Positions 1 through 64,000 of a DNA stretch of 64,000 nucleotides are shown here, piece by piece. A program made the position numbers and the translations under genes. Each line of letters starts with the position of its first letter. The first letter of the stretch is position 1. Below the pieces are notes generated by a model. The model worked only from the letters and a program-made list of their open reading frames with translations, did no database searches and was not told the DNA's origin. Origin of the DNA: Maribacter aestuarii (GTDB lineage Bacteria > Bacteroidota > Bacteroidia > Flavobacteriales > Flavobacteriaceae); assembly GCF_027474845.2 (NCBI RefSeq), contig NZ_CP107031.2:1068501-1132500 (forward strand). The letters run 5' to 3'.

Positions 1-1125
1 GGCAAAATCATTGGAACAGCACCTACCCTAGCAATAACGCGAATCATTCTTTTGGATAGTGCCAAAATCCATGAGGAGGAAGCCGAACGGGCTAACGAAG
101 AAGGATATAGCAGTCATCATCCGGCGTTACCTTTTTATACAGTAAAGGAGGCAGAAAGAGCTATTGCCCTATTTCGCTTTGAAGAAAAAGAAGAATGGAC
201 CTCGATATCCGAACACATCCGTTTCAAATTCAGGTATAATGGCCATATTATTGGTGCAACTTTTATAGAACTAGAGGCTTTTGGAAAAGTATTTGTGTTT
301 TCAGGAGATATAGGGAGAGAGAAAGATTTTTTATTAGCGCCTCCAGAACGTCCTAAATGGGCAGATTATCTTTTTGTGGAAAGCACCTATGGCAATAAGC
401 TGCATCCCGAAGAAAATGTGGAAGAAATAATGATAGCACTGGTCAATGAAACTATTACCCAAAGGGGAAATCTTATTATTCCCTCTTTTGCGGTGGAGCG
501 CTTACAATCCTTAATGTACCTGCTTTGGCAATTATACAAGAAGAACAAAATTCCCAATATTCCAATTTTCATCGATAGTCCTATGGGGAACAATGTACTA
601 TCCGTTTTTGAACAATTCCCAGACTGGCATAAACTTTCCATGACCACGTATCAATCCATGTGCAATCATTTTAACATTATAAGCTCTTATGGCGATACTT
701 GGAAAACTATTGATGACCCTAGACCAAAAATCGTGATAGCGGGTAGCGGTATGGTCACTGGTGGCAGGGTGCTGACCTATTTAAAGCAACTCATAGATAT
801 ATCTACCACTACAGTATTGTTAGTGGGCTACCAAGCTGAGGGAACTCGGGGTAGACAACTTTTAGATGGTGCCCACGAAATTAAATTATTTGGCAAATAC
901 TATCCTGTTAAGGCAAAAATTAGACATGTGGAAAGCTTATCCGCCCATGCGGACCAACAAGGATTATTACAATGGATGGAAAATATTAGAAATATGCCAG
1001 AAGAAGTTTTTCTTGTTCATGGCGAGCCTACCGCTCTGGATGCCTTTAGGTCAAAAATCCGTGATGTAAAAGGTTGGACAGCACATATTCCAAAATTGAA
1101 GGAGACAAAAGAGTTTCTCGTGTAA
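1..1125 (+). CDS. MBL-fold / beta-CASP RNA-processing hydrolase, 5' partial
   Basis: The frame is open from base 1, so the N-terminus and its HxHxDH zinc motif lie outside the window; 374 residues are visible of a family that is usually about 450. The visible part carries the beta-CASP region: ESTYG, RGNLIIPSFAVER, FIDSPMG, GSGMVTGGRV, a SAHAD motif and the closing LVHGEPTA typical of CPSF/RNase J-like metallo-hydrolases. The position after GGRVL where many relatives have His reads Thr-Tyr here. The expected role is endonucleolytic RNA processing in the cytoplasm. It is followed at 76 nt by a small coiled-coil gene on the same strand. The family call is firm; the substrate is unknown. Confidence 0.9.
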   Translation, partial: GKIIGTAPTLAITRIILLDSAKIHEEEAERANEEGYSSHHPALPFYTVKEAERAIALFRFEEKEEWTSISEHIRFKFRYNGHIIGATFIELEAFGKVFVFSGDIGREKDFLLAPPERPKWADYLFVESTYGNKLHPEENVEEIMIALVNETITQRGNLIIPSFAVERLQSLMYLLWQLYKKNKIPNIPIFIDSPMGNNVLSVFEQFPDWHKLSMTTYQSMCNHFNIISSYGDTWKTIDDPRPKIVIAGSGMVTGGRVLTYLKQLIDISTTTVLLVGYQAEGTRGRQLLDGAHEIKLFGKYYPVKAKIRHVESLSAHADQQGLLQWMENIRNMPEEVFLVHGEPTALDAFRSKIRDVKGWTAHIPKLKETKEFLV

Positions 1126-1200
1126 AGTGTACTTTTCTGACTTAGGTCATTGTATGCTTTTATAGGGGAAAGTAGATTTAAGAAATTACCCCATTAAACT

Positions 1201-1620
1201 ATGGAAAAGGAACACATAAGTACAGGTCAAGAGAAAAAAGTAGAGGAACTTCACTGGGAAATTCAACGTTGGAAATCGAACTTTCAATTTATGGACGATG
1301 AGCTACTTTTTATAGGCCGTCTTATGGACAGTTATATTTTTGAACCGAACACGCCCAATCTTTTTGAGCGACTTCAGAATTACAAAACACGTATCAAGAA
1401 AATCGATACCTCAAAGAAAAAGGTGCGAGACGAAATTTCAAAACACGAAAACACTTTAGGCGGCATGTTAGAATGTACCGATAGTGCTTGCGATTTAACC
1501 TATTATCGCAAGCATGACAAATTACAGTCCCAAGTGGACGCTTGTTTTGAAGATTTCCGAAAATTGAAATCAGAAATTTTTAATTATGCGGGCGGTATTT
1601 TAAAAAGACGTAAACCATAG
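1201..1620 (+). CDS. Conserved hypothetical coiled-coil protein (139 aa), paralogue of the next gene
   Basis: I do not recognise a named family. The protein is soluble, highly charged and predicted helical, without a signal peptide or membrane segment. It aligns by eye with the next gene over most of its length: W-x-S-x-x-x-F near residue 27, a DE pair, an F/I-x-P turn, an FxR stretch, then a Y-R-K-x-H-x-K motif near residue 100. The ATG at 1201 has no Shine-Dalgarno, as is usual in this phylum. It lies between an RNA-processing hydrolase and a lipoprotein gene on the same strand, so it may share their transcript. Confidence 0.7.
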   Translation: MEKEHISTGQEKKVEELHWEIQRWKSNFQFMDDELLFIGRLMDSYIFEPNTPNLFERLQNYKTRIKKIDTSKKKVRDEISKHENTLGGMLECTDSACDLTYYRKHDKLQSQVDACFEDFRKLKSEIFNYAGGILKRRKP

Positions 1621-1734
1621 ACATCCGTAGGGCAGTCCTTCCCTTTTAAAAACTGATTATTGTCATTTTTATTCATTACGGGTTGCGATACCTTTAATCT
1701 ATTGAAATATCTAAATAATTAAAATGCATCCATA

Positions 1735-2226
1735 ATGAGCACCAAGCAAACGGCAAAGAGTTACATAGAGTGGTTTAGTGCAGGTGAAATGCATGAACAT
1801 TCCAAAAAGTGGTTGTCAGAGCTATCCTTTATTAAGGATGAACAGGAATTTTTGAAGAACCTAATTCAATCTTTTGCAATAAAACCACTGGACAAAAAAG
1901 AGTTTGGTAGAATCAACGATTTCAAAAATGCATTGGCAGAAAATAAACGAAGATTGAACCTCATTTTCAAACAGGTGCAAAAACATATGGGCCAATTGGA
2001 AATTATGATGGATGGAGTAGATCAAATCGAAATGGAACAGGCGTATAGAAAGACGCACAAGAAACTTTTCCTTAAGATGAACAATTACCTTCTAGATTAC
2101 AGGACGGTTAAAAAGAAAGGTTTTGTCCAATTATCCTCTATCCTTAAACACGGCAAGCAAAAAATTGCCTTGGGAAACCCAAATTACGAGGTTAGAAAAA
2201 TCAATAAAGAAATGATGGATTTATGA
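1735..2226 (+). CDS. Conserved hypothetical coiled-coil protein (163 aa), paralogue of the previous gene
   Basis: An all-helical, lysine-rich soluble protein with no recognised domain. It shares with its upstream neighbour a W-L/K-S-x-x-x-F-x-x-DE N-terminal helix, an I-x-P turn, and a C-terminal Y-R-K-T/H-x-K-L helix, so the pair look like a tandem duplication that has diverged strongly. Its stop codon overlaps the ATG of the lipoprotein gene (ATGA, 2223-2226), which indicates translational coupling and one operon. No catalytic pattern is visible; a structural or adaptor role is a guess only. Confidence 0.7.
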   Translation: MSTKQTAKSYIEWFSAGEMHEHSKKWLSELSFIKDEQEFLKNLIQSFAIKPLDKKEFGRINDFKNALAENKRRLNLIFKQVQKHMGQLEIMMDGVDQIEMEQAYRKTHKKLFLKMNNYLLDYRTVKKKGFVQLSSILKHGKQKIALGNPNYEVRKINKEMMDL

Positions 2227-2885
2227 AAAGAATTTCAATAGTATTCGTGGTATTTATTTTTGGCTGCTCATCCGTAAGTCTAGTGGAGAATTGGAAAAAT
2301 CCTGATATCGTATTGTTCGACGCTGACAAGGTTTTGATAGTAGGAATGACCCAAAATGAAGAGGCAAGAGCAAATTTTGAAGATCAGCTAAAACGGGAAT
2401 TCACAAAAAGGAATGTGGAGGCTATGTCAAGTTTGGATGTTTTTGACGTGAATTTTACCGACTCCAGAAAAACTGAAGAAGAACTTGATGACGTAGAGCA
2501 AAGTCTACTGGATAAAGGGTTTGACGCCATCCTTTTTACCAAGATCATAGGTTCGGAAAATCGGCGGAGTTTTATGAAAACTATTTCCAGTTGGGATAAT
2601 TACCAAGGTAGGTTCAACGATGATTACCTTACCCATCAAGAAATCTATTACGATGAAAGCTACTACGATACTTTTACGGTATACCATGCACAGACAACAC
2701 TTTATTGTATTTGTGAGGGCAAAGAAAGAGCAATGATTTGGAGGGGCAGTATAGATATTACAGATCCTGAGAACGTAGAAAAGTCGGTAAAGGACTATAT
2801 CAAACTCGTAGTATTGGCCCTTGAGGAACAAGATTTAATATTCAGAAAAGAAAAGCAAGCGAATAATGAAGTTACTGGTCTATAG
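2223..2885 (+). CDS. Putative lipoprotein, 220 aa
   Basis: The N-terminus is a type II signal peptide: MKR, a hydrophobic stretch, and the lipobox FGCSS with Cys at residue 15. The mature part begins with a SVSLVENWKNPD segment followed by KVLIVGMTQN, resembling short flavobacterial lipoproteins with an alpha/beta core. I know no function for them. It starts inside the previous gene's stop (ATGA) and its last 20 nt overlap the dehydrogenase gene, so three genes are tightly packed. Predicted location is the periplasmic face of a membrane. Confidence 0.75.
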   Translation: MKRISIVFVVFIFGCSSVSLVENWKNPDIVLFDADKVLIVGMTQNEEARANFEDQLKREFTKRNVEAMSSLDVFDVNFTDSRKTEEELDDVEQSLLDKGFDAILFTKIIGSENRRSFMKTISSWDNYQGRFNDDYLTHQEIYYDESYYDTFTVYHAQTTLYCICEGKERAMIWRGSIDITDPENVEKSVKDYIKLVVLALEEQDLIFRKEKQANNEVTGL

Positions 2886-3873
2886 TGCTAAGAATTTTGA
2901 AATACCCTTTTTAAAGAGAGCAAATAAAAACAACCATAAGGTAACCTACCTAAAGGAGGCTTTGGATACTGATACGGCCATAAAGGCTGTCGGTTTTGAG
3001 GCCATCAGCATCTTTTCTGGAGATGACGCCTCTTCTATTGTCTTAGAGAAGCTTTGGGATATGGGTGTAAGGCACATTACCATTAGATCTTCCGGTCATA
3101 ATAATATTAGCCTTAAAACAGCCAAAAGCTTCGGTTTCAAGGTTGCAAATGCACCCGACTACTCTCCTCATGCCATTGCCGAACATGCCTTAGCGCTATT
3201 ATTGGCATTAAATAGAAAAATAGTTTTGGCCGACACACAAGTGCACCAGTACAATTTTCTACAAGATGACCTAATGGGTTTCAATCTACATGGCAAAACG
3301 GTTGGTATCATTGGAACAGGAAGGATTGGAAGTATTATGGCTAAAATAATGCACGGTTTTGGCTGTAAAATATTGGCCCATGACCTTGAGCCTGATTATG
3401 ACCTTATAGAATTATGTGATGTTACCTATACCGCATTGGACAACGTGTGTAATCAATCGGATATCATAAGCCTACACATTCCCCTTTCTTATGACAACTA
3501 TTATTTGATCAACAAGAACAAACTGGCGCTGATGAAGCAAGGAACTATTTTGATTAACACTGCCAGGGGTGCGGTAGTTGAAACCGATGCATTGATTGAT
3601 GCATTGGAGAACAAGCACCTTGGTGGTTATTGTACAGATGTATACGAAAAGGAGAAAGGAATTTTCTTTAAGGATAATTCCAAGGATGGAATTAAAGATG
3701 AACGTTTAAAAAAATTATTATCCTACCCCAATGTACTCCTAACTCCCCACCAAGCATTTGTAACCAAAGAGGCATTGGAACGTATTGCAGAAATCACTTT
3801 TGACAATATAGACTCTTGGGCAGAAGGTAAAATTGGTAAGAATGAATTGGGGTTGGAACTCGTCAACTCATAA
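2866..3873 (+). CDS. D-2-hydroxyacid dehydrogenase (D-lactate dehydrogenase type)
   Basis: 335 residues, the normal length for the family. The NAD-binding Rossmann motif GTGRIGS lies near residue 150. The catalytic triad is present: Arg in NTARGAVVE, Glu in TDVYEKE and His in TPHQAF. The insert between the Glu and His motifs (FFKDNSKDGIKDERL) is characteristic of the LdhA-type D-lactate dehydrogenases rather than phosphoglycerate dehydrogenases. It should reduce pyruvate or a related 2-keto acid with NADH in the cytosol. It begins within the end of the lipoprotein gene, and its last 6 nt overlap the convergent cardiolipin synthase gene. Exact substrate is inferred from the family. Confidence 0.9.
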   Translation: MKLLVYSAKNFEIPFLKRANKNNHKVTYLKEALDTDTAIKAVGFEAISIFSGDDASSIVLEKLWDMGVRHITIRSSGHNNISLKTAKSFGFKVANAPDYSPHAIAEHALALLLALNRKIVLADTQVHQYNFLQDDLMGFNLHGKTVGIIGTGRIGSIMAKIMHGFGCKILAHDLEPDYDLIELCDVTYTALDNVCNQSDIISLHIPLSYDNYYLINKNKLALMKQGTILINTARGAVVETDALIDALENKHLGGYCTDVYEKEKGIFFKDNSKDGIKDERLKKLLSYPNVLLTPHQAFVTKEALERIAEITFDNIDSWAEGKIGKNELGLELVNS

Positions 3874-5274
3874 TAATGGACTAAAGACCTTACCAAAACC
3901 TTCCTGTAACTTGTTAATCCATGGTCTTACTAAATGCTCTTGGTAGGAAAGCATTTTACTTACATTGGCATCCCTGAGGAAATCTTCTTTCAACAATTTT
4001 GCAAAGTTTTCGTCATAGACAATAGCGTTAACCTCATAATTCTGCTCAAAACTACGGTCATCTAAATTTGCCGTACCTATGGTACAGATCAAATCATCAC
4101 TGACGATAATCTTACTATGCAGAAAGCCATCTGGGAAAAGATAGACTTTGATTCCGGATTTTAAAAGCGCTTCGAAATAGGAGCGCACACTCCAGTTCAC
4201 GATTTTGCTATCTGCCTTTTCTGAGATCATCAAACGAACATCTACTCCTCCAAGTGCTGCGGTCTGCAGTGCTTGCATGATGGCTTGTCCAGGAATTACA
4301 TAGGGATTTGTAATGTAGAGATAGTTCTTGGCCTTATTGATTATAGTAAAATAGGCTTGCTCCAGTGCAGGAAAATCATCATCGGGCCCGCCAGAAACAA
4401 TCTGAACGAGTTTATCGGCATCATCATTAATTGCTAACTCCTCGGGTGGCATCAGTTCAATTGTTTTTTGACTTACCAAGAACCAGTCCATAGCAAATAG
4501 ATAATTAAGATGGTTAGCCGAAGGTCCCTCTAAGCGGAGATGCATATCGTGCCAATTTCCTAGAGCAGTATCTCCTTTTAGATATTTATCGGAAATATTT
4601 ATGCCACCAGTGAAGGCGATTGTCCCATCTACAACAATAATTTTCCTGTGATTCCTATAATTTAATGAGGACAGAAATCGACCAAATTTAAAAGGAAGAA
4701 ACGGATATACTTCTACCCCGATTGAAGCTAATTTTTTTAGATAAGACTTACTTAAGGAAAAGCTTCCGATACCATCATAAATCATCCTAACGCTGACACC
4801 CTCCTTTATTTTCTTTTCAAAAAGGACTAACAACCGATCGGCCAACTCTCCTTCCTCAAAAATGTAATATTGCAAGTGTATCTGAGTTTTGGAACTTTCC
4901 AAAGCATTGAAAATAGCTTCAAAAGTGCTTTTCCCGTCCTTGAGTAGCTTTAATCCATTATGGGTGGTTGGAGGAAAATGTGAGTTCCTATAGACTAGCA
5001 TCATCAATTTTCGATACTTACCTTGTAACGATGCCATGTGAACCGTAGTAGGTTTGGGTAGATTGAAAAATGCACTTTTTTTTATCTTCAGTAATTTATT
5101 CTTTCTTCGATTCCTTCCCAAAAGCAAGTAAAGCAAAATACCGCCAATAGGAATTGTAAATACGGCCAGGAGCCAAGAAAGTGTTTTAGATGGTTTAGCA
5201 CCATGTAATAGAATACTTATGACAATTGAAATGGCAAGAAGTAGATAAATGAGAATAAAAAAAGTGGTCCACAC
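3868..5274 (-). CDS. cls: Cardiolipin synthase (phospholipase D superfamily)
   Basis: 468 residues. Two N-terminal transmembrane helices with the usual PSKTLSWLLAVF segment between them are followed by two PLD phosphodiesterase modules. HKD motif 1 reads NHRKIIVVDG with FTGGINISDKY; motif 2 reads HSKIIVSDD followed by GTANLDDRSF. Both catalytic His-Lys pairs are intact. The enzyme joins phosphatidylglycerol units into cardiolipin at the inner membrane. A second copy of the same family lies at 31367-32792 but is frameshifted, so this one may be the only working copy in the window. Its 3' end overlaps the convergent dehydrogenase gene by 6 nt. Confidence 0.93.
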   Translation of the reverse strand: MWTTFFILIYLLLAISIVISILLHGAKPSKTLSWLLAVFTIPIGGILLYLLLGRNRRKNKLLKIKKSAFFNLPKPTTVHMASLQGKYRKLMMLVYRNSHFPPTTHNGLKLLKDGKSTFEAIFNALESSKTQIHLQYYIFEEGELADRLLVLFEKKIKEGVSVRMIYDGIGSFSLSKSYLKKLASIGVEVYPFLPFKFGRFLSSLNYRNHRKIIVVDGTIAFTGGINISDKYLKGDTALGNWHDMHLRLEGPSANHLNYLFAMDWFLVSQKTIELMPPEELAINDDADKLVQIVSGGPDDDFPALEQAYFTIINKAKNYLYITNPYVIPGQAIMQALQTAALGGVDVRLMISEKADSKIVNWSVRSYFEALLKSGIKVYLFPDGFLHSKIIVSDDLICTIGTANLDDRSFEQNYEVNAIVYDENFAKLLKEDFLRDANVSKMLSYQEHLVRPWINKLQEGFGKVFSPLL

Positions 5275-5319
5275 AGATTTTTATTTTGGATTTTGGCGAG
5301 CTTTGAATTTGCGTCACCC

Positions 5320-6045
5320 TTACATCAATTTGAAATTAACAGGAATACTGTAGGGAACTCTGACCGCCCTTCCCCGTTGCTTTCCAGGTATCATCTGTGG
5401 TAATAAAGCTATGATGCGTTGGGCTTCCTTTTCTAGAAGTTGATCAGGACCCCTTGATTTGATATTGGTGATATGGCCCTGCTCATCAATTATAAATTGA
5501 ACATATACTTTTCCTTGAACTCCCATTTCAAGGGCAATTTGTGGATATTTGAAATTTTTTACGACATGTTCCTGTATTTTTTGCTGGAAACAGGCTCTTT
5601 GTTCGTCCCTTGTACCCTTTTCGCAACCGGGAAAAACAGGAACATCCTCAATAACGGCAAAAGGTACGGTTACGTCCTCTTCCACTTCATCAACGTTTAT
5701 ATCATCTACAGAAACAATCGATGCTTCAATTTCCGCATTTTGATCAGTTTCAGTACTTAGTATGACCGATTCTTCAATTTCTTCCGCATCCTCCACAATT
5801 TCAATAATGGCCGGGGCTACAGGAGGTGCAACCGGGGGCGGTAATTTTATATTTTCTATAAGTGGGACTTCCTCATCTAAATCAGGTTCGACCATATGTG
5901 CAATAATAATGGCCTCTGTGGTGGTATCATAGCTTTTGTACTCCAATGCCCTCCAAGTAATGAAGAGTACCAATGTCAACCCTAAGACAAAGAATAATCC
6001 ACTGTCCCGGTTCAAGTCTGCTTTTGGATTCTTTTTGGGTTTCAT
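5320..6045 (-). CDS. Energy transducer TonB
   Basis: 241 residues with classic TonB layout: a cytoplasmic basic N-terminus, one transmembrane helix (about residues 16-32), a periplasmic linker with a proline-rich LPPPVAPPVAP segment and an acidic stretch, then the C-terminal TonB domain (VQGKVYVQFIIDEQG ... VPYSIPVNF). The segment VFPGCEKG before the domain, with its conserved Cys, is typical of Bacteroidota TonB proteins. It would couple proton motive force through ExbB/ExbD to TonB-dependent outer-membrane receptors; neither partner is nearby. An inverted repeat lies directly upstream of the ATG. Confidence 0.92.
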   Translation of the reverse strand: MKPKKNPKADLNRDSGLFFVLGLTLVLFITWRALEYKSYDTTTEAIIIAHMVEPDLDEEVPLIENIKLPPPVAPPVAPAIIEIVEDAEEIEESVILSTETDQNAEIEASIVSVDDINVDEVEEDVTVPFAVIEDVPVFPGCEKGTRDEQRACFQQKIQEHVVKNFKYPQIALEMGVQGKVYVQFIIDEQGHITNIKSRGPDQLLEKEAQRIIALLPQMIPGKQRGRAVRVPYSIPVNFKLM

Positions 6046-6770
6046 GACCTTAGGATTTATTATTCCTAAGTTACTTCGAGGGGCGTATTTATTCTATGAC
6101 ATTTATCAGTTTCATAATCTGCTTGAAAAGACTTGGAGAACCTGAATTATTTAATATTTGTACACTAGCTTAAAAACTCTTATTCTCTAACACTAAAACT
6201 ATTGATCTGATTAGTAACGGAAATTTCAAGTTCTTAGCTCTTTCAGTTAAAATAGATGTAAGCTACTTTCTAAGAAAAAGTTCGGAGGGTCTAATCTTCT
6301 TGCCAGAAAGAATAAACGACAAAAAGCTGGTAAATAAGTAGGCTTCAAAAGAAAACCACTTTTTTATTACTTGCTAGTGAATTTTTCAAATAAGCGGTTC
6401 TTACATGGTAGACCTATTAGCTTAATCCACTGAATGTGATCCATCGTAAATGAAATGTGACATTAATCAACTGCCAAGCCACTCTGTTCATAATTTTTAC
6501 AAATACCATAAACCAACTTAGCAGCTGTGAATTCGTAGTTATCAGATTATTACCTTGTTCTCTTTTTATGTCATCTAAATGAAATTTTGCTCCTAGTACC
6601 CATTAACATTGGTTGGAAAAATCTATCATTTTAAGATTTAACATTGTTCAAACCCAATGATTCCATGGTTTTTTTAAAATGTTATTCAGTGTTGGTACGA
6701 ATATCAAATGTCCGAATAGTGTCATTTTAAACTCGATAATGTTAAACAAATTTCTTTAATTATTTTAATT
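6046..6770. other. Intergenic region between divergent tonB and araC-BLUF genes (about 725 nt)
   Basis: Very AT-rich with no convincing gene on either strand and no RNA gene that I can recognise. It contains the tonB leader hairpin at one end. At the other end a -7-like TAATTTTG (6766-6773) sits about 20 nt before the likely araC-BLUF start, without a clear -33 partner. The length is unusual for this compact genome and could hold regulatory sites for the light-sensor gene. Confidence 0.5.
6049..6070 (-). promoter_or_regulatory. Inverted repeat just upstream of the tonB start codon
   Basis: Arms CTTAGGA and TCCTAAG (7 bp, perfect) are separated by 8 nt and end 4 nt from the tonB ATG. In the mRNA this would form a hairpin over the ribosome-binding area; as DNA it could be an operator. 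There is no T-run, so it is not a terminator. Function is inferred from position only. Confidence 0.35.
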
Positions 6771-6791
6771 TTGATAGGTAATATCAATCTA

Positions 6792-8249
6792 ATGTTAGGG
6801 TTAAAAGAAGACAATCCTTTAAAAATGCTTCGCGAATTCTCTGTCCACCTCAATGGTGATCTCATTGAGAATTTTGGAGCAGCTAAAATGACCATAGATA
6901 ACCAACATGGAAAAGGTCATATAAGCCTCTATGAGTTAATCCCTGGATTTAGTGCATGGGTTTATAACATCGAGCTAGCAAATGAACTTATTATAAATTT
7001 AGAATTTTCAAAGGACAGACCTTACTACTTTGGTTACAATGTTTCCGGACATCAATTTCAGAAATTTCCAGGAGAAAAAAAGCGTCAGGTTATCCAGCAA
7101 AATCAAAATTTCATTATTATCAGCGAACCTGGAACGAGTTCTGAATTTGTAGTGCCCAGCGGAATACATTACAAATGTTGTTACTTGATTATAAATCCGG
7201 TACAATTGGCCAACTCCAAAATACAGAGTAAAACCAGGTTATTAGAGCAGTTAAAAGAAACCTTCGGAGAATTTGACAGTAAGCCCCCCTATCGGTATTT
7301 TGGAGATATAGATACTAGAATAGGTTCTTACGCAGAAATAATAGTGAAGAACTCAAGGACGGATATTGTAGGTAGGTTAACAACAGAAGGGGCGGTCCTT
7401 AATATGCTGGCCTCACAGATTGCTGCACATGATCAAGACAACAGGACGGAGAGCTTCAGACCACAATTAACGAAGTCGGAACTTTCTAAAATTACCGATA
7501 TAGGGGATTATGTTATTAATCATATTTCCGAAAAAATAACCATGCAGGATATTATGGGCTATCTCAGCATGTCTCCAAAGAAAATACAGGCAGGAATTCA
7601 GTATTTGTACGGTAGCTCAGCAAACGATTATATCACAAAATTGCGTTTGGAGCATGCCAAAGAGCTCATGCATGCCACCGATATGAGTATCTCTGAGGTT
7701 TGTTACGGCGTAGGCTATCAAAGTAGGAGTTATTTCTCCAAGATTTTCAAGGAAATGCACGGGTTGCTGCCAAGCGATTATAAGAAATACTATTTGAACG
7801 AGAATTTATTGTTCGATATCAGTTATCGTTCACTGGCTGTGGATTCCCTAACCAACAAACAGGTTGATTGGATTGTAAATACTGCAAGGGAAATGAATCC
7901 GGAATTCAATATAACAGGTAGCCTGATATTTCACAGAAATATATTTTTCCAAATAATTGAAGGCCCTAAAAAAGAGGTTCTTCAACTGTACGAAAATATA
8001 ACGAAAGATAAAAGACACACAGATGTTCAAATCATGTGGAAAGGCTACAAAGTAAAACGAGATTTTGAAGATTGGGCCATGGCCACCTTGAGCGATGATG
8101 GTAATCTAGAGGTGTCTATTCAGGGAGATACTAAAAATTTAGAACTAAGCCATGTTCTAGGTAAGCTAGATAAATCTAGTCTTGCATCTGAAAGCTTATG
8201 GCGCAAAGTGCGTAACATCATAAAACTCTCTAGCGATTCTGCAGCCTAA
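6792..8249 (+). CDS. AraC-family transcriptional regulator fused to a C-terminal BLUF photoreceptor domain
   Basis: 485 residues from the ATG at 6792 (an upstream TTG at 6771 is less likely). Residues 1-225 form the same N-terminal sensory region as the other AraC regulators in the window. Residues 233-333 are a double helix-turn-helix AraC domain (SRSYFSKIFKEMHG, LPSDYKKY). Residues 343-436 are a BLUF domain: SYRSLA with Tyr345, NPEFNITG with Asn369, FFQIIEG with Gln387, DKRH, and FEDWAM with Trp428 and Met430. All residues known to matter for flavin hydrogen bonding in BLUF proteins are present. BLUF domains bind FAD and report blue light, so this looks like a light-responsive DNA-binding protein. 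Target genes are unknown; a stand-alone BLUF gene faces it tail to tail. Confidence 0.9.
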   Translation: MLGLKEDNPLKMLREFSVHLNGDLIENFGAAKMTIDNQHGKGHISLYELIPGFSAWVYNIELANELIINLEFSKDRPYYFGYNVSGHQFQKFPGEKKRQVIQQNQNFIIISEPGTSSEFVVPSGIHYKCCYLIINPVQLANSKIQSKTRLLEQLKETFGEFDSKPPYRYFGDIDTRIGSYAEIIVKNSRTDIVGRLTTEGAVLNMLASQIAAHDQDNRTESFRPQLTKSELSKITDIGDYVINHISEKITMQDIMGYLSMSPKKIQAGIQYLYGSSANDYITKLRLEHAKELMHATDMSISEVCYGVGYQSRSYFSKIFKEMHGLLPSDYKKYYLNENLLFDISYRSLAVDSLTNKQVDWIVNTAREMNPEFNITGSLIFHRNIFFQIIEGPKKEVLQLYENITKDKRHTDVQIMWKGYKVKRDFEDWAMATLSDDGNLEVSIQGDTKNLELSHVLGKLDKSSLASESLWRKVRNIIKLSSDSAA

Positions 8250-8401
8250 ATTCCATTTAAATTTTTCTCTTATTTTTCCTATTTATTTTAAATCACCTTT
8301 AGGTAAGGCATATTTGTAGATAAATCCCTTTGTTCAAATATTCACCAATCATTCATTTTGATTGGAATTGATTTTTGGGAGGGAACTTTTTTATTGTGGA
8401 C

Positions 8402-8845
8402 TCAACCATATCGTAACTGTCCTTCACCCTCCAGAAGCTTATTTACTTGTACCCAGAGGGCTAATTTTGAAGAGCCAGGGGATTTAACCATTTCCGAATC
8501 ATGAAATATCTGGTCAAAAAGTAAACGCTTATCCCTAATTTGGTCGGATAAGTCGTCCAGATTGTTATAAACCATGCTGAACTTAGAAAACAAAGGATAT
8601 AGGTTTTCTTCCAAATTTAAAAGAACAATGTCCTTATGGCGTTCATCCTTAGCAATCTTACCAAAAAGCCTTCTTACAACTTTCTCCTCCCCTTCAAGAA
8701 GCTGAACAAAATTATTATTATGATGTAAAAGGCATCCTGTAATATTATTCTTTTTGTTGTTTATTCTAGACCGTTCCATCATCGTTCGTAAATCCATCTG
8801 ATAGAAGTCCGGTTTTGCTGTTGAACGATATATGAGCGAAAACAT
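8402..8845 (-). CDS. Stand-alone BLUF-domain photoreceptor
   Basis: 147 residues from the ATG at 8845; a longer frame reaches 8911, but the conserved BLUF N-terminus begins at MFSLIYRS. Tyr6, Asn30 (in NNKKNNITG) and Gln48 (in FVQLLEG) match the flavin-contacting residues of short PixD/BlsA-type proteins, and KDERH follows. The semi-conserved Trp of the W-x-M motif is Phe89 here (KFSM, Met91 kept). The C-terminal 50 residues would be the helical output cap. Short BLUF proteins act by light-dependent protein contacts; the adjacent AraC-BLUF regulator is an obvious but untested partner. Confidence 0.88.
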   Translation of the reverse strand: MFSLIYRSTAKPDFYQMDLRTMMERSRINNKKNNITGCLLHHNNNFVQLLEGEEKVVRRLFGKIAKDERHKDIVLLNLEENLYPLFSKFSMVYNNLDDLSDQIRDKRLLFDQIFHDSEMVKSPGSSKLALWVQVNKLLEGEGQLRYG

Positions 8846-9068
8846 AAAACAATTTTTAAGGTTATTATTCGAAGTTAGCTTTACCAAAGACAAAAAATTA
8901 CCTCTTAACAAAAGAAAAAAGGCTGATTAAATGAAAAAGTCCTTCTAGAAATAAAAAAAGACGATGGTTTATGATAAAATCAGTAATTATTCAATGAAGC
9001 AAAAAAAAATCCTCATAAAGCTATTCCTATATCCTTACTCAACCTATTTTTAGGTTTTAGTTATTGCC

Positions 9069-9203
9069 ATGAGAAGTATAAATAAAGACCATCTAGAAAA
9101 CAAACCTAATTTTTCCTTGGTGAGAATGATTAAATTCTCCATCGTAATTGCCATTGCAGGACTTTTAATGTGTTTCGTGTTCTTAATAGGGGATAAGTTA
9201 TAA
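9069..9203 (+). CDS. Small single-pass membrane protein (44 aa), hypothetical
   Basis: An ATG-started frame of 44 codons with a polar basic N-terminus (MRSINKDHLENKPNF) and one strong transmembrane helix (IKFSIVIAIAGLLMCFVFLIG), ending in GDKL. The charge pattern and clean helix make it plausible as a real gene. It lies between two minus-strand genes (BLUF and the HD protein). The reverse-strand frame over the same bases looks like a shadow. No function can be given. Confidence 0.5.
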   Translation: MRSINKDHLENKPNFSLVRMIKFSIVIAIAGLLMCFVFLIGDKL

Positions 9204-9240
9204 ATCCTAAAATTCTTAAGCCTTTCCTCCATTAATAAAT

Positions 9241-10449
9241 CTACTGTAACTCCGGAAGCTCAAGAACCCTTTCCGGACCGTAAAATTTTAAGGCAACGGC
9301 AAATAGGATCACAGACAATATCATACCAATCATAAAGACGGTATAAGTCCATCGTAACAATCGATATTTCCGTTCTAGGACGACCCCAAGAAAATAGAGA
9401 TCCTTAGTTAAACTACTGTATATGTAATCCTTGTCCTTAATGAGTTCTTTCATTGCCCATTGATATTGATCGAGCTGCATTTTATGAAAATTTCCAAAAA
9501 AGAGCAGGTTTACTTTTTTGGAAGTTACCTCTTCTTCGGTGAATTGACCACTGGTCACATTCGGCTTAGTAGCCAATATGGACATAACCATAGAAACAAC
9601 ACTGAAGATGACGAACAAGGCCGTTGGATAGATAAGATAGTCATTTGAAGGATTATCCAGTTTAGGAATTAAATTGGCCAAGGCCAGCGAAATGATTATA
9701 GCATTAACAGACAGTAGGATATTGGCCTTAGTGTCCGCAATATCACTCAACTTAATATGGTTGCGTAAGGTAACCCGGTACAGCGTTTGAATTCCGCGGT
9801 CCGGTAAATTACCTTTGTACTTAGCTTTTAATGATTCCTTTTTTACCAGTTTTTTACTTTTCTTCTTCGCTTTGATCAGCTTCTTAAGGTTTTTATCTTT
9901 TCTACTCTGCCAATTTTCGATGGCATAATCTGTATAAAACCGATGGGAATTATTGAGAAATCTAATGTTTTCCCTGCGCCATTCATCAATCGTATAATGG
10001 GCTATGCCTAAGGAAGAAAGTTCAACCCTTAAAAGTTCCGAAGCGGTTAAAAAACTCTTTTTGGCCAGGTGCGAAGAATCCGCATCTTTCATTATTTTTT
10101 CCAAAAGATTTTCCGGTTGGTAATTTCGTTTGGTAGCCCTGATCAAGGAAAGAACTTTATCAATAAAGTCATCCGTACATCCCTCTTTAGAAAGAAATTC
10201 CTTTACTATCTGACAACTTTTTTCTTCATGATTGTCATAGGATATGGTGTATCCTACATCGTGGAACCAAGCTGCGACCTTTAAGGCCTCTGCGTCTTCG
10301 TCCTCTATACCAATTTCCTCGACTAAAGTTGATACGCTATTAACTACCCTTTGTGTATGACGCAAATTATGGTATAGTGAATCTGACGACGTCTCGGTAG
10401 TCAACTTTTGAGTAATATATTTGTCTGATTTATCTACTATTGCTGTCAT
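9241..10449 (-). CDS. HD-domain protein with C-terminal Pycsar-effector-like transmembrane domain
   Basis: 402 residues. The N-terminal HD phosphohydrolase domain (about 10-200) has His31 in YHNLRHT, His63-Asp64 in WFHDVGY, His74 and the late acidic DADSSH, so metal binding looks intact. A lysine-rich linker (about 195-220) follows. Residues 225-395 match the PycTM/DUF5706 layout: a helix with SDIADTKANILLSVN, two transmembrane helices, a long amphipathic helix and a final transmembrane helix (WTYTVFMIGMILSVILF). HD domains of this sort cleave nucleotides or phosphoesters. In Pycsar systems the membrane domain damages membranes when cyclic CMP/UMP is sensed, but HD-linked copies are common in chromosomes of this phylum. 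No uridylate/cytidylate cyclase lies next to it. Confidence 0.85.
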   Translation of the reverse strand: MTAIVDKSDKYITQKLTTETSSDSLYHNLRHTQRVVNSVSTLVEEIGIEDEDAEALKVAAWFHDVGYTISYDNHEEKSCQIVKEFLSKEGCTDDFIDKVLSLIRATKRNYQPENLLEKIMKDADSSHLAKKSFLTASELLRVELSSLGIAHYTIDEWRRENIRFLNNSHRFYTDYAIENWQSRKDKNLKKLIKAKKKSKKLVKKESLKAKYKGNLPDRGIQTLYRVTLRNHIKLSDIADTKANILLSVNAIIISLALANLIPKLDNPSNDYLIYPTALFVIFSVVSMVMSILATKPNVTSGQFTEEEVTSKKVNLLFFGNFHKMQLDQYQWAMKELIKDKDYIYSSLTKDLYFLGVVLERKYRLLRWTYTVFMIGMILSVILFAVALKFYGPERVLELPELQ

Positions 10450-10499
10450 ACTTTAGGAATTTAGATATTTTGAAATTAGCTTAAAACCTTAATGGTAAT

Positions 10500-12971
10500 C
10501 TATATAGAAATACCAAATCCAACCTGTATTAAATTACTTTCTTTAGAATTAAAATAACCAATGTTAAAAGTAAGTGCCTTCAAACTACTGATCCAAAACC
10601 CGCCACCCTGCGAGGTGTGCCAAATGTTAGACGAATCGTTTGGTTGCCAAACCCTACCATAATCGAAGCCTCCATAAATACCTACGGTTACAGGTGAAAC
10701 CGCTGTTATATAACGTTTTAGACGCAATTTAAGGTCGGAGCTTTGATAAAAATAAGATTCACCCGTAAATCGTTCGTCCCTAAAACCACGGAGACCGTTG
10801 TTCCCGCCTATGGAAGGGGTATGATAAAAATATACTTCCTTTGGATTTACCAAACTACTATATTCTGCCGTAGTTCCAAAAACCAAGGCACCTGAAGTGA
10901 TTAACCTACGGTTGAAACCTAATTTTAATGAAGCATAACCAAATCTATTGTCACCAAAATTAAGATTTGTCTTATAACCAGCAGTAAGGCCAATATAAAT
11001 GGATTTAGAAGGAAAATCGCCTGCATCCTTATTATCATAATATCCGGTCATCTCTAATCCACCATAATTTTGATTCTCAAAAACTTCCGGTCGAATATTA
11101 TTTCGGTTGAAAAGGCGCTGATTGCTTTCGTTTACCTTAAAAGACTCAAACACCGCTTTCCCCTTAAGACTATAGTAAGCGATTCCTGCACTTGCCTTAA
11201 ACTGCTGCAACCGAGCTCGGTAATAATCGCGACCCAGATTGTTTTCATCATTAAACGTTTCGTTTCCATAGCCGAAAAAGTTTTTTGCGTACCGGTCGCT
11301 AGCATAGTAAGCATCTACCTCAAAGTTCCATTTAGGAATTACATTGCCCCATACTCCGGAATATTGAAGTTCGGTTGCGGCAAAATTGAAATAGTAATTA
11401 GCTTTAAGTGTATGTTTCTGCAAAAACGGATTTCCATTGAGTCCGTTTATAGTGTATGTATCCGAAGCCCCCAAGAAAAGACCGTCATCTGTTCTAAATC
11501 CCAAGGAAGGAACAAGAATGTTCGTATTCGGTTTAAAATACCGCCAATGATAGTTATTCGTTTTATAGATGTCACTTAATTGTAAACGGGGTATCTGGTC
11601 ATTGAATTCTATCTTTTCGTGTTCCCAATCAAAAACTTTCAATCTTTTTTTGTTTTCAATGGAGTAACTATCCTTACCATATCCACCAACGATTTTAATC
11701 TTAATTTTAGAATCTCCATTACCCAATACCTTATATTCATCGTCATCTCCAAGACCATAAAGCCAAATTTCCTTGGTATCCTTATCGTCAAATACGCGCT
11801 CATAGATGAGCTCGTTTTTCTCATCGGACAGTAATCTTTTTACGCTAACGGAAATTTTACCGTCATCCATTTTTATTACCTCAAAAACATCGTCTTTCTC
11901 CGTACCTGTGATTGCTACTATTCTATCCAAATATTCACCATATTCCCGAGCAGTTTCGGGCAGGATTCGCAAACGTGATTTTAAACTCTCCTTAATGAAT
12001 TCTGCCGTTTCATCGCGTACTTCCTTTGGCAATCTCAAGAAAGCGTTTTCAATTACCTCCGGAGTTATACGTTCTTGTATGATCTTGGCCTCTTCCGCCC
12101 ACGTTTCAAGGCCGTATTTTGTCAGCAATGCCCTATCCAATTTGCTTCCGGAATTATTAAGCCACTTTACATTATCGATGTCCTCGTCAAAGGTTTGCCA
12201 CATTCTAGTATTGGGCACAAACAATTGAATGAATTTCATTGCCGTACCATCAAACCTTGGAAAGGTGTTGTCCCTATCCCTTGGCACCGGCATAAATTCT
12301 TTATCCCCTTCTTCATTTTCATACTCGATCCAGCGCCATTGATCCTGATGCCTATCCCAATCTCCCAAAAGCATATCAAAAACCCTTGCCCTTATAAAAT
12401 TCTTTTCATCAATGGTATAGGATTCGTCACTTTTTGTTTTTTCCAACATATCGGTAGTACTCTCATAATCCGTCACCTTGCCCGATTCTCCAATCATGGT
12501 TCGCCTATACCCTTTGTAATTTTGCTGTTCTTCTGATGGACGTCTTTCTATATAATAAAGTTCATTGCCATAACTGTCGTTATATTCACCCAGTTGTTCT
12601 TGTTTTGGAACATAAAAAAGCTCGGTATCGGAATGATTTACATCTATGGACTTCGCCAATGGGTCTATGACCAATTGCATGTACGGGTGTGCCGTAGTGA
12701 AGAAATCTGAAATTACTTTCTCGGCCCAAGTATCCCTGTAATCCTCGGTATTATAAGCGATGCCCGGCAGTTTAAATTTTAGAAATTTTAGTGCACTTTT
12801 GCGCAACGAACGCATGGCATATTCCCTTCCGTTCTCGTCTTCCAAGCGTAGCGAAAAGGATTGATGTCCCCCACCCTCTTTGGTGACTTTAAGACCACCA
12901 TATAAGGTGTCTAATTTGACTAACGGAGCATTTACCGGCATACCATAATAGGATCGATACCTTTCCCCCAC
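10500..12971 (-). CDS. C-terminal part of a fused envelope protein: kinase-like segment plus outer-membrane beta-barrel (frameshift-separated)
   Basis: 823 residues. Residues 25-330 are not barrel-like. They contain a Gly-rich GGGHQSFSLRLED stretch, YAMRSLRK, then LLGDWDRHQDQWRW (about 201-214) and VPRDRDNTF (about 229-237), a spacing that recalls CotH/HipA-like atypical kinases. Residues 480-823 are beta-strand rich with alternating aromatic residues, ending in a typical outer-membrane last strand (IQVGFGISI), as in BamA/TamA surface-antigen proteins. It begins 40 nt inside the preceding metallophosphoesterase frame. The joint is a run of five G in the coding strand (12965-12969); one more G would join WG to ERYRSYYG and give one protein of 1,246 residues spanning 10500-14239. 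No signal peptide is present at its own start, which supports the fusion. Confidence 0.85.
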   Translation of the reverse strand: MGERYRSYYGMPVNAPLVKLDTLYGGLKVTKEGGGHQSFSLRLEDENGREYAMRSLRKSALKFLKFKLPGIAYNTEDYRDTWAEKVISDFFTTAHPYMQLVIDPLAKSIDVNHSDTELFYVPKQEQLGEYNDSYGNELYYIERRPSEEQQNYKGYRRTMIGESGKVTDYESTTDMLEKTKSDESYTIDEKNFIRARVFDMLLGDWDRHQDQWRWIEYENEEGDKEFMPVPRDRDNTFPRFDGTAMKFIQLFVPNTRMWQTFDEDIDNVKWLNNSGSKLDRALLTKYGLETWAEEAKIIQERITPEVIENAFLRLPKEVRDETAEFIKESLKSRLRILPETAREYGEYLDRIVAITGTEKDDVFEVIKMDDGKISVSVKRLLSDEKNELIYERVFDDKDTKEIWLYGLGDDDEYKVLGNGDSKIKIKIVGGYGKDSYSIENKKRLKVFDWEHEKIEFNDQIPRLQLSDIYKTNNYHWRYFKPNTNILVPSLGFRTDDGLFLGASDTYTINGLNGNPFLQKHTLKANYYFNFAATELQYSGVWGNVIPKWNFEVDAYYASDRYAKNFFGYGNETFNDENNLGRDYYRARLQQFKASAGIAYYSLKGKAVFESFKVNESNQRLFNRNNIRPEVFENQNYGGLEMTGYYDNKDAGDFPSKSIYIGLTAGYKTNLNFGDNRFGYASLKLGFNRRLITSGALVFGTTAEYSSLVNPKEVYFYHTPSIGGNNGLRGFRDERFTGESYFYQSSDLKLRLKRYITAVSPVTVGIYGGFDYGRVWQPNDSSNIWHTSQGGGFWISSLKALTFNIGYFNSKESNLIQVGFGISI

Positions 12972-14239
12972 AGAAATTTGTAAAACCCGGTTTTATCATA
13001 GGCTTTTGAATCATCAAGAATTTCAGTGGTTTTGTCGGATTCGTTAGTAACGGAAAAATCAGACCTGATTTCAGCCTCATTCACAGGTTCCAAAACCTTA
13101 AAGGATTTTGTCGTAGTAAGGTCGTCCTCCATGAAAAAAGTAACCTTGGAACTTCCATCCTTAAAATAATCCAGTTTGGCAAAACCTCTTTCGCCGTAGG
13201 CATACTCGCCTTCATATTCCATGGTACCACCTATTGCGGAAATAATATTTTTTCCCAGTTTGGTGGCATTCTTAGAACCAAATGAACCACTAATAATCTG
13301 ATGTACACCTCCCCCTGATAACAATTGTAAACTTTCTTCATGTCCGGAAACTACGGTTATCCTATCATTGGCTTGAGCTAATGCACTCACAGCAATCCTT
13401 AGATACCTATACCTTCTGGAATTTAAATGTTCTGGGTCAAAACCTGCCAAATCCATTACGGAGTTCTTTAAGGTACCATAAATTGGTAATGGTGTCATAT
13501 GCCCCCTAAAGGTATCCGTACCGGTATGTACACCATTACTGAAAATGGGATGATGCATGGCGATTACTATATTTTTTCCTTGACCGTCATTTATATAGCC
13601 TTCCAATTCTTCCATGAATCTTCTTCTGGTATTTATGTCAGAGCATTTTTTGTTGATGCCTTCCAAACGAGACCAATTGGATACGAACCATTTGGAATCC
13701 ACCAAGATTAAATCTAATGATTCATTTATTACCTTATGTTCAATGGGACATCCGTTTTCTGGAAAAACATCCGTGTTTTCAAGATTTAGTTCCTTTAAAT
13801 AATCTTCAACGCGCTCCATCTTATCCAGCTCATAACTTTTCCACTCGTTATTTCCGGGTAGGAAGATGGTATTTCCAGCAAAATTCTTAGATAATAGCAG
13901 CTGTTCCTCTATCAATAAGCTGTCTACTTCCCAAGGAACATCCAAATTTGAGATGTTGTCACCAGTAAACAAAAGCGTACTTGCCTCAGGTGCATTCTCC
14001 AGTTCTTCTTTGAACTTATTTAGCAGATTTATATTGGGCGCTTCCGAATTGTTGCCAAATCCACCTGCAATGTAGAAACTATAAACGACCTCGCCTGTAT
14101 CATCCGGACTTAACTGGGGTATACCTTGATGTTCCTTGAAGGTGGCGCAAGAATGAAAAAGAATTATTGATCCTAATAAAAAGAGGATAAGATAAATGTA
14201 GGTCTTTCCATTATTATTTTCCTTAAGTGGATTAGTCAT
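12932..14239 (-). CDS. N-terminal part of the fused envelope protein: lipoprotein metallophosphoesterase
   Basis: 435 residues ending in 12 out-of-frame residues after FYKFLWG. The N-terminus has a hydrophobic segment and a lipobox-like FHSCATF. Calcineurin-like motifs follow: LLFTGDN, LPGNNEW, AMHHPIF and VVSGHEES. The first metal motif (usually GDxG/DxH) reads AGGFGNN, so one ligand seems changed. It should hydrolyse a phosphoester or bind a phospho-ligand at the cell envelope. The frame runs into the barrel-bearing gene with a one-base shift (see 12965-12969), so the two are probably one gene in related genomes. It starts 49 nt upstream of nothing else on this strand except the small membrane gene at 14289-14456. 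Confidence 0.85.
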   Translation of the reverse strand: MTNPLKENNNGKTYIYLILFLLGSIILFHSCATFKEHQGIPQLSPDDTGEVVYSFYIAGGFGNNSEAPNINLLNKFKEELENAPEASTLLFTGDNISNLDVPWEVDSLLIEEQLLLSKNFAGNTIFLPGNNEWKSYELDKMERVEDYLKELNLENTDVFPENGCPIEHKVINESLDLILVDSKWFVSNWSRLEGINKKCSDINTRRRFMEELEGYINDGQGKNIVIAMHHPIFSNGVHTGTDTFRGHMTPLPIYGTLKNSVMDLAGFDPEHLNSRRYRYLRIAVSALAQANDRITVVSGHEESLQLLSGGGVHQIISGSFGSKNATKLGKNIISAIGGTMEYEGEYAYGERGFAKLDYFKDGSSKVTFFMEDDLTTTKSFKVLEPVNEAEIRSDFSVTNESDKTTEILDDSKAYDKTGFYKFLWGKGIDPIMVCR

Positions 14240-14288
14240 AAATAGGTTTTGGTTAGGAAATTACAGCTTCGGGTACGAATAATTACAA

Positions 14289-14456
14289 CTAGCTAAAGGA
14301 AACACCGGATACTACGATTGCTAAGATAATAAAGATCAAAAAAGCTACTACAACGGCCGCACCTATGATAGTTTTCTTGTTCTTTTGAAATATAAATTTT
14401 GGGGTCTCCTTTTCCGGTTCCTTTACAAATTCCGTATTTTCTTCTCCTTGCTTCAT
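14289..14456 (-). CDS. Small single-pass membrane protein (55 aa), hypothetical
   Basis: ATG at 14456, stop TAG at 14289. A charged N-terminal half (MKQGEENTEFVKEPEKE) is followed by a basic patch and one long transmembrane helix (IIGAAVVVAFLIFIILAIVV). It begins 1 nt after the stop of the aldehyde dehydrogenase gene on the same strand, so it is probably translated from the same mRNA. The tight spacing and clean topology support a real gene. Function unknown. Confidence 0.6.
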   Translation of the reverse strand: MKQGEENTEFVKEPEKETPKFIFQKNKKTIIGAAVVVAFLIFIILAIVVSGVSFS

Positions 14457-14457
14457 T

Positions 14458-15822
14458 TTATTTACGTTTAATATAAACTGTTTTTTTATTTACAAATTCC
14501 AAAATGCCTTCTCTTGAAAGTTCTCTTCCATATCCTGATGCCTTAGTGCCGCCAAAAGGCAATCTGGGATCTGACTTTACCATTTCGTTGATGAAAAAAG
14601 CGCCATCGGGGATATGAGATATCATTCTTTTGGCCCAGTCCGTATCCTCAGTAAAGAGCATTGTTCCCAAACCGTAGTTAGAACTAGCGGCCAATTCTAG
14701 TGCGTGCATTTTATTCTTCGCTTTGATAATGGCCGCCACCGGACCAAAAGTTTCCTCGTCGAAAACGGGCATTCCAGGAACAACATCGACAAGAATGGTT
14801 GGCGCAAAATAGGCTTTCTTACTACTGTTTCCCATTTGAACCTTAGCTCCCTTTTTAATTGATGCTGTAATCTGATCTTTAAGCGTTTCTGCCAAATCCT
14901 TTCTTGCCAAAACTCCAATGTAGGTTTCCTCATCTAAGGGATCTCCAATCGTTAACGCTTCTACTTTTTCTTTGAATTTATCCAAGAACTCATCATATAT
15001 TTCCGGACAAACTATGAAACGTTTTGCTGCAATACAGCTTTGCCCCGTGTTTTGCATCCTGGCCTTTACCATAGTATCTATATAGGCATCTAAATCGGCA
15101 TCATCAAGTACAATACACGAATTGTTCCCCCCTAATTCCAGAACCGTTTTCTTAAGATTTTCACCACCCATTTTGGCTACGGCACGACCCGCTTTCTCGC
15201 TACCCGTTAATGTAATGGCTTTAATCGCACTATTTTCTATTAATTCCTCTATCTCCTCATGTCCCGCTAAAATAGTTTGGAAACATCCCTTTGGATAGCC
15301 CGCATCCTCAAAAAGTTGCTGTAAAGCCATGGCACAACCCGGCACATTTTCTGCATGTTTCAATAACCCCGTGTTCCCAGCAGTTAAGGTAGGAGCAGCA
15401 AATCTAATAACTTGCCAAAATGGATAATTCCAAGGCATGATAGCCAGTACACAACCTAAAGGGTCGTAGCTTATAAAACTCTCATCGGCATCAGTGCTAA
15501 TAATTTCATCCGCCAAAAAATCATCTGCATTTTTTACATAAAAATCACATGCCCAAGCGCATTTTTCAATTTCCGCAATACTCTGGGAAATTGGTTTGCC
15601 CATTTCTTCGGTGATTAATTTAGCGTATTGTGATGAACGTTCTATAAGTAATTTTGAGACTTTAGAAAGTAATTTTGTTCGCTCTTTAATATCCTTTAAA
15701 GACCATTCGTCCTCAATGGCCTGCATATTTTTCAATTTATCATCAATTGATTTTTTATCATCCTTTTCGTAGGTATCCAACACTTGATTATTGTAAGGAT
15801 TTACAGAATTTATTTTTGCCAT
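14458..15822 (-). CDS. Aldehyde dehydrogenase, NAD-dependent succinate-semialdehyde dehydrogenase type
   Basis: 454 residues from the ATG at 15822 (MAKINSVNPYNN); a nine-residue longer frame lacks a better start. The general-base Glu lies in LELGGNN and the catalytic Cys in MQNTGQSCIAAKRF. The DPLGCVLAIMPWNYPFWQ and LTGSEKAGRAVAK cofactor segments and the C-terminal PFGGTKASGYGREL motif fit the short GabD/Sad subfamily, slightly shorter than the 480-residue norm. It oxidises an aldehyde such as succinate semialdehyde in the cytosol. The small membrane gene at 14289-14456 follows directly. Confidence 0.92.
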   Translation of the reverse strand: MAKINSVNPYNNQVLDTYEKDDKKSIDDKLKNMQAIEDEWSLKDIKERTKLLSKVSKLLIERSSQYAKLITEEMGKPISQSIAEIEKCAWACDFYVKNADDFLADEIISTDADESFISYDPLGCVLAIMPWNYPFWQVIRFAAPTLTAGNTGLLKHAENVPGCAMALQQLFEDAGYPKGCFQTILAGHEEIEELIENSAIKAITLTGSEKAGRAVAKMGGENLKKTVLELGGNNSCIVLDDADLDAYIDTMVKARMQNTGQSCIAAKRFIVCPEIYDEFLDKFKEKVEALTIGDPLDEETYIGVLARKDLAETLKDQITASIKKGAKVQMGNSSKKAYFAPTILVDVVPGMPVFDEETFGPVAAIIKAKNKMHALELAASSNYGLGTMLFTEDTDWAKRMISHIPDGAFFINEMVKSDPRLPFGGTKASGYGRELSREGILEFVNKKTVYIKRK

Positions 15823-16032
15823 TGTGAATTTTTCTTTTGTTACCCACAAATTTAGATATATTGGTCCCTAATAATTAATGCGTTCAACCAAAATCTTAAT
15901 CCTTATGACTACTGGTGTTACCGTTAAAATTTAGTGTGTTTGAGTTAAGGTTGCTATGATATATGCATGATATTTGTACTTTAGAAAATGTGGTGAAAGA
16001 CACCGTATTTATTAATTTAAAATTATAAGATT

Positions 16033-16365
16033 ATGAGCGATAATAGCAACACACTTTTAGCAGTTATAGTAGGTTCGGCAATTGGTGCCGCCTTAGGTGT
16101 CCTTTATGCACCGGACAAGGGAGAAAATACAAGAAGAAGGATAGCTGAAAAGGCTACGGAGGCAAAAGATTCGTTGGCAGAGAATGCAATAGACCTTAAA
16201 GATAGGGTTGTAAATACGGTAGCAACTGAAAAGCAGAGTTTAGACACACGGGTAGAATCCCTAGTCTCTGATGTTAGTTATAAGGCAGAAGACGTCATTT
16301 CTACGCTAGAAAGAAAATTGAGCGAATTGAAAGCGAAAAATAAAAAGTTGCAAAAAACTTCGTAA
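16033..16365 (+). CDS. YtxH-domain stress-type protein
   Basis: 110 residues. The N-terminus has the YtxH signature: a short hydrophobic glycine-rich segment (LLAVIVGSAIGAALGVLYAPDKG) followed by ENTRRRIAEKA and a long amphipathic helix rich in Lys and Glu. The stop TAA is immediately followed by the next ATG (16366), and a third gene follows 5 nt later, so this is a three-gene operon. Homologues are often induced by general stress; their molecular role is not known. Confidence 0.85.
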   Translation: MSDNSNTLLAVIVGSAIGAALGVLYAPDKGENTRRRIAEKATEAKDSLAENAIDLKDRVVNTVATEKQSLDTRVESLVSDVSYKAEDVISTLERKLSELKAKNKKLQKTS

Positions 16366-16713
16366 ATGAGTGTATTTGAATCACTGAACGAAACCTCAAA
16401 CAAAGCAGTAGATGTAGGAGAACGGTTTTATAGAAAATCACGTGCCTTTTACAAATTAAAGATTTTTCAACAACTAGCCCTTACAACAGGAATGTTCTGT
16501 AAAATGGCGCTTGTGGGAAGTGTAGCGTTTTTAGGTTTAGTTTTTGTAATAGTGGCCTTGACCATTTATCTAGGACAAATTCTTGACAGCATTATTTTAG
16601 CATGTTTGTTAGTTGGTCTTTTAATGTTTGTTATCAGCGCTGTTCTTTATGCGTTAAGAAAACAAATCGACAATTTTGTGGTAAGAAAACTATCCAGTAA
16701 ATTTTTTGATTAA
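16366..16713 (+). CDS. Putative holin-superfamily / competence-type membrane protein
   Basis: 115 residues with an amphipathic N-terminal helix and two closely spaced transmembrane helices (LVGSVAFLGLVFVIVALTIYLG and IILACLLVGLLMFVISAVLYAL). This is the topology of the phage_holin_3-like family that accompanies YtxH genes in Flavobacteriaceae. Start and stop abut both neighbours, which argues for cotranscription. The role is inferred only from context, and lytic function is not implied. Confidence 0.75.
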   Translation: MSVFESLNETSNKAVDVGERFYRKSRAFYKLKIFQQLALTTGMFCKMALVGSVAFLGLVFVIVALTIYLGQILDSIILACLLVGLLMFVISAVLYALRKQIDNFVVRKLSSKFFD

Positions 16714-16718
16714 GTTTT

Positions 16719-16913
16719 ATGTATAAAAATTTCGACCAAGTAGAATATGATTTGAAAAGATTGAATTTGGAGCGACAAATTGCTCTAGAAGAGGTCAAAA
16801 GTCTCAAGGGTGACGTTAAAGAGGATTTGAGCCCCTACAGCTGGGTCTCGACGGTTTTTTCTGCCGTTAAAAAATATGGTATTCTATACTTAATCCGCAA
16901 AGTTCTGCGCTAA
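16719..16913 (+). CDS. Small conserved protein, third gene of the YtxH operon
   Basis: 64 residues: a charged helical N-terminal half (YDLKRLNLERQIALEEVKSL) and a C-terminus with a weakly hydrophobic basic segment (VKKYGILYLIRKVLR). It follows the holin-like gene by 5 nt. Proteins of this size and pattern regularly sit third in YtxH operons of this family. No enzymatic motif is visible. Confidence 0.75.
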   Translation: MYKNFDQVEYDLKRLNLERQIALEEVKSLKGDVKEDLSPYSWVSTVFSAVKKYGILYLIRKVLR

Positions 16914-16928
16914 TCCCTTAGCATTAAT

Positions 16929-17974
16929 TTATATAGTCTCCAGTTCCAAATTCAGTTTTACATGATTTTGGAACTGACTGGGACTTATCCCAAATTTATT
17001 TTTGAAAATTTTTGAAAAATAGCTTCTACTACTAAATCCGATTGTATAAACGATTTGGGAAATATTCATGTCCGTGGTGCTTATATAATCTCGAGCCGCT
17101 TCAAGCCGAACATTTCTAATATATTCTGTTACCGTTCTTGTATACAACAATTTAAAACCTTCTTGAAGCTTTGATTGCGATAGGCCGGACTCCTTAGATA
17201 GCTTTTCAAGCGTGTAATCATAAGAAATATTCTTAGCAATTTTATTAGCAACTTCCCTTACAATTTTTAACTCCCTGCGTAACAAAGTCGTTTGTTGAAG
17301 ACTGCCTTTACTGTCTTTTTCATGTTGGCCAATATGCATTGCCAATATTTCATATACCAAACCCTCGATTTGCATAATCCGAATCATTCCGTTCTTATGC
17401 CGAACCTTTCGCAACATTCCTATTTTATTGGCCAGTTTTAGGTTGTAAGAACCATAATAAGCAAAAGTCTTATCATGATCGGTATCCATAAAAACTTCGT
17501 ATAGTTTTTTGTTTAGAGCCTCTACACCGTTTATTCTCTTATTAAGGAATTTTTTTCTGGTTATCTGTATCACATTAATGGCCAATTTTACTTCTTTTGG
17601 AAAATAGCCATAATTATAACCCCCTCTCTACTGGAAATTATAACCGATTGGAACTGCTCCAATACTTTGATTTCCTTTTCAGGCTGGTAACCAAAGCGAT
17701 GCTTGCAAAAGCCTTCTAAACAATACGTGAAATGGATGGGGTTAAATTCTGAGGCATCCATAATCAGGATTACTTCATCATGAAATGTAATGTCGTATTC
17801 TAAAAGGCCAACACCCCAATCAAAAGTAATGAACCGAATATTCCCGGTAGCCTTGGCATTGTTAACGGTCAGGGTATATTCACCCCAACGCTCGGATATC
17901 TGTCCTCCAATGACCTCCTGTATTTGCCGTACCGTACCTTCTGTACTTTCCGCCGTAATTTCAATAGTGATCAT
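16929..17974 (-). pseudogene. AraC-family transcriptional regulator, broken by a one-base frameshift
   Basis: Two frames together make one AraC regulator. 17588-17974 holds the N-terminal sensory half (FDWGVGLLEYDITF, LEQFQSVIISSREG). 16929-17585 holds the rest, with the HTH region LSQSKLQEGFKLLY and SRSYFSKIFKNKFG. The join is at a G5 run in the coding strand (C5 at 17620-17624). With six G the reading becomes SREGGYNYGYFPKEVKLAINV, which aligns with the LFPAGKDLKVNFIRI of the intact paralogue at 25782-26816, and the total becomes 348 residues, the family norm. Apart from this base the gene looks undamaged, so a base-calling error or recent mutation is likelier than an old pseudogene. Confidence 0.88.
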
Positions 17975-18102
17975 AAAGTCAATTACATCTTTTAGAAAAC
18001 ATACTTAAATAAAATTCAGCGCAATTTACTCTATTATTCAAATTCTCTTTGAATTTGAGCAAATTATCTGTATTACCGCTATTCATATTTTCTTTTGAGC
18101 AC

Positions 18103-18132
18103 AAAAAAACCTCCATTGCTAGAGGTTCTTTT
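18103..18132 (-). terminator. Intrinsic terminator downstream of dps
   Basis: Read on the minus strand: GAACCTC, an 8-nt loop, GAGGTT and then a run of T. It lies about 20 nt past the Dps stop codon. Confidence 0.75.
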
Positions 18133-18154
18133 TAAAATCTAAAATTATAGTTTC

Positions 18155-18637
18155 CTATAATTGATCTCGAGTATCTTTCGTCCAAGCATCCAACATCCAA
18201 CTTACTTTTTCCAATTCAGCTATATATCCGCCCATTAAGTCAATAGTTCCTTCATCGCCTGCATCTTCAGCCTTCTTTACCACTTTTCCCATCTGCTTTA
18301 ATATTTTCTCATGGTTTGTTAAGATGTGGTCCACCATTTGTTTGTCAGAGATTAATGGGTCGACCTCTTTTAAAGCCGATATTTTGAAATACTCTGAAAA
18401 TCTGCTTTTTGGATGATGTCTTAAAGTAAGAATACGTTCGGCGATTTCATCTATTTTAATCCTGGCATCCGTGTATAGCTCCTCGAATTTTTCATGCAGA
18501 TCAAAGAAGTTTTTACCCAATACATTCCAATGAAATCCTCTTAAATTTTGGTAATACACATGATAATCCGCTAGTAGGGTATTTAACTCCTCTACAATGG
18601 GACTTATTTTTTTTGTTTCAATATCTAAATAGCTCAT
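18155..18637 (-). CDS. dps: Dps-family DNA-protecting ferritin-like protein
   Basis: 160 residues, standard for Dps. The ferroxidase ligands are recognisable: NLRGFHWNVLGKNFFDLHEKFEELY carries the His and Asp/Glu set, followed by DEIAERI. Dps forms a dodecamer that oxidises and stores iron and shields DNA from peroxide. It is a single-gene unit with its own terminator, in a region rich in stress-type genes and AraC regulators. The upstream 140 nt carry a TATATTTA sequence that only loosely resembles the phylum's -7 box. Confidence 0.93.
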   Translation of the reverse strand: MSYLDIETKKISPIVEELNTLLADYHVYYQNLRGFHWNVLGKNFFDLHEKFEELYTDARIKIDEIAERILTLRHHPKSRFSEYFKISALKEVDPLISDKQMVDHILTNHEKILKQMGKVVKKAEDAGDEGTIDLMGGYIAELEKVSWMLDAWTKDTRDQL

Positions 18638-18780
18638 ATCTAAGGTTTTATTTTTATGAATTAATTAATCTTTTGTTTCCATAAATATAATACGAAAGAC
18701 TCATATTGTTTGTCTTCAATCCTAGAATCATTAGCCCAAATGCTCGGTAGCCATTCCAATAGAAGAGAGGATTTCTATTT

Positions 18781-19389
18781 TTATTTCTCCAATAAGGGTT
18801 TCAAATCTATGTAGTGGTATTTTACTTTGCCAACATGGTTATATTCCGTAAAATCTTCTTTTAGTTTTCCCCAATCAAATTCTTGGCCCAATTGATGGTT
18901 TTTATAATGATTAGTTAATCCTTCAGAAAGCAAAAGGTATTCGTTTATGGGAATCTTATTTTTCAATAGACGGTGGGCAATTATGAGATCCTCTCCAAAT
19001 AACTTTATGCGATTCCCTACCTTGGTCAACCCTACCTCTTTCCCAAAATGAAGAACTATCTTAAGTCCCAAAAATTCTGGAATGTTCCCAGCATCCTCTT
19101 CATTTCTATTTTTTTCCCTCAATAAGTTCAATTGTTTATAGAATTCTGTGTAAAAATATGCGCACTGGTCAACAAGTTTTGTTAAGGTAGGCATTTCGCC
19201 TGTTTTGTAGAATAATACGGCATCACCTTCTATTTCCGACACCTTTAAACCTATCTCATTGGAATAAATAATATTATTCAATAAAGAGGGAATGACCTTG
19301 GAGGTTAGTTCAAAATCCGTTTCGCTCATAAACTCGGTAAATCCGCTTATGTCGGGTATGCAAATAAGTGTTGGAGAAGTTTTCATCAT
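18781..19389 (-). CDS. DUF2652 protein with a class III nucleotide-cyclase-like fold
   Basis: 202 residues from the ATG at 19389 (MMKTS; 19386 is equally possible). The sequence tracks the class III adenylate/guanylate cyclase core: PDISGFTEFM with the first metal Asp (13), then SEIEGDAVLFY with the second (56), and later GEDLIIAHRLLKN in the place of the usual N-x-x-x-R motif. The transition-state Asn is replaced by Ile, while the Arg is kept. The family is conserved in Bacteroidota without known activity. It may be a non-catalytic or divergent cyclase. It sits 43 nt downstream of the flavodoxin-type reductase gene on the same strand. Confidence 0.75.
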   Translation of the reverse strand: MMKTSPTLICIPDISGFTEFMSETDFELTSKVIPSLLNNIIYSNEIGLKVSEIEGDAVLFYKTGEMPTLTKLVDQCAYFYTEFYKQLNLLREKNRNEEDAGNIPEFLGLKIVLHFGKEVGLTKVGNRIKLFGEDLIIAHRLLKNKIPINEYLLLSEGLTNHYKNHQLGQEFDWGKLKEDFTEYNHVGKVKYHYIDLKPLLEK

Positions 19390-19432
19390 CAATATCAAAT
19401 ATTATATAAGTAGTCTTTTATTTATGCTACAG

Positions 19433-20146
19433 TTACCTGTATTCCGGATTTTCAAAATTCCATCGAGTCCCATCATCCCATTCCTCCCTAGAATTACCAT
19501 ATTTTGGATAACCACCGTTCTCCTTCAACATTTTTGCCAAATGCAACATGTTGTAGGTCATAAAGGTGGTATTCCTATTGGTGAATTCATTATTCTTTCC
19601 ACCGGATTCTTCATCTAGATAACTTGGGCCGGGACCCGCCTCACCTATCCAGCCACAATCCGCTTGCGGCGGTATGCTAAAGCCTAAATGTTGCAAGGCA
19701 TATAAAATGCCCATAGCGCAATGCTTTATACCATCTTCATTACCTGTAATGACACAACCTCCTACTTTACCGTAATAAATATATTGTCCTTTGTCATTAG
19801 TCCTGCCGCTCATACCGTACAACCGTTCAATGAGCTTGGTAGCTATGGAGGATTTTTCCCCCAGCCAAATCGGTGTTCCTATCACCAGAATATCCGCATC
19901 CATAATTTTCTCGAATATTTCTGGCCAATCGTCTTTAAGAGCACCTGCTTCGGTCATATCTGGCAGCAGTCCGACAGGTATGGTCATATCGGACAAGCGC
20001 ATATAGTCTACACGAACCTTTTCTGCCTCTAGAATCTTAATGGACACTTTCATCAGTCCTTCTGTATGACTTTTTTGGGAGGAATCCTTAAGCGTACAAT
20101 TAATATATACAGCTTTTAAACCGGAAAAATCATTTTTTTGTTCCAT
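19433..20146 (-). CDS. Flavodoxin-like NAD(P)H-dependent oxidoreductase
   Basis: 237 residues from the ATG at 20146 (MEQKNDFSGLK); a longer frame begins only with TTG. It has the flavodoxin fold: an NCTLKDSS phosphate-binding loop, DILVIGTPIWLGEKSSIATKLIERL for FMN binding, and KVGGCVITGNEDG. The expected chemistry is two-electron reduction of quinones or similar acceptors with FMN. It lies upstream of the DUF2652 gene on the same strand and may share its transcript. Confidence 0.85.
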   Translation of the reverse strand: MEQKNDFSGLKAVYINCTLKDSSQKSHTEGLMKVSIKILEAEKVRVDYMRLSDMTIPVGLLPDMTEAGALKDDWPEIFEKIMDADILVIGTPIWLGEKSSIATKLIERLYGMSGRTNDKGQYIYYGKVGGCVITGNEDGIKHCAMGILYALQHLGFSIPPQADCGWIGEAGPGPSYLDEESGGKNNEFTNRNTTFMTYNMLHLAKMLKENGGYPKYGNSREEWDDGTRWNFENPEYR

Positions 20147-20496
20147 CGCATACCTCTTAAAGTCGGTGAGAATCAAATGTAGCCATATTAGAATAAATAG
20201 TTATATATCAGCATAGCTCCGTAATGCTTAGAGCTAAAATTACACGCTATACGGCTAAGGAAGGTATTATGTTTCCAATAATTTTGTACCAAGCAGTAAT
20301 TAATTTAATAATTAAAACACATTATCTGAGAAAACTAATATTACTATACAAAATATACTTACATGGATTCTATGAGCGATATTGAATCTAAAATGAAGGA
20401 CTATAAGATCATTTATTCAAAATAATAAGATAAGTTTGGTTGGTTGGTTAAATGGTTTCGGCTTCTTTTGTCGAAACCATTTTTTAACTTAGACCA
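20147..20496 (+). other. Intergenic region with a 20-codon leader ORF before topoisomerase IB
   Basis: Of the 350 nt, the first half shows nothing. A short frame at 20363-20425 encodes MDSMSDIESKMKDYKIIYSK. It is followed by a terminator-like hairpin (20451-20485) that ends 12 nt before the GTG of the topoisomerase gene. If one transcript crosses both, the arrangement resembles an attenuator; otherwise the hairpin ends a small RNA or a small gene. The leader ORF itself is weakly supported. Confidence 0.4.
20451..20485 (+). terminator. Terminator-like hairpin directly upstream of the topoisomerase IB gene
   Basis: Arms AATGGTTTCG and CGAAACCATT (10 bp) enclose an 11-nt loop and are followed by TTTTTT. 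Its place just in front of a start codon is unusual for a plain terminator. Confidence 0.65.
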
Positions 20497-21609
20497 GTGA
20501 AAAATATTACTTTCAATTATATGCCAATTAAAGATATTGACTTAGTAGATTTTACTCAAAAGCTCATATCCGAGCCGGAAGAAGTTATATCTAATTTTAA
20601 CCTAGTATATGTTTCCAGGGAGAAGTTAAGTATTGCAAGAATCAAGGATGATAAGGGGTTCTTGTACCTGTACCACGACAAACCGTTGCGCAACAAGAAG
20701 GAACTTAAGCGAATAGATGAATTGGTCATTCCCCCAGCTTGGGAAAAGGTGAAGATAGCCCCAAAGTCCAATGCACATTTACAAGCTATAGGTTTTGACC
20801 TTAAAAAAAGAAGACAATACAGGTATCATCCTATCTGGCTCAAAATTAGGAATAGGACTAAGTTTTACAAAATGAATGCCTTTGGTGAGTCGCTTTCCGC
20901 TATACGAAAGCGAACGGAAGAAGACCTTAATCTTGAGGGCTGGCCAAAGAACAAAGTCCTTGCACTTATCATAAAATTGATGGAAGAAACTCATATCAGG
21001 GTAGGCAATGAGCAGTACGCCAAGAGAAATAAAACTTATGGTCTGTCTACTTTAAGGACAAAACACTTAAAAGGCGATGACAAAAAACTTCGTTTTGAAT
21101 TTACCGGAAAAAGAGGAAAAAAACATAAGATAACGCTCAAGAACAAAAAATTAGTTCGGCTGGTGAACCAATGCGAAGAAATCCCAGGGTGGGAACTGTT
21201 TCAATTCTTTGATACGGATGGTAAAAAAACTTCTGTAGATAGTGGGATGGTTAATTCTTATCTTCACGATATCAGTGGCCAACTTTTTACCGCCAAGGAC
21301 TTTAGAACCTGGGCTGGCACCCTAATATTCTTTGAAGCGCTAATGGAGTTTCCTAAAACCAACGATGAAAAAGTTGTTGAAAAGAATATATTAAAGGCAT
21401 TTGACGAAACCGCTCGAGAACTAGGGAATACTAGAAATGTCTGCCGCAAGTATTATGTACATCCCTATGTGATTAAAAGCTATAAGGATAAATCTATTTA
21501 TCCTTTTTTTGATGAAATAGATAATGTAGAAAAAGCTCCCCACTACTCACCTACCGAATTAGTTTTGTTAAAACTTATAAAACAGTTTAAACCCTTAGAG
21601 AATATTTAG
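20497..21609 (+). CDS. DNA topoisomerase IB (poxvirus-like)
   Basis: 370 residues from a GTG at 20497; an in-frame ATG at 20521 is the alternative start. The catalytic set is visible: Arg in HIRVGNEQYAKRN, Lys in GKRGKKHKI, Arg in KDFRTWAGT and the nucleophilic Tyr in CRKYYVHPYV. These enzymes relax supercoils through a 3'-phosphotyrosine link and are accessory in bacteria. The MscS channel gene follows 2 nt later, so the two form an operon, preceded by a terminator-like hairpin. Confidence 0.93.
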   Translation: MKNITFNYMPIKDIDLVDFTQKLISEPEEVISNFNLVYVSREKLSIARIKDDKGFLYLYHDKPLRNKKELKRIDELVIPPAWEKVKIAPKSNAHLQAIGFDLKKRRQYRYHPIWLKIRNRTKFYKMNAFGESLSAIRKRTEEDLNLEGWPKNKVLALIIKLMEETHIRVGNEQYAKRNKTYGLSTLRTKHLKGDDKKLRFEFTGKRGKKHKITLKNKKLVRLVNQCEEIPGWELFQFFDTDGKKTSVDSGMVNSYLHDISGQLFTAKDFRTWAGTLIFFEALMEFPKTNDEKVVEKNILKAFDETARELGNTRNVCRKYYVHPYVIKSYKDKSIYPFFDEIDNVEKAPHYSPTELVLLKLIKQFKPLENI

Positions 21610-21611
21610 TT

Positions 21612-22502
21612 ATGAAAGATAAATTCTCGGATGCTTGGTCCGCAATGGTAGAGAAATTAGATAGCTGGTTCAATGCCCTTGTCATTAACCTACCAAACAT
21701 TTTAATCGCGATTTTTGTTTTCCTTCTCGCCTTAATGGCTTCGAAGTATGTAAGTAGAGGAGTATCCAAATTGTTGGATAAAACAAAGTTACAAGCTTCC
21801 ATGAAGAGCCTTTTGTCAAGACTCACCTCTTTTGTCGTAGTACTTTTAGGTCTCTTTTTGGTCTTGGGAATCCTTAATTTAAGTAAGGCTCTTAATACTG
21901 TTCTGGCAGGTGCGGGCGTCATGGGATTGGCCGTTGGTCTTGCACTACAAGGTGCCTTGGCAAACACGTACTCTGGTATCGTCCTCTCCTATATTAAACA
22001 TATTAAGTTTGGCGACTGGATAGAAAGTAACGGTTTTGAGGGAGAAGTTGTGGACTTAGATCTGCGGTCGGTTACCTTAAAACAACCAGACAACAATTTG
22101 GTATTCATCCCTAACAAACTTGTAGTGGAGAATCCCATTAAGAACTATTCCACTACTGCGCAATCTCGAGTTATATTAAAATGTGGTGTCGGTTATTCTT
22201 CAGATCTTGAATTTGTAAGAAATTTGGTAAAGAAGTCGATTATGGAAAGGTTTGATGCAGTAGAAACGAAAGAGGACATCATATTTCTGTATCAAGAATT
22301 TGGCGATAGCTCCATAAACTTTGAGGTTCGCTTCTGGATTAATTCTACCTCTGCACTGGAAGTTGCTCGAGCAAAAACAGACGCAATGATTTGTATTAAA
22401 CAGGCGTTTGACGAAAATGAAATAAATATTCCGTTCCCTATTAGAACCTTAAATTTTCCAGAAGAACTAGATGTAAGTTTGAAAGAAAAAAAAGATAAGT
22501 AA
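21612..22502 (+). CDS. mscS: Small-conductance mechanosensitive channel (MscS family)
   Basis: 296 residues. Three N-terminal transmembrane helices end in the pore helix AGVMGLAVGLALQGALAN, followed by the beta-domain signature FGDWIESNGFEGEVVDLDLR and FIPNKLVVENPIKNYS. It opens on hypo-osmotic shock to release solutes from the inner membrane. It starts 2 nt after the topoisomerase gene stop and probably depends on its promoter. It converges with the TUDOR-domain gene downstream. Confidence 0.93.
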   Translation: MKDKFSDAWSAMVEKLDSWFNALVINLPNILIAIFVFLLALMASKYVSRGVSKLLDKTKLQASMKSLLSRLTSFVVVLLGLFLVLGILNLSKALNTVLAGAGVMGLAVGLALQGALANTYSGIVLSYIKHIKFGDWIESNGFEGEVVDLDLRSVTLKQPDNNLVFIPNKLVVENPIKNYSTTAQSRVILKCGVGYSSDLEFVRNLVKKSIMERFDAVETKEDIIFLYQEFGDSSINFEVRFWINSTSALEVARAKTDAMICIKQAFDENEINIPFPIRTLNFPEELDVSLKEKKDK

Positions 22503-22512
22503 GGGATTGGTT

Positions 22513-22725
22513 CTAGTCAACCTTTTCGACTTCGCTTTCACTTTTTAACACGTAATCACCATCATCCTGTTTGATGTATAGGGCCTTATCCCCCTCTTCA
22601 CCGTTACGGGTAACCTTGGTGCCTTTAATGGTTTTGGTAATTTTTGAGGTGTAGGTTTCTTCAACCGTGCCTGTGGCCGAACCATTACCCCAATTCCATT
22701 TTACTTTGCTTCCTGTTCTTATCAT
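22513..22725 (-). CDS. Hva1/TUDOR-domain small protein (DUF2945 type)
   Basis: 70 residues matching the hypervirulence-associated TUDOR family: RTGSKVKWNWGNGSATGTVEE near the start, KGTKVTRNGEEGDKALYIKQDDGDYVLKSESEVE at the end. The fold is a small SH3-like barrel; its binding partner is not known. It is a single gene, convergent with mscS (10 nt between stops). Confidence 0.88.
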   Translation of the reverse strand: MIRTGSKVKWNWGNGSATGTVEETYTSKITKTIKGTKVTRNGEEGDKALYIKQDDGDYVLKSESEVEKVD

Positions 22726-23006
22726 CTTATCTTTTTTTCTGGATTTGTGCTTCCCACCACCTAATATTTTTGGAGAACTAACTAGTAGTGGGAAGAAAGT
22801 TTTGTTTAGTCAAAACTCACAAAATCACAGTTCTTGCGTAAACTCAAGCTTAAAATTCCGAAAAAAATGTTTTGCTTTCAACTTATGAAACATGTAATGT
22901 TGACGCTATCAATTTAGGAAATTAACCCTATCGATATGGGTCAAGACTTCCATTTTTTCAGGTAAGAGGAACTTCAACAATCCATTAGTTTTATAAAAAA
23001 TTAGAC

Positions 23007-23210
23007 ATGCTATTATCATCAGAGGTCTTTGGGATTATCGCAATTGGTTTTGCCCTTAACTTTCTAAGAATCATTATCAACGATAAAAGTAAGAGTGTCT
23101 CTAAGACAAGTATGAATCAAAAGAGTTCCATTCAGGAAGAACTTGAATCGTTCATAGAAATTCCAATGGAAGGTTTATATGCCAGCTCAAAACTTGAAGG
23201 TGATAATTAG
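23007..23210 (+). CDS. Small membrane protein (67 aa), hypothetical
   Basis: One N-terminal hydrophobic helix (SEVFGIIAIGFALNFLRIII) followed by a polar Ser/Lys-rich tail. It reads in the same direction as the DUF2383 gene 125 nt downstream. Directly after its stop a GTG-started frame of 23 codons continues in the same frame, too short to call. No family recognised; coding status is plausible rather than proven. Confidence 0.45.
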   Translation: MLLSSEVFGIIAIGFALNFLRIIINDKSKSVSKTSMNQKSSIQEELESFIEIPMEGLYASSKLEGDN

Positions 23211-23334
23211 GTGGACCAGTTGAAAGAGAAAATAAAAAAGTTTAAAGAAAGGAATAGGTTTTACACCCATAATAAAATGTAAAGTGGCTAGCATTTAAAA
23301 AAAAATTAGCAACAAAATTTTAATACTTATAAAA

Positions 23335-23784
23335 ATGAGCACATACACAGAAGAAGTTGGAGAAAAACTAAATGACCTTTTAGAGAAAACCTACGATGCG
23401 GAAAAAGGTTTTAAAAAGGCTGGCGAAAATACAGACAACCCTGGACTTAAATCCTATTTTGATGGGAAAGCTCAGCAACGTTACGATTTTGGCCACGCTC
23501 TTAAAAGTGAGATAAAATCCTTTGGACAGGAAGTTGATAAAGGAGATAGCCTTACCGGTAAAGCACATAGGGCATGGATGGATGTAAAGGCGTTATTTTC
23601 ATCAGATGACGATGAAGCCATGTTGGAAGAAGCCATTCGTGGTGAAAAGGCTGCGGTTGAGGAATACGAGGATGTTCTAAAAGAAATTTCATTGCCAAGC
23701 AGCACCTCCACCTTGTTGAAAAGTCAAAAACAAGCTATTGAAAGTGGTTTATCCACCATTAAATCCTTAGAAGATTTAAGCTAG
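23335..23784 (+). CDS. PA2169/DUF2383-family four-helix-bundle protein
   Basis: 149 residues of ferritin-like helical bundle: EKLNDLLEKTYDAEKGFKKAG in helix 1, YFDGKAQQRYDFGHALKSE in helix 2, then an EEAIRGEKAAVEEYEDVLKE helix with the paired acidic residues of the family. Such proteins are stress-associated and of unknown activity; metal binding is suggested by the Glu pattern but not shown. It is followed by a strong terminator shared with the convergent AraC gene. Confidence 0.88.
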   Translation: MSTYTEEVGEKLNDLLEKTYDAEKGFKKAGENTDNPGLKSYFDGKAQQRYDFGHALKSEIKSFGQEVDKGDSLTGKAHRAWMDVKALFSSDDDEAMLEEAIRGEKAAVEEYEDVLKEISLPSSTSTLLKSQKQAIESGLSTIKSLEDLS

Positions 23785-23808
23785 GAAATAAATTGTATGA
23801 AAAAGAAG

Positions 23809-23833
23809 AAAGAGGCCATAGGCCTCTTTTTTA
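23809..23833. terminator. Bidirectional intrinsic terminator
   Basis: Stem AGAGGCC / GGCCTCT with a 3-nt loop, flanked by A-rich sequence on one side and TTTTTT on the other. It separates the DUF2383 gene from the convergent AraC gene and could serve both. Confidence 0.85.
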
Positions 23834-23834
23834 T

Positions 23835-24866
23835 TTATACGGTTTCGGGGACTTGCACTTGAGCTCTTTTTTTATAGGTCTTGGGACTGCAAGTATATTT
23901 CTTCTTGAAAATTTTGCAGAAATAACTTCTACTTGTAAAGCCTATGGAATATACCACTTCAGAGATGTTAAGATCAGTGGTTCTTAGAAGATGTTCAGCC
24001 TTTTCCAGTCTTATTAGTCTTATGTATTCACCTAAAGTAACGTTATGCATAAACTTAAAACCCGACTGCAACTTAGATGCGGACAAACCGGATTTTGACG
24101 ATATGCTCTTTATGCTGTGTTGAACCTCGGGATAATTCTTAATAAAATCTGCAACCTCGCTTACAATTTCCAATTCTCTTTTTAAAAGGGTGGTCGCCGG
24201 TTCTTCTCCATTTTCCAAATCTATTTTAAACTGCTCCAGCTGCTTTGCCAATATCATGTGACATACCCCTTGAAAATAAATCAAGGAAGATACCGAGTTC
24301 GCAAATTTGGCATTTTCCAACATTTTTATAAGCTCCCCAATTTCTAGATTAAACTTTCCTGAATGAAAATTTCCTAATTTTCTATTGTAGGAATTCAACA
24401 ACGTTATTATACCCTCGCTAGAGGTTTCCAATGGTGCTTTTCCTTCTTTAGCGTACTTATTTAAATCGATACGAATGCAGTTTAAAATTAGTCTATCGTC
24501 CTTTTTGATAATGAACTTGCTTCTATTATCCGCATCATTGAACATAACCGCTGTCTGTAACTCCATCAATTTATTTACTTCCTCACAACCGTGAAACTTA
24601 TGGAAGCAATTTCCCTTTAAACAGTACATCAAGTATACGACGTTCTTGTCCGTCCAATTTGGAAATAAATTACAATCTTCCTTTAGTGTAATATCCCATT
24701 CCATTGCCATGAGGCCATGGTCTAGATAAACGCAGTTGATTTGACCTGAGCCAAATGATTTTTCAAGCTCCAAAAACTGTAAGTCATTTTTGCTTACTAC
24801 CTGGCCGTCTAAGCCAGTTCTTAAATGAAGCAACTCTTCGTAAGCGTATTTTCTTCGTGTCTCCAT
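23835..24866 (-). CDS. AraC-family transcriptional regulator
   Basis: 343 residues. The N-terminal half has the local family's pattern (GSGQINCVYLDHGLMAMEWDITL, then MYCLKGNCFHKF). The C-terminal 100 residues are the AraC double HTH: SASKLQSGFKFMHNVTLGEYIRLIRLE-type recognition region and SRSYFCKIFKKKY, CSPKTYKKR. The lack of a jelly-roll cupin motif suggests a different ligand domain. It is divergently placed from the SRAP-like gene (25088) and convergent with DUF2383. It is one of five related regulators between 6.8 and 28.0 kb; targets unknown. Confidence 0.9.
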   Translation of the reverse strand: METRRKYAYEELLHLRTGLDGQVVSKNDLQFLELEKSFGSGQINCVYLDHGLMAMEWDITLKEDCNLFPNWTDKNVVYLMYCLKGNCFHKFHGCEEVNKLMELQTAVMFNDADNRSKFIIKKDDRLILNCIRIDLNKYAKEGKAPLETSSEGIITLLNSYNRKLGNFHSGKFNLEIGELIKMLENAKFANSVSSLIYFQGVCHMILAKQLEQFKIDLENGEEPATTLLKRELEIVSEVADFIKNYPEVQHSIKSISSKSGLSASKLQSGFKFMHNVTLGEYIRLIRLEKAEHLLRTTDLNISEVVYSIGFTSRSYFCKIFKKKYTCSPKTYKKRAQVQVPETV

Positions 24867-25087
24867 TTTCTTTTAATTTTAGGTTCAGTGTTTTCTGTAT
24901 GGTGTAAAATTAGTTTGCTTAGGGCGCATCACTTACCGAAATAGAATAAATGTTTAACAGTATTGCGGAATTTCTCACAAATAGGGGACCGAATTAAATT
25001 ACTTGTTTCTAATGAGTTACATTTTTTACTGTTTGTAGCAATGCCTGATATGGTATTTTCCGAACTTGCTACTTGAAAAGGAGAGTT

Positions 25088-25789
25088 ATGTATTTTAGAA
25101 TATCTAATACAGCGGACAAGAACTTACTAGAAGCATGGAGTAATGCCTCTTTAAAATATCCAAATCTTTACAAACCTCAAATCATCATTAATGGTTTGAA
25201 CGAGGTTACCATACCCATTATTACAATGGAGGAAAAAGAAAAAATTTCTTTGGCCATATGGGGCCTGCTACCCGAAGAATATAATGAAGATTGGACTCTT
25301 TTTCAAAATACCTTAAATACGCTAAATCTTAACGTGGAGCATATGGACTCCAGTATATGGTATACCGAAGCTTATAAACAGCGTCGTTGCCTAATACCTG
25401 TTACAGGTTTCTACACATCCTATTTGCGTAATGGGGAAATGTACCCGTACTACGTGGGACTCAAATCTGGAAAACCATTCTATTTGGCCGGGATTTACAA
25501 TAAATTGGAGGATGGATTTATAACCTGCTCCGTCCTTGTTGGCAAAGCGAGCAGATTTATCGAGAAAATCCAAAACCTAACGGATTGTATGCCACTACTA
25601 ATTTCTAGTACCGAAAGGTCTGATTGGCTTTCTGAAGAAACTTCTTTAAACCGATTGAAAGAATTATTGAATAGTGATGAAGATGACCTATTTCATGCGC
25701 ATCCGATAGCCAAGGAATTTTTCAATAATGATATATCTTACGATAGTATGCTCTTACCGTATGAATATGTAAAATCCAATTTTAAGTAG
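25088..25789 (+). CDS. SRAP (YedK/HMCES)-family protein lacking the catalytic residues
   Basis: 233 residues. The start at 25088 is supported by an unusually good AAAAGGAG Shine-Dalgarno 5 nt upstream; a TTG-started longer frame is less likely. Family landmarks are clear: LAIWGLLPEEYNEDW, RRCLIPVTGFYTSY, PFYLAGIYNK, CMPLLIS. Yet Cys2, which crosslinks to abasic DNA, is Tyr. The Glu of GFYEW is Thr (GFYTS), and the active-site His before RMP is absent (NLTDCMP). It therefore looks like a non-catalytic paralogue that may still bind DNA ends. Its 3' end overlaps the convergent AraC gene by 8 nt. Confidence 0.82.
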   Translation: MYFRISNTADKNLLEAWSNASLKYPNLYKPQIIINGLNEVTIPIITMEEKEKISLAIWGLLPEEYNEDWTLFQNTLNTLNLNVEHMDSSIWYTEAYKQRRCLIPVTGFYTSYLRNGEMYPYYVGLKSGKPFYLAGIYNKLEDGFITCSVLVGKASRFIEKIQNLTDCMPLLISSTERSDWLSEETSLNRLKELLNSDEDDLFHAHPIAKEFFNNDISYDSMLLPYEYVKSNFK

Positions 25790-26816
25790 TTGACTTAGAA
25801 ACTTTCAATTGTTTTCTATAATCTGTTGGTAAAATGCCGTATGCCTCAGTAAATATCTTAGAAAAATAGCTTCTACTTTTAATACCAACTTCATACACAA
25901 TCTCTGATACAGAAAGATTAGTAGTCTTGAGATAATCCCTAGAAATCTCTAATTTTAACTGACGTATATACTCATTAACCGTTTTTGAATACAACACCTT
26001 AAAGCCTAGTTGTAATTTCTTGGGGCTAAGACCGGATTCCGTAGATAGAATATCAACTGATAATGGCCCCGAAATGTTGTCAAGAATATATTCAGACAAT
26101 CGATGTATCTTTTTAATGTCCTCTTTGGTCAATGACTCAGGGAGTGATTCTGACATTTCAAAATTATGGTGCTCCAATAATTGCAAGGACAATATTAGAT
26201 ATATTCTACCTTCCAACGAAAGCGTTCTCATCATACCATTATCGTGAACTTTTTCAAGAGCTTTTACCTCATCAGCAATCTTGAGATTAAAACTTCCGCC
26301 GTGGGAGTAAGGTTCATTACCTTCGGCATCGTTAAAGACTGAAAGTAAAAGATCGTTAAGATAGGTTACATTATTGTTTTTCTTTTTCAGATAATCCTTG
26401 CGCAAAATCCGGATAAAATTCACTTTTAAATCCTTACCTGCCGGAAAAAGAAAGGTTTTTTTTGCATAACGTTTGGGAGAAAGAATAATATTCTGGAACT
26501 GTTCCAAGTCTAAATATTCCTCGGAATCATCTTGACCATACTTAAAAGACCCTTTGGAGATAAATACGAATTCTATAGGGGAAACACTTGTAGTTTTAAA
26601 TACAAGCTTCACGTCCTTATAAAAGGTAACGTCACAATCCAACAGGGAAACTCCCCAATCAAAACCGATATTTCTTATGACGCCCTTCCCAATTTCATTG
26701 TCAAACCTTAAGGTCCGTTCTCCCCATTCCTCAGTCAATTCTCCGTCTAAACATGCGTTCAATTGAAACAGGATGCGCTCATCTTTAATACTTGTTATTA
26801 CAAATTCCCGCATCAT
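25782..26816 (-). CDS. AraC-family transcriptional regulator
   Basis: 344 residues. The N-terminal domain shows the fullest form of the local motif: EEWGERTLRFDNEIGKG, then GFDWGVSLLDCDVTFYKD and LEQFQNIILS. The AraC HTH domain occupies the last 100 residues (LSPKKLQLGFKVLY, SRSYFSKIFTEAYG, LPTDYRKQL). It is the closest relative of the frameshifted regulator at 16929-17974. It follows another AraC gene (26968-28014) on the same strand, 151 nt apart, and overlaps the SRAP-like gene tail to tail. Confidence 0.9.
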   Translation of the reverse strand: MMREFVITSIKDERILFQLNACLDGELTEEWGERTLRFDNEIGKGVIRNIGFDWGVSLLDCDVTFYKDVKLVFKTTSVSPIEFVFISKGSFKYGQDDSEEYLDLEQFQNIILSPKRYAKKTFLFPAGKDLKVNFIRILRKDYLKKKNNNVTYLNDLLLSVFNDAEGNEPYSHGGSFNLKIADEVKALEKVHDNGMMRTLSLEGRIYLILSLQLLEHHNFEMSESLPESLTKEDIKKIHRLSEYILDNISGPLSVDILSTESGLSPKKLQLGFKVLYSKTVNEYIRQLKLEISRDYLKTTNLSVSEIVYEVGIKSRSYFSKIFTEAYGILPTDYRKQLKVSKSTT

Positions 26817-26967
26817 AAATAATCTTAGTGTACTTAAATTAGTACAGCAAAGAAATCAGAATAAAGAAAAACACGTTAACAATTTTGAAACGTTAATTAA
26901 CACAAAAGGGCTACTTATTGATTTAAATATTTCTTAAAAAGTTAAACAAAAAGTTGGTTTTACAAGT

Positions 26968-28014
26968 TTAAGCCGTTTTTGGAGACTCATCATTTGATGT
27001 ATTTAATTTTTTCATATACTGCTGAGGCGTCATGGAATAGCGTTGTTTAAATAACTTCGAAAAATAACTGCGTGAATTAATACCTATTTTATAAGTAATC
27101 TCTGTAATATTAAGACCGGTACTCTCCATGAGCTCCCTTGCCAATTCCATACGGGCATTTTTTATGTACTGATTTACAGATGTACCGTACAAATGTTTAA
27201 ACCCATTCTGTAAAGTATTTTGATTGAGGCCTACTCTTCTTGATAATGCCAGAATATTGTCCATATGTTCTAGCTCCTCCCTTATAATTTCGGCGGCCTC
27301 CTCAATTTTTTCAACGGTCGCTTGCCGTAATATTTTTCTTCCATCCGGGTCCGCTAGGTCGTCTAAATATTGTCTTAGGTGGTGTGCTAAAATTTCATAA
27401 CATTTTCCCTCTATAAATACACTTTTAGTAAAGCCGGTATGCTCACAGTTCGTACTCTCTTCAATACATTTGGCAATATCCAAACTATAGTGACCTTTAT
27501 AAAAAAATAGGTTTACCCCGTTCACGTCCCTAAAAAGTGCTTCTAGTTCCTCGTTCATTTCTGGCAAGAAAGACTCTATTTTTTCTTCGAACAATTTTCT
27601 ATTGATTTCCAAACTGAAAAAACAAATGGGCTCATTTGCCGGCAGGGTTACAACGTTGCCGTGACGACCGTTGCAAGAAATGATAGCACTTTCTAAATGT
27701 TTAATCTCCTGATCTTTTTCTTTTCCATCAAATTCGTGCGTAAAAGCAGACTCCCTGTTAAATATGATTTCTAAGGGTTGCACCAATGGCTGATTTAACT
27801 CAAATCTTATTTCGCTTTTAAATCTGCAATCCAAATTTAAAACACCAACCCCATGTGTAAAACTCATAGCGTTAATATTACCTGTTCCAACTTCCTCCGG
27901 AATTTCCAAACAGATTTCGTTATTCTCCTCTTCATAATCCACGTTGAGGCGCTGTGCTATGTCCTTGACGACGTCTAAAACGTTAAAATCTTTCAACTCC
28001 TTCTTTTTGGTCAT
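26968..28014 (-). CDS. AraC-family transcriptional regulator
   Basis: 348 residues from the ATG at 28014 (MTKKKELKDF); ten codons of open frame upstream lack an ATG. The N-terminal domain keeps GTGNINAMSFTHGVGVLNLDCRF, and the C-terminal AraC domain has LNQNTLQNGFKHLYGTSVNQYI and SRSYFSKLFKQRYSMTPQQYM. It is followed on the same strand by a second AraC gene. The divergent neighbour is the small DUF1328-type membrane gene at 28260. Confidence 0.9.
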   Translation of the reverse strand: MTKKKELKDFNVLDVVKDIAQRLNVDYEEENNEICLEIPEEVGTGNINAMSFTHGVGVLNLDCRFKSEIRFELNQPLVQPLEIIFNRESAFTHEFDGKEKDQEIKHLESAIISCNGRHGNVVTLPANEPICFFSLEINRKLFEEKIESFLPEMNEELEALFRDVNGVNLFFYKGHYSLDIAKCIEESTNCEHTGFTKSVFIEGKCYEILAHHLRQYLDDLADPDGRKILRQATVEKIEEAAEIIREELEHMDNILALSRRVGLNQNTLQNGFKHLYGTSVNQYIKNARMELARELMESTGLNITEITYKIGINSRSYFSKLFKQRYSMTPQQYMKKLNTSNDESPKTA

Positions 28015-28259
28015 TTTTAAATAGGTTGTGTATACATACACCAATATACTATAAATTAATAGGATATCTCAACTCCCATCTAAATGAGTTGAATTTATTT
28101 AGATAGACTGTAAGTATTTGGTTATCAAACGAAAGAGAGGGATTCGAATGAGCTAATGATTGCATTGATACCACTAACAAATTAGCGCATAAACCAACAT
28201 TTTTGTATTAGTTAAAAGGGATAGTCCCTTTGAACAAAAGAACTTAAAATAATCAGAAT

Positions 28260-28421
28260 ATGTTACGTTGGACAATTACTTTTATCGTTTTGGCAATTAT
28301 AGCTGCAGTGTTTGGCTTTGGTGGAATAGCAGCAGGTGCTGCAAGTATTGCTAAAATCCTATTTTTCATTTTTATAGTACTATTTATCCTATCTTTATTG
28401 AAAGGAAAGAAAGTTTTCTAA
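28260..28421 (+). CDS. DUF1328-family small membrane protein (53 aa)
   Basis: Starts [22 protein letters not shown], the DUF1328/YtjA signature, with [24 protein letters not shown] as a second transmembrane helix and a short basic tail. The length is normal for the family. It is followed 41 nt later by a small lipoprotein gene and a terminator, forming a two-gene unit. Homologues are induced by envelope or osmotic stress; mechanism unknown. Confidence 0.85.
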
Positions 28422-28462
28422 AAATTATTCAAATAAATACCTAACACTTAATATCTAGTAAA

Positions 28463-28645
28463 ATGAAAAAAATAATATTCATGTTTGCAATCGCTTTATT
28501 TACAATGAGCATAGCAACAAGCTGTAGGGAAGAAAAATCTACAGGAGAAAAAATCGAAGATTCTGTTGATGAAGTAGGAGATGATGTTGAGGACGCAGTT
28601 GACGACGCTGGCGACGCCATAGAGGATGCCACTGACGATAATTAG
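28463..28645 (+). CDS. Small acidic lipoprotein (60 aa)
   Basis: Signal peptide MKKIIFMFAIALFTMSIATSC with Cys21 as the lipidation site. The mature 40 residues are extremely acidic with a heptad-like repeat of D-x-V/A-D/E-D-A-x-D, likely one amphipathic helix. It resembles small outer-membrane-anchored helices such as those of the Lpp/entericidin type, but no direct homology is claimed. Followed by a strong terminator. Confidence 0.82.
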   Translation: MKKIIFMFAIALFTMSIATSCREEKSTGEKIEDSVDEVGDDVEDAVDDAGDAIEDATDDN

Positions 28646-28670
28646 GTTACATGAAATAGAGCAAGCAAGA

Positions 28671-28700
28671 AAAGGAGGACAACTATGTCCTCCTTTTTTT
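28671..28700. terminator. Intrinsic terminator between convergent genes
   Basis: Stem AAAGGAGGACA / TGTCCTCCTTT with a 4-nt loop and a run of T. It closes the DUF1328-lipoprotein unit and may also act on the convergent AsmA-like gene. Confidence 0.88.
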
Positions 28701-28712
28701 ATTCAATTGAAC

Positions 28713-30265
28713 TTACTTTTTCTTACCATTTCCTGATAGTAAATGTAACAAACCTTCCTGAAGGCTTATCCATAAAAAGTTGAAGAATGACTTTTTTTGA
28801 TTTCGTTCTACATTTTCAATTGCACCATATCTATATCCATTTTCGTCCGTTTTGGAGCCATCATCTATGAACAGGTTACCAATGAACGTAAGGACTTTAT
28901 TTATTCCCAGACCATCTTTCTCCAAAATTTTAAATTTAAAATCATTATACCTCATCTTCACGTCGCCGTTAGCTACGTATTCGTCGCCGCTTATGGTAAA
29001 GTATAATTGTTCTATTTGACCTTCTGTCTTAACATTAAGACTGGGTACTAAAAAATCGTTGAGACTAGTAGTATCAAAATTGCTCAAACTTCCTTGAACT
29101 AGAAATCGTTCATCGGGATCGTTAACTTTAAAAGACCAATCAAAATTCAGTTTACCCTCACCCATTAAATCACTCTTTAGAACAATATGCATTTCATCTT
29201 CCTCACTGGGGAGATTGGAAATATTCCTAATTTGTCCAGAAAGATTTTCGAACCGAAGCTCACCAGGGTTTTCTTTTTTTCTTCCTCCTCCTCATATACC
29301 AAGTTGGAATCCGAAATATTAAAGGTTTCTATGGCTATATGAAAGGGAAGGGATTTTAACATTTTTGCATACAAAAATTTGTTTCGGATGTCATCGGGAG
29401 GGTTTTTATCCCTGAAGATTTCTAGTTTTAACCCGGATACATCTCCAGAGTCAGCAGTTACCAATAAACTGTCCCGATCAAAATTGAAATCAAAATCTGT
29501 TATAATCGTTTCCTTAATTTCTATGTTCAAGTGATCTCTTTCATAAGGGATTTCTTGACTAAGTTCCCGTTTAGAGACTTTGGTGAACACATGGGTATTT
29601 CTCAGTATAATTTCAGTATTATTTAGCTTAAACCCATCAGCCTCTATTTTTTCATATTTTCCGAGAAGTGCGGAGAAGTTTTTTAAATCTACCTCCACGG
29701 TGTTGTACTCAAACGGTATTTTCTTATTAACAATGCTCACATTTGTTCGCCCTCCATTTAAGTTAACATATAATGAGTCTAGCCGTAATACTTCTAGGCT
29801 ATCTTCTTCTATAATTCTCACACTACCGTTCTCCACGACCAAATCCTCTACATATATTGGCTTTAGGAGCTTAATAATTTTGTCTTGTTTTTCTTTCTGG
29901 TGCTCTCTTTTAAGAAATATAAAATCAGGTTCATTTATCAGGATTTTAGAGACCGTGATTTCCTTATGATAAAATAATCTCCAGTAATGAATATCTTCTA
30001 TACGTATTTCGTTTAAATCCACCGTAAGTTGTTCAGCCTCCGTAGCATTGTGGCGTATTTCAATTTCAGGATTCAGAAACAACAAATCTCCATTTAGAAA
30101 GTCTACTTTGAGTTCCTCATATGCAAATGATATGTTGTTAGGGATTTTTCGGTTTAAAAAATCTACAACGGTAATCTTAGCGCCCCACTGCAATAGAAAG
30201 TAAGATGAAACGGCCGAAAAAACTATGAGACCAATGCCAAACCATTTGCTTTTAAAAATCTTCAC
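28713..30265 (-). pseudogene. AsmA/DUF748-like envelope protein, broken by a one-base frameshift
   Basis: Two frames: 29177-30265 gives the N-terminal 340 residues (transmembrane helix at about 8-27, then beta-rich repeats such as SFAYEELKVDFLNGDLLFLNPEIEI). 28713-29192 gives the C-terminal 159 (FNWSFKVNDPDE-like strands, FKILEKDGLGINKVLTFIG). The join is an A7 run in the coding strand (T7 at 29274-29280). With eight A the frame reads EEKKENPGELRFENLSGQIRN and joins the second half, for 517 residues in all. AsmA-like proteins are anchored in the inner membrane and are thought to move lipids across the periplasm; the exact role here is unknown. Confidence 0.78.
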
Positions 30266-30294
30266 AATCTTCCAATTAAATTAGTAGCATATAT

Positions 30295-30819
30295 TTAATC
30301 GGAATCAGTTTCAAGCAGAGGGTGGTCTTTAAGTCCTAAACCAACAATTTTTATAATACTGTACAAAGTGTTGTACAGCATAAGAACCACAACAATTATA
30401 GCTGCGCTAAGTACGCTGGATATGCCAAGCGTTGTGTAATACAGAATAGAAAACCATTCTTCTGGAACATTTTCAAATTCGGTAACGGGTAGACTGAATA
30501 TAAGAAAACTGATTAGGGCACTTACGAAAACGATGGTGTCCAGACGGGCTATCAATAGTATGTGTTTGTAATGGTCTTTTTTAAGCTTTGATTCGGAACC
30601 GGAACTCACCCCAAGTATGGTAAGGAGTAATGCGAGAATAGTTGCAGAGGCCAGGGCGATTGTATTGCAAAGGGTGTTTACGCCGGCAATTGAATTTTTA
30701 ATCAAAGATTTAGCTTCGTATCCACTTAGCTCACCCAATAGAAATGTGCCCAACAACATTATGGTCATGGAGATAACACCCCCGGTAATTGCTCTTTTCG
30801 TAGATCTTGTTAATTTCAA
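30295..30819 (-). CDS. Hypothetical four-helix membrane protein
   Basis: 174 residues from a TTG at 30819, three bases after the stop of the preceding gene, so translation is probably coupled. Four transmembrane helices: GGVISMTIMLLGTFLLGEL, TIALASATILALLLTILGV, VFVSALISFLIFSLPV and a last one at about 130-155. Polar loops are short and no catalytic motif is visible. I do not recognise a family. Confidence 0.7.
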   Translation of the reverse strand: MKLTRSTKRAITGGVISMTIMLLGTFLLGELSGYEAKSLIKNSIAGVNTLCNTIALASATILALLLTILGVSSGSESKLKKDHYKHILLIARLDTIVFVSALISFLIFSLPVTEFENVPEEWFSILYYTTLGISSVLSAAIIVVVLMLYNTLYSIIKIVGLGLKDHPLLETDSD

Positions 30820-30822
30820 AAT

Positions 30823-31230
30823 TTACCAGTGATTATTAATGCCCGCACTATCATCTTCCATAAATTTCTTGAAAGCTGCAGATGATTCCAACCGAATGTA
30901 GTCCTTTCCATGGATGGCTATTGGATATTTGAGCAATTGCGGATTTTTTTCCAATATCTTCAACCAATCGTTAGTCTTCAATTTTATATGGTCTTCCCCG
31001 TATTTCTTCTTAAAATCTGGATGATCAATACCAATAAGCTCAGAAACTTCAATCCCAAGCCCTTCAGCTATTTCGGTCCACTGCGTACCCGTGACTTCGG
31101 TTTTTGATATGTCTATACTAAGCAGCTTCTTTTCAGAACTTGAGACATAAGCACCCACCTGTTGCCCCAAACTATTTTCCGAACTGTAATATAACCTAAT
31201 CTGATTTTTATGTTTTGATATCGTTCCCAT
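30823..31230 (-). CDS. ArsC/Spx-like thioredoxin-fold protein without the redox cysteine
   Basis: 135 residues. The layout follows the ArsC family: a first strand plus helix (IRLYYSSENSLGQQVGAYVSS), SIDISKTEVTGTQWTEIAEGL, KTNDWLKILEKNPQLLKYPIAIHGKDYIRLE near the C-terminus where ArsC/YffB have the LLKRPI motif. The active-site Cys of CxxC/CS is replaced within SSENS, so no disulfide chemistry is expected. It is the first gene of a pair with the membrane protein downstream. Confidence 0.7.
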   Translation of the reverse strand: MGTISKHKNQIRLYYSSENSLGQQVGAYVSSSEKKLLSIDISKTEVTGTQWTEIAEGLGIEVSELIGIDHPDFKKKYGEDHIKLKTNDWLKILEKNPQLLKYPIAIHGKDYIRLESSAAFKKFMEDDSAGINNHW

Positions 31231-31366
31231 TCCTATTTTTATACAATATAGCCGAAGTATTTCAGAAATCTTAACTCTATTATGTACAAATGTATCCGCT
31301 TCACATATCTATAAAGTAGAAGCGATTGAAATCCACTATATTGTGAGGACAACTCGCACTATTTAA

Positions 31367-32792
31367 ATGAACACATTTTTAACCATAGCTTATGCCACCG
31401 TTACCATTTGGAGTATCATCAATATAATATTCCATGGATCCCGTCCTACGAAAATGGTAAGTTGGACATTTGCGGTTACCGCAATTCCTTTTGCTGGTCC
31501 TTTACTTTACTACCTTTTTGGAGTAAACAGACGAAAGTTTAAACTTTTTAAACTAAAGCAGACCGAGAAAAGAAAATTGTACTCGGAAACCTACAAGGAG
31601 CTTAAGCATGGGGACTATAGCGTACATAAATTTGATACGCACCGAGAGAATAAAATGGCGACCCTTATCCGGAAGAATAGTTATTTTGCTCCGTATAAAG
31701 GTAACAAAATAACCATTTTGAACGGTGGTCCTGAAACCTTCGATGCCATTTTTGAGGCCATTGAGAATGCCAAGGAATTTATACATCTCCAGTATTATAT
31801 CATGGAGAAAGGTAAAATCCTTGACCGCTTCCATGAGCTATTCGAAAAAAAAATAAAAGAGGGCGTCGAAATACGTATGATGTACGATTCCTTGGGCAGT
31901 TTTGGTATGCGGGGGAAAACGGTAAAACGTTTCAGGGATATTGGGGTTAAGGCCCATGCCACGATGCCCATCCGCTTCGGGAATTTATTGTTTACACTTA
32001 ATTACCGAAATCATAGAAAAAATTGTGGTCATAGATGGAAAAGTCGGTTTCACGGGAGGTGTAAACATTTCCGATAAGTATATAGATGCTGAATCCGATT
32101 TGGGAATTTGGGAAGATCTTCACCTAAAATTAGAAGGCCCCATTGTAAACAGCCTGCAGCGCATCTTCGTTAAAGACTATCACTTTGCCAGCGAAGAAGA
32201 ACTGATGTTGGAAAATCGTTATTTCCCAAAAGTCAAATCTTTTGGAGAAAATATTGGACAAATAATTTCCAGTGGTCCGGACTCCAAGTTTCCGGCGATT
32301 ATGCAACAGTACTTGACCATGATCAACCTTGCCGAAAAAAGCATTGATATTGCTAATCCCTATTTTATTCCAGGAGTACCTGTTTTAGAGGCATTACGAA
32401 TGGCGGCATTAAGCGGGATTGAAGTTAACCTGTTGACACCCAAAGAATCGGATTCCATACTTGCAAAGTATAGTATGTTCTCCCGATTTGAAGACCTTCT
32501 TCAGGTTGGGGTTAATATCTATTTACGACCGGATTTTTCCCATAGTAAGGTCATTATTATCGACGGTAAAATTGCTTCCGTAGGTTCAGGTAATTTTGAT
32601 TATCGTAGTTTTGAACATAATTTTGAGACCAATGTCTTGATTTATGATGAAAAAATCACAGCGGAAATAGGAACACTTTTTGAAGGACATTGTAAAGAAG
32701 ACATAAAATTGGATTATGATAAATTCAAAAAACGCTCATCAATGACCAAATTTATAGAAGGCCTTGCTAAATTTTTTAGTCCACTATTATAA
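31367..32792 (+). pseudogene. Second cardiolipin synthase, broken by a one-base frameshift
   Basis: Same layout as the intact enzyme at 3868-5274. 31367-32077 holds the two N-terminal transmembrane helices and the first PLD module up to NYRNHRK. The rest (frame open to 32792) continues IVVIDGKVGFTGGVNISDKY and the second motif HSKVIIIDGK with GSGNFDYRSF. The break is an A6 run (32017-32022); with five A the NHRKIVVIDG motif is restored, giving 474 residues. The indel lies within catalytic motif 1, so as written neither fragment is active. Confidence 0.88.
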
Positions 32793-32810
32793 TCTCAAAA
32801 TGACCCTAGA

Positions 32811-33440
32811 TTGACGCTAAACATACCTTTATATTTTTTAATTCTCTTTAACCTCATTTATACAATATCATTGAGCGCACGACATCAAATACCCCCATCA
32901 ATTGAAGAAGAAGCTTTAATTGCCCTTTCCCATTATCCAGAACTAAAGAACACCCCAATAGAGTTCAAGTTCAAAAAGAATATAAATAAATCCACAATGC
33001 AGGCACAACCGGAGTTTGCAAGCCTTTTTAAAGGAAAAAAGAAGCGGGGGTATAAAGTTTTAATAGCTGAGCAAATTACAATAGCGGGTAATTTGTGCTA
33101 TACCCGAGATATGCCTTCAGAAATTTTGATAGGTTGGTTAGGTCATGAACTTGGTCATATTATGGATTTTAAGCACCGTAGCAGTCTAGACCTCATAGGT
33201 TTCGGAATGGGATATCTCTCCTCAAAGAAATACATACGGAATGCCGAACGTAGAGCTGATTCCTTTGCCGTTTCCCATGGAATGGAAAAATACATTTTAG
33301 CGACCAAGGCCTTTATATTGGAGAAAGCCGGTCTTTCCAAAAAATACGTGGACCGTATTAAAGACCTCTATTTATCTCCTGAAGAAATCATGCAAATGGT
33401 TGAAGAAAGGGATATGCCCGAAGTATTGGATTCCAAATAA
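32811..33440 (+). CDS. Putative secreted zinc metallopeptidase (HExxH)
   Basis: 209 residues from a TTG at 32811. A signal-like N-terminus (LYFLILFNLIYTISLSA) precedes a mixed domain with the zinc motif HELGHIMDF at about residues 122-130 and the downstream NAERRADSFAVSHG, where the Glu/Asp would be the third ligand as in M48-type gluzincins. It lies 18 nt after the cardiolipin synthase gene and could share its transcript. Substrate unknown. Confidence 0.72.
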   Translation: MTLNIPLYFLILFNLIYTISLSARHQIPPSIEEEALIALSHYPELKNTPIEFKFKKNINKSTMQAQPEFASLFKGKKKRGYKVLIAEQITIAGNLCYTRDMPSEILIGWLGHELGHIMDFKHRSSLDLIGFGMGYLSSKKYIRNAERRADSFAVSHGMEKYILATKAFILEKAGLSKKYVDRIKDLYLSPEEIMQMVEERDMPEVLDSK

Positions 33441-33442
33441 AT

Positions 33443-34963
33443 TTACCGTTGGTTTACGAAGTCTTCCCAATCTTTAAATTTATCCTCTCCCATAACCCGT
33501 TCCATTTTTACCTGACCTCCCTTTTTCTTATTCTCATCGTTCCAATCATTAAAAACGTCTGGATTTACCAAATTGACCTTTACCCCTTTCAAAGCTTTGG
33601 ACCTGGCGACTTTGTAATTTTTATTGGCATCTTTTAAGAAGTCGTCCAATTCAGAAACCACTTTAGACTCATCAATAGTACTGGTCGTACCCAAATACCA
33701 AGAATGGTAAAACCCATCATCAAATTTTTTCGCGCTTAACGTATACTCCGGTATTTTTATATCAAATTTGGACTCTAGGTGCTGTACGGCATCATCCATT
33801 TTATTGACGGACAATTGCGAGCCAACGGTGTTAAGAAAAAACTTGGTTCTCCCGGTTATTTTTATTTCAGCACGTTCTACGTCCGTGAATTCTATCGTGT
33901 CACCTATCATGTAGCGCCATGCCCCGGAAACGGTACTGATGACCAATACATAATCTTCGTTCTCTTCAACTTCGGAAATTGACAAGGAAGGGGCATCGTC
34001 AGACAATGAACCATCCTCATTGATATATTCCGGAAGGAACGGTATAAATTCAAAATAAATCCCATTGTCCGTTACCAATTTCATGGCATCCGTCTCCGGT
34101 CTATTTTGAAAAGCTATAAAACCTTCGGATGCCAAATAGGTATCAATAACGGTAATAGGTTTTCCCATTAATGCCATGAAACTCTTTTCGTACGGACCAA
34201 ATGCCACCCCTCCCGAGGTATAAACCTGAAGATTAGGCCAGATTTCGTGAATGTTTTCTAATTGATGCTGCTTAATAACCTCTTTAAGCATAAGTTCTAT
34301 CCAAGAAGGGATACCACTTATTGCCCCAATATCCCAATCCGGGGCCTGTTCGACAATTTTCTCCACTCGCTCGTCCCAATCATCAATTTCGGAAATTTCC
34401 TTTCCCGGTTTATAATATCCCCTAAACCAACTGGGAATGTTACTGGCGCTAATACCACTTATTTCACCTTCCAGATGGTCGTCTTTTTCAGCAAGATCTG
34501 TGGAACTCCCTAGCATTAATATCCCCTTTTCAAAAAAATCCGGCGGCAAATCAAAATTATTTAGGGCAAGCACTTGTTTTATTCCCGCACTTCTAATGGC
34601 ATCTATCATATCCTGGGTAACTGGTATCCGCTTACTCGTTTTACCTGTTGTCCCCGAACTTAGCGCAAAGTAGTCAGAACTCCCTGGCCAAGTAACGTCA
34701 AGTTTCCCTTCATGCAATTGGGACCACCAATGTTCATTAATCTTATTATAGTCAAAATAGGGGACGCTTTGAGCATATCTTTTATGGATATTCGGCGCAC
34801 TTAAAATGTCTTTAAAATCATAATGCTTACCGAATTTGGTATCGGAAGCTTTTTCTAATAGAGATTTTAGGACTTCTTTTTGTTCATCGACGGGATTATG
34901 GTCACCAGTCACCTTATCGGCAACCTCGATTACGCCCTTAATAAAACTTCCGAGTATATGCAT
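33443..34963 (-). CDS. GH3-family acyl-adenylate-forming enzyme
   Basis: 506 residues, typical of bacterial GH3 proteins. The adenylate-binding P-loop reads ALSSGTTGKTSKRIPVT (about residues 100-117), followed by YTSGGVAFGPYE and the hinge region VSGAWRYMIGDTIEFTDV. Plant GH3 enzymes conjugate amino acids to acyl acids such as auxin; bacterial members form adenylates of unknown acids. It stands alone and converges with the zincin gene (2 nt between stops). Confidence 0.9.
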   Translation of the reverse strand: MHILGSFIKGVIEVADKVTGDHNPVDEQKEVLKSLLEKASDTKFGKHYDFKDILSAPNIHKRYAQSVPYFDYNKINEHWWSQLHEGKLDVTWPGSSDYFALSSGTTGKTSKRIPVTQDMIDAIRSAGIKQVLALNNFDLPPDFFEKGILMLGSSTDLAEKDDHLEGEISGISASNIPSWFRGYYKPGKEISEIDDWDERVEKIVEQAPDWDIGAISGIPSWIELMLKEVIKQHQLENIHEIWPNLQVYTSGGVAFGPYEKSFMALMGKPITVIDTYLASEGFIAFQNRPETDAMKLVTDNGIYFEFIPFLPEYINEDGSLSDDAPSLSISEVEENEDYVLVISTVSGAWRYMIGDTIEFTDVERAEIKITGRTKFFLNTVGSQLSVNKMDDAVQHLESKFDIKIPEYTLSAKKFDDGFYHSWYLGTTSTIDESKVVSELDDFLKDANKNYKVARSKALKGVKVNLVNPDVFNDWNDENKKKGGQVKMERVMGEDKFKDWEDFVNQR

Positions 34964-35328
34964 ATCATCACTATTAAAATAATTTTGTCAAAAATAGTCT
35001 TTGAAAGATTGGCCGATTAGCTCTGAACAGATCAAAATCAACCTATTCTTAAAAAGTCAAAAGAAAACCAAATCTTTTTTTGTACATCGAATTAAAATTC
35101 TTGGATTTCTTTTGTATTTGCTGAATTGTATCACCATACTTGCAAATTTTTTCATTTTCATTGAACCTTAGAAAATCATGGGCAAATTATGGGTCATTTT
35201 AAGAACCTGTGGTTGAGTATGCCATGCATTTAAATATTCTACACAAATGCATGGTATTTATTTAATGGACTTACCCCAATATCCCTTCTGCATATCAAAT
35301 TTCTATTCAAAAGATAGTTTATTTGATA
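34964..35328. other. Intergenic region with a 13-bp inverted repeat
   Basis: AT-rich, no gene seen. An inverted repeat has arms ATGCCATGCATTT (35219-35231) and AAATGCATGGTAT (35245-35257), with one G-T wobble and a 13-nt spacer. It lacks a T-run, so it is either an operator for GH3 or a weak transcript end for the YceI gene. Confidence 0.5.
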
Positions 35329-35862
35329 TTAGTCTTTCGAATAATATAAATCAAAAATGACAAATACTTCCTCACCCACGACAATTTGGCCAAACATAGC
35401 AGAAGGAGGTTCCATTTCAAAATCCTTGAGCATTATCGGTTTCTTTCCTGTAATATTTAACCATTCGTTTTCAACCTTGAAATCAACAGGGATTTCAACT
35501 GGATTCGTTACCCCAGCTATGGTCAAATTACCTAATATTACCGATGCATCATCGTGATTTTCTAAAACGAATTTTACGGTAGGATGTGCCTCCTTTTTCA
35601 AAGCTGCGTGCATCTTATTATCCATTGTAGGTCCTCTCTCACTTTTTATGTTGGCCACAGGTACTAGAAGTTCTAGGGAAGTAATTTCCTGACGATTGGT
35701 ACTCAAGTCACCACTAATGCTTTCTGCATTAACCACCCAATCACTAACCGTAGAAGTACCTGAAATTTGTAAAGTACTCTTAGTCAGCTCAAGTTTATAG
35801 GTTTCCTGCGCGTGTGCGAAAACGGTTAAAAGAGCTAACAGCATTAACAAGGTTTTCCTCAT
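35329..35862 (-). CDS. YceI-family periplasmic lipocalin-like protein
   Basis: 177 residues with a Sec signal peptide (MRKTLLMLLALLTVFAHA). The mature part is the YceI beta-barrel: STLQISGTSTVSDWVVNAESISG, then LGNLTIAGVTNPVEIPVDFKVE and LKDFEMEPPSAMFGQIVVGEEV. These barrels bind polyisoprenoid or other long hydrophobic ligands. It lies 21 nt downstream of an FGE-like gene on the same strand and may be cotranscribed. Confidence 0.9.
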   Translation of the reverse strand: MRKTLLMLLALLTVFAHAQETYKLELTKSTLQISGTSTVSDWVVNAESISGDLSTNRQEITSLELLVPVANIKSERGPTMDNKMHAALKKEAHPTVKFVLENHDDASVILGNLTIAGVTNPVEIPVDFKVENEWLNITGKKPIMLKDFEMEPPSAMFGQIVVGEEVFVIFDLYYSKD

Positions 35863-35883
35863 ATCTTAAAGTTTTAATTACTC

Positions 35884-36903
35884 TTATTCATCCAATACGG
35901 TCTGCCAGAATTTCTTTTGCTCCGCCGAAGAAGGTTGGTTTTTGGGACTAACCAATCTAAAGCCTACGTAATTCGAATCTGTAAACCACCAAAAGCTTTT
36001 AGGAATCTGTGGATCTCTCTTTTGGAGCTTGCTACTAGAGGCCGTTCTTGCGGCGGACCTCAGCACCTTTGCATCATCGTCCCAAGAACCGCCCCGAATA
36101 ACCCTAGGATGTATAACCGCTGGTTTAACCCATGGATTAGTCCTTTTCTCCCCGGTATATGTATCTTTCTTATATTCATCCAAAGTCCACTCCGCAACAT
36201 TCCCATGCATATCGTACAACCCCCATCCGTTTGGTTTTTTACTTCCTACTTTGGCATATTGGCCCTCGGAATTCTTATAATAAACCGCATATTCATCTAT
36301 ATGATCTGTGGAATCACCAAAACTGTAGGCTGTAGTAGTACCCGCTCTAGCTGCATATTCCCACTCCGCTTCGGTGGGTAATCTATAAAACCTTCCTGTT
36401 ACAGTGCTCAACCATTTACAGAATACCAAAGCGGAATAGGTAGACATACTTACAGCAGGAAATCCCGCTTTGCCCATTCCATAGGATGGGTCTTCGTATG
36501 GCGGACTAGGTCTAGAAATTGCATCTATCTTCATTACCTTTTCATCATCCAACTTCACAAAAATTTCTTTGTTCTGCTTAAAAAAAAGTTCAAAAAGCTC
36601 CCATGTTAGTTCATGTTTAGCCATGTAAAACGCATCCAAAGTTACTTCATGAAATGGTACCTCGTCAACACTATGGTGGGTCTCAGAGTCCGGACTGCCC
36701 ATTAAAAATGTTCCCTGTGGGATTAGCAACATATCAAAGCTGATTTCTGTTGCCGGAATATTTTGGGTATACTGGGAACTTATACTATCCTTGGATGTAG
36801 GTTCCAACTCCTTGACCTGCGCATTTAGTGAAAGTTGAGAAAAGATGGTAATTGATATGATCCAGTAGTTGAACGACTTTTGTAAGTATATTTTATTTTT
36901 CAT
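35884..36903 (-). CDS. Formylglycine-generating-enzyme-like (SUMF1) exported protein
   Basis: 339 residues with a signal peptide ending SLNA. The FGE-sulfatase fold is evident: IPQGTFLMGSPDSE, FYMAKHELTWELFELF, RLPTEAEWEYAARAGT, GLYDMHGNVAEWTLDE and RVIRGGSWDDDA. The catalytic cysteines of true FGE are not apparent, as in gliding proteins GldJ/GldK, which share this fold; it is a relative of GldK at 52911. A structural or envelope role is therefore likelier than sulfatase activation. Confidence 0.87.
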   Translation of the reverse strand: MKNKIYLQKSFNYWIISITIFSQLSLNAQVKELEPTSKDSISSQYTQNIPATEISFDMLLIPQGTFLMGSPDSETHHSVDEVPFHEVTLDAFYMAKHELTWELFELFFKQNKEIFVKLDDEKVMKIDAISRPSPPYEDPSYGMGKAGFPAVSMSTYSALVFCKWLSTVTGRFYRLPTEAEWEYAARAGTTTAYSFGDSTDHIDEYAVYYKNSEGQYAKVGSKKPNGWGLYDMHGNVAEWTLDEYKKDTYTGEKRTNPWVKPAVIHPRVIRGGSWDDDAKVLRSAARTASSSKLQKRDPQIPKSFWWFTDSNYVGFRLVSPKNQPSSAEQKKFWQTVLDE

Positions 36904-37050
36904 AAAGCTTTATCAAACAACAAGTTAATTAATTTAAGTTTTTTAGCCCATCCAAATTATTGAAAATGAAATTCAGATTATAAACTCTATGCAATTTGAC
37001 GGATTTGTTTTAATTTTCTTCTTTAAGTATTTGCAGCCGAATTAAAATCT

Positions 37051-37731
37051 ATGAAACCATATCTCCTATCGGTAATTATAGTCCTTAGCTCTGCGATTGC
37101 TGTAGGGCAAGGCTCCAATACAAAATCCCTAGAAAAATTTACAAAACTAAAAGTATATGACCGCATCGTCGTATCACTCGTTAAAAGCAATGAAAACAAA
37201 TTAGTCATTACAGGGGACGATAAGGATGAGGTAAGCGTTAGCCAAAAGGACGGGCTCCTTAAAATTAAAATGAAATTTGATAACTTTATAGCTGGAAACG
37301 AGGCCAAAGCAACCCTTTATTTTACAGAGGACCTTACCTTATTGGACGCTAATGAAAATGGCAAAATTATTTCCGATGAAACTTTCAAAGGAGATAAGGT
37401 GGAGATAAAAGCCCAAGAAGGCGGAGTGATAGATTTAAAAGTTACCCTAAAAGAAGCCCATGTCAGGGCAGTCTCAGGAAGTGAAATTACGTTGAGAGGT
37501 ACATGCGAGACTCAAGAGGTTTCCTTAAATACTGGAGGTAAAGCCTATAATAAAGACCTGAATACAACCACTACCAATTTAACTGTACTCGCCGGGGGAC
37601 GGGCAGATATTAAAGCATCAGATCTGGTAAAGGCAAAAGTTAAGGCAGGCGGTTCCATATACATTTACGGCAAACCAAAATCAATAGAAAAAGACAAAAT
37701 TTTTGGTGGAAAAATAAAAGAAATGGACTAG
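37051..37731 (+). CDS. GIN-domain (DUF2807) exported auto-transporter-adhesin-head-like protein
   Basis: 226 residues with a signal peptide (YLLSVIIVLSSAIAVGQG). The rest is a right-handed beta-solenoid of the putative head GIN domain: KLKVYDRIVVSLVKS, LTLLDANENGKI, LTVLAGGRADIKASDLVKAKVKAGGSIYIYGKP. Function is unknown; members are envelope-associated in Bacteroidota. Its stop abuts the convergent CPXCG gene. Confidence 0.87.
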   Translation: MKPYLLSVIIVLSSAIAVGQGSNTKSLEKFTKLKVYDRIVVSLVKSNENKLVITGDDKDEVSVSQKDGLLKIKMKFDNFIAGNEAKATLYFTEDLTLLDANENGKIISDETFKGDKVEIKAQEGGVIDLKVTLKEAHVRAVSGSEITLRGTCETQEVSLNTGGKAYNKDLNTTTTNLTVLAGGRADIKASDLVKAKVKAGGSIYIYGKPKSIEKDKIFGGKIKEMD

Positions 37732-37914
37732 CTATTGAGCAATATCCACTGCTTCAAAAGCTACAAGTTCGTTTCCCCTAAATGTAGAGGTAACTTCAAT
37801 AGGTCTACAGCAAACTTCACAATCTTCAATATACGTTTGACTTGCTACCGACGAATCCAAAAGCATTGATATTTGCTCCCAACAATAGGGACACTGAAAA
37901 AAATGCTCGTACAT
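37732..37914 (-). CDS. CPXCG-motif cysteine-rich small protein
   Basis: 60 residues with two zinc-ribbon knuckles: CPYCWEQ near the N-terminus and CEVCCRP in the middle, matching the CPXCG family. It probably binds one zinc ion. It follows the membrane protein gene 37932-38615 on the same strand by 17 nt. Confidence 0.88.
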   Translation of the reverse strand: MYEHFFQCPYCWEQISMLLDSSVASQTYIEDCEVCCRPIEVTSTFRGNELVAFEAVDIAQ

Positions 37915-37931
37915 AGAAATTCGCGTTAAGT

Positions 37932-38615
37932 TTAACCCTCTTTTTTCAAAACGTTAGCCAGCTCTTGTAAAGTCATACGCTGAACTATATTTTCTACGCT
38001 GGAATTAAAAATAGGTCGGTCTCCAAGCTTCAAAACCATTTGGTCCTCTTGCGTTTCAAGGAATAACTCCGAAGCTTTTTCCTTGATTTTCTCTAATTTT
38101 AAGTCAAATCGTTTTTGCAGCGTAATTATACCCTCAAAATTGGACAGCTTAAATCCGGAATAATCCAATAGACGCTTGATTCCGTTAAAAAATTTGAAGC
38201 CGGTTAAAACCAAGCTCGCCATAACAAGGTCTATGGCCAAAGAGAAAACATTCATATCCTCGCCGTTTATAAATACTGAAATCAAGGATGCGATGCCGTA
38301 CACTCCTATTAAAAAAACGATGAAACCAGCAAAAATGGCTATAAAATCGGTTAATACTGCTCTGGTTGTTCTGGTAACCACAACACCACCGTTATTAAAT
38401 TCAGCTACAAAACCAAAATCCTTTAGATACTCCAAATTCTTAATCTGTGCGATTTTTAGGGCGATGGTCTCATCAAGCATTTTCTTTTCCTTCTGCAAAT
38501 TGCGTTTACCAAGTTCCTCGCTTAATTGAATTTGAGACTCAAAGGTGAGCATATGGTGATGTTCTAATAATTCCAAAAGCTCTTTATTTGATTTGTCGCT
38601 GTACATACTTTTCAT
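37932..38615 (-). CDS. Hypothetical membrane protein (227 aa)
   Basis: A helical N-terminus (about 1-75, with repeated Leu/Glu) is followed by two transmembrane helices (DFIAIFAGFIVFLIGVYGIASL and FSLAIDLVMASLVLTGF) and a C-terminal soluble part ending in LQELANVLKKEG. The start is supported by AAAGGAG about 9 nt upstream. It sits 26 nt downstream of the TolC gene on the same strand, so it may be a late gene of the efflux operon. No family recognised. Confidence 0.72.
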   Translation of the reverse strand: MKSMYSDKSNKELLELLEHHHMLTFESQIQLSEELGKRNLQKEKKMLDETIALKIAQIKNLEYLKDFGFVAEFNNGGVVVTRTTRAVLTDFIAIFAGFIVFLIGVYGIASLISVFINGEDMNVFSLAIDLVMASLVLTGFKFFNGIKRLLDYSGFKLSNFEGIITLQKRFDLKLEKIKEKASELFLETQEDQMVLKLGDRPIFNSSVENIVQRMTLQELANVLKKEG

Positions 38616-38641
38616 TTAACTGACTCCTTTATTTTCCTTGA

Positions 38642-39961
38642 TTATAACTCTATGTTTAGGAGCTGCCCGGTTAATTGTAATAACTGAAGTTCTGCCAATT
38701 TCGCATTATATTTTGCGGAATTCTTATTGGTTTCCGCATTCAAGAGGTTGATTTGAGCCTGACGAAGTTCTACAGAAGTGATTTGACCTAAATTATACTG
38801 CTCCGTAGATCTTTCGTAATTGTTTTTAGCGGTTACCACATTTTGCTCTTGAAGGTTATAAATCCTTAATCTATTTGAATAAATGTCCTTTGCGTTTTCG
38901 ATATCTCTAGTGACTTCTTGTTTAATCTGCTCTTGAAGGGTTTCTTGGTTATCCAATAAAAGCTTCGCATTCTTGATTTGAGTAATATTACTACCGCCGT
39001 TGAAAAGGTTCCAAGTCAGGTTCAGCCCTGCGGATAATCCTGTTGATGTACTGGAGGCCAGGAAGTTGGTAGCAGGGAAATTACCCTCGTTCCATCCGTA
39101 TGAACCTGTAAGCCCCACTGTGGGCAAAAACACGGATTTACTTGATTTAAAAGTATAATCGTTAATTTTGATATTCCGTTCCGCTTGTAATATCCGGACA
39201 TTATTGACAATTCCATTCTCCAAGAATTCTTCAAGTTGAATCGAATTTGTGAAGGAAATGGTCGTATCCACTTCAAAAGAAGTGACTAAATTACGGCTTA
39301 AAAGTAAATTTAAATCGCGTTTCGTATTTCTTGCCGTTTGCCTTTCATTAATCAAGTTGATGCTATCGTTGACCAAATCAACTTGAGCGTTCAATACTTC
39401 CAATTTGTTACTTTGACCAAATTCAAAACTGTATTCAGCGCGTTGCAGACGTTTCTCCGTATTCTCGTACGTGCTCTCCAGGACCCTAATATTCTCCGTA
39501 AGCCTTGCCACTTCAAAATACACTGTAAACAATTGAATCATTGTAGTCTCAATAGTTTCCCTGGTCTCCAGCTCGCTAAGGTTATACTGCTCCTTTATCC
39601 TTTTATAATCGTACCAACGGCCCATACCATCGAACAATGTATAATTTAAATTCAATGAGGCATTGTAACGCGTTGTTTCCGCACCATCGATTGCTCTTAC
39701 GCTACCATCTTGAAATGTAGCTTCTTGGTTGTTTTTGTCGTAGGAACCACCAGCATTACCCGTTAAACTAGGCAAGAAACCAGAGTTCAGGATATTCTGA
39801 TTATTCTCCGCTATCTTTAAATTATTTGTAGCAATCTCAATTCCAAAATTATTTTCCAAAGCTATAGTTACCGCTTCTTCCTTAGATAATAAGCCTTCTT
39901 GCGCCGTTAAACTTAGAAATGGAAAAACTAGTAGTAAATAACTAAAACGTACTCTTATCAT
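38642..39961 (-). CDS. TolC-family outer-membrane efflux channel
   Basis: 439 residues with a signal peptide (YLLLVFPFLSLTAQ). Two repeats of the outer-membrane efflux protein domain carry the long helical hairpins (ILNSGFLPSLTGNAGGSY; LNLTWNLFNGGSNITQIKNAK; ENAKDIYSNRLRIY). It provides the outer-membrane duct of the tripartite pump encoded upstream; its start overlaps the pump gene's stop by 4 nt. Confidence 0.92.
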   Translation of the reverse strand: MIRVRFSYLLLVFPFLSLTAQEGLLSKEEAVTIALENNFGIEIATNNLKIAENNQNILNSGFLPSLTGNAGGSYDKNNQEATFQDGSVRAIDGAETTRYNASLNLNYTLFDGMGRWYDYKRIKEQYNLSELETRETIETTMIQLFTVYFEVARLTENIRVLESTYENTEKRLQRAEYSFEFGQSNKLEVLNAQVDLVNDSINLINERQTARNTKRDLNLLLSRNLVTSFEVDTTISFTNSIQLEEFLENGIVNNVRILQAERNIKINDYTFKSSKSVFLPTVGLTGSYGWNEGNFPATNFLASSTSTGLSAGLNLTWNLFNGGSNITQIKNAKLLLDNQETLQEQIKQEVTRDIENAKDIYSNRLRIYNLQEQNVVTAKNNYERSTEQYNLGQITSVELRQAQINLLNAETNKNSAKYNAKLAELQLLQLTGQLLNIEL

Positions 39962-42900
39962 TCTTGATGTTGTTCTAATTCGGATTTGTGTTCACCATTT
40001 AAGTTTATTGGGATATGTACTTGTTGCCCTTCTAAATGCTGTCCTTCCTTTTTTTCCTTAATGGCTCTTTCCACCTCTTCCTTCGTTATCTTATGTCCAG
40101 AAGTAAGTAACAATTGTTGAGATTTCATGTTATTACTGAAACTAAGGAACAATGGCAATAATAACAATGTTAAGACCGTGGCAATACCAATACCATAGGC
40201 AATGGAAATGGCCATCGGCTTCAAAAATTGGGCCTGCCTGCTGGTCTCTAACATCAAAGGCGCCAGACCTGCTATTGTGGTGATAGATGTAAGAAAAATT
40301 GCCCTGAACCTTGATCTTCCTGCTTGGTAAATGGCGTCGTCAAAAGTCATACCTTCCCTAAGGTTGGTATTGAATTTCCCGATAAGTACCAGCCCGTCAT
40401 TCACCATAATGCCGATCAAGGCGATGATTCCCAATAATGATAATACATTAATGGGAAAATCATGAATCCAATGTCCCCAAGCTACAGCCGTCAAACTAAA
40501 TGGAACTAACAATAGTAACATCAATGGCTGACTAAAACTCCTGAAGGTAAAGGCAATCGTAATGTATATTAATAACAGAACGGAAAAGCCAACCACTTCC
40601 AAAGACCCTGTTAGTTTTCCCAACTCCCTGTTTTGCCCTTCGTAGGATGCCGTTACCGTAGGGTATTTGGATTGAATTTCCGGCATAATTACATTTTGAA
40701 CTTCTGCCATAATATCCGTAGGACTGTCCTTCGGATTCTTTAGGTCCGCAGAAACCTGAATTTCTCTTTGCCCTTCTAGCCTGTTTATAGCCACATCTCC
40801 TCTTTCAATGGAATATTCCGCAATTTCCTTCAACGGTACCCTATCGCCACTCGGCGTAAGGATTCGCATCTCATCCAAATCGGAAATCGAAGAACGGTTA
40901 TCCCTGTCATAACGGACCCAAACCCTGATCTCATCTTGTGATCGTTGAAAACGTTGGGCTTGTACACCAAAGAAACCGGCGCGAACCTGATTCATTATAT
41001 TTCGTAAATCCAGTCCAAGCAAATAAGCGTTTTCCTTAAGCTCCAAACGTATTTCCTTAATCCCTGCAGGGTCATTGTCAGCAATATCCTTTAGTAAGGT
41101 ATTATTTTCTAAAGCTGTCTTCAATTCCGTCTTTGCAGCTTTTAGCTCCTGAATATTGTTACCCAAAAGCGAAACGGATACCGGCGAACCTCCAAAGTTT
41201 CCACCTGAGCCATAAATAAGACTTTCGACTCCCACTACGGGTCCTACTAATTCTTGAAGCCTATTCGTAACCAGATCCGAAGCAATCTCATCAGGCCTTT
41301 CTTCCCCAGGTAACAAGTTAATAGTTAAAGTAGCCGTAGAAGAGCCTGGTCCAGCCCTTCTAATCATATTTTCAAAAAGCACTTTATCCGTACCTTTAAG
41401 GAATTTTTCAGTTAGTTCTTGGTTTACTATTTCGGCATTGTCCTCAATCATCCGAATAATAGAATCGGTAATCTTTTCATTGGTCCCGTTAGGCATCTGC
41501 AATTCTACCTGTACACGGTCACTAGCAATTCTGGGGAAAAATGCCGTTCTAATAATGCCACCACCAATAGATCCAAAAGTCAAAATTAAAGCCATCGCAA
41601 AAAAGCTGAACGTTAGTAGCTTATAGCGCATGGCGAAGCGCAACGCCGGACTGTACAGTTTATCGCGCATCCAGCCCATAAATTTATCACCGAATTCGTT
41701 AATTACCCTCAATTTGGCAAAGGCTTTGGAAAGCCCTTTTTTAGGCCTTTTGTCCATTGGTTGTAGGGCCTTTGAATGGGCTAAGTGTGCTGGAAGAATA
41801 ATCAAGGCTTCAACAAGGGATACCACCAGCGTAAGTATTACGATTACCGATACCTCTCCGAAAAACTCCCCAATCCTACTATCCAAGAAAAGGAATATGG
41901 AAAAAGCTAATATAGTCGTGATTATAGCAGAAATAATGGGAGGTAAAACCTCCATAGTACCGTCAACTGCCGCTTGCACAGGACTCTTCCCTTTTTCGTA
42001 GTGCTGGTATATGTTTTCGGCAATAACGATACCGTCATCAACCAAAATTCCGATTACGATAATCATTCCGAATAACGATAGTACATTGATGGTTACATCA
42101 AAAAAACCGGCGAAAATGAACATTCCCAAAAAAGCCACAGGTAGGCCAAAAGCTACCCAAAATGCTAATCTAGTATTGAGAAAGAGTGATAGAAATATCA
42201 ATACCAGTACCATTCCCATAATCGCATTTTCGGTAAGAAGCTGCGTACGTTGGACCAAGGTTGTAGAAAGATCGGAAACGATGTCTAACTTGACATTATT
42301 GTATTTCTGATTAAACTCCTCTATGTACACTTTGACCTTCTCAGCAGAGGTAATTAAATCCTCTGTATTGGTACTAGTGATGGTCGTATTTACAGAAAGG
42401 TTTCCATCAAAATAGGATGCGTTGGGCGTTTCTGCAAAACGGTCTCTAATAGTAGCGACGTCCTTTAATCTAACGGTACTGCCCGAAGCATCTGCCCTCA
42501 CGATCAAATTAGAGAGTTCGTCGCCGTAATAAGATCGATTATTCGCCCTAATTAAGTACTCTTCCGCATCTGTCTTAATATTTCCACCTGTTACCAGAAT
42601 ATTGGCATTACCCACGGCTTGGGCTACTTCGGCAAAAGAGATTCCATAAGCCAATAATGTATTTTCGTTTACTGCAATCTCAATTTCTTCTTGTGGATAT
42701 CCTGTAATCTCAATTTGAGAAATACCATCTATGGCCCTTAAATCATTTTCAATTTGTCTTCCTACATTCTTTAAAGTAGCTAAAGGTATATCTTCACCAC
42801 TAATGGCAAAGCTAATCGTTTGGCGTACGGCTTCCAGTTTAGAAACAATCAATGGTTCCATTCCCGTGGGAAAAGTAGGCACCCTATCCACGGCATTCTT

Positions 42901-43227
42901 AACCTCGAGTAACATAAAATCTATATCCCTGCCTTTCTCTATTTCCACGTTGATGGTGCCGCTATTTTCCCTAGAGGTAGAGGTAACCCTATCCACCCCT
43001 TCTAGACCTTTAAGATTATCCTCGATTTTTAAAACGATACCTTCTTCAATTTCTTGGGGGGATGCTCCCGGATAAGTGATGTTAATCGCGATGTTTTTGG
43101 AATCCGTTAGTGGAAAAAATGAGGATTTCAAAGATTTGGCACCAACAATACCAAAAATCGCGAAAGCGATAATAATCACGTTCACCGCTACGTGATACCG
43201 TATAAAGTATTCTATTAACTTTCGCAT
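39958..43227 (-). CDS. RND efflux permease (HAE-1/AcrB type)
   Basis: 1,089 residues with the 12-helix RND layout and two large periplasmic loops. The proton-relay pair is in GILVDDGIVIAEN (transmembrane helix 4), the second repeat has GIMVNDGLVLIGK, and the conserved ITYPGASPQEIEEGI lies near the N-terminus. It exports hydrophobic compounds by proton antiport at the inner membrane. It shares one base with the membrane-fusion gene upstream and four with the TolC gene downstream: a single operon, MarR - fusion protein - pump - channel. Confidence 0.94.
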   Translation of the reverse strand: MRKLIEYFIRYHVAVNVIIIAFAIFGIVGAKSLKSSFFPLTDSKNIAINITYPGASPQEIEEGIVLKIEDNLKGLEGVDRVTSTSRENSGTINVEIEKGRDIDFMLLEVKNAVDRVPTFPTGMEPLIVSKLEAVRQTISFAISGEDIPLATLKNVGRQIENDLRAIDGISQIEITGYPQEEIEIAVNENTLLAYGISFAEVAQAVGNANILVTGGNIKTDAEEYLIRANNRSYYGDELSNLIVRADASGSTVRLKDVATIRDRFAETPNASYFDGNLSVNTTITSTNTEDLITSAEKVKVYIEEFNQKYNNVKLDIVSDLSTTLVQRTQLLTENAIMGMVLVLIFLSLFLNTRLAFWVAFGLPVAFLGMFIFAGFFDVTINVLSLFGMIIVIGILVDDGIVIAENIYQHYEKGKSPVQAAVDGTMEVLPPIISAIITTILAFSIFLFLDSRIGEFFGEVSVIVILTLVVSLVEALIILPAHLAHSKALQPMDKRPKKGLSKAFAKLRVINEFGDKFMGWMRDKLYSPALRFAMRYKLLTFSFFAMALILTFGSIGGGIIRTAFFPRIASDRVQVELQMPNGTNEKITDSIIRMIEDNAEIVNQELTEKFLKGTDKVLFENMIRRAGPGSSTATLTINLLPGEERPDEIASDLVTNRLQELVGPVVGVESLIYGSGGNFGGSPVSVSLLGNNIQELKAAKTELKTALENNTLLKDIADNDPAGIKEIRLELKENAYLLGLDLRNIMNQVRAGFFGVQAQRFQRSQDEIRVWVRYDRDNRSSISDLDEMRILTPSGDRVPLKEIAEYSIERGDVAINRLEGQREIQVSADLKNPKDSPTDIMAEVQNVIMPEIQSKYPTVTASYEGQNRELGKLTGSLEVVGFSVLLLIYITIAFTFRSFSQPLMLLLLVPFSLTAVAWGHWIHDFPINVLSLLGIIALIGIMVNDGLVLIGKFNTNLREGMTFDDAIYQAGRSRFRAIFLTSITTIAGLAPLMLETSRQAQFLKPMAISIAYGIGIATVLTLLLLPLFLSFSNNMKSQQLLLTSGHKITKEEVERAIKEKKEGQHLEGQQVHIPINLNGEHKSELEQHQE

Positions 43228-44357
43228 TAGCTTTTGGAATTATCGGATTGGTCTTTATAAATCTTTACAGCCATTCCCGTATAAGCACCAATCAACGGTT
43301 TTGACATAATGGTAGTGCCATCAGGGACATCTTTTAGAACTACCCGTTTATCGGAAAAATAGATTGGTCTTACATCAATCACGTCAAGAACGGAATCCTT
43401 AACCACAAATATCTTGTTGTCCTCTAGGAGAAGATTTCTATCCACTTCAATGGCGTTTTCTTCTTTTCTTGCATCCAGATTTGCTTCAAGGTACATGCCC
43501 TCCCTAAGGTTTTCATTGTCTACCTCAATGTATGCCTTTATGGTCTGGGTCGCCTGATCTACCCTACCGTTTATACGGGAAACTTTTCCTTCATAAATAT
43601 CCGGACTATCCAAGGTTGTTAATTTTACACGCTCTCCAACCTTTAAAAGATCAGAATACGTTTTACTTACAGATACTTCTAATTCATATACTGCTGGATT
43701 AATGAATTCCCCTAATTTCTGACCCGCTCTAACGAGCGTTCCTTCGGTTACCGTAGCCTCTGTCAATACTCCTGAAAACGGTGCAATTATTCTATACTTA
43801 GTAAGACGTTGCTCTAAATTTTTAACATTGTAATAACTCGTTAGGATTCCCCTACCGGAAATGAAGAACTTTTCGTTTTCCGATGTCATCTCGGGCAATG
43901 CAGGTGTGCTTTTGGACATATCAAAATTGTTCAGATAAGTCTGCCATTTTGGAAAAATATCGGGATAGTCCAGACGTAAATCTGGCATAATCGAAGTCAA
44001 CTGGTTGTATAGATTACTCTTAGCCGATTGGACACTTGCCGCATATTCTGAGGCATCTATACTTATTATCGTTTCTCCTTTATTGTATTTTTGCCCCTCT
44101 TTAAAAAGTTTGTTCCCACGTCTAAAAACTCCTTGTACTTCCGCATAAAGCTCCACTCGCTGCTTTGCCATGAGGTTACCATTAGCGGTAACTACTATGG
44201 GAATGATCTCATTTTCTACTACTTCCGTGAAAACCGTTTTGACCACTTTTTCCGCTTTCGGCCTAAACGTTTTTTTGTTATCCACTATCATTTTTGCCAA
44301 AAAAATGGATAGTACTATCAATAGTACACCAAGGACGGACAAGATAATTTTTCTCAT
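43227..44357 (-). CDS. RND efflux periplasmic adaptor (membrane fusion protein)
   Basis: 376 residues. An N-terminal transmembrane anchor is followed by the split lipoyl domain (TANGNLMAKQRVELYAEVQG and YRIIAPFSGVLTEATV), a short helical hairpin and the beta-barrel domain (VGERVKLTTLDSPD, GRVDQATQTIKAYIEV). It bridges pump and outer-membrane channel. It is the second gene of the operon, 10 nt after the MarR gene. Confidence 0.93.
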   Translation of the reverse strand: MRKIILSVLGVLLIVLSIFLAKMIVDNKKTFRPKAEKVVKTVFTEVVENEIIPIVVTANGNLMAKQRVELYAEVQGVFRRGNKLFKEGQKYNKGETIISIDASEYAASVQSAKSNLYNQLTSIMPDLRLDYPDIFPKWQTYLNNFDMSKSTPALPEMTSENEKFFISGRGILTSYYNVKNLEQRLTKYRIIAPFSGVLTEATVTEGTLVRAGQKLGEFINPAVYELEVSVSKTYSDLLKVGERVKLTTLDSPDIYEGKVSRINGRVDQATQTIKAYIEVDNENLREGMYLEANLDARKEENAIEVDRNLLLEDNKIFVVKDSVLDVIDVRPIYFSDKRVVLKDVPDGTTIMSKPLIGAYTGMAVKIYKDQSDNSKS

Positions 44358-44367
44358 AATTCGGCAG

Positions 44368-44832
44368 TTATTTGGTTTCTGGTGATGTTTTAAAATTGTC
44401 TTGAATTTTTTTCAAAGTCGAAATCATAAGCATCTTATTTTCCTCGTCCAAACCGTTCTCCATAATGTCAATTATTTCTTGAATTATAGGTCTGGTAGCA
44501 GCAAACGTTCGCGTGCCATGTGGAGTGATGAAGACTTTATTGTTGCGTTTATCCTCCGTGCTTTGAATTCTTTTGATATAATTTTTGGTTTCCATCTTAG
44601 AGAGCAATCTAGCGAGAGAAGATTTATCCCTATAAGTCAAGAGCGCCAGTTCGTTTTGATTGATACCGTCCTGCTCATAAAGCTTTTTAAGAACAATCAT
44701 CTGCTCTTTGGTCAAATCCACTCCGTAAGCATCAAAAGCCTCCTGTAGGTGACAATCTAACATTTTGACAGTTCTTCCCAACCAAGGACCAATAGAGGTT
44801 TCAAAATCAATATCTAAAATTTCTGTAGCCAC
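44368..44832 (-). CDS. MarR-family transcriptional regulator of the efflux operon
   Basis: 154 residues from a GTG at 44832. The winged-helix core reads LTKEQMIVLKKLYEQDGINQNELA, DKSSLARLLSKMETKNYI, with the wing at STEDKRNNKVFITPHG. As first gene of the efflux operon it probably represses the operon, itself included, until a substrate binds. A perfect 14-bp palindrome 27 nt upstream of the start is a likely operator. Confidence 0.92.
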   Translation of the reverse strand: MATEILDIDFETSIGPWLGRTVKMLDCHLQEAFDAYGVDLTKEQMIVLKKLYEQDGINQNELALLTYRDKSSLARLLSKMETKNYIKRIQSTEDKRNNKVFITPHGTRTFAATRPIIQEIIDIMENGLDEENKMLMISTLKKIQDNFKTSPETK

Positions 44833-44859
44833 GCGGCGAATCTACTAAAAAAGAGATTA

Positions 44860-44873
44860 GTTGCACGTGCAAC
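44860..44873. promoter_or_regulatory. Candidate MarR operator (14-bp perfect palindrome)
   Basis: GTTGCACGTGCAAC, a perfect dyad 27 nt upstream of the marR start. On the minus strand a near match to the -7 box (TAACATTG) lies immediately upstream, so a bound repressor would block the transcription start. MarR proteins typically bind palindromes of this size over their own promoter. Confidence 0.7.
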
Positions 44874-44921
44874 CAATGTTAAAATAGTCTTAAAGAAAAG
44901 ATTATATTTTGGGTTCTTCCA

Positions 44922-44953
44922 AATAAAAAAAGAGATGCTACCAACATCTCTTT
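44922..44953 (-). terminator. Intrinsic terminator downstream of the LRR gene
   Basis: On the minus strand, AAAGAGATG, a 7-nt loop and CATCTCTTT followed by TTTTATTT, about 33 nt after the LRR gene stop. Confidence 0.85.
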
Positions 44954-44985
44954 CTAACCAAACTAACTAAAAGTGTAAATTACTA

Positions 44986-45861
44986 TTACTTGTCTATGTC
45001 TTCAAACTTGGTATCGGCCATTCTGGTCTTCTCCAGGTTGATGTCCTTAAATTCAATCTTTCTATCGTTTTTATCGTAGTCAAATACAAGGAACTCTCTT
45101 GTTTCCAACATCTCAAGATTTTTAAAAGAATTGAACTGGTTATTCTGTATTTGAAAGATCTCAAGACTTGCCAATTGTCCTAATTCCATAGGAATTTCCC
45201 CATTGAATTGATTATTGGCCAGCACGAGCTCCTTAAGGTTTCTCAAGTTTCCCATCTCTCCAGGTATGGCCCCTTCCAGAGTATTTTCAAAAAGACCTAA
45301 AGTCTCTAACTTGGTAAGTGCGCCCAAGGAATTTGGAATAGTCCCCTTTAGGTGATTACTAGAAAGGTTCAATATTTTTAAATTTTTTATATTCCCTATG
45401 CTGTTCGGTATGGAACCTGATAAGAAATTATTAAATACGGACAGCTCCTCCAAACTAATCAAATTGCCTATTTCCTCAGGAATCTCTCCCTTAATTCTAT
45501 TCATTTCCAATTTAAGTACCCGTAAATTTTTTAGCTCACTTAATTCCCTGGGTAATACTCCGGTTATTGCATTAAAGGCTAAATTTAGAACAGTAAGGTT
45601 TTCTAAATTGGCAATGTCTCTAGGTAGAGAACCCATAAGATTATTCCGAAAAAGATTGATTTCTACAACTTTATCATCTACCACCTTCACCCCGTGCCAT
45701 TCCGCTACTGGAGTTTTTAAATCCCATTTTTTCACCCAATGCTTCCCATTAGTACTATTGTACAGTCCAATTAGAGCTTTCTTCTCCTTTTTGGATACTC
45801 CTGCGAATGCCAGATTAGATATCAATGCGAAGACGACTATTAAAGAGTAAAAAATTTTCAT
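44986..45861 (-). CDS. Exported leucine-rich-repeat protein
   Basis: 291 residues with a signal peptide (IFYSLIVVFALISNLAFA). After a short cap (KKEKKALIGLYNSTNGKHW, the usual entry to plant-type LRRs) come about seven repeats of the form L-x-x-L-x-x-L-x-L-x-x-N-x-x-x-G-x-I/L-P. Such proteins mediate protein contacts at the cell surface. It is a single gene with its own terminator; no T9SS sorting domain is visible at the C-terminus. Confidence 0.88.
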   Translation of the reverse strand: MKIFYSLIVVFALISNLAFAGVSKKEKKALIGLYNSTNGKHWVKKWDLKTPVAEWHGVKVVDDKVVEINLFRNNLMGSLPRDIANLENLTVLNLAFNAITGVLPRELSELKNLRVLKLEMNRIKGEIPEEIGNLISLEELSVFNNFLSGSIPNSIGNIKNLKILNLSSNHLKGTIPNSLGALTKLETLGLFENTLEGAIPGEMGNLRNLKELVLANNQFNGEIPMELGQLASLEIFQIQNNQFNSFKNLEMLETREFLVFDYDKNDRKIEFKDINLEKTRMADTKFEDIDK

Positions 45862-46015
45862 AAACTTTGGTTTAGTAAATCAATACTTAAGAATTATCCT
45901 ACAAATTTCTACTAATAACGGTGAAAAATCAAAAAATATCGTTGAACGGACTTTTATTGTTGTGAAAGTTGCTTAATCTGTTGTGAAAGCTACTTATTTG
46001 TAGGTGTAGCGTTTC

Positions 46016-47923
46016 CTACAAGGTCTCGATTTGTAAGGTAAGTTCCTCCCAAGTGTTCATTAGGTCCTCTAGGGATTTCTTTTTGGATTGATATTTATCA
46101 AAGAAGTTAGGTTTGGCAATTGTAGCGTCGTAATCCATAATAAGGCTATGGTCTATTTCTGAAATTTCCCTTTCCAATTCGCCTATTTTGCTTTCAAGAG
46201 AACTCAATCGGTTTTTAAGCTTTTTTATTTTATTCTGTTCTTTGGAAGAGTTCGGTTTGTCAAAGGTACTTTTCTTAACCTCTACGGTTTGCTTTTTCTC
46301 TATGCTCCTAAAATTTTCTGCCTTACGCTGTTCTAAATAAAAATCAACGTCACCTAAGTACTCATTTATTTTTCGGTCCTTAAATTCATAGACCTTATTC
46401 GTTAGCCCCTGTAGAAAATCACGGTCATGTGATACCAAGATCAGCGTGCCTTCAAAATTCTGTAATGCCTGTTTAAGGACGTTCTTCGATTTTATGTCCA
46501 GATGATTGGTAGGTTCATCCATAACCAATACGTTAAAAGGTTGTAATAGCATCTTGGCCAATGCCAATCGGTTTCTTTCTCCTCCAGAAAGAACCTTCAC
46601 ATACTTTTCTACTTCATCCCCACGAAACAGGAAGGACCCCAAAATATCCCTTACTTTACTTCGATTGGATTCGTTGGATGCATCGATCATCGTATCCAGG
46701 ATTGTTTTGCTTCCATCCAGATACTCGGCTTGATTCTGTGCAAAATACCCGATCTGCACATTATGACCCAACTTTAAATGCCCGTCATACTCCAACTCCT
46801 GAACTATAATTTTGGCAAGCGTTGATTTTCCCTGTCCGTTCTGCCCAACAAAAGCAGTTTTGCTTTCCCGCTCCACCAGTAAGTTGATATTTTTCAACAC
46901 ATCCTTACTTCCATAGCTCTTTGATAGCTCCCTGATTTCAATCACTACCTTCCCGGGAGTTACGGAAACCGGAAATCTAAGGTTCATCACGCTATTATCA
47001 TCTTCATCTACTTCTATGCGTTCAATTTTGTCCAACTTCTTGATAAGCGATTGTGCCATGGAAGCTTTAGTAGATTTTGCCCTAAATTTTTCTATGAGAC
47101 GTTCCGCTTGTTGAATTTCCTTTTCTTGGTTCTTTTGTGCACTTAATTGTTGCTGCTTTATTTCGTTTCTTAAAACCAGATATTTTGAATAAGGCTTATT
47201 ATAATCATAGATACGGCCCAAGGAAATTTCAATGGTCCTGTTGGTGACATTGTCCAAGAACATTTTATCGTGCGAAACAATCATTACCGCACCGGTGTAA
47301 TTGTTCAAAAACTGTTCAAACCAAATAATGGACTCTATATCCAAATGGTTCGTGGGCTCATCCAACAAAAGAACATCGTTGTTTTGTAAAAGTAACTTGG
47401 CCAATTCTATACGCATACGCCACCCACCGGAAAAGGTTTCCGTCTTTTTATCAAAATCCTCTCGGTTAAAACCAAGGCCTTGCAAAATCTTTTCAGTTTC
47501 TCCCTGATAATTATATCCTCCTAAAATCTCATAATGGTGGGTAACATCGTTCAAATCTATGATCAACTGGTTGTAGGACTCACTTTCGTAGTCGGTCCGT
47601 TCTACCAATTGATGGTTTATATCTTCCAGTTTTTGCTCCAAGGATTTTATTTCCACAAAAGCCTGATAAGCCTCTTCCAAAACGGTTCTTCCTTGCTCAA
47701 AGTCTATGTCTTGTCGGAGGAAGCCAATTTTTATATCTTTTTCTATAGCTATAGTACCCGTATCCAAAGGCATATCTCTGGAGAGCAACTTTAGTAACGT
47801 GGATTTTCCCGCCCCGTTCTTCCCAACAAGACCTACCCTATTTCCAGCATTGAGCCTAAAGGATATTTCCTCAAATAAAAATTCTCCTCCAAAAGAGACA
47901 GAAAGATTGTGAACGTTCAGCAT
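46016..47923 (-). CDS. ABC-F family ATPase
   Basis: 635 residues with two ATP-binding cassettes and no membrane domain. Walker A: GKNGAGKST and GQNGQGKST. Signatures: FSGGWRMR and LSGGERNR. Walker B: LLLDEPTNHLD and LVMDEPTNHLD. A charged linker (about 240-310) joins the cassettes, and a coiled-coil C-terminal arm (about 560-630) resembles Uup/YheS members. ABC-F proteins act on the ribosome or on translation rather than transport. Divergent from the DUF983 gene. Confidence 0.93.
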   Translation of the reverse strand: MLNVHNLSVSFGGEFLFEEISFRLNAGNRVGLVGKNGAGKSTLLKLLSRDMPLDTGTIAIEKDIKIGFLRQDIDFEQGRTVLEEAYQAFVEIKSLEQKLEDINHQLVERTDYESESYNQLIIDLNDVTHHYEILGGYNYQGETEKILQGLGFNREDFDKKTETFSGGWRMRIELAKLLLQNNDVLLLDEPTNHLDIESIIWFEQFLNNYTGAVMIVSHDKMFLDNVTNRTIEISLGRIYDYNKPYSKYLVLRNEIKQQQLSAQKNQEKEIQQAERLIEKFRAKSTKASMAQSLIKKLDKIERIEVDEDDNSVMNLRFPVSVTPGKVVIEIRELSKSYGSKDVLKNINLLVERESKTAFVGQNGQGKSTLAKIIVQELEYDGHLKLGHNVQIGYFAQNQAEYLDGSKTILDTMIDASNESNRSKVRDILGSFLFRGDEVEKYVKVLSGGERNRLALAKMLLQPFNVLVMDEPTNHLDIKSKNVLKQALQNFEGTLILVSHDRDFLQGLTNKVYEFKDRKINEYLGDVDFYLEQRKAENFRSIEKKQTVEVKKSTFDKPNSSKEQNKIKKLKNRLSSLESKIGELEREISEIDHSLIMDYDATIAKPNFFDKYQSKKKSLEDLMNTWEELTLQIETL

Positions 47924-47985
47924 TTTAAACTATGAAATTATATTCTTAACGAGGCAATCCCGTATTTTTGTACAAAGTTTTGCAA

Positions 47986-48375
47986 ATGTTAAAAAAAGGA
48001 AACAAACTCTACAGCATTTTAACAGGAACTTGTCCTAAATGCCAAGAGGAGAGTATGTATGTTGCTCAAAATCCCTACAAATTTGGCCATCTTTTCAAAA
48101 TGCATGAGCGTTGTGGTCATTGTGGCATTAAATATAAAATGGAGCCGTCTTTTTTCTACGGCGCAATGTATGTAAGCTATGCCTTGGGAATTGCCTTCGC
48201 GGTCGCGGCTTTTGTAATAGCACGATTAATATTTGGAATAAACTTAATCAATACCTTTGTCGCTATTGTCATTACGCTGATCGTGTTCATGCCCGTAATC
48301 GTAAGACTGTCTAGAAATATTTGGATAAATTTATTCTACTCGTACGACTCGGAAGCAAATACTACAAAGAATTGA
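47986..48375 (+). CDS. DUF983-family zinc-ribbon membrane protein
   Basis: 129 residues from the ATG at 47986 (MLKKGNKLYSIL); a TTG 18 nt upstream is less likely. A zinc ribbon of two C-x-x-C pairs (TGTCPKCQEESM and ERCGHCGIKY) is followed by MEPSFFYGAMYVSYALG and two transmembrane helices, the DUF983 pattern. Role unknown; often found near respiratory or ribosomal genes. Its 3' end overlaps the convergent oxidoreductase gene by 14 nt. A TATTTTTG -7-like box lies at 47963-47970. Confidence 0.9.
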   Translation: MLKKGNKLYSILTGTCPKCQEESMYVAQNPYKFGHLFKMHERCGHCGIKYKMEPSFFYGAMYVSYALGIAFAVAAFVIARLIFGINLINTFVAIVITLIVFMPVIVRLSRNIWINLFYSYDSEANTTKN

Positions 48376-49426
48376 CGTTTTTATATTCCTTTCTAAAGCG
48401 ATCAATATCCATTTCCTTATCTAAAGGGATATCTTTCTCTATGTAATTGTAAAGCTTTTTAGCGGCCCAAGGACCAATCATAACGCCATGGGAACCAAAA
48501 CCATTTAAAAGCCATATTCTTTTGTGAACGGGGTGCTCACCTATCAAGGGTCTTCTATCTTTCACTGTAGGCCTTATTCCTGCAAGCTGATCCACCACAT
48601 CAAATTCGCAATTGATTAAATCCTTGAGTTTGCGCAATAATTCTTTTTTGGCCTCCGTAGTTGGAACATTAGTCTTATCCTCCCGATTATAGGTTGCACC
48701 TACTTTATATAGATCATCACCTAACGGAATTAAAAAAATAGAGGATTTGATAATAGTAATTTCTTTTAATCCCCTAGCTCTTATGATCAAATATTCCCCT
48801 TTGGAACCCTGCATGGGTAAATAATTAAAAAATGGATTATGCTTTAGACCGTATCCTTCAGCAAAGACAATGTGTTTTGCGTTAATATTTTTATAGTTGA
48901 AAAAATCCTTATTGACTTGCAGTTCGTCATAATCAAAGGTTTGTAGCTCAAGAAGTCCTTCTTTTATCAACCAGTCTTTATATGCTGATAGCAGTGAAAC
49001 CGTATCCATTCTACCCGTGTAAAGCACTTGTCCGTATCCTTTACTCGCTGTAATTTCAGCGTTTTTATTTGATATAAGTTTCGTGGAAAGAAATTGCTTT
49101 AAGTGGGGTTTATCACTGGCTTCAAACCAAAGATTTTGTTCTTCCGTAGATACAAACCTTCTTAATACGGGTATTTTATCGTCAAAATAGGTTCCCAACC
49201 TGCTCTCCAATTCAGGATAAAATTCATTGGCAACAGCCAGTTGCTCCTCGGCATTCCAAGAAAGTGTGAATCTTTTTAGTATAACAGGGTTATATAACCC
49301 TCCGGCCACCAAGGAAGAGGTCTGGGAGTCATCATTAAAGACCACGAAACTTTTGTTGTTCCTGTACAAAGTTTCACAAAAGGAGGTACCCGCCAATCCT
49401 AAACCCACCACTAAATAATCTACCAT
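48362..49426 (-). CDS. FAD-dependent oxidoreductase (DAO/glycine-oxidase-like)
   Basis: 354 residues. The N-terminal FAD dinucleotide motif GLGLAGTSF is followed by the DAO-fold elements SLVAGGLYNPV, GEYLIIRARG, and the C-terminal GIRPTVKDRRPLIGEHP with NGFGSHGVMIGPWAAK that closes the FAD site. It should oxidise an amine or hydroxy-acid substrate with oxygen or a quinone. Single gene, ending in a 14-nt overlap with the DUF983 gene. Confidence 0.88.
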   Translation of the reverse strand: MVDYLVVGLGLAGTSFCETLYRNNKSFVVFNDDSQTSSLVAGGLYNPVILKRFTLSWNAEEQLAVANEFYPELESRLGTYFDDKIPVLRRFVSTEEQNLWFEASDKPHLKQFLSTKLISNKNAEITASKGYGQVLYTGRMDTVSLLSAYKDWLIKEGLLELQTFDYDELQVNKDFFNYKNINAKHIVFAEGYGLKHNPFFNYLPMQGSKGEYLIIRARGLKEITIIKSSIFLIPLGDDLYKVGATYNREDKTNVPTTEAKKELLRKLKDLINCEFDVVDQLAGIRPTVKDRRPLIGEHPVHKRIWLLNGFGSHGVMIGPWAAKKLYNYIEKDIPLDKEMDIDRFRKEYKNVNSL

Positions 49427-49529
49427 TTAACAAAAATAGGAAAATGCCCTCTCGCTGTAATCATTATTTCTTTGTCCTAAATCCCACTTCTGAAGTTTCT
49501 GAAAGCTAGGCAAGAGATTATAGCAGAAC

Positions 49530-49564
49530 AAAAAACGCCTTGACTGATCAGTCAAGGCGCTTTA
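49530..49564 (-). terminator. Terminator of the gldKLMN operon
   Basis: A perfect 24-bp palindrome (CGCCTTGACTGA / TCAGTCAAGGCG, 49536-49559), followed on the minus strand by TTTTTT. It lies 35 nt past the gldN stop and is the strongest terminator in the window. Confidence 0.92.
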
Positions 49565-49593
49565 ATATCATTGAATTGGAAATTTATTTAAGC

Positions 49594-50481
49594 CTAGTAG
49601 GCCCACATATCTTGTTCCCTATCTCGGATGACCTCTTTAATACGTTTAGCCTCGAGTAATTGGAACAGTGCATTATCTGCTATGTAGTCATTAACCTTAC
49701 GGTCTCCGTGGACGTTGTCCTCTTTATAAATGACCGCATTGAACCTTCTCGCATTGAGCAACATGTCATAAGAAATTGGCTGTGCTGAATTACGCTGGTT
49801 GAAAACCTTTGCGTCATGTAAAATTTGACGCGCATCCGGGTACCATACCCAAAAAAGTTCAACCATATCAGGATTTTCATCGTCCATAAAGTTAACATCG
49901 GGAGCAACTGGTGCTATCCCCAGCAAACGATATTTTAGTTCACCTTGCCTTTTGTCAAAGTACCAGATACCTTTTATATGATACTCCTCAATTTCAGCAG
50001 CTGTAATGTTTCTTCGGGTAATGAATTCTTCAGAAACTGTTTCACCTGCGTTGATTTGCTCGTAACCGTAATCTAGCGTATCTGTCTTTTGCAAAGAAGC
50101 TGATAAATCACCGAACTTTCTTTTTTCGGTAAAATAAGAATCTGCATAGACCTCCAAATTACCGTTCTTAATATTTTTTATCAGGACATGGTATAAGGAC
50201 CTTCTATCGCGACCAATATCCATAGTATCTGTTGGGTAGTATAACGGAAAGTTGACCCTCTCATCCAAATCTATGGTTTCCCATAGTGTTTTGGACCAAA
50301 GAATGTCCCTATCATCAACGTAACCATAATCTAAAGGAGCATCATTATCAACAGATTTCTGCTCTTCAGTTCTAACCCCGATTTCCTGGGGTTTTTTAGC
50401 GTTCAAGATATTTGCCTGCGCCACTATGGATGCGGGCAAAAAAGCTAGAGCACTTATAACTAAAACATTTTTCCAATTCAT
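49594..50481 (-). CDS. gldN: Gliding motility / type IX secretion protein GldN
   Basis: 295 residues with a signal peptide (VLVISALAFLPASIVAQ). The GldN/PorN family body is recognised from DILWSKTLWETIDLDERVNFPLYYP, RRSLYHVLIKNIKNG, IKGIWYFDKRQGELKYRLLGIAPV and FWVWYPDARQILHDAKVFN. GldN forms the periplasmic ring with GldK in the type IX secretion machine. It is the last gene of the gldKLMN operon and is followed by a strong terminator. Confidence 0.95.
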   Translation of the reverse strand: MNWKNVLVISALAFLPASIVAQANILNAKKPQEIGVRTEEQKSVDNDAPLDYGYVDDRDILWSKTLWETIDLDERVNFPLYYPTDTMDIGRDRRSLYHVLIKNIKNGNLEVYADSYFTEKRKFGDLSASLQKTDTLDYGYEQINAGETVSEEFITRRNITAAEIEEYHIKGIWYFDKRQGELKYRLLGIAPVAPDVNFMDDENPDMVELFWVWYPDARQILHDAKVFNQRNSAQPISYDMLLNARRFNAVIYKEDNVHGDRKVNDYIADNALFQLLEAKRIKEVIRDREQDMWAY

Positions 50482-50544
50482 GTTTGTTTCACTTTAAAAT
50501 TAACCGGGCAGACAAAAAATCTACCCGGCATCATTCCATTTATA

Positions 50545-52104
50545 TTAATTGGTAATCTCCACAACTACAGGAGACACCTTCTTCAACTTGTAACTTTTGT
50601 TGTTCGTGATATAGGCTTCGATATCAAATATCTGAACCACATCACCTCTTTTTGCACGCTGTAGAGCAGACTTGGCCCTAGCATCCATCTTGTTTCCTCT
50701 AACGCTAACCGTTGGTTGACCTGGAACTTTGAACTTAAATCCGCTTACTGCAAGGTTCAAATCAAAATCAAAGTCTTCCAAACCAGCTCCGATAGTAGCG
50801 ATTTCAACATTCCTTTTAGGAAGTTTGACACTACCAGATTGCTTACTTAAAGTTCCTTCTGGTCTTGGAATATCCTTAATCCTGAATTCGGATTTAGAAG
50901 ATATCGGTTGACCATCTGGTAATGTACCGGAAGCAGTAATTGTAACCGTTCTTCCCGTACCAGGATTCATCACATATTTGCTTCCACTAATTGCCTTAAG
51001 ACCTGGAGCGGATGCACGAACTTTATTGTTAGGTATACCTGGTATCGAAATCGACATTGGGTTAGCTACACCACGATACACTACGTTCATCTTGTCAGCT
51101 GCAATCAAAGCCGCATTAGGTTTTGAAATTGTAGCAAAAGAATTCTTTACCGGAACATCTATTTCCTCACCATCTTGTTTGAAATAAATTGTACCAGCAA
51201 CTTCGTGGTCTCCTGCAGACCCAGAACCGATTAACATCTTAACTCCACCAGCTTCCAACTTATAGTCGGTTCCTTCAGATAGTTTTCTACCGTCCAGAGT
51301 TAACTCAGCCCTAACAGGTGTGGATGAATTATCAGTTTTACTAATGATAATCTTACCGTCATATTTTTCACCTGTATAAAATGCCGACTTGCTAGCAGAA
51401 AGTGATGTAGCAAAATTCTTTAAAGAAACTTGGCTAGTTAGCTCACCCTCCAACATAGATTTCAAAGCAGCTTCTTCAGTTACTTTTACATCTGCTTGTA
51501 GTGCAGTTAATTTTGCCAAAGATGCTACCAAAGGATAACCTTCATAGTGATAGTTAATCCAATCTTGCTTTGTTCCGTCTCTTTTTTCTACTTTACCGTT
51601 TTCGTCTCCGGTTTGGAAACGATCAATAACGGATTGCTTAAGGGCCGGTGGCACTATGGCAGCAACCTGCTCACGATAATCATTTAGATTTTGCATGAAC
51701 TTTTTACCTTCCTCGGATAAATTATCCCCTTGAAAAAGTGTTTGGTCCAAATAGTCTGAATTATCCATACGGGCGTAATCCGTTGCATCCTCTAGACCTT
51801 CTGTCATTCCGTCTTTAAGACCTTCCAAATAGTCGTAGTACTCTTGGGACATTGTCTTGATTTTCTGTGCATCTTGATACAGCTTGTCATACTTCGCCGC
51901 ATCTTCAGATGCTTTGGTTCCAAGACTCTCCAAGAATGCATTATTACTTGCGGTAGTCTTTTCGTTAGAGGTCTCTAGCTTTTCGTTCATAATACCGAAT
52001 GCCGCTAGCACCTCTTTACTCATATTTAATGCCAACATCGCGATGAAGATCAAATACATAAGGTTGATCATCTTCTGACGTGGTGTTTGTTTTCCTCCTG
52101 CCAT
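50545..52104 (-). CDS. gldM: Gliding motility / type IX secretion motor protein GldM
   Basis: 519 residues. The conserved N-terminus (KQTPRQKMINLMYLIFIAMLALNMSKEVL) holds the single transmembrane helix that packs into the GldL ring. The large periplasmic part contains four beta-rich domains including GLKAISGSKYVMNPGTGRTVTI. GldM transmits motor torque across the periplasm to the GldK/GldN ring. Third gene of the operon. Confidence 0.96.
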   Translation of the reverse strand: MAGGKQTPRQKMINLMYLIFIAMLALNMSKEVLAAFGIMNEKLETSNEKTTASNNAFLESLGTKASEDAAKYDKLYQDAQKIKTMSQEYYDYLEGLKDGMTEGLEDATDYARMDNSDYLDQTLFQGDNLSEEGKKFMQNLNDYREQVAAIVPPALKQSVIDRFQTGDENGKVEKRDGTKQDWINYHYEGYPLVASLAKLTALQADVKVTEEAALKSMLEGELTSQVSLKNFATSLSASKSAFYTGEKYDGKIIISKTDNSSTPVRAELTLDGRKLSEGTDYKLEAGGVKMLIGSGSAGDHEVAGTIYFKQDGEEIDVPVKNSFATISKPNAALIAADKMNVVYRGVANPMSISIPGIPNNKVRASAPGLKAISGSKYVMNPGTGRTVTITASGTLPDGQPISSKSEFRIKDIPRPEGTLSKQSGSVKLPKRNVEIATIGAGLEDFDFDLNLAVSGFKFKVPGQPTVSVRGNKMDARAKSALQRAKRGDVVQIFDIEAYITNNKSYKLKKVSPVVVEITN

Positions 52105-52159
52105 GGTTTTTGTAATTAGATTTTAATTAATACTTAATTTGGGTTTGGTTAAAATCCAA

Positions 52160-52813
52160 TTATTTAGAACTCATTGCAGATAACATTCCACCGTAAACTC
52201 CATTCAAAGAAGAAAGGTTGGTAGACAATGAAGCCATTTGATCTTTAAGCGCACTTGCATTTTGTACAACTTCCTCGTTTACGGAAGCTTGCTTACTTGC
52301 ACTCTCCAATTGTACTTTGTAAAGACTGTTCAAAGATTCCATTTGAGCGGCAGCTTGTACCATTTCTTCAGAATATTTCTTCGTAGATTCCATAGCGTCC
52401 ACTGTAGGAGCAATTCCTTTAGCAGCACCTTCAAAATTCTTGATACTGGAACCAAGACTTTCCATTAGGTTGGCATCTACACCAGCTTCTCTTAACATCT
52501 CATCCAATTTAGCGGACAAGGAAGCTTCTGCTTCTTTAATTTGAGCAGCATCGTTGCTCTTCTTACCGTTGGAAGCACCTCCTTGTAACTCAGGATATAC
52601 TAAAGACCAATCGTACTCATCGTCTACAGGCTCAAATGCACTGATAGCGAAAATAAGGGCCTCTGTAATAAGACCTACCGCTAATAAAAGACCACCGGTA
52701 AGCGGACCAAATTCCCAGTGAAGGATTTTAAACAATGCTCCAATAATTACTACTGACGCTCCTAGCCCATAGGCCATGTTAAATAATTTCTTTGTTGATT
52801 TTGACTGTGCCAT
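52160..52813 (-). CDS. gldL: Gliding motility / type IX secretion motor protein GldL
   Basis: 217 residues. Two transmembrane helices (FNMAYGLGASVVIIGALFKILHW and GGLLLAVGLITEALIFAISAF) flank the conserved FKILHWEFGP, and the acidic residue (Glu) in the second helix is the likely proton site. The C-terminal cytoplasmic part is helical. GldL with GldM forms the proton-driven motor of T9SS. Second gene of the operon. Confidence 0.96.
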   Translation of the reverse strand: MAQSKSTKKLFNMAYGLGASVVIIGALFKILHWEFGPLTGGLLLAVGLITEALIFAISAFEPVDDEYDWSLVYPELQGGASNGKKSNDAAQIKEAEASLSAKLDEMLREAGVDANLMESLGSSIKNFEGAAKGIAPTVDAMESTKKYSEEMVQAAAQMESLNSLYKVQLESASKQASVNEEVVQNASALKDQMASLSTNLSSLNGVYGGMLSAMSSK

Positions 52814-52910
52814 GATTTAAATTTAATTTAGGGTTTAATAATAAAAGATTTGGTTAATAACTGATTTGAAATTTGTGTTAAAAAATATTTTGTTTGTTAA
52901 CAGTAATTGT

Positions 52911-54278
52911 TTATTGGGTTGAGTCCTCTTCGCCCATATAATCCTGTACGGTTCTAAAGCCAATATAACTACGGGCGGAATCCGCATATTCATAGTCCCT
53001 TGTACTTACCTGCAGGAAATATGCAACGTCTTTCCAAGAGCCTCCTCGGATAACTTTTCTAGAGTTAGATTGATCCCCTCCATTTGGATTCATAGTGGAT
53101 ACGTAATCGTAAGCACTTGGATCGTAGCTGGAATTGGTCCACTCAGAAACATTACCTGCCATATTGTACAGGTTAAAATCGTTAGGTTCATAAGACTTCG
53201 CTTCTACAGTATATAGTGCTGCATCCGCTGCATAATCTCCACGTTGTGGTTTAAAGTTGGCCATAAAACAGCCCGTATCACTAATTACGTAAGGTCCACC
53301 CCAAGGATAAGTCCCCCCTTCGATACCACCTCTTGCCGCATATTCCCACTCTGCTTCGGTTGGCAGTCTGAACTGATTTACGAATTGTTTTCCTCTACTT
53401 TTTTGATCGTCGTTCTTAAATTTTGTTCTCCAGTTACAAAAAGCTTTTGCCTGCTCCCATGAGATACCCACTACTGGATATTCACTGTAAGCGTCATGCC
53501 AGAAATAATCGTTGTGCATGGGCTCGTTATAGGAATATTCGAAATCGCGGATCCAAACCGTTGTATCCGGATATATTTCCAATTCCTCTGTACGGATAAA
53601 ATCCTTTCTACTTCCCTTGCCTTTTTTGGCGGCACGAGCTGCAGCTTCAATATCCATCCAGCTGTATTTATATTTCAGTTTAGTTACATCAATAGTACGT
53701 AAACCATTATATGATTCTTCTTCTGGAAGGTATATGGAATCTACCATTACCTCAGCGTAGTACTCGTCTGGATAATCGGAAACATCCCATATTAAATCCT
53801 CATCCTTATTTAGGGCCCGACCTTCGTAAAGGTCATCTCCCATTCCTGTGTAATTGTTAAGGATGTATTTATCGTATTCGGAAAGTCTGGTCGTATCCGC
53901 ATCTTTAAAAGCGTAATCTCCAATACCGCCCTCTTCAGGACCTATACCAAGATTATCCGCCAAAATTGCCAATTGTGTCCTCACTATGGAATCTTTTACC
54001 CACTCCACAAATTGACGGTATTCACTGTTGGTAATTTCAGTGTCGTCCATATAAAAGGAACGTACGGTAACCGTTTTGGTAGGAGCGTTTAAAACCTTCG
54101 CCTGATCTTCTTCACTTTTACCCATAATATAAGAACCTCTTGGGATAAGTTCCATACCATATGGTTTCTCGGGATACCATTTTTTTCCTTGGGCTCCCAC
54201 TAGCTCTCCTTTCGTCTTTGACCCACAACTTGTGAGTAAAAAAACAAACGCTATAGATGATAACAATAGCTTCTTCAT
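52911..54278 (-). CDS. gldK: Gliding motility lipoprotein GldK
   Basis: 455 residues. Signal peptide II with lipobox LLTSCGS. The FGE-like fold is present: IPRGSYIMGKSEED, RSFYMDDTEITNSEYRQFVEW, FRLPTEAEWEYAARGGIEGG, NLYNMAGNVSEWTNSSY and RKVIRGGSWKDVAYFL. GldK anchors the periplasmic GldK/GldN ring to the outer membrane. First gene of the operon, 126 nt downstream of the arginase-fold gene. Confidence 0.95.
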   Translation of the reverse strand: MKKLLLSSIAFVFLLTSCGSKTKGELVGAQGKKWYPEKPYGMELIPRGSYIMGKSEEDQAKVLNAPTKTVTVRSFYMDDTEITNSEYRQFVEWVKDSIVRTQLAILADNLGIGPEEGGIGDYAFKDADTTRLSEYDKYILNNYTGMGDDLYEGRALNKDEDLIWDVSDYPDEYYAEVMVDSIYLPEEESYNGLRTIDVTKLKYKYSWMDIEAAARAAKKGKGSRKDFIRTEELEIYPDTTVWIRDFEYSYNEPMHNDYFWHDAYSEYPVVGISWEQAKAFCNWRTKFKNDDQKSRGKQFVNQFRLPTEAEWEYAARGGIEGGTYPWGGPYVISDTGCFMANFKPQRGDYAADAALYTVEAKSYEPNDFNLYNMAGNVSEWTNSSYDPSAYDYVSTMNPNGGDQSNSRKVIRGGSWKDVAYFLQVSTRDYEYADSARSYIGFRTVQDYMGEEDSTQ

Positions 54279-54404
54279 ACTTTAGGTTAAATTTCGATTA
54301 TGGTTATAAACTGCAAATACGATTGTTTATTCTAACTTCTAAAACTACATTTTATTTAAATTATTGTATTGTAGTCTTTTAATCCGATAAAAAAATAATC
54401 TTGT

Positions 54405-55562
54405 TTAGTTAAAGCCTTTCTTGTAAGCTTTAAACCACCTTTCAGGAATGTTTTGATTACATGCATCTAAATAATCCTTCTCGGTGCATGGTAATAACGC
54501 AGGTGTGTTTGCTTTAGTATGCGAAGTGAAAATTGATGGAACTTCTATCCACCATCTTTGGGTAAGTTGACTTTTGTGAAAAACGAGTTCTTCTTCTTCC
54601 GTGGGAACGGTATACCTAAGGAAATCATCCGTTTTAGAGTACGGGGATTCATTAATCCTAAAATTGATTCCCTCTATGAAATACCAAACAATCTGAGCTA
54701 CAAGTTGCTGCGATTGCACATTGTTCTCCATCTCAAAAATCCCGAACAGGGATACTTTGTCACTAATACCGGCATATCTGGCTATGGTACAAATCTCACG
54801 TCCCGAAAAACCGTTAGGTGAGAAACTATTGGCAAGGCCCATTTCACTTGCCCTTACCGCCCTGGCATCCAAACTTATCATATGGGCGTTTCGTAATACC
54901 GGTTCCGCCAATGCCAAATCGTTTGCCACCTCCCCTAACCTGTAGGCATCGAAGAATAGTCGTTCCATTAAATCGATTTCCTCTTGGGCATTAAAATAGC
55001 TTTGGTATCCTATGTTGGAGAAATTGAACAGATTATTGGGCTTATCCGTAATAATCTTACTCATATAGGAATGAGAGGATATTAGCTCGTCATCGATTCC
55101 AAAATCGAAGCGACTATCAATAGCCACCAGGTTAATCATATCCTTTATACCATCAAATGCTCTGTAAGCGGGATAGCTGACGTCTTGCGTGGCACCTAGA
55201 ATAACCGGAATTACTTTCTCCTCCAATAGGCCTGCCACGACCTCCTTTACCACAAAATAAGTGTCCTCTACAGTATCGCCTTCTTCTATATCGCCTAAAT
55301 CAACTATGGTAGAATTCCAATTTCCTAGAAGTAAGCGGTAGAATTGCATCCTGATTTCAGAAACATCCAACTGTTCCAACTTTTTTTCAAATGCATTTCT
55401 TGTTTCCTTCACCCCGACTATGGCTATCGTCGCATTCGCAAGGACGGGAAGACCGTCCTTTACCGTGTGTATGTGGGTGTTTTTCCCTATTGCCTGAGCG
55501 GGCAACAGTTCGCAATGGGCAATTACTCTATCTTCTACTGGAACTAAAAAATCAAAGGCCAT
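54405..55562 (-). CDS. Arginase/formimidoylglutamase-fold protein with altered metal motifs
   Basis: 385 residues. Ureohydrolase landmarks are in order: VILGATQDVSYPAY (GGxH is GATQ here), LVAIDSRFDFG (DAHxD is DSRFD) and ISLDARAVRASEMG (SxDxDxxDP is SLDARAVRA). Several manganese ligands are thus missing, and hydrolase activity is doubtful despite the usual annotation as formimidoylglutamase. It is cotranscribed with topA (33 nt apart) and precedes gldK, an order I associate with Flavobacteriaceae. A structural or regulatory role is possible. Confidence 0.82.
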   Translation of the reverse strand: MAFDFLVPVEDRVIAHCELLPAQAIGKNTHIHTVKDGLPVLANATIAIVGVKETRNAFEKKLEQLDVSEIRMQFYRLLLGNWNSTIVDLGDIEEGDTVEDTYFVVKEVVAGLLEEKVIPVILGATQDVSYPAYRAFDGIKDMINLVAIDSRFDFGIDDELISSHSYMSKIITDKPNNLFNFSNIGYQSYFNAQEEIDLMERLFFDAYRLGEVANDLALAEPVLRNAHMISLDARAVRASEMGLANSFSPNGFSGREICTIARYAGISDKVSLFGIFEMENNVQSQQLVAQIVWYFIEGINFRINESPYSKTDDFLRYTVPTEEEELVFHKSQLTQRWWIEVPSIFTSHTKANTPALLPCTEKDYLDACNQNIPERWFKAYKKGFN

Positions 55563-55595
55563 TTTTATAGGAATTCTTGTAGTTGTGAAATTAGC

Positions 55596-58085
55596 CTACT
55601 TTTTTGACTTTGGTTTAGCTTTTGCCTTTTTCTTAGGGGTCTTTTTATCAATTAGAGCCGTAGCTTCCTCCAATGACATTTTAGAGGCGTCTACAGATTT
55701 TGCCAACTCTACCTTTATCTTTCCTTTTATAATGTTATGACGACCCCATCTTGCCTTTTCAATTCGTATTCCTTCATCTGGCCAGTTTTGAACTACCTTG
55801 TCTATTTCCTTTTGTTTTTTTGCTTCGATAAGTTCCTCTATGTCCTGTTGAGAAAGGTTATCAAAATCATATTTTTTGTTCACATTAATGAACATACCGT
55901 CCCATTTTATGAACGGTCCAAATCTTCCAGTTCCCTTGGTAACATCCTTTCCTTCATAATTGGTAATAGGCGCATCTGCTTTTTGTTTGGCTATAATAAG
56001 TTCCTTAGCACGGTCCAGTGTTATTTCCATGGCATTATCACTTTGCTCCATCGAAATGAATTTCTTCCCGAACTTTACATAAGGACCGTAACGCCCCACG
56101 TTGGCCTCAACTTCCTCCCCTTCGTAAACCCCAAGCTTTCTTGGTAATTTAAAGAGGTCCATGGCCTCTTCATACGTAATCGTATTCAGGGATTGGTCCG
56201 GTAACAAACTCGCAAACAAAGGTTTTTCCTCGTCGTCCACAGTACCCACCTGTACCATTGGACCGAACCTACCTAAACGAACGGACACCTGTCTTCCAGT
56301 TTTTGGGTCTTTTCCCAAGACACGTTCACCACTGGCACGCTCCGCGTTCTCTTCCACGTCCACGACATTGGGATGAAAATCCTTATAGAAATTTTTCATC
56401 ATTTTTTTCCAATCCTCTTCTCCGGAAGCAATTTCATCAAAATCCTCTTCCACTTTTGCCGTAAAATTGTAATCCAGAATATTGGCAAAATTGCTGACCA
56501 AAAAATCCGTCACAATAGTACCGATGTCGGTAGGCACCATCTTTCCTTTGTCCGATCCTACATTTTCAGTTAGCGTTTTACTTTCTACCTTATCGGATTG
56601 CAAGACCAATTGTACATATTTTCGTTCCGCACCTTCTATTGTTCCTTTTTCTACATAGCCTCTATTTAAAATAGTAGATATGGTTGGGGCATATGTAGAA
56701 GGTCTTCCAATACCTAGCTCCTCCAGCTTTTTTACTAAGGAAGCCTCTGTAAAACGATATGGTGGTCGTGTAAAACGTTCGGTAGCAGTAATTGAGTTAT
56801 TTATAAGCGACTCCCCTTCTTTCATGGCCGGCAACATCCCTTCCTGTTCTTCTGCCATGTCCTCATCATCCAGACCTTCCATATACACTTTAAGGAAACC
56901 ATCGAACTTAATGACCTCTCCGTTAGCCGTAAACTCCTCGGAATGTTTGTTTGCCTTTATCTTGACGTTTGTACGCTCCAACTCGGCGTCGCTCATTTGA
57001 GAGGCGACCGTTCTTTTCCATATAAGGTCGTACAATTTTGATTGGTCCCTTTCCAAAGAGGGCGATTGATTACCCATTTCAGTAGGCCTAATTGCTTCGT
57101 GAGCTTCTTGTGCGCCTTTAGATTTTCCCTTAAAATTTCTAACCTTACTGTACTTTTCTCCGTAATTCTTAATAATGGCATCTTTGGCCGCACTAATTGC
57201 CTCACCTGAAAGGTTAACACTATCCGTTCTCATATAGGTGATGAGTCCTGCTTCATATAACCGTTGTGCCACTTGCATGGTTCTACCAACGGAAAAGTAT
57301 AGTTTTCTGGAAGCTTCCTGCTGTAACGTAGAAGTAGTAAACGGAGCAGAAGGTGATTTTTTTGCAGGCTTTTTATCTAGTTTTCCAACGGAAAAGCTAG
57401 CCCCAATATTTTTTTCCAAAAACGCTTGGGCCTCTTTTTGCGTGGCGAAGGTCTTATTTAATTTTGCGGCAAAGGTATTACCATCTTCGGTCTGAAATTC
57501 CGCGGCAATCTTAAAGGATGCCTCTGGAGTAAAGGCCTCAATGCCCCTTTCCCTTTCTACGATCAGCCGTACGGCAACCGATTGCACGCGACCTGCGGAA
57601 AGTCCCGGTTTAATTTTCTTCCATAATACTGGAGATAATTGGTAACCTACCAAACGATCCAAAACCCGTCTTGCCTGTTGGGCATTTACTAAGTTGAAGT
57701 TTATTTCCCTTGGATTCTCAATAGCTTTTTGGATAGCAGCCTTTGTTACGGAGTTGAATACAATCCTTTTTGTTTTTTTCTTGTCAAGATCCAATTCCTC
57801 CGCTAAATGCCATGATATGGCCTCTCCCTCTCGGTCTTCATCACTTGCCAACCAAATTGTATCCGCTTTTTTAGCTAAATCCTTTAATTTTTTGACCAAG
57901 GCTTTTTTGTCCTTGTCAACTATATATTTTGGTTCAAAATCATTATCTACATCTACCCCTAATTCCTTGGAGGGTAAATCGGCTATATGCCCAAAACTGG
58001 ACTCTACCTTAAAATCCTTTCCTAAAAATTTCTCTATTGTCTTTGCCTTTGCAGGTGACTCTACAATTACTAGATTCTTGGCCAT
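55596..58085 (-). CDS. topA: DNA topoisomerase I
   Basis: 829 residues. The Toprim domain (NLVIVESPAKAKTIEKFLG, SDEDREGEAISWHL) is followed by the core with the nucleophilic Tyr in GLITYMRTDS and SAGRVQSVAVRLI. The C-terminal third replaces zinc fingers with several topoisomerase C-terminal repeats (VRLGRFGPMVQVG, NVGRYGPYVKFG, GTGRFGPFIKWDG) and ends in a Lys-rich tail. It relaxes negative supercoils. A clear -7 box (TACATTTG) lies 19 nt upstream of the start. Confidence 0.97.
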   Translation of the reverse strand: MAKNLVIVESPAKAKTIEKFLGKDFKVESSFGHIADLPSKELGVDVDNDFEPKYIVDKDKKALVKKLKDLAKKADTIWLASDEDREGEAISWHLAEELDLDKKKTKRIVFNSVTKAAIQKAIENPREINFNLVNAQQARRVLDRLVGYQLSPVLWKKIKPGLSAGRVQSVAVRLIVERERGIEAFTPEASFKIAAEFQTEDGNTFAAKLNKTFATQKEAQAFLEKNIGASFSVGKLDKKPAKKSPSAPFTTSTLQQEASRKLYFSVGRTMQVAQRLYEAGLITYMRTDSVNLSGEAISAAKDAIIKNYGEKYSKVRNFKGKSKGAQEAHEAIRPTEMGNQSPSLERDQSKLYDLIWKRTVASQMSDAELERTNVKIKANKHSEEFTANGEVIKFDGFLKVYMEGLDDEDMAEEQEGMLPAMKEGESLINNSITATERFTRPPYRFTEASLVKKLEELGIGRPSTYAPTISTILNRGYVEKGTIEGAERKYVQLVLQSDKVESKTLTENVGSDKGKMVPTDIGTIVTDFLVSNFANILDYNFTAKVEEDFDEIASGEEDWKKMMKNFYKDFHPNVVDVEENAERASGERVLGKDPKTGRQVSVRLGRFGPMVQVGTVDDEEKPLFASLLPDQSLNTITYEEAMDLFKLPRKLGVYEGEEVEANVGRYGPYVKFGKKFISMEQSDNAMEITLDRAKELIIAKQKADAPITNYEGKDVTKGTGRFGPFIKWDGMFINVNKKYDFDNLSQQDIEELIEAKKQKEIDKVVQNWPDEGIRIEKARWGRHNIIKGKIKVELAKSVDASKMSLEEATALIDKKTPKKKAKAKPKSKK

Positions 58086-58103
58086 TAACCTTATTTTATG
58101 GAT

Positions 58104-58112
58104 GCAAATGTA
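58104..58112 (-). promoter_or_regulatory. Candidate -7 promoter element of topA
   Basis: On the minus strand TACATTTGC, matching the Bacteroidota TAnnTTTG -7 box. It lies 19 nt upstream of the topA ATG. A clear -33 TTG was not found at the expected distance. Confidence 0.45.
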
Positions 58113-58289
58113 TACTAAAAATTAAACTTTAAAATTTGAAGGCTTTGATTTTGGACGTGCTATACATTGAAAAATGAGACTCATATTTACGTTATCGGTA
58201 GAAAACTAAACGATAAAACCAAGGCTTTTCTGAGCGTCACAACAAATTATTGTTATTTTTAAAGAAGCTAATTAAATGATCACCGAAAT

Positions 58290-61200
58290 ATGAAGAACCT
58301 TTATTTTTTATCTATTGCCGCCTTACTTTTTTGTTATCCGTTTCAAAAGACAAATGCGCAACGGAAAAACACTAAAAACAACAACGTTACGTACCAAGAA
58401 AAACTTTATGATGGTATGGAATGGCGACTTGTAGGACCTTTTAGGGGAGGTAGGGCCGGCACCGTGACGGGAGTGAACAACAACCCTAATTTATATTATA
58501 TGGGGACGGCCGGGGGCGGCGTTTGGAGGACCGTTGATGCGGGTAATTCTTGGGAATGTATTTCAGATGGATATTATGGGGGTTCCATTGGCACCGTTGC
58601 CGTAGCAGAATCTGATCCGAACATTATATATGTAGGGGAAGGGGAACAGACCTTAAGAGGTAATGTTTCATCAGGTCACGGACTTTGGAAAAGTTTGGAT
58701 GCAGGAGAAACATGGAAATTTATTGGACTGGAGGGCTCAGAGCATATTGCTAGGATTCGAATTCATCCCAAGAACCCAGATGTTCTTTATGTGGCTGCCA
58801 TCGGTAATTTATGGAAACCGAACGAAACAAGGGGTGTTTACCGCTCCGTTGATGGAGGTGATAACTGGGAAAAAATATTATATGTAAGTGATAAGGCGGG
58901 AGCAGGTGATTTAATCATGGATCCCAATAACCCAAGAATATTATATGCGGCCACTTGGGAGATGAAACGTAACGGCTATCGTATGGATAGTGGTGGCCCC
59001 GAGAGTAAAATGTTTAAATCTACGGATGGTGGAGATACGTGGACCGATATTTCTACCCATTCTGGTTTGCCAGGCTTTCCTTGGGGTATTGTGGGCATAA
59101 CCGTTTCCCCTATGGACTCTAACAGGGTTTGGGCATTGATTGAGGCCGAAAACGGTGGACTTTTCCGTTCGGACGATGCTGGAAAAACATGGAAAAAGAT
59201 AAATGAAAATAGGGCTTTACGCCAACGGGCCTGGTATTACACCCGTATTTATGCGGATACACAGAACGTGGATAAGCTTTACGTGATGAATGTAAGTTAT
59301 GGTGTGTCTACCGATGGCGGTAACACCTTTACCTTAAAAAATGCCCCTCACGGCGATCACCATGACTTGTGGATTGACCCGAATAACAATAATAGAATGG
59401 CAATTGCAGATGATGGTGGCGCACAGATATCCAATGATGGTGGTAATAACTGGACAACATACTATAATCAACCTACGGCACAATTCTATCGCGTTACCAC
59501 GGACAGTATTTTCCCCTATCGCATTTATGGGGCACAGCAGGATAATTCGGCAATTCGTATTTCCCATCGTTCGTCTGGCAGTGCGATTACCGAACGGGAT
59601 TGGGAACCTACAGCAGGAGGCGAAAGCGCCCATCTAGCTCCAGACCCAAAGAATAACGATATTGTGTATGGCGGCACCTATAAAGGGTATATGAACAGAA
59701 AAGACCATACCACAGGGCAAACCAAATCGACTAATGTTTGGCCGGACAATCCGGCAGGATCAGGGGCAGAAGTGATGAAATACCGTTTCAATTGGAACTA
59801 TCCTGTAATGTTCAGTATGCATGACTCCAATAAATTATACGCAGGTTCTAACTTCTTGCACGCTACGACCAATGGTGGGCAATCATGGAAAACGATATCC
59901 CCGGACCTCACCCGAGGGTTACCGGAGACTATAAAGTCTTCTGGCGGGCCCATTACACAAGATAATACCGGGGCTGAATTCTATTCCAACATTTTTGCTA
60001 TTGCAGAATCTGCGTTGGAAGAAGGCGTAATATGGACGGGGAGTGACGATGGATTGATTCATGTAACGCGGGACAACGGTGAGAATTGGGAAAACGTTAC
60101 CCCACCGGCAGGCATTTCCCCTAAATTGAATATGATTAATTGTATTGATGCAAGTCCATTCAAAAAAGGGACCGCATACGTAGCTGCGACCGCATATAAA
60201 TTCGGGGATTACACACCTTACCTGTATAAAACCGAAGATTACGGAAAAACATGGACACTAATTACGAATGGGATTAAAGAGGATTATTATACCAGGGCCA
60301 TACGCTCGGACAAAGTCCGGGAAGGCTTACTTTATGCCGGCACGGAATGGGGTATGTACATCTCTTTTGATGACGGAAAATCATGGTCGCCTTTCCAATT
60401 AAACTTACCCATAACCGCCATACGCGATTTACATGTACGTGATAATGATTTGATTGCCGCAACCCACGGTAGGAGTTTTTGGATGATCGATGATCTTACC
60501 CCCTGCATCAACTATCAACAGAAGTGGCCAATAGCGATTTTCATCTTTATAAACCGGACATGTCCTACAGAATGCATCAATCGGGAGGATGGGAAGAACC
60601 GGACACCAAACTAGTAGGTGAAAACCATCCCAACGGTACCATCATCAATTATTACCTTCAAAATCTAAAAGATACCGATAGCGTACAAGTGGATATTATG
60701 GAGATGGATGGCACCATTATCCAAACCTTTTCCAATACCGCTAAAGAAAACAAATTGGACCCATCGGCAACAAAACCTTTGAAGGTAGAAGCTGGAGGGA
60801 ATAGGTTGATTTGGGATATGCGCTATCCGGGCTTTAAAACTTTTGAAGGTATGGTGTTCTATTCTTCACCCAATGTGGGACCAAAAGCCGTACCGGGCAA
60901 TTATAAGGCACGATTATCCTTTAATGGTGATGAGAAAGAACAAGAGTTCACTATCGTAAAGGACCCAAGATTGGACACTACCCAAAAAGATTACCAAGAG
61001 CAATTCGATTTTCTGATGGAAGTTCGGAATCAGGTCAGTAGGGCGAATGAAGCGATCACTAATATCCGTATGGTACAAAAAGATTTGGATTATTTGAAAG
61101 AGAAGACAAAGGGGAATAAGGAAATGAAAGAGCTGATTGCTGAGTTTGAGTCTAAATTATCCGTTATTGAGAACAATATCCATATGACCAAAAATCAAAG

Positions 61201-61435
61201 CAGACAAGATCCACTTAATTATGGTATTCGTATAAATAATCGGTTAGCATTCTTAATGGCCGATTCCCAAAGAGGTGATTACCCACCCACTGAACAGGCC
61301 AAGGAATTTTTTAAAGTGGCTACTGCCGAGCTGGATGTGGAAATCAATAGCTTAAATGCCTTGATGCAAGAGTACATTGAAACTATCAACAACAAAGTTC
61401 AGGAGAATCAAATAAAGATGATTTCTTCAGAATAA
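58290..61435 (+). pseudogene. VPS10/sortilin-like Asp-box beta-propeller protein, broken by a one-base frameshift
   Basis: 58290-60614 encodes a signal peptide (FLSIAALLFCYPFQKTNA) and a beta-propeller with many Asp-box repeats (S-x-D-x-G-x-x-W, for example SLDAGETWKF, STDGGDTWTD, SDDAGKTWKK). It breaks down after FWMIDDLTP. The second frame continues LHQLSTEVANSDFHLYKP and runs to 61435. The C-terminal part has a beta-sandwich (VPGNYKARLSFNGDEKEQEFTIVKDPR) and a helical tail. The break is a C5 run (60499-60503); with six C the product is 1,048 residues. Such exported proteins are common in Flavobacteriaceae and often annotated as glycosyl hydrolases without proof. Confidence 0.88.
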
Positions 61436-61466
61436 TAGATTAGCTAAAAACAGTTTTATAAAAAAT

Positions 61467-61500
61467 GGATGCGAAAAAAACCGCATCCCTTTTTATTTTA
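61467..61500. terminator. Bidirectional intrinsic terminator
   Basis: Stem GGATGCG / CGCATCC with an 8-nt A-rich loop, T-runs on both sides (CTTTTTATTTT on plus, ATTTTTTAT on minus). It lies between the convergent VPS10-like and LVIVD genes. Confidence 0.88.
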
Positions 61501-61517
61501 ACTATCATTCTATACCA

Positions 61518-62786
61518 TTATAATTCAAATGTGCTCAACAGTCTTATATCGTTTTCCAAGTATTCGTATTGATATAAGGTACCATCACCAATCATCAACA
61601 ATGAATTGTTTAAGGGAATGACATCATAGGTGACTATGTTTTCAAAATGGTTGAGCTGTGTAATATTTGGAGCGTCACTCTTGTCAAATACTTTTAGCCC
61701 CGCAGCGCCATCACAAATAAAAAGCTTATCATCTTTTATTCCCAATCCGTTTGGACCTTCCATTGGGTAGATTACCTTCAGTTCTGGATTTTTTAAATTA
61801 GAGATATCTACTACGTAAAGTCCACTTTCTGCATTGCCGCAGAAATTTCCACCTTTCAGGGTCACATAAGCATAATTACCATCGACCACAACGGGGTCAC
61901 ATGCAGTACCGTGTCTAAATTCTGATATAAATTCGGGCTTCTCAGGATTCTCTATGTTATATATATACATGCCCTGCCTACCGCCAATAAATAGAATATC
62001 CACTTGACTGTAGATGGTCTCAATATCCCAACCCACCTGTACATCGTCTAGGACCACCGGTTCCTCTAAGTTTGAGATATCAAAAATACTGATGTCACTA
62101 TAATCAACCACATAAAGATAATCACCTATTATTTTGAAACGTGCCAAAGAACCACCTTGTCCCACGGAAGGTTGGGGCACACCACCTGAATCTTCCAAAG
62201 AAAACAATGCGTTACAATCGTTGCAACCAAATTGTGCTTCATATTCTGATACAAGCCTTCTCTCTGTATTGACCTCCCAACCAATAATAATGTCCTTGTC
62301 AAAATCCACGTTGCCATAGTCATAAATGTCCGCCTGTGGATACTCTATATTCACGGCCCATACGTAATTGTTATATATAGCGTTCACCACTCGTCCGGAT
62401 AACTGTATGTCGTTAATATTGGAAATATCAAAAATCACAAGATCGCCGTAACTATCCGCATAGAGCTTATTGTCTTTAATAGAAACGTCGTTGTTACCTT
62501 CCAACTTTATAAAAGCGATACTTTTGGGAGCACTAGGGTTTTGATTATCGATTACATGAAAACCCAAGTTGGTGTCACTTACAAAAATGTAGTTCTTGTA
62601 CGCATATATCTTCCCCGAAGAAACTATGGGGACCGGATCAGTAATATCAATGGCTTCAGCCTTAAAAGTAATGGCATCCATTACAATGGGGCGTGCGACT
62701 AAGTAATCCTCGTAGGGACCGTCATTATCACAAGAAACAAACGATACCAAAACTGCAACGAACAGGAAAAGAATATTATTTTTCAT
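61518..62786 (-). CDS. LVIVD-repeat beta-propeller lipoprotein
   Basis: 422 residues. Lipobox VSFVSCDND gives a lipid anchor at about residue 19. Several LVIVD repeats follow (LYADSYGDLVIFDISNIND, VVDYSDISIFDISNLEEPV, GGRQGMYIYNIENPEKP, SGLYVVDISNLKNPEL), each a propeller blade. A region with three Cys (FGCNDCNALF; another at CDPV) interrupts one blade. Members are surface or periplasmic and of unknown binding function. Confidence 0.88.
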   Translation of the reverse strand: MKNNILFLFVAVLVSFVSCDNDGPYEDYLVARPIVMDAITFKAEAIDITDPVPIVSSGKIYAYKNYIFVSDTNLGFHVIDNQNPSAPKSIAFIKLEGNNDVSIKDNKLYADSYGDLVIFDISNINDIQLSGRVVNAIYNNYVWAVNIEYPQADIYDYGNVDFDKDIIIGWEVNTERRLVSEYEAQFGCNDCNALFSLEDSGGVPQPSVGQGGSLARFKIIGDYLYVVDYSDISIFDISNLEEPVVLDDVQVGWDIETIYSQVDILFIGGRQGMYIYNIENPEKPEFISEFRHGTACDPVVVDGNYAYVTLKGGNFCGNAESGLYVVDISNLKNPELKVIYPMEGPNGLGIKDDKLFICDGAAGLKVFDKSDAPNITQLNHFENIVTYDVIPLNNSLLMIGDGTLYQYEYLENDIRLLSTFEL

Positions 62787-62870
62787 TTTTTAATTTATTG
62801 GGTTGTTACCCTATAGATGAAGAAATACACTTTTAGTTGCGTGATGTAACGTTAAGATAAAATATGAATT

Positions 62871-63590
62871 CTATTCAAACCCCACCCCGTCCTTATACAT
62901 AAGATAGGCTGGAATCTTGGAAAGCATAGCTGTAAATAAAATACCTATACAGCAGAGAAGAACGCCGAGTTCCGCAACGATGCCTATGACGATAACCAAT
63001 CCAAATATGACGAGCCAGTTCCTATTTCCTAGGGTAAAGCTGGATTTTACGATTTCCATGGCAGTTAGCTCTTCATTAAAGGCCAAAAATGCAGGAAACA
63101 AAGAAAGGGGAACAACAAGATAAATAATCCCCAAACCGCAGGCCAACATCCCGAGTAAACTCAAGCCTAGGGTTATCAAGGAAACAATCAATATTCTACC
63201 CAAACGACCCTCTTTAAAAAAGTAGAAATAATCATCTGAGGTGGACTCGTTAAAATCCTTTTGTTTACAAATCCTCAGAAATGCCGCATTAAGGGCCAGA
63301 GTAAAGGTCATTGCCCCTATTAGAACCACAGGCAAAAGAATTGACATGCTTATAACTACAATTGCCGGAAGCTCCTCATTCCTTAACATTTCCGGGTCGG
63401 TTATACCTGCGGCAATCATAGGAATATAAATCATTATATAAAAGGGCAGAATAGTTAAAAAGGTGAGCAAAAGGGTGATGAAACCCTGAAGCCATACTTT
63501 TTTGAACAAATCGATAGATCTGCTAAATATACTGCCAAATTCCAACGGAGGTCTTTCGCTAATTTTTTGGTTGACTGTTTCTAGGTTCAT
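62871..63590 (-). CDS. Hypothetical multi-pass membrane protein (239 aa)
   Basis: A short cytoplasmic N-terminus with PPLEFGSIFSRSIDLFKKVW leads into six hydrophobic helices, among them GFITLLLTFLTILPFYIMIY, ISMSILLPVVLIGAMTFTLAL and VIFGLVIVIGIVAELGVLLCC. The pattern recalls the membrane domains of glycerophosphodiester phosphodiesterase-type proteins, but no catalytic domain is attached. Its function is unknown. It is divergent from miaB. Confidence 0.75.
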   Translation of the reverse strand: MNLETVNQKISERPPLEFGSIFSRSIDLFKKVWLQGFITLLLTFLTILPFYIMIYIPMIAAGITDPEMLRNEELPAIVVISMSILLPVVLIGAMTFTLALNAAFLRICKQKDFNESTSDDYFYFFKEGRLGRILIVSLITLGLSLLGMLACGLGIIYLVVPLSLFPAFLAFNEELTAMEIVKSSFTLGNRNWLVIFGLVIVIGIVAELGVLLCCIGILFTAMLSKIPAYLMYKDGVGFE

Positions 63591-63673
63591 GAGTAATGAT
63601 GCTCTTTAATTTAATAACGAAAAGTAAGCATAACGTTTCAAACCCTAAAATAACGCTAAAATAAACTGTCATA

Positions 63674-63705
63674 TTGTCACGAATTTGATAATAGTGCTAT
63701 CTTTG
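63674..63705 (+). promoter_or_regulatory. Bacteroidota-type promoter of miaB
   Basis: TTG at 63674-63676, a 21-nt spacer, then TATCTTTG at 63698-63705, an exact TAnnTTTG -7 box. It ends 57 nt before the miaB start and is the best promoter match in the window. Confidence 0.65.
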
Positions 63706-63762
63706 CGTCCCTATTATTTCTTAGAATAAAGTCTTAGGGATACTGAAATAAGTTCAGCATAC

Positions 63763-64000
63763 ATGGAAAAAACGATTGACGAAAAAATACAGGGCTCAAC
63801 GCTAGTTCTTGGGGACAAAACTTTAAATTCCCGCAAACTTTACATAGAAAGTTACGGTTGCGCCATGAATTTCTCCGACAGCGAAATAGTGGCTTCCATA
63901 TTGACCAACGAAGGTTTTAATACCACCCAAAATTTGGCAGAAGCAGATCTGGTTTTGGTAAATACCTGCTCTATACGGGACAAGGCCGAACAGACCATAC
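63763..64000 (+). CDS. miaB: tRNA-2-methylthio-N6-dimethylallyladenosine synthase MiaB, 3' partial
   Basis: The first 79 residues are visible from the ATG at 63763. The UPF0004 domain begins with [16 protein letters not shown], whose Cys is the first cluster ligand, and [12 protein letters not shown] contains the second. The rest, including the radical-SAM CxxxCxxC motif and TRAM domain, lies beyond the window. MiaB methylthiolates i6A37 in tRNAs. A canonical promoter precedes it. Confidence 0.9.

Follow-up and report, generated by a model that had tools for sequence, protein, structure and literature searches.

Does the AraC-type open reading frame near the start of this stretch encode a transcriptional regulator with a built-in sensor for blue light, and is such a protein a local accident or one member of a conserved family? 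The initial annotation of the 64-kb stretch of Maribacter aestuarii DNA analysed here (the window) described an intact AraC double HTH joined to an intact BLUF domain and proposed a one-component light switch for transcription, with a second input from the N-terminal region. To our knowledge, the BLUF proteins characterised so far act through enzymes, through EAL domains or through partner proteins.

The text of a 2014 survey counts 64% short BLUF proteins and 34% with EAL, and its BLUF paragraph, supplementary lists aside, names no HTH fusion; HTH proteins are described there as quite frequent among flavin photoreceptors in general (PMC4844311). The account of the Aquimarina longa genome notes a single BLUF protein in that species, and similar domains in further marine members of the Flavobacteriaceae (PMC4603819). 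A description of an AraC-BLUF family was not found in the open-access literature searched, subscription papers and supplements aside.

Domain architecture of the fusion protein

Domain analysis bears out that an intact AraC double HTH and an intact BLUF domain share one reading frame (Table 1). The five BLUF residues singled out by the initial annotation are all present and in the correct order, as judged from an alignment to AppA and from conservation across 69 fusions. The C-terminal domain has the fold by which BLUF photoreceptors are recognised as well as their residue set (Tyr, Asn, Gln and the Trp/Met pair), and the protein has the double HTH DNA-binding domain that defines the AraC/XylS regulators.

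The N-terminal part is predicted to be the cupin-type ligand and dimerisation domain that marks the AraC-like subgroup. Its model has a cupin fold, with AraC-like regulators among the top matches (VIA-align). Since the top VIA-align row is a pirin, the N-terminal part is described here as cupin by fold, and its putative assignment as AraC-like leans also on the helices that follow and on context. The placement of the domains relative to each other is uncertain in the model of the fusion (pTM 0.58).

Table 1. Positions of the fusion gene, its parts and the associated sites in the window
Feature	Position	Strand	Remarks
AraC-BLUF fusion gene, 485 aa	6792..8249	+	start ATG 6792, start backed by homologues
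N-terminal cupin-like domain and dimerisation helices, residues 1-218	6792..7445	+	modelled
AraC-type double HTH DNA-binding domain, residues 228-335	7473..7796	+	
HTH-BLUF junction, Pro327-Tyr345, 19 residues	7770..7826	+	same length in 69/69 fusions
BLUF domain, residues 340-431, with Tyr345, Asn369, Gln387, Trp428 and Met430	7809..8084	+	
C-terminal helix beyond BLUF, residues 463-484	8178..8243	+	low confidence, block pLDDT 43 to 56
Convergent short BLUF protein, 147 aa	8402..8845	-	Phe at the fusion's Trp428 position (by eye)
Candidate operator, half-sites 6714-6725 and 6734-6745	6714..6745	+	20 bp apart; top-scoring pair in the window
Candidate TAnnTTTG box (TAATTTTG)	6766..6773	+	begins 20 bp past the operator
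Operator-type pair before AraC paralogue 23835-24866	24933..24965	-	21 bp apart; not in training set
Operator-type pair before AraC paralogue 25782-26816	26876..26908	-	21 bp apart; not in training set

Fusions in other genomes

Absence of the fusion from all relatives, which the initial annotation had named as a sign of local assembly or sequence error, is not what was found. HTH_18 and BLUF occur together in one protein in 58 (query included) of the 120 homologues listed out of 250, and the domain order, which was to be sought in other Flavobacteriaceae, recurs in 24 full-length loci (L065-L088) that come mostly from this family. The 24 loci were obtained with an alignment query; a contig search with the single protein confirmed no relative. 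They span 22 titled genomes, with two loci each in Aquimarina sp. U1-2 and Euzebyella marina, and several come from uncultured or metagenome-assembled genomes. Named sources of fusions include Zobellia, Maribacter, Aquimarina, Psychroserpens, Dokdonia and Polaribacter.

Twenty-three of the 24 loci are labelled Bacteroidota, the exception being L070. The fusion at L070:2601-4049 lies in a metagenome bin titled Algicola, in NCBI a genus of the Gammaproteobacteria, a label that is taken here as given. Either the bin is mislabelled or the gene was transferred out of the Bacteroidota.

Full-length fusions were found in at least 11 of 397 genomes of the family, host included, in at least 14 copies (E 1e-60 or better); up to four candidates were scored per genome, so this count is a lower bound. 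In the genus, nine of 36 genomes (host included) have a fusion, and one fusion (G456) lies outside the family and inside the class. The BLUF proteins of the family are mostly short, and open frames of at least 470 aa occur in at least nine of the matches listed. To judge from these homologous sequences, the fusion is no local accident: it is a real and conserved protein that probably functions as a light-modulated AraC regulator.

Conservation of the photosensor and the junction

Seventeen columns are invariant among 58 aligned fusions, and nine of the 17 lie within the 92-residue BLUF domain (Tyr345, Ser347, Asn369, Phe385, Gln387, Glu390, Gly391, Asp406 and Arg408). A larger set of 69 fusions, whose identity to the query falls to about 29%, was made by including 12 additional fusions and removing P0037, which is cut at the C terminus. 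Here the photosensor Tyr and Gln are present in all 69, Asn in 68 and Trp in 64, and the Met position holds Met in 48 and Leu in 21. Trp470 of the C-terminal helix is kept in every member of the set.

The span from Pro327 in the HTH to Tyr345 in BLUF has a single length throughout the 69 fusions (Table 1). Across the same set the span 209 to 264, from the N-terminal part into the HTH, measures 54-58 residues and the tail span 428 to 470 measures 41-49 residues. One stretch inside the N-terminal part is likewise constant, so the junction is not the only segment of unvarying length. Two fusions stand in tandem at L029:7992-11090, and the second copy (L029_08), which is without the BLUF Asn and Trp, is perhaps a light-blind partner.

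Probable origin and loss of the BLUF domain

Trees were built separately for the BLUF domain and the AraC part. For both, the 69 fusions were thinned at 75% identity to 55; the short BLUF proteins were likewise reduced to 55, and the AraC-only proteins went from 69 to 37 at 70% identity. In the BLUF tree (55 fusions and 55 short proteins) the fusions make up one side of a branch with a support of only 60. One short-BLUF row of this tree, S_L048_s, stands on an extreme branch and is probably misread, and the L055 piece was too short and was dropped.

In the AraC-part tree (55 fusions and 37 AraC-only proteins) 26 BLUF-less regulators form a clade nested within the fusions. The three AraC paralogues of the window that were included fall outside this clade. 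In the same 92-row tree a second fusion clade has a long-branched BLUF-less protein, P0120, next to it, which may reflect a second loss of BLUF or a long-branch effect. The BLUF-less clade is again found inside the fusions in a careful tree of 42 rows, which were hand-picked from the 92 with long-branch rows including P0120 left out. The alternative of a single fusion clade in the AraC tree was rejected when 26 fusions were held together (p-AU 0.0014, with groups set after the first tree). In the 20 BLUF-less proteins examined the chain ends within the junction stretch, to which P0097 adds a few stray residues.

Because the junction is identical and the BLUF tree has the fusions on one side of a branch, the simplest reading of these alignments and trees is probably that the fusion arose once and that BLUF was later lost one or more times. 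The trees would also be compatible with independent fusions. The derived AraC clade without BLUF indicates that light is dispensable in some lineages, and it would be a natural control for the contribution of the photosensor.

Existence of this derived clade is also what would be expected if the BLUF domain were a sensor of redox or flavin status, or a protein-docking module, in what would then be a conventional AraC regulator driven by its ligand, with the flavin domain as an accessory. The gaps in the residue set agree with such a role, since Trp is missing in 5/69 fusions and Leu replaces Met in 21/69. However, the Tyr and Gln of BLUF photochemistry are kept without exception and Asn with a single one, and, as the photochemistry is generally understood, these residues are not obviously needed for docking or for flavin binding. 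On this evidence we regard a redox or docking role as unlikely.

A candidate operator and promoter box

Alignment of upstream regions revealed a common word near CGATAnnGTTAA. Candidate tandem half-sites close to this word, 19-21 bp apart, lie upstream of the fusion gene in this window, and several distant relatives have them before their fusion genes as well. The half-sites of AraC are tandem and are spaced by about 21 bp. Matches at 9 or 10 of 10 positions of the word were found in 14 of 34 fusion promoters (shuffles: mean 1.19, maximum 6, 200 runs) and perfect matches in seven of the 34 (shuffles: mean 0.03, maximum 1); the word was derived from eight of the 34 promoters scored. Matches at 8 of 10 positions over the 34 promoters are not in excess (20 vs a shuffle mean of 14.25 and maximum of 23).

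With a matrix from two clades, a 21-bp pair was found in seven of 24 other fusion promoters (shuffles: mean 0.22, maximum 2, n=100), a test set in which some promoters had already been inspected and in which L072 and L075 are close relatives. Each of the other spacings from 15 to 27 bp occurs in at most two of the 24. A clear 21-bp pair is absent from 17 of the 24 test promoters, and two of the seven positive promoters (L029 and L032) have an opposite-strand pair. The L087 promoter, close to L082 by its neighbours, was left out of the two-clade tests.

Four pairs in the window exceed the threshold when a wider matrix is used. The top three precede AraC-family genes (Table 1), and the proximal half-site of the highest of them, that of the fusion gene, belonged to the training set of the matrix. 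The fourth pair lies within an AraC paralogue gene. Of the window's five AraC-family genes, two lack a pair that passes the threshold, namely 26968-28044 and the split gene 16929-17974. Searches of the host genome with operator patterns stayed at background (7 vs 5 and 23 vs 26 control matches) and yielded no regulon.

Elsewhere, operator-like tandem pairs precede response-regulator genes in two Zobellia loci (L065:9975-10007 and L066:13723-13755). These two genes are possible, putative targets.

The -7 element of Bacteroidota is TAnnTTTG, and a candidate box of this form follows the operator. The box stands exactly 20 bp past the proximal half-site in five of 13 pair-bearing promoters (this window, L021, L066, L068 and L071), and TAnnTTTA has the same offset in two of the 13 (L065 and L085); the background frequency of TAnnTTTG is 0.003 per bp. 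It begins 10 bp past the half-site in L072 and L075 and 41 bp past it in L032, and none is present in three of the 13. Over 33 promoters scored with the two-clade matrix, an offset of 20 from half-site to TAnnTTT occurs in six, including L032 by way of its second half-site, offsets of 10 and 39 in three each, and the remaining offsets in fewer. No exact TAnnTTTG lies within the 160 bases upstream of the start in the four AraC paralogues of the window. By analogy with AraC-type activators, the proximal half-site would be placed about where an upstream promoter element would be, and for this reason autoactivation would be expected, as with those activators.

Gene neighbourhood of the fusion loci

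Gene neighbours mostly differ between fusion loci. AraC-only paralogues lie within six of 32 fusion stretches compared, of which five are shorter than 17 kb. A shared order is found at L068:9632-15304 and L071:9698-15353, where the genes after the fusion encode, in turn, an SRAP protein, a regulator-like protein, an AraC paralogue, a heme oxygenase and a phytochrome histidine kinase. The SRAP, paralogue, oxygenase and kinase genes all lie within about 6 kb of the fusion. Pfam matches cover both SRAP and both phytochrome proteins, and the oxygenase and the AraC paralogue in L068 only. This arrangement, in two genomes only, is suggestive of a photobiology cluster. The host genome has two photolyase-type genes, and a match to the PHY domain is absent from it.

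Neighbours with roles in DNA repair or light were considered and set aside, having been picked post hoc and with no matched control among loci that mostly differ. These are umuDC and Ku in L021, a photolyase about 5 kb away in L025, and the SRAP and phytochrome genes of L068 and L071. The gene uvrA was considered as a target. In L076, L078, L079 and L088 (Pfam on L076) it shares the strand of the fusion and starts 108-144 bp beyond it; of these loci L076, L078 and L088 are titled or match Maribacter and L079 is titled Bacteroidia bacterium. The gene cbpM directly precedes the fusion in seven genomes of the genus. In two fusion-less relatives (G1041 and G1053; L179 and L180) the same frame, dnaJ-cbpM ... 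uvrA-LOG, holds a curli-like operon, as seen by eye. The presence of uvrA is therefore uninformative on targets, and the gene was rejected as positional background.

Several other genes of the window were noted. Downstream of the fusion, past the short BLUF gene, the product of 9241-10449 (-) combines an HD domain with a Pycsar effector (PycTM) domain. Around the AraC paralogues (18155-25789) are genes related to stress and DNA damage, whose products are a Dps-like member of the ferritin family, a type IB topoisomerase and an SRAP protein. The AraC-family paralogue at 16929-17974 (-) is split over two open reading frames in different frames, by decay or sequence error. A phospholipase D/cardiolipin synthase-like gene at 31367-32792 (+) and an AsmA-like gene at 28713-30265 (-) are apparently split across overlapping frames; all three genes were named by eye.

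The convergent short BLUF gene raises the question of whether light acts through protein partners, with the BLUF domain of the fusion pairing either with this short protein or with neighbouring response regulators. Another short BLUF gene lies about 2.7 kb from the fusion in both L082 and L087, and in L021, L065 and L066 the fusion has a convergent response-regulator gene as its direct neighbour, with one about 0.2 kb off in L077 (Pfam: L065 only). Yet this window, L082 and L087 are the only three of the 32 loci compared by BLAST clustering that have a short BLUF gene, and a junction of one length in all 69 fusions points to signalling within the chain. Partner-mediated action is quite improbable in our estimation. 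That the fusion is a sequence artefact or a functionless pseudogene can be dismissed, for although a few window genes are split between frames and errors or decay do occur nearby, the idea is already refuted by conservation, with 58 of 120 listed homologues, 24 full-length loci and near-invariant photosensor residues.

Proposed mechanism

The first proposal for this gene, a one-component light switch that also takes a second input, is the reading best supported by sequence and model. We consider it likely that the protein is a one-component, dual-input transcription factor that would respond to a ligand through its cupin domain and to blue light through BLUF, and that would be autoregulated through the tandem operator. 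This reading draws support from the N-terminal model, with its cupin fold and AraC-type helices, and from the AraC-style tandem operator candidate. The domains, their residues and conservation, the junction length, the operator candidate and its distance from a promoter box come directly from computation; flavin binding, the light response, the ligand, the direction of regulation and the wider targets are the parts of it that we infer.

The cupin-like N-terminal domain would bind a small ligand and dimerise the protein as in AraC, and the double HTH would bind tandem half-sites, including the pair that immediately precedes its own gene. The C-terminal BLUF domain would bind a flavin, and blue light would rearrange the hydrogen bonds between Tyr345, Gln387 and the flavin. 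This change may travel to the HTH through the short, length-invariant junction, possibly also through the C-terminal helix, and would there alter operator binding or the contact with RNA polymerase. In the manner of AraC-type activators, the fusion gene would then activate its own expression.

On balance, we lean somewhat towards a broader proposal, namely that these proteins form an overlooked, widespread family of BLUF one-component regulators. Its members would combine an AraC ligand input with a BLUF domain locked in place by the invariant junction and would share their operator with local paralogues. The family would have a single origin, and BLUF would have been lost in at least one lineage to give light-blind regulators. 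If the fusion is a natural BLUF transcription factor, it would link blue light directly to transcription in marine Bacteroidota, and a BLUF signal could be read through DNA binding.

Comparison with known systems

The BLUF domain of the fusion is the same domain as that of AppA, PixD, BlsA, BlrP1 and the cyclases, which are among its sequence or fold matches, and of BluF/YcgF of E. coli. In BlrP1, BluF/YcgF, AppA, the photoactivated cyclases, PixD and BlsA the BLUF domain is N-terminal and signals to an EAL domain, a cyclase or a partner protein. AraC, BgaR and CuxR have the cupin, helices and double HTH of the fusion, but are not known to have a BLUF domain at the C terminus.

EL222 is not known to have an AraC double HTH or a cupin input, and it relies on LOV chemistry, whereas the fusion has a BLUF photosensor and has it at the C-terminal end. 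It is described as a natural light-responsive LOV-HTH one-component regulator (PMC4844311, PMC9614035) and, going by these descriptions, is like the fusion in placing a flavin photosensor and an HTH in one chain. BLADE (Romano et al. 2021) is presented as a set of engineered LOV-AraC chimeras that control transcription (PMC9614035). As outlined in that source, BLADE and the fusion both attach a blue-light domain to an AraC DNA-binding domain; BLADE, however, is man-made, uses LOV and has the N-terminal domain of AraC removed, whereas the fusion occurs in nature, carries BLUF and retains its N-terminal domain. If the proposed function is correct, the fusion, which would also respond to a second, chemical input, would be a ready-made counterpart to the engineered LOV-AraC switches. 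Judged by its domains, it would combine two known kinds of protein, the BLUF photoreceptors and the AraC regulators, in a new form.
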